A DNA stretch of 23,080 nt, from the IMG/VR virus record IMGVR_UViG_3300004097_003149, positions 1-23,080 of that record; one strand, given 5' to 3'. This document shows positions 1 through 23,080 of the stretch, piece by piece; the first letter of the stretch is position 1, and each line of letters opens with the position of its first letter. The position numbers and the translations under genes were made by a program. Below the pieces are notes generated by a model. The model was not told the origin of the DNA. It did no database searches and worked only from the letters and a program-made list of their open reading frames with translations. This DNA is from a virus.

Positions 1-1
1 A

Positions 2-3000
2 AGAACTGGTCAGGCTGATCGAGCGGCTGCGGATAAAAGAGCCGCAAAGCAACCAGGGTTTATAGGCAAGCAGGCAATGCAAGGGGGTTTTAAGGGTAAC
101 ATTTTCTCTAAAATAAGTGGGCTTGGGAAAATGTTTGGTACGGTTAGTAAATTTGGCAGTAGATTAATACCTGTTATTGGTCAGCTCTATACTGGTTTTA
201 CGGCTTTTAATGAAATATTTAAACTTTTTAATGACGGCGAAGGCTTCATGAGTTTATTTGAGTCTGCATCAGCTAAAGCGGCTAAGAAGTTAGAAAAACT
301 AGGCGCTATATCTGAGTCTACCGCATCAGCATTAGAGGCAGTTAAAAATAATGCCAAGATACAAAAAGACTTAGCTGAATTAGAATTAAAAGGGGCGAGT
401 AGAACTAGAGCGGAAAATGAAAAATATTTAGATCTGCAAATCCAGTCAATCTCTGCTAAGGGTGCAGAGACGGAGGCTTTATCAAAACTAACCGATGAAT
501 CTATAGTAGGGGAAGCGGGTCTAAGTCTATATAATCAGCATATGTCCAAGGCTGGGGGTACAACGCAAGACACCGTTAAGGCACTTCAAGAATTGCAAAT
601 GGCTACAAAGATGCTAACAATTCAACAGCAGCAAATTGTTAACTTCGGGAAGGCACTAGAAGGTGCAGATGGGCATTCTGAGCGAGAGGCTGTAGCGAAG
701 AGGCAAGGGGCAGGTCTTGCATTTACTTTGGATAAAATGCTGACAAAAACAAATGCAGACGGGACCGTGGATCAAGCTGCAACACAATCCAATATAGATT
801 CATTTAATAACTTTAATAGTAAAAGCCATAGAGATGGCTTTGATGTAAATTTCAATAGTCTTGGTAAAAACTTAAAGCTAGATGACGGAGTAAGTTCAGA
901 CAATATTTCAGTTTTATTGAACGATTTCTATCAGGTAATGGAAGATGCAGCTATGGACAGTGAGTCGAGCGAAAATAAGATGACGGATACTTTTATGAAA
1001 TCCATCGGTGATCAGCTTGGGAGGTCTGGCTCCGTGTCCGTAGGTAAGGGTTTATTTATGGATGATGCCAAACACAAGAAGGTGTTAAAGAACATTGTAG
1101 CCACAGAAACAAAAAGACTAGATCTAATCAGGATGAATTTAAAACATCAAAATGCCATGAATAAACTAGGGAGAGACATGGTTAAGGCACAACAAGATAC
1201 GGTTAAGTCTCTTGGTTTGATGGCTTCTTCGACTTTTATTTTAGCTGAAAAAATGAGAATGTCTGCTGATATCGAAGAGAAGACTAGAGAAGGAACAACC
1301 GAAGCTCGATTGAAGTTTAGCCAATCACTTATGAAGGCGCTGCCAACAACCCTGGAATCTGGTAATTTAGGTACAGGTCTTGAGACGAAGGGAAACGTGA
1401 CCGAAAATGCTGTCAAGCACTCCCAGGGTGTATTTAATCAAAGGATGACAAGCGTTCAGCTTATGTCCAAATCTGATATAGAAAAAGATGCATTAAGCGA
1501 AATTAATAAAAACGCTCCTGAAGAGCTTCAGGTAAAAAATATAACAGACGATCAGGTCGAAACAGCTAAGAAACTTCTTGATGATATTCTTGTGGATGTA
1601 GGGAATTTTGAAGATGCTGGGTCAATGTCTAGGGCTTTAACTGAGATAGGTAGGCGCTTGACTGATATAGATGTTGACCCTTTCTCAAAAGCTATAGTTA
1701 TGGCCACTTTAAAGTCTCGGGAGGTAGTTCAGTTAACAACCGAGCAAGAGAGGGCGTTAGCTGAAGGTGCAGCAGAATACTCTAAATCACTAATAAATAT
1801 TAGGAACGGCGAAGAGGCAGAAAGAAAAAAGCTATCCCAAACCTTACGTCAGTTAAATATTCAAGAGAAAACAGTAGCTGGGTCTCTTATGCTTGTTGAT
1901 GAAATAAAAAAACATGGCAGCCTGCAAGATAAAATTAATCAAGGATTAATGGGGGAAGCCGCCCACCTGAAAGTAGTCAATGATGCACTTAAGGATCAGG
2001 GTAAAATAGAACTAAAATCAAAAGCTCTAAGAGCTAAAATACTAGGAGATTTAACACAAAAAAGTAGGGAAGCTGGATCGCAATCAAGAGACACGATGCT
2101 TGGTAATCAGCAAAAAACTATAGCATTAGGCCCGATGGGAGGTCATTCAGCGCTTGGGGAGTTGCAAAAAAATCTAAAACAGGAAATTATGTTTAAGGTT
2201 GGAGAAGAGGCGACTGCTGCAGAGTTTGCAGCCAAAGAAGTTAGTTTTAGATCTCAGATTTTAGGCATTCAGGGTATTGCTGCAAGAAATGCCAAGTCAA
2301 AATCAGACACAGAGCTCACAAACCTGCAGCTTGCCACCCAGGAGATGGTGGAAAAGGTATTGTACAATGCTACAAGCCAAAACCTTAATAAAACAGTTAA
2401 AGAAAATTTAAATCAAGAAGTACTACAGTTGGTTGAGTCGAGAAGAACGCTTGAGGTAAAAAACAAGCTGCTAGAGGTTAATAACATCAGATACATGATT
2501 GCCATGGGTCAACATGACAATGAGATGGAAGAGCTTAAATCCTCTGTACAAAACACAAAAGACAAGTTAGCTATAGCGGTCCTCAAGGGAGACATAAGAA
2601 AGCAAGCAGAGTTACAGCTCGAAGAGGAATTGGCAAATTCTCAAAAATCTGGATTAATTGCGGCACAAAACGAGCTTATACTTTCTGGCAAGAGTCAGCT
2701 AGCTGATCAAATTAAAAGAGCTAACGAGCTTCAAGAGATGACCAATAAGGTTTCCGAGATGAGGCTTGCTAACGATAGGGCGTTTGTTGATCAAAAAACT
2801 TTAGAAGTAAATGCTAGGGCAAGTAATACAACATCAAAGTTGTCTGCATTTGGGGAAATGAGGACTGCTGGAACTAAAGCCTCCATGACTGGTAATGCTG
2901 ATGACCTACTGGCAGCAGCACAAGCACAGCTTGCATACAATAGGGCTTTAACAGGAACCACGAGTGCTTTAGATCAAGTAAATGTAGAGTTAGCCAATAT

Positions 3001-5893
3001 TGAGGTGGCTGCTAGTAACCTAGGTTCGGATTTAGTTTCTACCGCATTTGCAACAACAAAGTCTGAGCTGAAAAGCGTTTTCTCTGAGATAGCTGGAGGT
3101 ACTAAGACTATCGGCGAAGCTTTTACGGATATGGGATTGAATGTTGCTAGTGCATTGGCTGACAGATTAATGGATCACAATATTGATTCAATAATGAAGA
3201 ACTTAACTTTCGCGTTTACGGGTAAAAAACCTAAGAATGAAGCTGACAAAATGAGGAGTGCAATGGAGAATGCTCATCTTTTTCACGTTGATGAATTAAG
3301 GAAGCAGGCATCAGAGTCAAGTGCAGAGCTTGGTAACATGTTAAAGAATAAGATGGAGGAAGTTAAGCTTGATATTGATGTTGATATACCTGATATAAAA
3401 ACATTGGAGAAGCAATTAAGTGAGTTTCCTGGGAAAGTAGCTGGTGCTTTCACGCAAGGTTCTGATGCTATGGTGGAAAAACTATCAAAGCTTTTAGGGA
3501 AAGAGGGGTTAGCTACACTTCTAGATCCACACACAAAGGCTTTAGGGGACCTGGTCAAAAGTAATACATCATTGGAGGCGGCGATGAATACGGCAGCCCA
3601 AAAGAAGCTTGACGAAGGGAGAGCTCCAGTCTTAGAGGATCCGACTGTGGCGTCTGGAACCGCACAAATGGAACAAGATATAGTGGATAAGCAAAGGAAA
3701 ATGCAAAGCATAGAGGCGGAGTTGTCACTGGCTCTAAACAAACCAATAGAGACGGCTGTAGCAGAAGATAGTGAAAAAACGAAGGATTTGAAACCCAAGG
3801 AAAGGGCTGAGATGCTTACGAACTATCAATCCAGTCTGGCTATGCTAAGAAATGTCAAAGAGAGAATAACACAAGTAGAGAATCAAACCACGCCTAATGG
3901 GGGAGTGGCAGATGAGGAAAGGTTAGCTAAGTTAGTGAAAAGTCGTGATGCCGTACAGCTACAGATGGATAAAATGGCAAAAGATAACCCCTCACTTTTA
4001 TTAAATAATCAGGATGAACCTAGGAAACCTTGGGAAAAGAACAAGGCCATTGACTTTAGGCCTGCCCACGACAAGTATGACCAAGTCGAGTTTACTAGAG
4101 ACTTTAAGGAAATGAACTCAAGACTTGGTGATAACAGTGGAGAAGTCGGCAAACTAACGACAGAAATAAGTAACCTTAAGTCTGAAATTACAACTTTAAA
4201 AAACACTATAAGTCAGGCTAAGGATAAAAAACCATTAACCGAATACGAGGGCGGCAAAATTCAAAAATACCACCAAGGCGGTTTTGTTAGAGGTTATAAA
4301 AAAGGCGGAGAAGTTCCTGCGATACTACAGGAAGGCGAGTATGTTATACCTAGAAAACTTGTAAATGGAGGAGATCCAAAAATAGACGGCAAGCCGATGG
4401 AAACGAAAAGTTTTAAGGATACTCAGGCTGGAGCTTTATTCACTGGCTTGGGCCAGCTGGGGGCGTCAGCAATAAGCTCGAGCCTTGCTAATAAATGGTG
4501 GGGTAATGACGATAAGGGCGAGGATAACAAACCAACATTTGACACAAACAGATTTAATACGCTAGGATTAGATTCCGACGTTAACATGAGGTCTAACGAC
4601 TCTAGGCTTAGTGCTAGATTTAGATCAGAGAATAAAGCTACTCAGGATTACGGTCAATATCTTCTTGATATGGAGGATTATAAAAACCAAAAAACCAACG
4701 AAAAGTTTCAAAAAAGAATGGGTTACTTGCGCCAGGGTGTCGGTTTGGTTGGAACTGCGGCTGCTAATTTCGCAATTCAAGGCATTACTCTTGGGGCTGG
4801 CGCTCTTGTAGATGGGGCCAGGAACCTTGGCGGCTCAATGGGTATTGGTAAGGCTGAAAATGTTGCAGCCTATAAAGCGGCCAAGGCTGAGGGTATGGAT
4901 GTTAATTATTCTCAAATTGCTAAACTCAATAAAAATCACAGAGCAGCGGGATCGGTGCCAAGTAGTGCAGATATTAGAAAAATTCACGAATCTAATCAAC
5001 GTAGAAGTATAAGTTTTAAGGATGCAATTAATCCCGTAAAAGCCTTAAAGCTTGATAAAAGATTTGGTAAAAAAGGTAATCAAGATTCTGATAGCACTGG
5101 ATTCTTTGCTAGAACATTTGGTACTAAAGAGCAAAGGGAGGCCGCAAAGAAGGCGAAAAGGCAGGCAAAGATACACGACCAATCAAGCAAAGAAAATCTT
5201 ATAGATTTCTATAAAGATCAAGGGGGTCATGAGGGCGGAGGGTTTAAGGATTTTATAGGACCAGTACAAAGGTATGGTGGAGGTTCAATCCCTGCAATGC
5301 TCACAAAAGGTGAAGCGGTGGTACCCTCAGCAATAGCATCAAGAATAGGATACGACAATTTAAATAAAATGAACACTACAGGGAACTTCCCTATAGTGGA
5401 CGGTAAAGGTGGAATAGATAATGTCGGGCCAGTTGGCATGAATCCAGGCGATTTTGTCATCAGGAAATCATCGACAGATAAATTACAAAGAACTAACCCA
5501 AATCTAATGAGGTTTGCCGCACAGAATCCAGATGGATTTAAGAGGGCTTCAAAGGCATACTATAACGGAGGTGTTGTTGACTCGGAGTTAACATATCCTT
5601 CTCAGTCAATGGGTGGAGGTTCTTACGGTACAAGGCAGAGTCCAGAATTATCACCTCAACCAGAAACTGGTGGCACTAGTTCCACCTCAGGTTCTTCTGG
5701 TGGGGCAGTAACTAACAACATTAATGTAAATGTTACGATAGATAAAGCTGGCGGAGAAGCATCAACTGAGTCTAATGATACTCAAGGTGAGGCATCTTCT
5801 TATAATAATGAAAAACAATTATCCCAGAAAATAAAAGCTGCCGTACTCGATGTTATTAGACAAGAAAAAAGAGTAGGAGGAGAGCTTAGTTAA
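2..5893 (+). CDS. Tail tape-measure protein (5' partial)
   Basis: Tape-measure protein that sets tail length and fills the tail tube before genome ejection. The frame is open to the left edge (25 codons without a stop before the first in-window ATG at 77), so the true start is upstream; at least 1963 residues are present. Most of it is Lys/Glu/Gln/Ala-rich predicted helix and coiled coil. Residues about 1002-1020 (numbered from the ATG at 77; FSEIAGGTKTIGEAFTDMG) match the 'GTKSAGEAF' segment common in lambda-type tape measures. The C-terminal part carries three Gly-rich 'PAxLxxGExVxP' type motifs (near residues 1410-1429, 1734-1754 and 1789-1800). It ends in a V-rich strand (NINVNVTID), then a helix finishing EKRVGGELS, a familiar tape-measure ending. 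Hydrophobic stretches lie near residues 30-50 and 1552-1580. The stop overlaps the next start by one base. The role is near certain; the 5' end is unknown. Confidence 0.93.
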   Translation, partial: RTGQADRAAADKRAAKQPGFIGKQAMQGGFKGNIFSKISGLGKMFGTVSKFGSRLIPVIGQLYTGFTAFNEIFKLFNDGEGFMSLFESASAKAAKKLEKLGAISESTASALEAVKNNAKIQKDLAELELKGASRTRAENEKYLDLQIQSISAKGAETEALSKLTDESIVGEAGLSLYNQHMSKAGGTTQDTVKALQELQMATKMLTIQQQQIVNFGKALEGADGHSEREAVAKRQGAGLAFTLDKMLTKTNADGTVDQAATQSNIDSFNNFNSKSHRDGFDVNFNSLGKNLKLDDGVSSDNISVLLNDFYQVMEDAAMDSESSENKMTDTFMKSIGDQLGRSGSVSVGKGLFMDDAKHKKVLKNIVATETKRLDLIRMNLKHQNAMNKLGRDMVKAQQDTVKSLGLMASSTFILAEKMRMSADIEEKTREGTTEARLKFSQSLMKALPTTLESGNLGTGLETKGNVTENAVKHSQGVFNQRMTSVQLMSKSDIEKDALSEINKNAPEELQVKNITDDQVETAKKLLDDILVDVGNFEDAGSMSRALTEIGRRLTDIDVDPFSKAIVMATLKSREVVQLTTEQERALAEGAAEYSKSLINIRNGEEAERKKLSQTLRQLNIQEKTVAGSLMLVDEIKKHGSLQDKINQGLMGEAAHLKVVNDALKDQGKIELKSKALRAKILGDLTQKSREAGSQSRDTMLGNQQKTIALGPMGGHSALGELQKNLKQEIMFKVGEEATAAEFAAKEVSFRSQILGIQGIAARNAKSKSDTELTNLQLATQEMVEKVLYNATSQNLNKTVKENLNQEVLQLVESRRTLEVKNKLLEVNNIRYMIAMGQHDNEMEELKSSVQNTKDKLAIAVLKGDIRKQAELQLEEELANSQKSGLIAAQNELILSGKSQLADQIKRANELQEMTNKVSEMRLANDRAFVDQKTLEVNARASNTTSKLSAFGEMRTAGTKASMTGNADDLLAAAQAQLAYNRALTGTTSALDQVNVELANIEVAASNLGSDLVSTAFATTKSELKSVFSEIAGGTKTIGEAFTDMGLNVASALADRLMDHNIDSIMKNLTFAFTGKKPKNEADKMRSAMENAHLFHVDELRKQASESSAELGNMLKNKMEEVKLDIDVDIPDIKTLEKQLSEFPGKVAGAFTQGSDAMVEKLSKLLGKEGLATLLDPHTKALGDLVKSNTSLEAAMNTAAQKKLDEGRAPVLEDPTVASGTAQMEQDIVDKQRKMQSIEAELSLALNKPIETAVAEDSEKTKDLKPKERAEMLTNYQSSLAMLRNVKERITQVENQTTPNGGVADEERLAKLVKSRDAVQLQMDKMAKDNPSLLLNNQDEPRKPWEKNKAIDFRPAHDKYDQVEFTRDFKEMNSRLGDNSGEVGKLTTEISNLKSEITTLKNTISQAKDKKPLTEYEGGKIQKYHQGGFVRGYKKGGEVPAILQEGEYVIPRKLVNGGDPKIDGKPMETKSFKDTQAGALFTGLGQLGASAISSSLANKWWGNDDKGEDNKPTFDTNRFNTLGLDSDVNMRSNDSRLSARFRSENKATQDYGQYLLDMEDYKNQKTNEKFQKRMGYLRQGVGLVGTAAANFAIQGITLGAGALVDGARNLGGSMGIGKAENVAAYKAAKAEGMDVNYSQIAKLNKNHRAAGSVPSSADIRKIHESNQRRSISFKDAINPVKALKLDKRFGKKGNQDSDSTGFFARTFGTKEQREAAKKAKRQAKIHDQSSKENLIDFYKDQGGHEGGGFKDFIGPVQRYGGGSIPAMLTKGEAVVPSAIASRIGYDNLNKMNTTGNFPIVDGKGGIDNVGPVGMNPGDFVIRKSSTDKLQRTNPNLMRFAAQNPDGFKRASKAYYNGGVVDSELTYPSQSMGGGSYGTRQSPELSPQPETGGTSSTSGSSGGAVTNNINVNVTIDKAGGEASTESNDTQGEASSYNNEKQLSQKIKAAVLDVIRQEKRVGGELS
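4304..5478 (+). repeat. Three diverged GG..PAxLxxGE-V-P motifs in the tape measure
   Basis: Copy 1 at 4304-4363 encodes GGEVPAILQEGEYVIPRKLV. Copy 2 at 5276-5338 encodes GGGSIPAMLTKGEAVVPSAI. Copy 3 at about 5441-5478 is degenerate and encodes NPGDFVIRKSS. A single such motif is common near the C-terminus of lambda-type tape measures. Here the copies are spread over about 390 residues, separated by a hydrophobic segment and a basic Lys/Arg-rich stretch. They are protein-level repeats; the DNA is not conserved enough to call a nucleotide repeat. Confidence 0.7.
5875..5882 (+). promoter_or_regulatory. Strong Shine-Dalgarno for the gene at 5893
   Basis: AGGAGGAG lies 10 nt before the ATG at 5893. 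It is embedded in the codons for the RVGGEL end of the tape measure, so the conserved C-terminus and the ribosome site share the same bases. It supports 5893 as the start of the next gene. Confidence 0.75.
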
Positions 5894-6942
5894 TGAAGCA
5901 GGCAGTACTTGGATATGAAAAACAATTCTTTATAGACGGCACTCAAATATCAGGAGTCCAGTCTGTAGAAGGTTCCTATGCTATACAGGAAAAACCTATA
6001 AATGTATTAGGTTGGGGGCATGTTAATCATAATTTTAATGACCTGCAGTCAACCTTAACTCCAGAGGCTTTTGAGCCTAATGGAGAATATGTCAGGAATG
6101 ATGCATTTGTTTTAACGGAAGATGGGTTTAGGGTTACCACGAATGAGTCATGCTTGGATAGGAAGCCGACCTCAACGCCGAAAAGTCTTGCCGTTGTTAA
6201 CTCTCCATTGGAGGGCTCTTTTTCTATTAATTCAGTTTTGGTTAGTGAGGACTTTATGCTTAATTATACTGGCGATATATCTTTTACTGGAAGTATACAT
6301 CATGGATCTCAATATTTTGGTTTTTATAATGGGTTCGTGACTAGTCATAGTGTCTCTTGTGGGGTTGGACAAATACCTACGACATCAACGAGTATATCGA
6401 TATATGGAGATATAGGGGGCAATCCAGACTTTTTTAAAATAGAAGATACAGAAGGTAAAATTAACCAAGAGAACGAATTTGCGATAGCTGAAGAAACAAG
6501 TATGGGGGAGCACCCTTATAATGCATCGGGGAAAAACCCATTCCCAGAAATTAGAGTACCTAATCACGGTTCAATTAGTGTTGAGTGCAGGGGTGCTAAG
6601 ACAAATAGAGTAACAAATTTTCAGCACACAATAAACTCTCCAAGGGATGCGATATATACAGTAGGTTCTTCAACCTGTGCTCAAGTAGATATAAGATGGC
6701 CAATAACTAGTTCTACAAGCTTTACTATAGAAGTTGATGAATATGAATATGGCAGAATGAGAAAATATTTAACCGCCCCAACAGTAGAAGATATATGTAT
6801 TAATATCAATGATTGTTTTGGTGCTAAAATAGAAAAATATAAAGTTATAGAAGCCAGGTTAGTAGGTGAGTCTGTGTCAGCTGGCGTAGATGGAAGATTA
6901 ACTGTAAATTTATCATATAATTCTTATTATAATAAGAGATGA
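5893..6942 (+). CDS. Tail protein, probable tail-tube-like fold (first of two related genes)
   Basis: A 349-residue protein, probably structural, lying between the tape measure and the M-like gene. No named family is certain. It is beta-rich with no signal peptide or membrane segment. The segment at residues about 142-178 (NGFVTSHSVSCGVGQIP, then a Ser/Thr strand ending SIYG) resembles the 'YVTSLSLSxxxGDIPxxxVSFxG' strand pair of tail-tube proteins. The same layout occurs in the next gene, and both proteins end in a Gly-Arg/Leu strand followed by a Tyr-rich tail. Its start overlaps the tape-measure stop (TAATG) and has a strong Shine-Dalgarno. By position it could be a specialised tube or tip ring around the end of the tape measure. 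The tube-fold call is inference from short motifs; an Ig-like decoration is an alternative. Confidence 0.55.
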   Translation: MKQAVLGYEKQFFIDGTQISGVQSVEGSYAIQEKPINVLGWGHVNHNFNDLQSTLTPEAFEPNGEYVRNDAFVLTEDGFRVTTNESCLDRKPTSTPKSLAVVNSPLEGSFSINSVLVSEDFMLNYTGDISFTGSIHHGSQYFGFYNGFVTSHSVSCGVGQIPTTSTSISIYGDIGGNPDFFKIEDTEGKINQENEFAIAEETSMGEHPYNASGKNPFPEIRVPNHGSISVECRGAKTNRVTNFQHTINSPRDAIYTVGSSTCAQVDIRWPITSSTSFTIEVDEYEYGRMRKYLTAPTVEDICININDCFGAKIEKYKVIEARLVGESVSAGVDGRLTVNLSYNSYYNKR

Positions 6943-8147
6943 GTAAGCCTTTTGTTAGATATGAAGATGTACCTTTATTGTTAGCTCATGAAGGTGATGA
7001 CCCTGTGTTTATATTTGCTAATAATGCCAGCATTGGTGTGTCTCAACAAATAAATTCTAAAAAATTTGATGACGATTATAAAATATCGTTGGCTATGCAG
7101 ACTGGTGATGTATACTTTCCTGAGGCAATGGAAAGTGGCTTTATTCTTGGTCCTAAAGATGGACCTGCATATAAAGTACCAGAATCAATAGAGGTTATTA
7201 GGGCTGGAGCTAAGATCTCATTTCCTTCGGAGCAATCTTTAGTACTTACGGAAGATTTGCATCCTGGCGATTATCATGTCAAGGTTAGGTCTACTGGAGA
7301 AACCCTGTTGAGCTATAACGATGATATTGAATTTGGCGAGGTGGATGTAGTTAGGCATTATGCAGCAGAGAATGGAGCAAGGGGTAATTTGTCTATAAGT
7401 TATTATATGAATACGGGTAATATTCATTCGTTTTTTAATATAACTGGATTAGTTAATAAAGAAATATACCCGCAGGTTCATGAGGGTAAGATCACTGGCT
7501 CTCTGGGAGACTATAAATTTAATGATGCATATATAAAAGAGCTTTCATTTAGTGCGAGACCCTACGAGATAATAGAGGCCAGAGTTTCAATAGATATATT
7601 TGGTACTCTTGATTACCAGTCTGGGATATCAGAGGATTTAATTAATAATGGGTATTATTGCACTAGGCAGGAGCAAATAACGGTACCTCATGCCGTAGGC
7701 ACACAAATAGATGGAATAAAAAACATAGGTATGGAGTTCCCCCTTGACTTTACATACACGGTAACCTCAGAAAGGCTTCCAACTTATGAAATGGATGCTA
7801 GTGGTAACCTTGGTCCAGGGGGAGAAGTTCCTGTAAGGGTTAATAAGCAGGCTATAGATATAACAGCTCAAATTATGGGAGAAAAATTAGACCCTTATCT
7901 CCAAATTACTGGACAGAGGGCAGATTTAAATGTAAGGCTATCGGATATAGGTTTTAGTAAAGAGTTTACAGACAATAATCAAGGATTGCTTGGGGAGTTT
8001 AGATTGATAGGAAATGTGGTCTACCCAGAGCAAACACAGGAAATGCAATTGCTTGAAAGTTATGGTGTGGTTGATTCGGATAACTTATCTGTGAGCGATC
8101 AAGGATATCTTCAGGGTAGAGCAAGCATAAAGCAGTCCTACAGATAA
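6939..8147 (+). CDS. Tail protein, paralogue of the preceding gene, probable tube-like fold
   Basis: A 402-residue protein of unknown exact role that looks distantly related to the product at 5893. Shared landmarks in the same order are a 'GxxSI' strand (GNLSISYY here, GSFSINSV there), a 'GxITGS' strand (residues about 184-190), and 'AYIKELSFSARPYEIIEARVSIDIFG' type strands (about 197-222). In both, these precede a second beta-rich half and a C-terminal Tyr-containing end. The AYI..LSFS..PYEI segment resembles tail-tube and tip-ring proteins. The second half has its own beta pattern ending RASIKQSYR. The start overlaps the upstream stop (ATGA) without a good Shine-Dalgarno, suggesting coupled translation. 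No catalytic motif is seen. A tail-tip structural role is likely; the fold is not certain. Confidence 0.55.
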   Translation: MSKPFVRYEDVPLLLAHEGDDPVFIFANNASIGVSQQINSKKFDDDYKISLAMQTGDVYFPEAMESGFILGPKDGPAYKVPESIEVIRAGAKISFPSEQSLVLTEDLHPGDYHVKVRSTGETLLSYNDDIEFGEVDVVRHYAAENGARGNLSISYYMNTGNIHSFFNITGLVNKEIYPQVHEGKITGSLGDYKFNDAYIKELSFSARPYEIIEARVSIDIFGTLDYQSGISEDLINNGYYCTRQEQITVPHAVGTQIDGIKNIGMEFPLDFTYTVTSERLPTYEMDASGNLGPGGEVPVRVNKQAIDITAQIMGEKLDPYLQITGQRADLNVRLSDIGFSKEFTDNNQGLLGEFRLIGNVVYPEQTQEMQLLESYGVVDSDNLSVSDQGYLQGRASIKQSYR

Positions 8148-11100
8148 TGGATATACCCGTTCCAGAGCAATGGTCAAAAACCAAGCGTTATCAAAAAAAT
8201 GACATTGTTATTACTAAGAACTTATCATTTCCTGATGATGAAAGCTTGAGGGGCACTTTAGTGGGGGATGACTTCGCTACAAAGTTAACACCTTTTAATT
8301 TCATTGAAGATCAGGAAGGTTATTACCTTACTGTAGATTTTGAAGAAAATGCAGACCTCAATCAAGATATGGAGATGCAGCTTGGATATGATTTTGATGT
8401 TAATCCCAATTTTGGATATACGGGGAAGTGCATGATTAAGAAGTCAAGTGAAGGCACTGAATCTAATGACGATTTTATAACCATAATAACAGAAAAATTA
8501 AACGCTATAGGGGCAGATCAAATTGATTTAAAAAATTCTATAGGTATAGGTGTGGGCATGAAGTTTTACGACTTGCAAAATAATCAAGTAAGAAATGCTG
8601 ACATTAGAGAATACTTTAGAATGGTTGCTATGGACGATCTAAGTAGTAGAGATTTTCTCTATGCTCAAGTAGATATTCCAGATAACCTTATACCAGATAA
8701 TGTGGTTACTGGCAGGCTTTATGTTGTAGTATGTGGCTTGAGATCTGGAGGAATTGTGTTTAGGAACCCTGGGGCATATAATTTATCTAGTTATTTTTAT
8801 TGCAAGAAAGATCATAATTCTAATGAGATTAATTCTCCGAATAGTGCAGGAGCCAAAGAGGTTTGGGATCAAGATTTTTTCTGGAGACCTAGTTATGGTT
8901 CTAGTGTGAGTTTTGCGGCTCAAAATGAAATAATTAAACTCGGAGAGGGATACGATCAGGTTACAAATAAGGCAATTAATTGTCTACCTATGGAGTTGCA
9001 ATTGAGGTTTGAAAACAGAAGTGACAAGGAGGCTAAGGCTATAATACATTTTCTTCAAGAGAAGTTTTTTCCATACGACTCTATGTTCTCGATTAATTAC
9101 AAAGGCGAGAGGCTGCTATCTAATGATGTAGCTAAATTTAAATTTGAATACTCTTACCCTTACAAAAAGAACCTGAGGTATACTTGTTTAAAGTTTTCTC
9201 ATGAAAAATCATACAGGAATAATAATAATATAGCGGCGACATTCGCCTGCAATACACAGAGTACAATAGAAAGCGTTGATAGTCATTTTGGGTATAACAA
9301 AAGGATTGACGCTCTCATACCAGTTTCCATAGATGAGCCAACTGAATTTAAAAAAGGAGAGCCTCAGAAATTAAGGTTATTTAGTTTAGAGACGGTAGAG
9401 GAAGAGGAGTTCGATCAGGAATATGAAGCTTTGGATAGAGGTGTAACTGGAGCTGTAGAATTAAGAAAAATTGTTAAAAAAATATCAAGATACCCAGAAG
9501 ATGAGGCATTGCCAATTGAGGGGGGTATTGTAGAGTTTAAGGAAGATTATGTAGTTAAAGTTAAGACTTGCATGTTTTTGCAGATTAAAGAACCTAACGA
9601 AGATTCTATATTTAATTTTGGGAATATACAAATACAGGAGAGGCTAGATGCAAAGAGGTATGTGTTTACAGGTATACTAGAGGAAGGTTCAGAAGCTCCT
9701 GTGGAGTGGCCTATGATTATACCGCCTGGGCAGGCTGATAGGGTGGGCCAAGGGATGGTTTTAGACGATAAGAGGAATAGAGTGATTATTGACCCGTTTC
9801 CGCTTGATGAAACTCCCACAGTATATGAGCAGTTAACCAATGAGGAAATACCTTACTCCTTAGTGAGGCTTGCTAGGTGTCCAAGTGATTGCTTGTCAAG
9901 TCAGCCAGCTTTACCTAATGAAAATATAGTAATCCCGCCAACTACAACTGACTCTAATGGGAATGCTAGACCTAGAGAAGTTTTCCTAAAAAACTACAGG
10001 AAAGTAAAAATACTAAGCGAAATAAGAAAGAATAGTACGGATGTAATATTGGAGCCCACTAGTGACTTTGTTATGGATGGAGATTTTGATTTACATATTC
10101 CAGCTGTATTTGGAAGGTCTAGTATTTATATAGATGATCCCGACGAGATAACATCATTTCAGTTTTTAAAAGTTAGAAGCTTCGACTTTAAGCCTTCTAT
10201 GGGTTTTTCAATAGAGCATTCCCCCAAGCACCTTCAGACGGAGTTCACTAAAGTATATAAAAAATATACAAAAAAATCTATTAATCAAAACTTGTCTACT
10301 TATAATGTTTCATTTAATCAAAGAACTGATAAGGAGGCTAAAGAGATACTGTTGTTTTTAGAGAGTCATCTTGGTTATAGAAAATTTAGATTTCAAATGC
10401 CTAGGCCTTATGGTAAGGACTTAGATCATCAGACTACAGGTAGCACTCCTTCTTCGTCTATATTTTATTGCCCCAGTTGGAATCACACCAATGTATATAA
10501 AAATAATAATACAATTACTGCAACGTTTATAGAATCGGCAACTTCTATACCAGAAGATTTGCGAGCAATGTTTGGTATAGGTAAGCCAGAGGAAGGCTCA
10601 TGTTTTGGGGCGGAAATATATAACATGATTACAATGCATACATTGTGCGTATTATCATCGACTCTTGAAGCTGCTTACACTAGGGCGAATTATTTTAGGT
10701 CTGGAGAAATTAGAGCATTCTCTCCCCCTCCTAGACCAGCTGGCCTTAAGGTGCATTTTTCTGGGATAGGGATACAGGATGACTTTTATGATCTTGAGCA
10801 CGATTATATAGCCGCCCAAGTCAATGTAAGGAAACAGTATGGAGGTTTAATTACAAATGGAACTTGCACTAGTCAGGCTTTTATTGAAGACGGATTCTCT
10901 AATTTAGTAGGACCAGGAGAATACCCTGTAGCCAGTGTAATTATACCAAATGTACTTGCGTCTTTATCAGAGCCAGATGACGATCTTTCGAGGCAAAAAG
11001 GGAGGTTGGATTCTGTTGCTATAGGTCCTCTAACTCAAGTTGAAATATATGACCAGGAGAATTTTCAAGGTAATTTAATTTTAAATGTTGTGGGTCCAGC

Positions 11101-11386
11101 TATTATATATAATAACTTTTGGGTTGAATCAACAGACAGGTTCTTGATATGGGATAAAAAATTAGAGAACTCTGTATATAAATTTGATTATGAGTTTGAG
11201 TTGGGTATAGGTGTGCAAGGAGCTTGGACTCAAACACAGTCTCAGAACTCGGGTAATTTTGCATACTTGCCCACGGTTAGAGATAAGTCTTGGTTGTACT
11301 ATAAGGGGTTGAGCCAAAACCAAGTTAAGTGGTCAAAGAGTAGCTGGAAAGATATTGGGTCGTTTAAAATAAGATATTTAGGATGA
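8147..11386 (+). CDS. Large tail-tip protein with two minor-tail-protein-M-like domains
   Basis: A 1079-residue structural protein in the gene M position, immediately before an accessory cassette and upstream of L. Lambda gpM (Phage_min_tail family) is only about 110 residues. Domain 1, residues about 245-373, has the family hallmarks: FWRPSYGSSVSF, then LGEGYDQ, then 'SDKEAKAIIHFLQ' and FSINY. Domain 2, residues about 678-800, repeats them: 'TDKEAKEILLFLES' and FRFQMP, ending NNNTITATF against NNNNIAATF in domain 1. The N-terminus (residues 8-25) has an aromatic/Asp 'W..Y...DIV' module. The C-terminus (about 955-1079) has a possible beta/gamma-crystallin-like motif, EIYDQENFQG. The middle (about 460-640) is beta-rich and unassigned. 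The start overlaps the upstream stop (TAATG). It is probably a tip hub or collar component carrying extra surface domains. M-like identity is good for both domains; the rest is inference. Confidence 0.75.
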   Translation: MDIPVPEQWSKTKRYQKNDIVITKNLSFPDDESLRGTLVGDDFATKLTPFNFIEDQEGYYLTVDFEENADLNQDMEMQLGYDFDVNPNFGYTGKCMIKKSSEGTESNDDFITIITEKLNAIGADQIDLKNSIGIGVGMKFYDLQNNQVRNADIREYFRMVAMDDLSSRDFLYAQVDIPDNLIPDNVVTGRLYVVVCGLRSGGIVFRNPGAYNLSSYFYCKKDHNSNEINSPNSAGAKEVWDQDFFWRPSYGSSVSFAAQNEIIKLGEGYDQVTNKAINCLPMELQLRFENRSDKEAKAIIHFLQEKFFPYDSMFSINYKGERLLSNDVAKFKFEYSYPYKKNLRYTCLKFSHEKSYRNNNNIAATFACNTQSTIESVDSHFGYNKRIDALIPVSIDEPTEFKKGEPQKLRLFSLETVEEEEFDQEYEALDRGVTGAVELRKIVKKISRYPEDEALPIEGGIVEFKEDYVVKVKTCMFLQIKEPNEDSIFNFGNIQIQERLDAKRYVFTGILEEGSEAPVEWPMIIPPGQADRVGQGMVLDDKRNRVIIDPFPLDETPTVYEQLTNEEIPYSLVRLARCPSDCLSSQPALPNENIVIPPTTTDSNGNARPREVFLKNYRKVKILSEIRKNSTDVILEPTSDFVMDGDFDLHIPAVFGRSSIYIDDPDEITSFQFLKVRSFDFKPSMGFSIEHSPKHLQTEFTKVYKKYTKKSINQNLSTYNVSFNQRTDKEAKEILLFLESHLGYRKFRFQMPRPYGKDLDHQTTGSTPSSSIFYCPSWNHTNVYKNNNTITATFIESATSIPEDLRAMFGIGKPEEGSCFGAEIYNMITMHTLCVLSSTLEAAYTRANYFRSGEIRAFSPPPRPAGLKVHFSGIGIQDDFYDLEHDYIAAQVNVRKQYGGLITNGTCTSQAFIEDGFSNLVGPGEYPVASVIIPNVLASLSEPDDDLSRQKGRLDSVAIGPLTQVEIYDQENFQGNLILNVVGPAIIYNNFWVESTDRFLIWDKKLENSVYKFDYEFELGIGVQGAWTQTQSQNSGNFAYLPTVRDKSWLYYKGLSQNQVKWSKSSWKDIGSFKIRYLG
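8879..9265 (+). repeat. M-like domain, copy 1 of 2
   Basis: Residues 245-373 of the 1079-residue protein. The order is W-x-P-S-Y-G-S strand, LGEGYDQ (the family's G-D/E-G-Y-x-Q turn), a strand ending RF, then the helix SDKEAKAIIHFLQ, the strand FSINY, a YPY-containing segment, and a closing NNNNIAATF strand. Copy 2 is at 10178-10546. The copies share order and key residues but little DNA identity, so the duplication is old. Confidence 0.65.
10178..10546 (+). repeat. M-like domain, copy 2 of 2
   Basis: Residues 678-800 of the same protein. The order is SFDFKPSMGF, a variable loop, the strand TYNVSFNQR, the helix TDKEAKEILLFLES, the strand FRFQMPRPY, then CPSW and the closing VYKNNNTITATF. The helix plus 'G-x-x-x-F-x-F/W-x-x-P' pattern is the better match of the two to lambda gpM-type proteins. 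Confidence 0.65.
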
Positions 11387-14100
11387 GTACTGCAAAGAAA
11401 TATAATAACCTTTTTTATGTAAGGGATCATCAGGTTGATTTAATATTCTTAATTGATGCATCTTCGTCAATGAACGACAGGATAAAAGTTCCAACTGAAA
11501 ATGGCGTTAAGATATTTAAGAAGATAGATGTAATTAACGATATGTTAAAAAAGATCACAACAGTACACGATTGTGATGTTATGCCAGGTACGAATAATTT
11601 TGGATTTGAATCATTAAAGACTCCGAAAATAGATCATGTAAACAAGGTGCCGCCATGGGGAACTAATCCAGATGGAACAAGTATGTCTCAAGAAGACCTA
11701 GAGTCGATGCCGATTGGTTACTTGAGAAGGTTTAATGTAAAAATAGAAAACCAAAAAATAAATATTGGAATAATTAAAATATCTTCAGAAGATGATACTG
11801 AAATTATATCTGGTTTAATGAATTACCCTGATAATTTTAATAGGCATTACTTGTATGAAAAAATAAAAAATGGGGTTGGCTCTTCAAAGGGTAAAGATTA
11901 TTTGCATGCAACTCAATTGGCACTTTATGAAATGTTTTTTGGACCTAGATCTAAACAGGTATTAAAAAGATTTTTGTTTTATATAGGTGATGCATTTACA
12001 CCAAGGAATAAAGACGCGATAGAATTATGCAATGCACTAAAGCCTGAAAATTTATTATCAATGAGGAGGCCTTTGGATATAGATTTAAAAGGCTATGAGA
12101 TAGTAAACAAAGAAGATAAAAAACCTTTAAGGTATAATGGGGCCAATAAATCAGAGTGGTATGTGCAGCCTTGTAGTGCTGTAAGTTTGTTTGCGGGGGT
12201 GGGATCTCAAGCGAAAGGCGTTTCTAAGAAAGCTAAGGAATATGCATTTGATTACGAAAAGAACCCAATGAATCCAATGGGTTATTTGGACATATCTAGC
12301 GAAAGTTCTGCTGGTCAATTCAATAGGATTTTAGGTATAGTAAATGTAGTTGAGAGATTATCTTATGATAATGGCTTTGAGAATGTGTTTTCGGTAACGC
12401 TCCATAATTGTGGCCCCCACGAGGTAACGTTACTGAACACTATTGTTAATTTTGAAAATGATACGGATGATACTCCAGAAGAAGACAGGTCTATACCTTA
12501 TGTAGGTGCAACAAAATATACTACAGAATTTCTGAAGTCTGGTATACCTAGGGGTAATAACCTTTTTGATATAAAGACAATGTCGCCAGGTGAAGATGGT
12601 TCTATTGGGTACGGAAAAGTTGAGGCTGGCTTCGAAGGGGATGAGAGGCCTGGGTTCCTTGTAGATAGGGACTCAGTGGAGAATATATCTATGGCCTTTG
12701 AGGCTACGGCAGACGATGATCCTGACGATATTATAGGAGGTAGAAATAATAACTTTGTTCCAGGTAGAGGGGGGCAATTTTATGGTGACCCAGAGAATGC
12801 AGACTTGTTCGAGGATAGTAACAGTAACTACAATATACTGTGGCATTCTTTTAATAACCAGTATGAAGTGTACAGAAGGGGAAAAATATATAACATAGAT
12901 GGAGGGTGGGCCTCACACTGGAGGGAGAGTAAGGGGGTCAAGAATGATGGTGTAGCTTTTAAGGGTATGCCTGTTAGGGTTTTCAAATCTGAATCTACTG
13001 GATTTGAGATTGTAGATTATAACATTGGCAACGCTACAGCAGAAAACGGATATATGGGTGACTATGGTCACTTGCCTATAATAGAAAGAGGAGGGGAGAT
13101 AGATTTATTTTTCGGAATAAGAGTTGGAGAAACCCTCGATGTGAGTAATGATCTAACAGCTTATGACTCACTACTTGAAAGGGTGCAGTTATTCTTTAAC
13201 TCTGAGGATAAGACTTTAAATAAAATGGCATGCTTTGCTAATGTAGATTTTAATTTAATATGTCCGATATTTAGGCCAGCTAAAAATATTTTTCAAGGTG
13301 GTTATGATTTATTTGTTCCTTATAATGATGATGCACAGCTAGCTCCACCTTTCGATGACGTCGATGATGGAACAGTAGAAATGCCTATGGCTGGAATGTG
13401 GGAGATAACATTTGATGATGCTGCATATGTTCATAGCACTGCTAAAATAATAGTAAATGTTCCTGCTATTGGCGATAAGGCTGATGGGGATGAAAATAAA
13501 ATTCTTGCTTCAGCTATGTGTGATATTAATTTTGATACTAAAGATTTTGATATCAAGAGCTTGGTTAACGCATTGACAACAACAATAACCGATCAGGCTA
13601 GCGGCGTAACGGCTACATTAACAGCAAACTCTACCGCAGCAAAAAATGGTTATACAGCTCCAACTGTAACACCTGTACCTGTGGGTAAGTCTTACTCTAA
13701 GGCTTTGGCTTTTTATAATAAGACCGCTGGTGAGTTTTACTTAATACTAGGTGCTAGAACCGCAGCCTCTGGGGCTAATCCTCCGCCACCAGGTCTAATG
13801 ATAGGCGGAAAATCAATTAATTATTCAGCCGCAGGGACGAATGTTCCTGTACCAGATGCCTCTTATAGCACGTTGCAGTTTATATTTAAAATAGACCCAG
13901 AGAGCGAGGACACAGCTGCTGGTGATGGAAATGATTTTAAAGCCGCACTTAAGTCAGGTGGACATGGAACTTGGTACCCTGTTCAGGGGACCTGGGTTGA
14001 TTTAGTGACCCCAGGAGTTATGCCGACACCAGCTGATCCAGCGCAGGGAACCAACTGGAGGGGTAGTAGGTCTAAGCCAGTAACTATTACGAAGATATGA
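11383..14100 (+). CDS. Tail-associated protein with von Willebrand factor A domain
   Basis: A 905-residue protein. Residues about 18-230 form a vWA-type fold: a hydrophobic strand VDLIFLID, then the metal-ion-dependent adhesion site D25-x-S27-x-S29 (DASSS). A later amphipathic segment with T177 (LHATQLALYEMF) and the strand FLFYIGDAFTP (D203) sit where MIDAS residues 4 and 5 are expected. vWA domains usually mediate metal-dependent protein-protein adhesion. Residues about 333-440 and 565-630 look like beta-sandwich segments (FSVTLHNCGPHEVTL; a GGEIDLFFGIRVG strand). Residues about 724-905 are Ala/Thr/Pro/Gly-rich and differ in composition. There is no signal peptide or membrane segment. The start overlaps the upstream stop (ATGA), and it lies inside the phage tail operon. 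Structural or adhesive tip function is inferred from context; the vWA call is seen in sequence. Confidence 0.72.
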   Translation: MSTAKKYNNLFYVRDHQVDLIFLIDASSSMNDRIKVPTENGVKIFKKIDVINDMLKKITTVHDCDVMPGTNNFGFESLKTPKIDHVNKVPPWGTNPDGTSMSQEDLESMPIGYLRRFNVKIENQKINIGIIKISSEDDTEIISGLMNYPDNFNRHYLYEKIKNGVGSSKGKDYLHATQLALYEMFFGPRSKQVLKRFLFYIGDAFTPRNKDAIELCNALKPENLLSMRRPLDIDLKGYEIVNKEDKKPLRYNGANKSEWYVQPCSAVSLFAGVGSQAKGVSKKAKEYAFDYEKNPMNPMGYLDISSESSAGQFNRILGIVNVVERLSYDNGFENVFSVTLHNCGPHEVTLLNTIVNFENDTDDTPEEDRSIPYVGATKYTTEFLKSGIPRGNNLFDIKTMSPGEDGSIGYGKVEAGFEGDERPGFLVDRDSVENISMAFEATADDDPDDIIGGRNNNFVPGRGGQFYGDPENADLFEDSNSNYNILWHSFNNQYEVYRRGKIYNIDGGWASHWRESKGVKNDGVAFKGMPVRVFKSESTGFEIVDYNIGNATAENGYMGDYGHLPIIERGGEIDLFFGIRVGETLDVSNDLTAYDSLLERVQLFFNSEDKTLNKMACFANVDFNLICPIFRPAKNIFQGGYDLFVPYNDDAQLAPPFDDVDDGTVEMPMAGMWEITFDDAAYVHSTAKIIVNVPAIGDKADGDENKILASAMCDINFDTKDFDIKSLVNALTTTITDQASGVTATLTANSTAAKNGYTAPTVTPVPVGKSYSKALAFYNKTAGEFYLILGARTAASGANPPPPGLMIGGKSINYSAAGTNVPVPDASYSTLQFIFKIDPESEDTAAGDGNDFKAALKSGGHGTWYPVQGTWVDLVTPGVMPTPADPAQGTNWRGSRSKPVTITKI

Positions 14101-15473
14101 GTATCATAAATAATGATGATCAAATATGTTTGGCTTATAGTGGTGAAACCTACTATGATGATTGCGGTGGACTCCTTCAGGAGACTGGTGAGTTTTTGTC
14201 AAGAAGGAAACTTATATTAACTGACGGACAGATAGACCCATTTGAGGCTGATAAAGAGTTAAGAGATGCAGCTAAAGGAGTACCTAAGGTAATTTACTTA
14301 GAAGATTGCGAGACTACATCGATTAGTTACCCGTGCAATGAGCCTATATCTACAGTAGATCAGGGCAAGTTTGTTGAAATAGTTAATACATGCACTGAAC
14401 CAATAACGGTAACTGGTTTAAATAATTCAGACCCAACTAGGTTTACGGTATTTGACCTAGGTTATAGGGGCCTAGAAACATACCACTCTGGGGTTTGCGA
14501 AGAGCTTCCATTTACTGTTGCTCCTTATACCAAGAAAACTATACATAGCTTTTTTCATCCATCTAGAACTGAGATAGAAGATGGTAATGCTGGTTCTTAT
14601 GAAAATAGAACTGGTGATGCGTGGTCAGCGAAAGTCAGCCTGTATCCTGGCTTTCCTATACTTGGGTGCGAGGGTATGGATCCGTGTGATTCTTTTTACA
14701 CATTAAGCGGTGAGCTTTTGTGTGATCACTTCGATAGAGAGCCTTTGAAGAATTTATCTAATTATCAAGGCGTTTATGGGTGCACTGGTAACCCTATGTC
14801 AACTCTAAGGGCTTCTGACTGTCTTATTACCTCTGGTGTTTATACTGATAGTTTTAACGTTGGATACGATGAGTATACTGCGATGCAGAACTTAGCTCTT
14901 TCGGTAGAAAAAGAGTATTCGCCTTATAGTGCCAGTAATCGCGCTGATCCACCTGATGATAGCATGTATATGGCTTCAGCTTTATTTAGAGAGGCTTCAT
15001 TTGCATCCAGCAGTTTTCAGGAGCTATTATCTAAAGGTTTTACGACTGTACAGAAAACTTGGAGAAAGAGTGATGGAAGTATGGGGGTTACGGTTGGGGA
15101 TGCTTTGGAAATAACTGGGCAATATTTAAATAATTATGTAACACTTAATTATGAGAACGAGTTATACACAGGTATGAGGGTTAGGGTTTCTGTAGATGAG
15201 TCGGGGCCTTATGTTTATGATGTTGGTATATTTTTTAATTCTGAACCCGCAAACGGGAACACATTCGAGCCAGCAATATTTATGTCAGAGTGGGGAGACT
15301 TTAATACAACTAAGTTTTGTTTTGCTAGGGGGGATATAGAATTAGCAACTGAACCATACTCGCCTCCTTCAGATATTATTTTATGGAATAATAAAAAAGG
15401 AGCTGGTTCAAACGTGACACAAGTAACTGAAGAGCAGATATACAGAGTAGGATATCTGCATGGAGATAAATAA
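14097..15473 (+). CDS. Cysteine-rich tail protein with ASH/Hydin-like Ig domain
   Basis: A 458-residue protein, not a member of the lambda core tail set. Residues about 85-209 look like an ASPM-SPD2-Hydin type Ig-like domain. The sequence reads GKFVEIVNTCTEPITVTGL, then DPTRFTVFD, ELPFTVAPYTKKTIHSFF and HPSRTEI, ending at a strand before LLC. This follows the family scheme 'V.i.N.g..pl.vtgi......F.v....LPf.vaPg....v.v.F.P'. Twelve cysteines (positions 11, 23, 71, 80, 99, 134, 191, 197, 209, 229, 242, 408) are far more than in neighbouring tail proteins, but no fixed metal-site spacing is obvious. The C-terminal half (about 240-458) is beta-rich and unassigned. The start overlaps the upstream stop (ATGA). 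It is probably a tip decoration or linker partner of the vWA protein, inferred from adjacency and size. Confidence 0.65.
   Translation: MSIINNDDQICLAYSGETYYDDCGGLLQETGEFLSRRKLILTDGQIDPFEADKELRDAAKGVPKVIYLEDCETTSISYPCNEPISTVDQGKFVEIVNTCTEPITVTGLNNSDPTRFTVFDLGYRGLETYHSGVCEELPFTVAPYTKKTIHSFFHPSRTEIEDGNAGSYENRTGDAWSAKVSLYPGFPILGCEGMDPCDSFYTLSGELLCDHFDREPLKNLSNYQGVYGCTGNPMSTLRASDCLITSGVYTDSFNVGYDEYTAMQNLALSVEKEYSPYSASNRADPPDDSMYMASALFREASFASSSFQELLSKGFTTVQKTWRKSDGSMGVTVGDALEITGQYLNNYVTLNYENELYTGMRVRVSVDESGPYVYDVGIFFNSEPANGNTFEPAIFMSEWGDFNTTKFCFARGDIELATEPYSPPSDIILWNNKKGAGSNVTQVTEEQIYRVGYLHGDK
15462..15465 (+). promoter_or_regulatory. Shine-Dalgarno that favours the start at 15475
   Basis: GGAG lies 9 nt before the ATG at 15475. 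The earlier in-frame ATG at 15460 would contain this GGAG within its own second codon and has no good site of its own. The 15475 start also leaves a 1-nt gap after the preceding stop, in keeping with the tight packing elsewhere. Confidence 0.55.
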
Positions 15474-15474
15474 A

Positions 15475-16695
15475 ATGGGAAGAGTATATTATGGCTATGA
15501 CTACCAACTAGTTCCAGGGGATGGAGATAGTGGCAATCATTTGTTTAGGATTAGTAAAACTGGCGATGGATATAGTAAGTTGTATACGGCTAGCCCTATA
15601 GATTATGAAGCTTATCATCTTATGATTAATCCTTTTGTGACTATAAGATTGAGAGTTACTGATGAGAGGGGTAATTATTTTGAGAAAAAAATCACATTAA
15701 ATATATTAGATGTGCAGGAAGTTCCTGATAAGTTAAAAGTGGATGTAGTTCTTATTGGCGCTGGCGGGGGTGGAGGTGGTGCCGATGACGGCAATGGTGG
15801 TCCAGGCGGGTCTGGGTCTCAATTCGCATTTGCTACAACACTTCAAGTTGGGGAGACATACGGACTACATTTAGGGAGTGGAGGGCTTGGTGGTCTTAAT
15901 AATGCTTATTACACTTATACAACCACGGGTGGACCAGGAGGTGAAACACCTGCATTTTCTGGTGGATTTTTTGGTGGAAAGGGTGGCCATTGTGGGCCTC
16001 ATGGATCAAGTGGTGGGGGTGGAGGTGGTGGTGCTGCTACCGTACTTTCCTATTATAAGAGAGGGGGGATGGGACGAGGCTGGAGATCTATGGCTGCTGC
16101 CGCTGGTGGCGGAGGAGGGACGGGTAGAAGAGAGCTTCCAGCATACCCAGGAAGAGGTGGAGATTTAGAGTTTAAGGATACTCACTTAGCCCTATATGGG
16201 GATCATAAAACGGTCGGCGGAATAGGATTTAATTACAATGGTGATGGCCCTGGAGGGGGCGGAGGAGGGGGTGGAGCTTCAGGTGGGCAGGGAGCTAGTA
16301 GTACAGAAGGATCCTACGGAGGTAAGAGCGGTATAACCAGGACAACCTTTAAACCAACTAGTCTAACAATTGTGTCTGGACAAACAGGTAAGGTTGTTGC
16401 GGGTAGTTTTCATTTACATGGATTAGCCCAAAGAACCGCTATTGGCTCTGCACCTGGAAAATGGTGGAATAAAATGAACTTAGTACCTGCTGAGGCGGGT
16501 AGCGGAGGATTCTCTGGCTACAAAAGGGAAGATAGGTTCAATTCTAGTGGTCGACCTGGGGCAGCTATAATTAGATATAAAGACACATACCCTAGGATAA
16601 AGCTTGGAGGCTCGTATAGTCTTTCTGGGGGATATCATATACATGTTTTTAGCGGCGGTGGTACCCACAGTTTGGAGATGGAGCTTTATGAATAA
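15475..16695 (+). CDS. Glycine-rich tail adhesin with N-terminal cadherin-like domain
   Basis: A 406-residue protein (411 if the ATG at 15460 is used; 15475 is preferred for its GGAG at 9 nt). Residues 1-84 follow the cadherin-repeat scheme: an LVPGDGDSGN turn, FRIS strand, a 'L-x-T..PIDYE' loop with D43 and E45, a 'RLRVTDERG' strand plus acidic turn, and closing NILDV-E-P. From residue about 90 comes a glycine-rich domain: VDVVLIGAGGGGGG, several further poly-Gly runs to about 275, then a closing IIRY strand (365-368) and GGYHIHVFSGGGTH (385-398). This order matches the Gly-rich domain found in many phage fibre and adhesin proteins. Poly-Gly segments in such proteins can pack as polyglycine II helices (known for T4-like gp38 adhesins). 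The likely role is host-surface contact at the tail tip, by inference. Overlaps the next gene by 8 nt. Confidence 0.72.
   Translation: MGRVYYGYDYQLVPGDGDSGNHLFRISKTGDGYSKLYTASPIDYEAYHLMINPFVTIRLRVTDERGNYFEKKITLNILDVQEVPDKLKVDVVLIGAGGGGGGADDGNGGPGGSGSQFAFATTLQVGETYGLHLGSGGLGGLNNAYYTYTTTGGPGGETPAFSGGFFGGKGGHCGPHGSSGGGGGGGAATVLSYYKRGGMGRGWRSMAAAAGGGGGTGRRELPAYPGRGGDLEFKDTHLALYGDHKTVGGIGFNYNGDGPGGGGGGGGASGGQGASSTEGSYGGKSGITRTTFKPTSLTIVSGQTGKVVAGSFHLHGLAQRTAIGSAPGKWWNKMNLVPAEAGSGGFSGYKREDRFNSSGRPGAAIIRYKDTYPRIKLGGSYSLSGGYHIHVFSGGGTHSLEMELYE
16674..16683 (+). promoter_or_regulatory. Shine-Dalgarno deciding the start at 16688
   Basis: GGAGATGGAG ends 4 nt before ATG 16688. It supports 16688 over the upstream in-frame ATG at 16604, whose extra 28 residues would come from the coding strand of the preceding gene in another frame. 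Confidence 0.65.
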
Positions 16696-18445
16696 GTATA
16701 GTTTTAATTCTGGTAGCGAAAACCCTAATAATGATGGGTTGAGATTTAATGTAGCAATGGACCCTGGGTCTCATTCTACTTTAATTATAAGAAATGTTAG
16801 TGGAAGTGGGGTTGTCAACTACTTAACGGATTCAGATTATTTATACCACGTATCGAGGGTTCCTTATAAAGAGGATTCGTATAGAGAGGTGAGCTCTAGT
16901 CTTAGCACAAACCTTTCTTACCCTAGTGGGGTGTCCATAATACCTGGCAAAACTGTATGCGTTAATGCTTCGTCTGAGAATGTAGAGGGTATATATAGAT
17001 TACCTGTGGGATCTAGGATTTATTCAGGACAGTATAGTGATAAGCAATTGATAACTGGTGGACTACTTGATGATGAAAGTAACTACTATGATATTACTAT
17101 GGATGGGTTTGAGTATTCTAATTTAATTGATCCTGAAGAATTTTTTCAAAGTGGCTGGGCTGTGTCTGGGGGATTAAAAGTTTCATTTGTTGAGTCAATT
17201 AATGAATCAATGCCTTTTATTGATATAGAGAATATGGACACAAGCTCTGGTCAAATCGCCAGAATGGATATATATTCATCAGAACTAAATGGTTCATTTT
17301 TTAATTTAACTATAGAGAATGATATAACGGCCACGGGAATACCTGGAGATGATTATGATTCAAATGTAGTGGGAGACCCTTCTGAGTTTAATAAAAAACA
17401 AGACGAGGTAGAACCTTTTGTCGTTGGTGGGCAAACCGAGCTAAAGCTAATAGAAGAATGGAATAGTTTATTTTCAATAAACAGGGGAACCAATATCGAG
17501 GATGAGTTTTCAAACGGCAAGGGCAGGGACGAAGTTTTTATTGAGGCTGTGAAGAAATTCCTAGATAAAAATTGGGATACATCTATGAAGCAGTTTTTAT
17601 GGGGCGATATTATTGGAAGCAATGAAATAAGAAGCGAGCTAACAGTTAGGTCCGCCCCAGGACTAAGGATGGCAATATTTTTTCAACTGTACTATTACGG
17701 GGCATCTGATGATATTAAAATGCTTTCTGAATATATGGGGCAAAAGCAACGGCTAGGTAAGACTATGGAGTGGCATATGGGTTTAGGGGGAATGTCTAAG
17801 GTTTCTAGTAAAACCAGAAAGTTGAAGCAAGAGTATACATATATGTCTACAAGTAGGTCTTATAAAAAAATTTATAAGGTGTATGATATGCCGCCTAGAA
17901 ATTCTTTTACTGCAACATCTGAATCCAATGAAGCTATGTTTGATAATATAGGCGAGGGTTACATTGAGGAACCGAAAGTTGTTTCTGGGTTTTATCCATT
18001 GTATTTTTCTAGAAGTTATGCGGAATCCGAAGGAGGGGGATTTGCTGGCAGTTTAATTTTTAATGAAAAAGAATATTATATGCCTTCTGGTTTGGTTTCT
18101 GGTAGTACATATTTTCATGGAGATTATGACCCTCAGGTTTTAATATCTTATTTAAATGAACAAGATTTTGATTTAAGCGGAACATATGAAGAGTCAGGAA
18201 GTATTGAAGTTGTGCAGGCTGGTTACGGTTACTCAGATCCAGTCACATTATATCAGGAGGAATCTTATGTAGCAACAGGAGAAGATCAAGAAGAAGAGGG
18301 TGTGCCTGAAATTTCTGGACAGTTAGGTTACGATGTTAATACGGGTAACTATGCTCCAGTTGTGGGTACAGATGACCCAGAAGTTGCTCAGCATATTGCA
18401 GAGCAGACATTTTTGATAGATTTTTTTAACGAACAGGGGATTTAG
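16688..18445 (+). CDS. Unrecognised 585-residue tail-region protein
   Basis: I do not recognise a named family. The start at 16688 has a good Shine-Dalgarno and gives an 8-nt overlap with the preceding gene. Residues about 17-100 and 155-215 are beta-rich with an Ig-like feel (FNVAMDPGSHSTLIIRNVS; FFNLTIENDITATG). Residues about 280-350 are more helical (FIEAVKKFLDKNW, then PGLRMAIFFQLYYYG). Residues about 431-480 contain SGFYPLYFSRSYAE followed by EYYMPSGLV and TYFHGDY. This recalls a short 'YPLY..xxEA.....YYMPxG....HG' module I associate with aquatic phage fibre and tip proteins, though I cannot name a family. The C-terminus is acidic (EDQEEEG near 531-537) and ends FFNEQGI. It lies directly upstream of the L-like gene with a 2-nt gap. 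A tail-tip or fibre-attachment role is inferred from context only. Confidence 0.6.
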   Translation: MNKYSFNSGSENPNNDGLRFNVAMDPGSHSTLIIRNVSGSGVVNYLTDSDYLYHVSRVPYKEDSYREVSSSLSTNLSYPSGVSIIPGKTVCVNASSENVEGIYRLPVGSRIYSGQYSDKQLITGGLLDDESNYYDITMDGFEYSNLIDPEEFFQSGWAVSGGLKVSFVESINESMPFIDIENMDTSSGQIARMDIYSSELNGSFFNLTIENDITATGIPGDDYDSNVVGDPSEFNKKQDEVEPFVVGGQTELKLIEEWNSLFSINRGTNIEDEFSNGKGRDEVFIEAVKKFLDKNWDTSMKQFLWGDIIGSNEIRSELTVRSAPGLRMAIFFQLYYYGASDDIKMLSEYMGQKQRLGKTMEWHMGLGGMSKVSSKTRKLKQEYTYMSTSRSYKKIYKVYDMPPRNSFTATSESNEAMFDNIGEGYIEEPKVVSGFYPLYFSRSYAESEGGGFAGSLIFNEKEYYMPSGLVSGSTYFHGDYDPQVLISYLNEQDFDLSGTYEESGSIEVVQAGYGYSDPVTLYQEESYVATGEDQEEEGVPEISGQLGYDVNTGNYAPVVGTDDPEVAQHIAEQTFLIDFFNEQGI

Positions 18446-18447
18446 AC

Positions 18448-19506
18448 ATGGTTGATAGACAAAAAGTAAAAGATTTATTTGAGGCAGATCCAACTATGCC
18501 CATTGTATTATACGAGCTAGACTTACAGGATAGGGGTATGTATTATTTCCATGCAGGAGAAAATGGGTTTTTAAATAAAATAGTTTTCGACGGTAAGGCT
18601 TATGATTATTATCCTATTGAGGTTGAGGGTTTTGATTTTCAGGGTGACGGTAGGCTTCCTAGACCCAAAATGACCTTAGCTAATTTTAGAGGCAACATTT
18701 CAATTAGGTTGCCTATATTTAATGATTTTATTAATTATAAATTAGAAAGAGTTAAAACTCTTGTTAAGTATTTAGACCATGTAAACTTTCCTAATAATGT
18801 TAACCCTCATGCAGAACCTGATAGTGAAGAAGTTTTTGCTAGGGAAATATATTTTGTTAACCAGAAATTGGCTGAGACAGACTCACTTGTTCAGTTTGAA
18901 TTAGTATCTCCATTGGAGTTGGAAAACTCAGAAATACCATCTAGAACTATATACTCAAACTATTGTAGCTGGAGATATAGGTCTAGCATAGGATGTGGGT
19001 ACAATGGTAGACCTATAGCTGATAAGAAGAATAAAAGATTTGTTGAGAGTGGATACGAGGGAGACGGGGTAGGTGGCGAAGTGCATTTAACCAATGAAGA
19101 TATGCTGAATCCTGATATTAATATAACAAATTTTGCAGGCACAGGAGATGTTGTAGGGGATTATCCAGAGTGGAGCCCGTATGAAGAGTATACATCAGGA
19201 GATGTAGTTAAAAGAATATCCAGAAAAGGGGACGCTGAACTATATCCAGAGACAATATATGTATGTATGGGGGATGGTATACAGTCTAACCCTTTGTTCG
19301 ATAAAAAGAATTGGATTGAGGATTCTTGTGATAAAAGCTTATGTGGCTGCAGGATGAGATTTTCTGACGATGCAGAGAATGCGGGAGGTTGTCATAGGAA
19401 GAGAGGTTCTAGTAAGTTTAGGGATGTTAATCAAAAATACAAAGAATCTTCTCATGGTTTGCCTTTTGGAGCTTTCCCTGGAGTAGAGCCTTATGACTTC
19501 AAGTAG
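18448..19506 (+). CDS. L: Minor tail protein L-like, Fe-S tail-tip protein with inserted domain
   Basis: Homologue of lambda gpL, a tail-tip component needed early in tail assembly. The order matches gpL along its length: LYELDL and FHAGENG (about 20-40), IVFDGKAYDYYPIEVEGFDF (45-64), RPKMTLANFRGNIS (72-85), LVKYLDHVNFPN (105-116), REIYFVNQK (132-140), VQFELVSPLELE (148-159), the Cys region, and LPFGAFPGVEPY at the end. C173, C183, C294 and C301 correspond to the four cysteines that ligate the iron-sulfur cluster in lambda gpL; the 7-residue spacing of the second pair is kept. Between the pairs is an insert of about 110 residues against about 22 in lambda. It includes a carbohydrate-binding-module-like stretch (W242, Y245, Y248, GD251-252, W289). 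A Shine-Dalgarno (AGGGGA) lies 7 nt before the ATG, and the end overlaps the K-like gene by 14 nt. Identity as L-like is strong. Confidence 0.88.
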   Translation: MVDRQKVKDLFEADPTMPIVLYELDLQDRGMYYFHAGENGFLNKIVFDGKAYDYYPIEVEGFDFQGDGRLPRPKMTLANFRGNISIRLPIFNDFINYKLERVKTLVKYLDHVNFPNNVNPHAEPDSEEVFAREIYFVNQKLAETDSLVQFELVSPLELENSEIPSRTIYSNYCSWRYRSSIGCGYNGRPIADKKNKRFVESGYEGDGVGGEVHLTNEDMLNPDINITNFAGTGDVVGDYPEWSPYEEYTSGDVVKRISRKGDAELYPETIYVCMGDGIQSNPLFDKKNWIEDSCDKSLCGCRMRFSDDAENAGGCHRKRGSSKFRDVNQKYKESSHGLPFGAFPGVEPYDFK

Positions 19507-20230
19507 CGTTGAAAATATAGAGAGCAGAGATTATTATAAAAAAATAATAGATCTGGCTAAAAAAAAACCTAATGAAGAAATTTGTGGTTTCGTTTATTTG
19601 GATAGGTTATTAAATCCGTGCGTTACAGAAGAAATTAATCAAAGCGATGATAGGGTAAACTCTTTTTATATATCTCCGTCTAGGTTTCTTGAAGTTGAGA
19701 ATATAATAGGAGTGTATCATAGCCATGTTAAAGATAGCGCGAAACCCTCTAGTCTTGATTTATTAAACTCTGAAGAGAGCGGATTGCCTTTTCTTATATA
19801 TAGTAATACTGATAAAGATTTTTGGTTAAATTATCCAGAATCATATGAACCTACAAAGTTAACTGGGAGACCCTTTGTGAGAGGCTTCTACCAATGTTTC
19901 ACTTTAATAAAAGATTACTTCGAGGTCGAGCTTGGAGATAAAGACGATTATTGCAATTATAATTACTGGCCAGATTTTGTTGGTGCAAAAGCTAACAAGT
20001 ATTTACTGGGAATATTAAATAAAAAATATACAAGAATTAAAGATGGTAGCATTAAAAAACATGATGTATTAATATTTGAAACTAAGGATCCTACTGTTCA
20101 TGCTGCAATGTATAAAGGTCAGAACGAGTTTTACCATCACCCGTCTTGGACGCTATCCAGCCTGGATGACTTTACTGAAAGGTGGCAAAAGAGGGTTAAA
20201 TATGTGTTCAGGCATAATTCTTTAGTGTAA
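19493..20230 (+). CDS. K: Tail-tip assembly protein K-like, JAMM plus NlpC/P60 peptidase
   Basis: A 245-residue homologue of lambda gpK in the K position between L and I/J. The N-terminal JAB/MPN (JAMM) metalloprotease domain shows E29 in EEICGF and H76-S-H78, then x7, S86, x2, D89, which is an exact JAMM zinc motif. The C-terminal NlpC/P60-type domain begins near GRPFVRGFYQC, with C135 as probable nucleophile and H203 (DPTVHAAMYKG) as probable catalytic histidine; H215 or H216 could also be involved. Length and domain order equal lambda gpK. Such proteins are thought to act in tip assembly and possibly in murein hydrolysis at entry. The start overlaps the L gene by 14 nt and has GGAG 9 nt upstream. 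Both active sites look intact, so it is probably catalytically competent. Confidence 0.9.
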   Translation: MTSSSVENIESRDYYKKIIDLAKKKPNEEICGFVYLDRLLNPCVTEEINQSDDRVNSFYISPSRFLEVENIIGVYHSHVKDSAKPSSLDLLNSEESGLPFLIYSNTDKDFWLNYPESYEPTKLTGRPFVRGFYQCFTLIKDYFEVELGDKDDYCNYNYWPDFVGAKANKYLLGILNKKYTRIKDGSIKKHDVLIFETKDPTVHAAMYKGQNEFYHHPSWTLSSLDDFTERWQKRVKYVFRHNSLV

Positions 20231-20249
20231 TTATATATCAGGTAAAAGG
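20231..20249 (+). promoter_or_regulatory. 19-nt gap with ribosome site before the I-J gene
   Basis: This is the largest gap between genes in the window. It holds AGG at 20240-20242 and AAAGG directly before the ATG at 20250. There is no room for a promoter or terminator. Confidence 0.4.
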
Positions 20250-23080
20250 ATGAAAAATGTAAGGTTACATGGAAAATTAGGTAAACGATTTGTTAAATCG
20301 GCTGACTTTGATGTGTCTACTCCTGTAGAGGCTATGGCGGCCTTGATGGCGAACTACCCAGATATAAGGTATTATTTAGCTAAAAAAGAACAGGAGGGGG
20401 TTCAGTATGGAATTAAGAGTAGGAAGACTGGTCAATTTCTAGGTAGCGAAGAGTTGGGCATGATTATGGATGGTGGCCTTGATATTGTACCTGCACCAGC
20501 TGGTGGTGGATTGGCCGCTATAGCTATGAGTGTGGTCACAAGTTTAATTAGCGGTTTTATGCAAAACCAAATAGATAAGGGCTTGAAGCAGGATGACACC
20601 GTGCTCACAATGCAAAGTAATTCCTTCATATTTAAGGGTAAAGAAAATAGATACGAGCAGGGTACTACGGTTCCATTGGGTTATGGCAGGATGCTGGTTG
20701 GGTCTAGTGTTGTCTCAAACTCTATTAACAATTATGATTTAAACGCAGAAACTGGGGGAATTTATACTCTTGAGGTTGGAGCTTATACTATGTTGCCCAA
20801 CTACGCTCCCTGGGATAAATTTTATGACGAAGATTTAGGGCCACTTAAGTCAAGCGCATTAAGGTCGGTTGCGGAAGGGTACTCTGAGCTGGCTGTATCT
20901 AATCCGAATTATAAAGCGTTAAAGAAAACTTTAAGTGGTACAAAGTTTGGATCAAATGACGGTATATATGGAAGTAGTGTTATAACTGATGGTCATGAAT
21001 ATAGTAAGAAAATAGGTGGAGGGTTTTTTGGGAGTTTAACTTATAAAGTTGTATATAATCAGTCTGTATCAGAGGCATTTTTAACTAACTATAGTACTAA
21101 CGGAAACTTCACTCCAGTAGCTATGCTGTCAACATATCCAGACCAAGATTTATCAAAAATCCCGCCAGAAGAAAAGGCTAAGCTTGGTGTAATGAGATTC
21201 TTTAATTATTCGGGATACGAGAAAAAATTAAGAGAGCTCGTTCAGAAAGCTTACGATTTACCGAATTGGAATGGACCAAGTGATACTGTTACCCAGGAGT
21301 ATGTAGAGGAAAAGTATTTAAGAAGATCTGCTTTCGCTGTATTACAAAGCAGACCTAGGCCTGAAACTATAGATCCAAATGTTGAGCCAAGAAGGTATTG
21401 GCCTATAGGATTTAGTAACGGTGAAATAATAGAGCCAGGGGGTAGTTTTGGGTACGGGGACGCTTTAATGGTTGGGTCTAGATACAAGAGTGGATCAAAA
21501 GAGGGGGGGCTTGGTTGGCATAAGTTTGAATCTGTATCTGTGTCGAAAGCTGTAGACTTAATATGTGAGGGACCTATACAAGGATTTTGCGATCCAGATG
21601 GTAATTATTTAGAATTTAAGGACACTAAGTCAGCTACAAATAAAAATACTCAAGTTAGCTCTGACGATGATTATTTAAGGGGAGTTTTCCTTAACGATTA
21701 TCCAGTTAAGGAGGTTAAGGAGCTGAGTTCCACGCAAAGACAGGCGGTTTATAATGTTAATGAATTTGATATTGATGTGTCTAGAAACCCAGATGGAGAA
21801 ATGGGGTCAAATGATCAAGCCTTATTGGAGAGTAAGTATCAATTTGTAGCTGAAACCAAACAGGTAGGGGGGAAGTTGTTTGGCCCGCATACATTAGATG
21901 CTGCAGCGGCTGCCGCAGCGGCAGGCTCTGAAATTAGACAATGGAGTAAGAAGTCACCTTTTTTCAATAAAGGGGCATATGTAACGCACTTAGAGGAAAA
22001 GTACAAATGTCTTAGGTCTACTAATACATTGTTTAGTCGTTTGGATAATTTTATTAGAAGCCCTTTTGATATACCTCACATAGTTGTTCATAACGCAAAG
22101 CTTTTGAATGGTGGCGGTGGTTATATTGAGTCGGGTGATTTATATATGTCAACTAATGCTTTTGTTACTGATGAAGATGATCCATTTGCTATAGGAGAAT
22201 TTATTGCAAACGCAGAGTATGAGTCTGGTAACATTGTGTTCGAAAGGGCCGAGTATTTGGGCAATGATCCTTTTGGCAATGATGACGAAGCTCAGGAAAT
22301 AGCTAACAATGAGCCGCTTTTATTAAATATGGAAGATCCTGATTCAATGGGGGTTGATGTTGCTTATTGGGAAGCGGGCCCTAACGCTAAGAAGGTAAAG
22401 AAATATAAAGCTGGGGATGCTTACGATGTCGGTGATATTGTCTACGAGTCTCAATTGAAAGTTTTTAAAGTGAAGACAGCTGTAGCTGAATGGGACGCTA
22501 CTATCCTGCAGGCGGGTGCATCCGCTAGTGACGGAAAGGGCGTAGAGGTAATTTCACTAGAAGATGAAGCAATGTTTGAGCAAGCATCAAGGAAAGAGCA
22601 TAAGGGCTTTTTAGCTGCAATAGCATATTTAGATTCTAATGCATTTTCTCCAGTTGATGTGTCTCCTAACAATACTCAGTACTGGGTTCCTATATTTGCT
22701 GGAAGTAATCCTGATTCATTCACGGATGCAGAAGGGCAACCTTTGTATCATGACCCAACTGGGGCTGGAGCTACTAATCCAGATAATTTAAATCCAGTAT
22801 TCAAAAAGGCTGGCGGGGATGATCTTGGTCTTACTTTTAGACCTGAAGAGGAGTATCCTATATCTCATATAATAACAAACCAACTGGTTGACCAAGCTTT
22901 GGTTTCTATACAAATTGATGCATTGTCTTATATGTATCCAGGTGATAAGGTTGAGGTTTCATATGAGGTTGGTGCATTAATGATGTCTTTATTGGGTGCT
23001 ATTATTGGTGTTGGGGCATCAGCAGATATAATGTCTGAAGGAGACGAAGTTCCTCCTGATGTAATGTCTTATATAGCTGC
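20250..23080 (+). CDS. Fused tail assembly protein I / host-specificity protein J (3' partial)
   Basis: The frame is open from the ATG at 20250 to the right edge (943 codons, no stop), so the protein is cut by the window. Residues 1 to about 160 match lambda gpI: VRLHGKLGKRF, then STPVEAMAAL, a hydrophobic Gly-rich stretch (85-104), FIFKGKEN, and VPLGYGRMLVGSSVVS (141-156). In lambda this ends gpI and J is a separate gene. Here the frame continues through about 270 unassigned residues into the J N-terminal landmarks: SVSKAVDLICEGPIQG (E440) and GVFLNDYPV (478-486). Later come an Ala8 linker (551-558), a Y..GDIV module (718-731 and on to about 819), and ISHIITNQLVDQALVSIQIDAL. J forms the tip hub and central fibre that binds the receptor; the receptor-binding C-terminus lies beyond the window. 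The fusion is read directly from the sequence; functions are from family knowledge. Confidence 0.85.
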   Translation, partial: MKNVRLHGKLGKRFVKSADFDVSTPVEAMAALMANYPDIRYYLAKKEQEGVQYGIKSRKTGQFLGSEELGMIMDGGLDIVPAPAGGGLAAIAMSVVTSLISGFMQNQIDKGLKQDDTVLTMQSNSFIFKGKENRYEQGTTVPLGYGRMLVGSSVVSNSINNYDLNAETGGIYTLEVGAYTMLPNYAPWDKFYDEDLGPLKSSALRSVAEGYSELAVSNPNYKALKKTLSGTKFGSNDGIYGSSVITDGHEYSKKIGGGFFGSLTYKVVYNQSVSEAFLTNYSTNGNFTPVAMLSTYPDQDLSKIPPEEKAKLGVMRFFNYSGYEKKLRELVQKAYDLPNWNGPSDTVTQEYVEEKYLRRSAFAVLQSRPRPETIDPNVEPRRYWPIGFSNGEIIEPGGSFGYGDALMVGSRYKSGSKEGGLGWHKFESVSVSKAVDLICEGPIQGFCDPDGNYLEFKDTKSATNKNTQVSSDDDYLRGVFLNDYPVKEVKELSSTQRQAVYNVNEFDIDVSRNPDGEMGSNDQALLESKYQFVAETKQVGGKLFGPHTLDAAAAAAAAGSEIRQWSKKSPFFNKGAYVTHLEEKYKCLRSTNTLFSRLDNFIRSPFDIPHIVVHNAKLLNGGGGYIESGDLYMSTNAFVTDEDDPFAIGEFIANAEYESGNIVFERAEYLGNDPFGNDDEAQEIANNEPLLLNMEDPDSMGVDVAYWEAGPNAKKVKKYKAGDAYDVGDIVYESQLKVFKVKTAVAEWDATILQAGASASDGKGVEVISLEDEAMFEQASRKEHKGFLAAIAYLDSNAFSPVDVSPNNTQYWVPIFAGSNPDSFTDAEGQPLYHDPTGAGATNPDNLNPVFKKAGGDDLGLTFRPEEEYPISHIITNQLVDQALVSIQIDALSYMYPGDKVEVSYEVGALMMSLLGAIIGVGASADIMSEGDEVPPDVMSYIA
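21900..21924 (+). repeat. Poly-alanine tract containing a GC-rich palindrome
   Basis: Eight consecutive Ala codons (21900-21923) encode residues 551-558 of the I-J protein. Within them CTGCCGC-A-GCGGCAG (21910-21924) is a perfect 7-bp inverted repeat around one base, and GCAGCGGC occurs twice. The tract is much more GC-rich than its surroundings. It probably encodes a flexible or helical linker; slippage or hairpin formation is possible. Confidence 0.6.

Follow-up and report, generated by a model that had tools for sequence, protein, structure and literature searches.

A vWA-bearing gene block between the M- and L-like tail-tip genes of an uncultivated phage lineage is a probable exchangeable host-adhesion module

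Introduction

The tail-tip genes of phage lambda are ordered M, L, K, I and J, with nothing located between M and L, and the product of the first of these genes, gpM, is a single-domain protein of 109 aa that assembles into a six-copy ring with 3-fold symmetry (PMC10721106). This protein itself carries no extension (PMC7291167). The stretch of viral DNA studied here, a virus record of 23,080 bases that we refer to as the window, matches lambda in the families and the core order (M, L, K, J) of its tail-tip genes, but differs from it in that four large genes, designated A, B, C and D, are inserted between M and L. A preliminary description of the window had proposed that these four genes may together form a separate host-recognition structure at the tip that is different from the J fibre. 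This raises the questions whether the four genes belong together, how they are connected to the tail tip, and what they could contribute to infection.

Results

The window carries the tape measure gene, truncated at the left edge, followed by T1, T2, the M-like gene, A, B, C, D and the L-, K- and J-like genes, the last being truncated at the right edge. All of these genes are located on the + strand (Table 1). M, L and K of the lambda-type tail tip were identified by family match (Phage_min_tail, Phage_tail_L and JAB/NlpC, respectively). The four large same-strand ORFs between the M- and L-like genes were found exactly where the preliminary description had placed them. This description had also stated that the genes are coupled by overlaps and in frame. 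Consecutive genes do overlap, by 4 nt (ATGA) between M and A, 4 nt between A and B, 14 nt between B and C, and 8 nt between C and D, with a gap of 2 nt between D and L, but neighbouring ORFs lie in different reading frames. For D, a longer call starting with TTG at position 16604 would overlap C, and the ATG start was used. Counts of promoter- and terminator-like sites were no higher than the shuffle expectation.

Table 1. Coordinates of the M-to-J genes considered in this study, and the basis of their assignment.
Feature	Length	Position in window	Strand	Basis
M-like distal tail (Dit) protein	1079 aa	8147..11386	+	Pfam PF05939
A	905 aa	11383..14100	+	predicted vWA fold; Pfam VWA in relatives
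B	458 aa	14097..15473	+	ORF; partner of vWA in 38/38 complete intervals
C	411 aa	15460..16695	+	weak Cadherin and Gly_rich_2 matches
D	585 aa from ATG	16688..18445	+	ORF conserved in relatives
L-like hub protein (right-hand flank of the cassette)		18448..19506	+	Phage_tail_L, E 1.7e-46
J-like		20250-23080	+	position and profile across relatives only

T1 and T2 (window 5893-8147), which are situated between the tape measure gene and M, are kept throughout the lineage, and T2 is also present in relatives without the block. Neither protein has a convincing family match. A paralogous relationship between the two was hinted at by iterated profiles, but was not seen in direct comparison.

Viral contigs of IMG/VR were scanned with L, D, A, B and C as queries, using pattern-based scans of a limited sample of the database, and the interval from M to L was mapped in the resulting set of about 80 distinct contigs. 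This allowed us to distinguish three states (35, 34 and 4 contigs, respectively), the counts of which do not represent independent events because many contigs come from related samples. In the first state, M, mostly of about 390 aa, is followed directly by L, with no part of the block in between. In the second state, M and a vWA segment at its C-terminal end form a single protein of about 1300-2530 aa, with some of these ORFs truncated by a contig end. B invariably comes next, and D is present as well in 19 of the 34 cases. The third state consists of the window and the contigs L003, L004 and L005, where vWA is encoded separately by gene A, and C is located between B and D. The L-like protein of the window is 84% identical to its counterpart in L003. 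The A, B and D proteins are 57-69% identical in L003 and 36-46% identical in L004 and L005, with the same order and place of the genes, so that these ORFs are not a product of chance. In a tree of the L proteins the split, C-bearing subclade groups with full support (100/99), adjoining the fused forms.

All 38 complete intervals that bear vWA also contain B, and neither A without B nor B without A was observed among these, while members of the D family occur in 23 of them and C is confined to the split subclade. The block as such does recur between M and L in relatives, with A and B as constant and C and D as optional members. However, the four genes cannot be regarded as equal accessory genes, since 34 of the 38 intervals encode vWA within the M protein, B is constant, D is optional, and C is limited to one subclade. 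The pattern argues that the block extends the M ring, with A and B as its core and C and D as optional additions, and that the vWA gene was split off from M in the subclade of the window. The preliminary description had held that independent occurrence of the four genes in unrelated contexts would speak against a common system; no such occurrence was found in the scans made, and A and B were not encountered outside the M-L context in the viral contigs scanned. No relative of A (query A7) was detected in the bacterial and archaeal genome collection, and INPHARED phages gave no isolate match for A or D, nor any match for the fused protein of L007, T2 or the vWA segment of L043. A single-sequence scan of viral contigs with A returned nothing, and sequence searches of PHROGs and the PDB with A and B were uninformative. 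As judged from these searches, the block is known from one uncultivated IMG/VR lineage.

The M-like protein contains tandem Phage_min_tail domains at about residues 243-306 and 678-796 (PF05939; E 1.3e-20 for the whole protein and 2.2e-8 for residues 1-450). The tandem arrangement rests on the Pfam results, because cross-hits between the profiles of the two domains after iteration may be inflated. With two such domains per protein, three copies could supply a six-domain ring. The C-terminal module of M, termed MX (236 aa, residues 844-1079; window 10676-11383), is located where vWA begins in relatives, and BLASTP also detects it in L016 and L018 (E 1e-6 to 3e-6), where the M-vWA fusion bears it at the tip. 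In the subclade of the window, the gene split and MX are both located at the M/vWA linker. An MX-related piece was also seen on B of L018, by iterated profile only, and the MX-like piece is possibly a mobile tip domain. A is physically tied to M by the fusion in 34 of the 38 intervals. On the truncated contig L033 (positions 1-750), an M domain is joined straight to a B domain, without vWA.

In protein A we distinguished a vWA domain (about residues 15-345), a conserved beta 'mid' region (about 345-630) and a variable C-terminus (about 640-905). AlphaFold models were built on 12-20 sequences, and the AF2 model of A has a pLDDT of about 80 over the vWA domain. The top Foldseek match of this domain in the PDB was the A/I domain of TgMIC2 (4okr, E 7e-5, probability 1.0), and factor B and ANTXR1 were matched as well. 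The initial reading of A as a vWA protein was upheld by this predicted fold, as well as by Pfam VWA, which matched 11 of the 20 family members with a best value of 1.2e-4. The predicted fold is common to A and the surface vWA/I-domain adhesins (TgMIC2, ANTXR), but the vWA of the cassette differs from these in its MIDAS. In the window, motif 1 (DxSxS) and the Asp of motif 3 are kept, and the Thr of motif 2 is apparently replaced by Asp (GKD), while L008 and L013 have lost motif 1. Because the MIDAS is incomplete and not conserved, metal-dependent adhesion is not a conserved function of this domain.

Protein B has a conserved N-terminal domain and a variable C-terminal half, with four Cys residues (C80, C99, C197 and C209) invariant across 22 sequences. 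Its former label as an ASH/Hydin-like protein is backed by weak Ig-type matches only (Cep192_D4, 0.02, in 2 of 22 members; TMEM131L Ig, 0.13-0.24), and the N-terminal domain is possibly an ASH-like Ig domain. As the obligate partner of vWA, B is likely to be a connector. For C, the earlier cadherin and Gly-rich reading holds, albeit weakly. The protein has a cadherin-repeat-like N-terminal anchor (about residues 11-95), which in isolation matches Cadherin PF00028 with E 0.003 and 18.3 bits (curated cut-off 28.8), and a glycine-rich head matching Gly_rich_2 (E 0.0033 in the window and 3.7e-4 in L003). In L004, this anchor is retained and the head is replaced by PA14 (E 1.8e-8), L005 being closely similar to L004 in this respect. 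D is predicted to consist of an N-terminal beta region (about residues 16-212), a helical region (about 250-356) and a variable tail of low confidence; the model has a mean pLDDT of 56, and the fold search gave no match below E 0.09.

Further domains of binding type were identified in the intervals of L006 (LamG, collagen and CBM5/12), L025 (SprB repeat, 1.5e-9) and L009 (FGE-sulfatase, 1.8e-34). The protein with the FGE-sulfatase domain is located directly upstream of L in L009 (positions 2-1270). L095 has several fibre-like ORFs between D and the contig end (12628-18107), where L is expected, and these include a repeat-rich protein of 1014 aa as well as acidic DSDGDG repeats.

Comparison of closely related contigs revealed that the block is replaced by recombination. 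L013 and L041 share 99.7% nucleotide identity along the first 5064 bp. This near-identical stretch stops 46 nt short of the vWA start, some 5 nt beyond the second M domain match. Across vWA, B and D there is no near-identical DNA, with only patches of about 69 and 77% identity, and from 84 nt before L onward the two contigs are again 99.3% identical over 8183 bp. The cassette version of L041 is also found in L012 and L024. We considered an assembly chimera as the source of the L013 swap; this can be rejected for the right junction, which is repeated with 99.7% identity in L014, an independent contig from a separate metagenome, while the left junction rests on one contig. A second event is apparent from L023 and L044, which are about 90% identical on both sides and have breaks at -29 nt from the vWA start and -57 nt from L. 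The two independent events, both of which were observed in fused-form relatives and not in the window's own subclade, indicate that everything between the M/vWA linker and a point shortly upstream of L is exchanged in one piece. In three other pairs (L010/L011, L016/L018 and L026/L032) the C-terminal tip of the M-vWA protein alone was replaced, with 21-51% identity at the tip versus 84-100% in M, vWA, B, D, L and K. The breaks in these pairs fall some 1.8-1.9 kb downstream of the point where vWA begins, close to the end of the mid domain. A diversity-generating retroelement (DGR) appears disfavoured as the source of variation, as no RVT_1 was detected in 7 lineage records, possibly fragments, other than that of the window; one of these, the L009 record (22 kb), has no reverse transcriptase.

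The receptor-binding part of lambda J is C-terminal, unlike the variable region in the J-like protein of the present lineage. As judged from L024, L041, L010, L011, L016, L018, L019 and L021, residues 180-960 of the latter are hypervariable in close relatives (45-72% identity in otherwise near-identical pairs), and residues 960-1500 are conserved (94-98%). L024 and L041 have the cassette in common (97-99%) and differ in the J variable stretch (64%). Conversely, L013 and L041 have the J variable stretch in common (98%) and differ in the cassette. The cassette thus varies independently of J, which argues that it is a second module and not part of the J fibre. In this sense the proposed separation from the J fibre stands, the module being exchanged as a whole.

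The terminase of the L004 contig (200,094 bp) is 22.5% identical to its best-covering match in the phage collection, and among the matches listed the L004 and L156 terminases are about 22-23% identical to the best phage-collection records. By this measure, the block belongs to a deep uncultivated phage lineage without close relatives in the searched phage collection.

Discussion

Based on the present data, we consider the block to be a modular host-adhesion appendage that is built onto the M ring and exchanged by recombination, a reading to which we assign a probability of about 0.7. Support for an exchangeable host-recognition module is provided by the tip swaps, the PA14, collagen/CBM and SprB domains found at the site, and the independent variation of J. 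Three copies of the tandem-M protein would form a six-domain ring, which would carry or hold the vWA 'arm' (A), with B as a fixed connector and C and D as optional decorations, C presenting, on its cadherin-like anchor, a binding head that can be exchanged. The arm would extend from the tail tip and bind glycans or proteins of the host surface, thereby complementing J. Specificity would be changed by recombination that replaces either all of the DNA between the M/vWA linker and a point just upstream of L or the tip of the arm alone, so that outer parts are exchanged while ring and hub remain constant. The presence of two independently varying loci would fit two-step or two-receptor adsorption. 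The chances are about even that the block is, more specifically, an undescribed host-recognition cassette of exchangeable nature, composed of a vWA arm on a tandem-M ring with dedicated partners and independent of J, with its left boundary inside a structural gene, at the M/vWA linker.

It is also conceivable, but unlikely, that vWA and B serve to assemble or stabilise an enlarged tip cone, such as a collar or baseplate, and that the observed divergence reflects recombination with co-adapted partners rather than receptor choice. The vWA and mid regions of A and the N-terminal domain of B are always retained, with many invariant residues, and the lack of a conserved MIDAS would also be in keeping with a structural role. 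However, replacement of the cassette leaves M, L, K and J on either side at 98-100% identity, which would not be expected from co-adaptation to neighbours, and domains of the lectin and CBM type are exchanged at the site. Variable positions beside hub genes are a usual place for depolymerases, and D or the variable tips might accordingly degrade capsule or surface polysaccharides on the way to the J receptor. The repeats of the 1014-aa ORF downstream of D in L095 do resemble a beta-helix by eye, but A to D have no convincing match to a hydrolase or lyase family and D has no fold match, which makes an enzymatic role quite improbable. That unrelated genes without a common function accumulated between M and L, as the optional nature of C and D and the restriction of C to one subclade might suggest, can hardly be reconciled with the constant pairing of A and B at this site only, the fusion of A to M, and two independent events in which the entire interval was exchanged at matching breakpoints.

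The modular adhesion appendage that we favour has its closest parallels in the evolved Dits of Gram-positive siphophages, in which binding domains are added to a ring protein and the decorations vary among close phages (PMC7291167, PMC10688798). Such evolved Dits aid adsorption (PMC10688798). Extra binding-type domains on a distal tail protein are likewise found here, in the form of M fused to vWA and variable tips (34/38). In evolved Dits, however, CBMs are inserted in the galectin-domain loops of one Dit, whereas the present cassette consists of a lambda-type tandem M with a C-terminal vWA arm and partner proteins, which together make up an exchangeable block of several kb. No CBM was found in M, and PA14- and CBM-type domains are located on separate proteins in relatives. 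By description, the cassette can also be likened to the collar protein p132 and the side tail fibres pb1 of T5, which are accessory tip fibres apart from the central fibre; the passages of PMC11313276 that deal with them do not mention vWA. No vWA tail-tip proteins were found in the literature searched. The vWA proteins reported from archaeal siphoviruses are located in the replication/accessory region or are CobT-like.

Taken together, our findings point to a probable site of host-specificity change in an uncultivated lineage with contigs of up to 200 kb, and suggest that the lambda-type distal tail ring, which is very simple in lambda, can bear a swappable, putative adhesion device. The two recombination boundaries offer ready module limits for structural and host-range work, in which host range would be predicted to track two independent loci, the cassette and the internal region of J.
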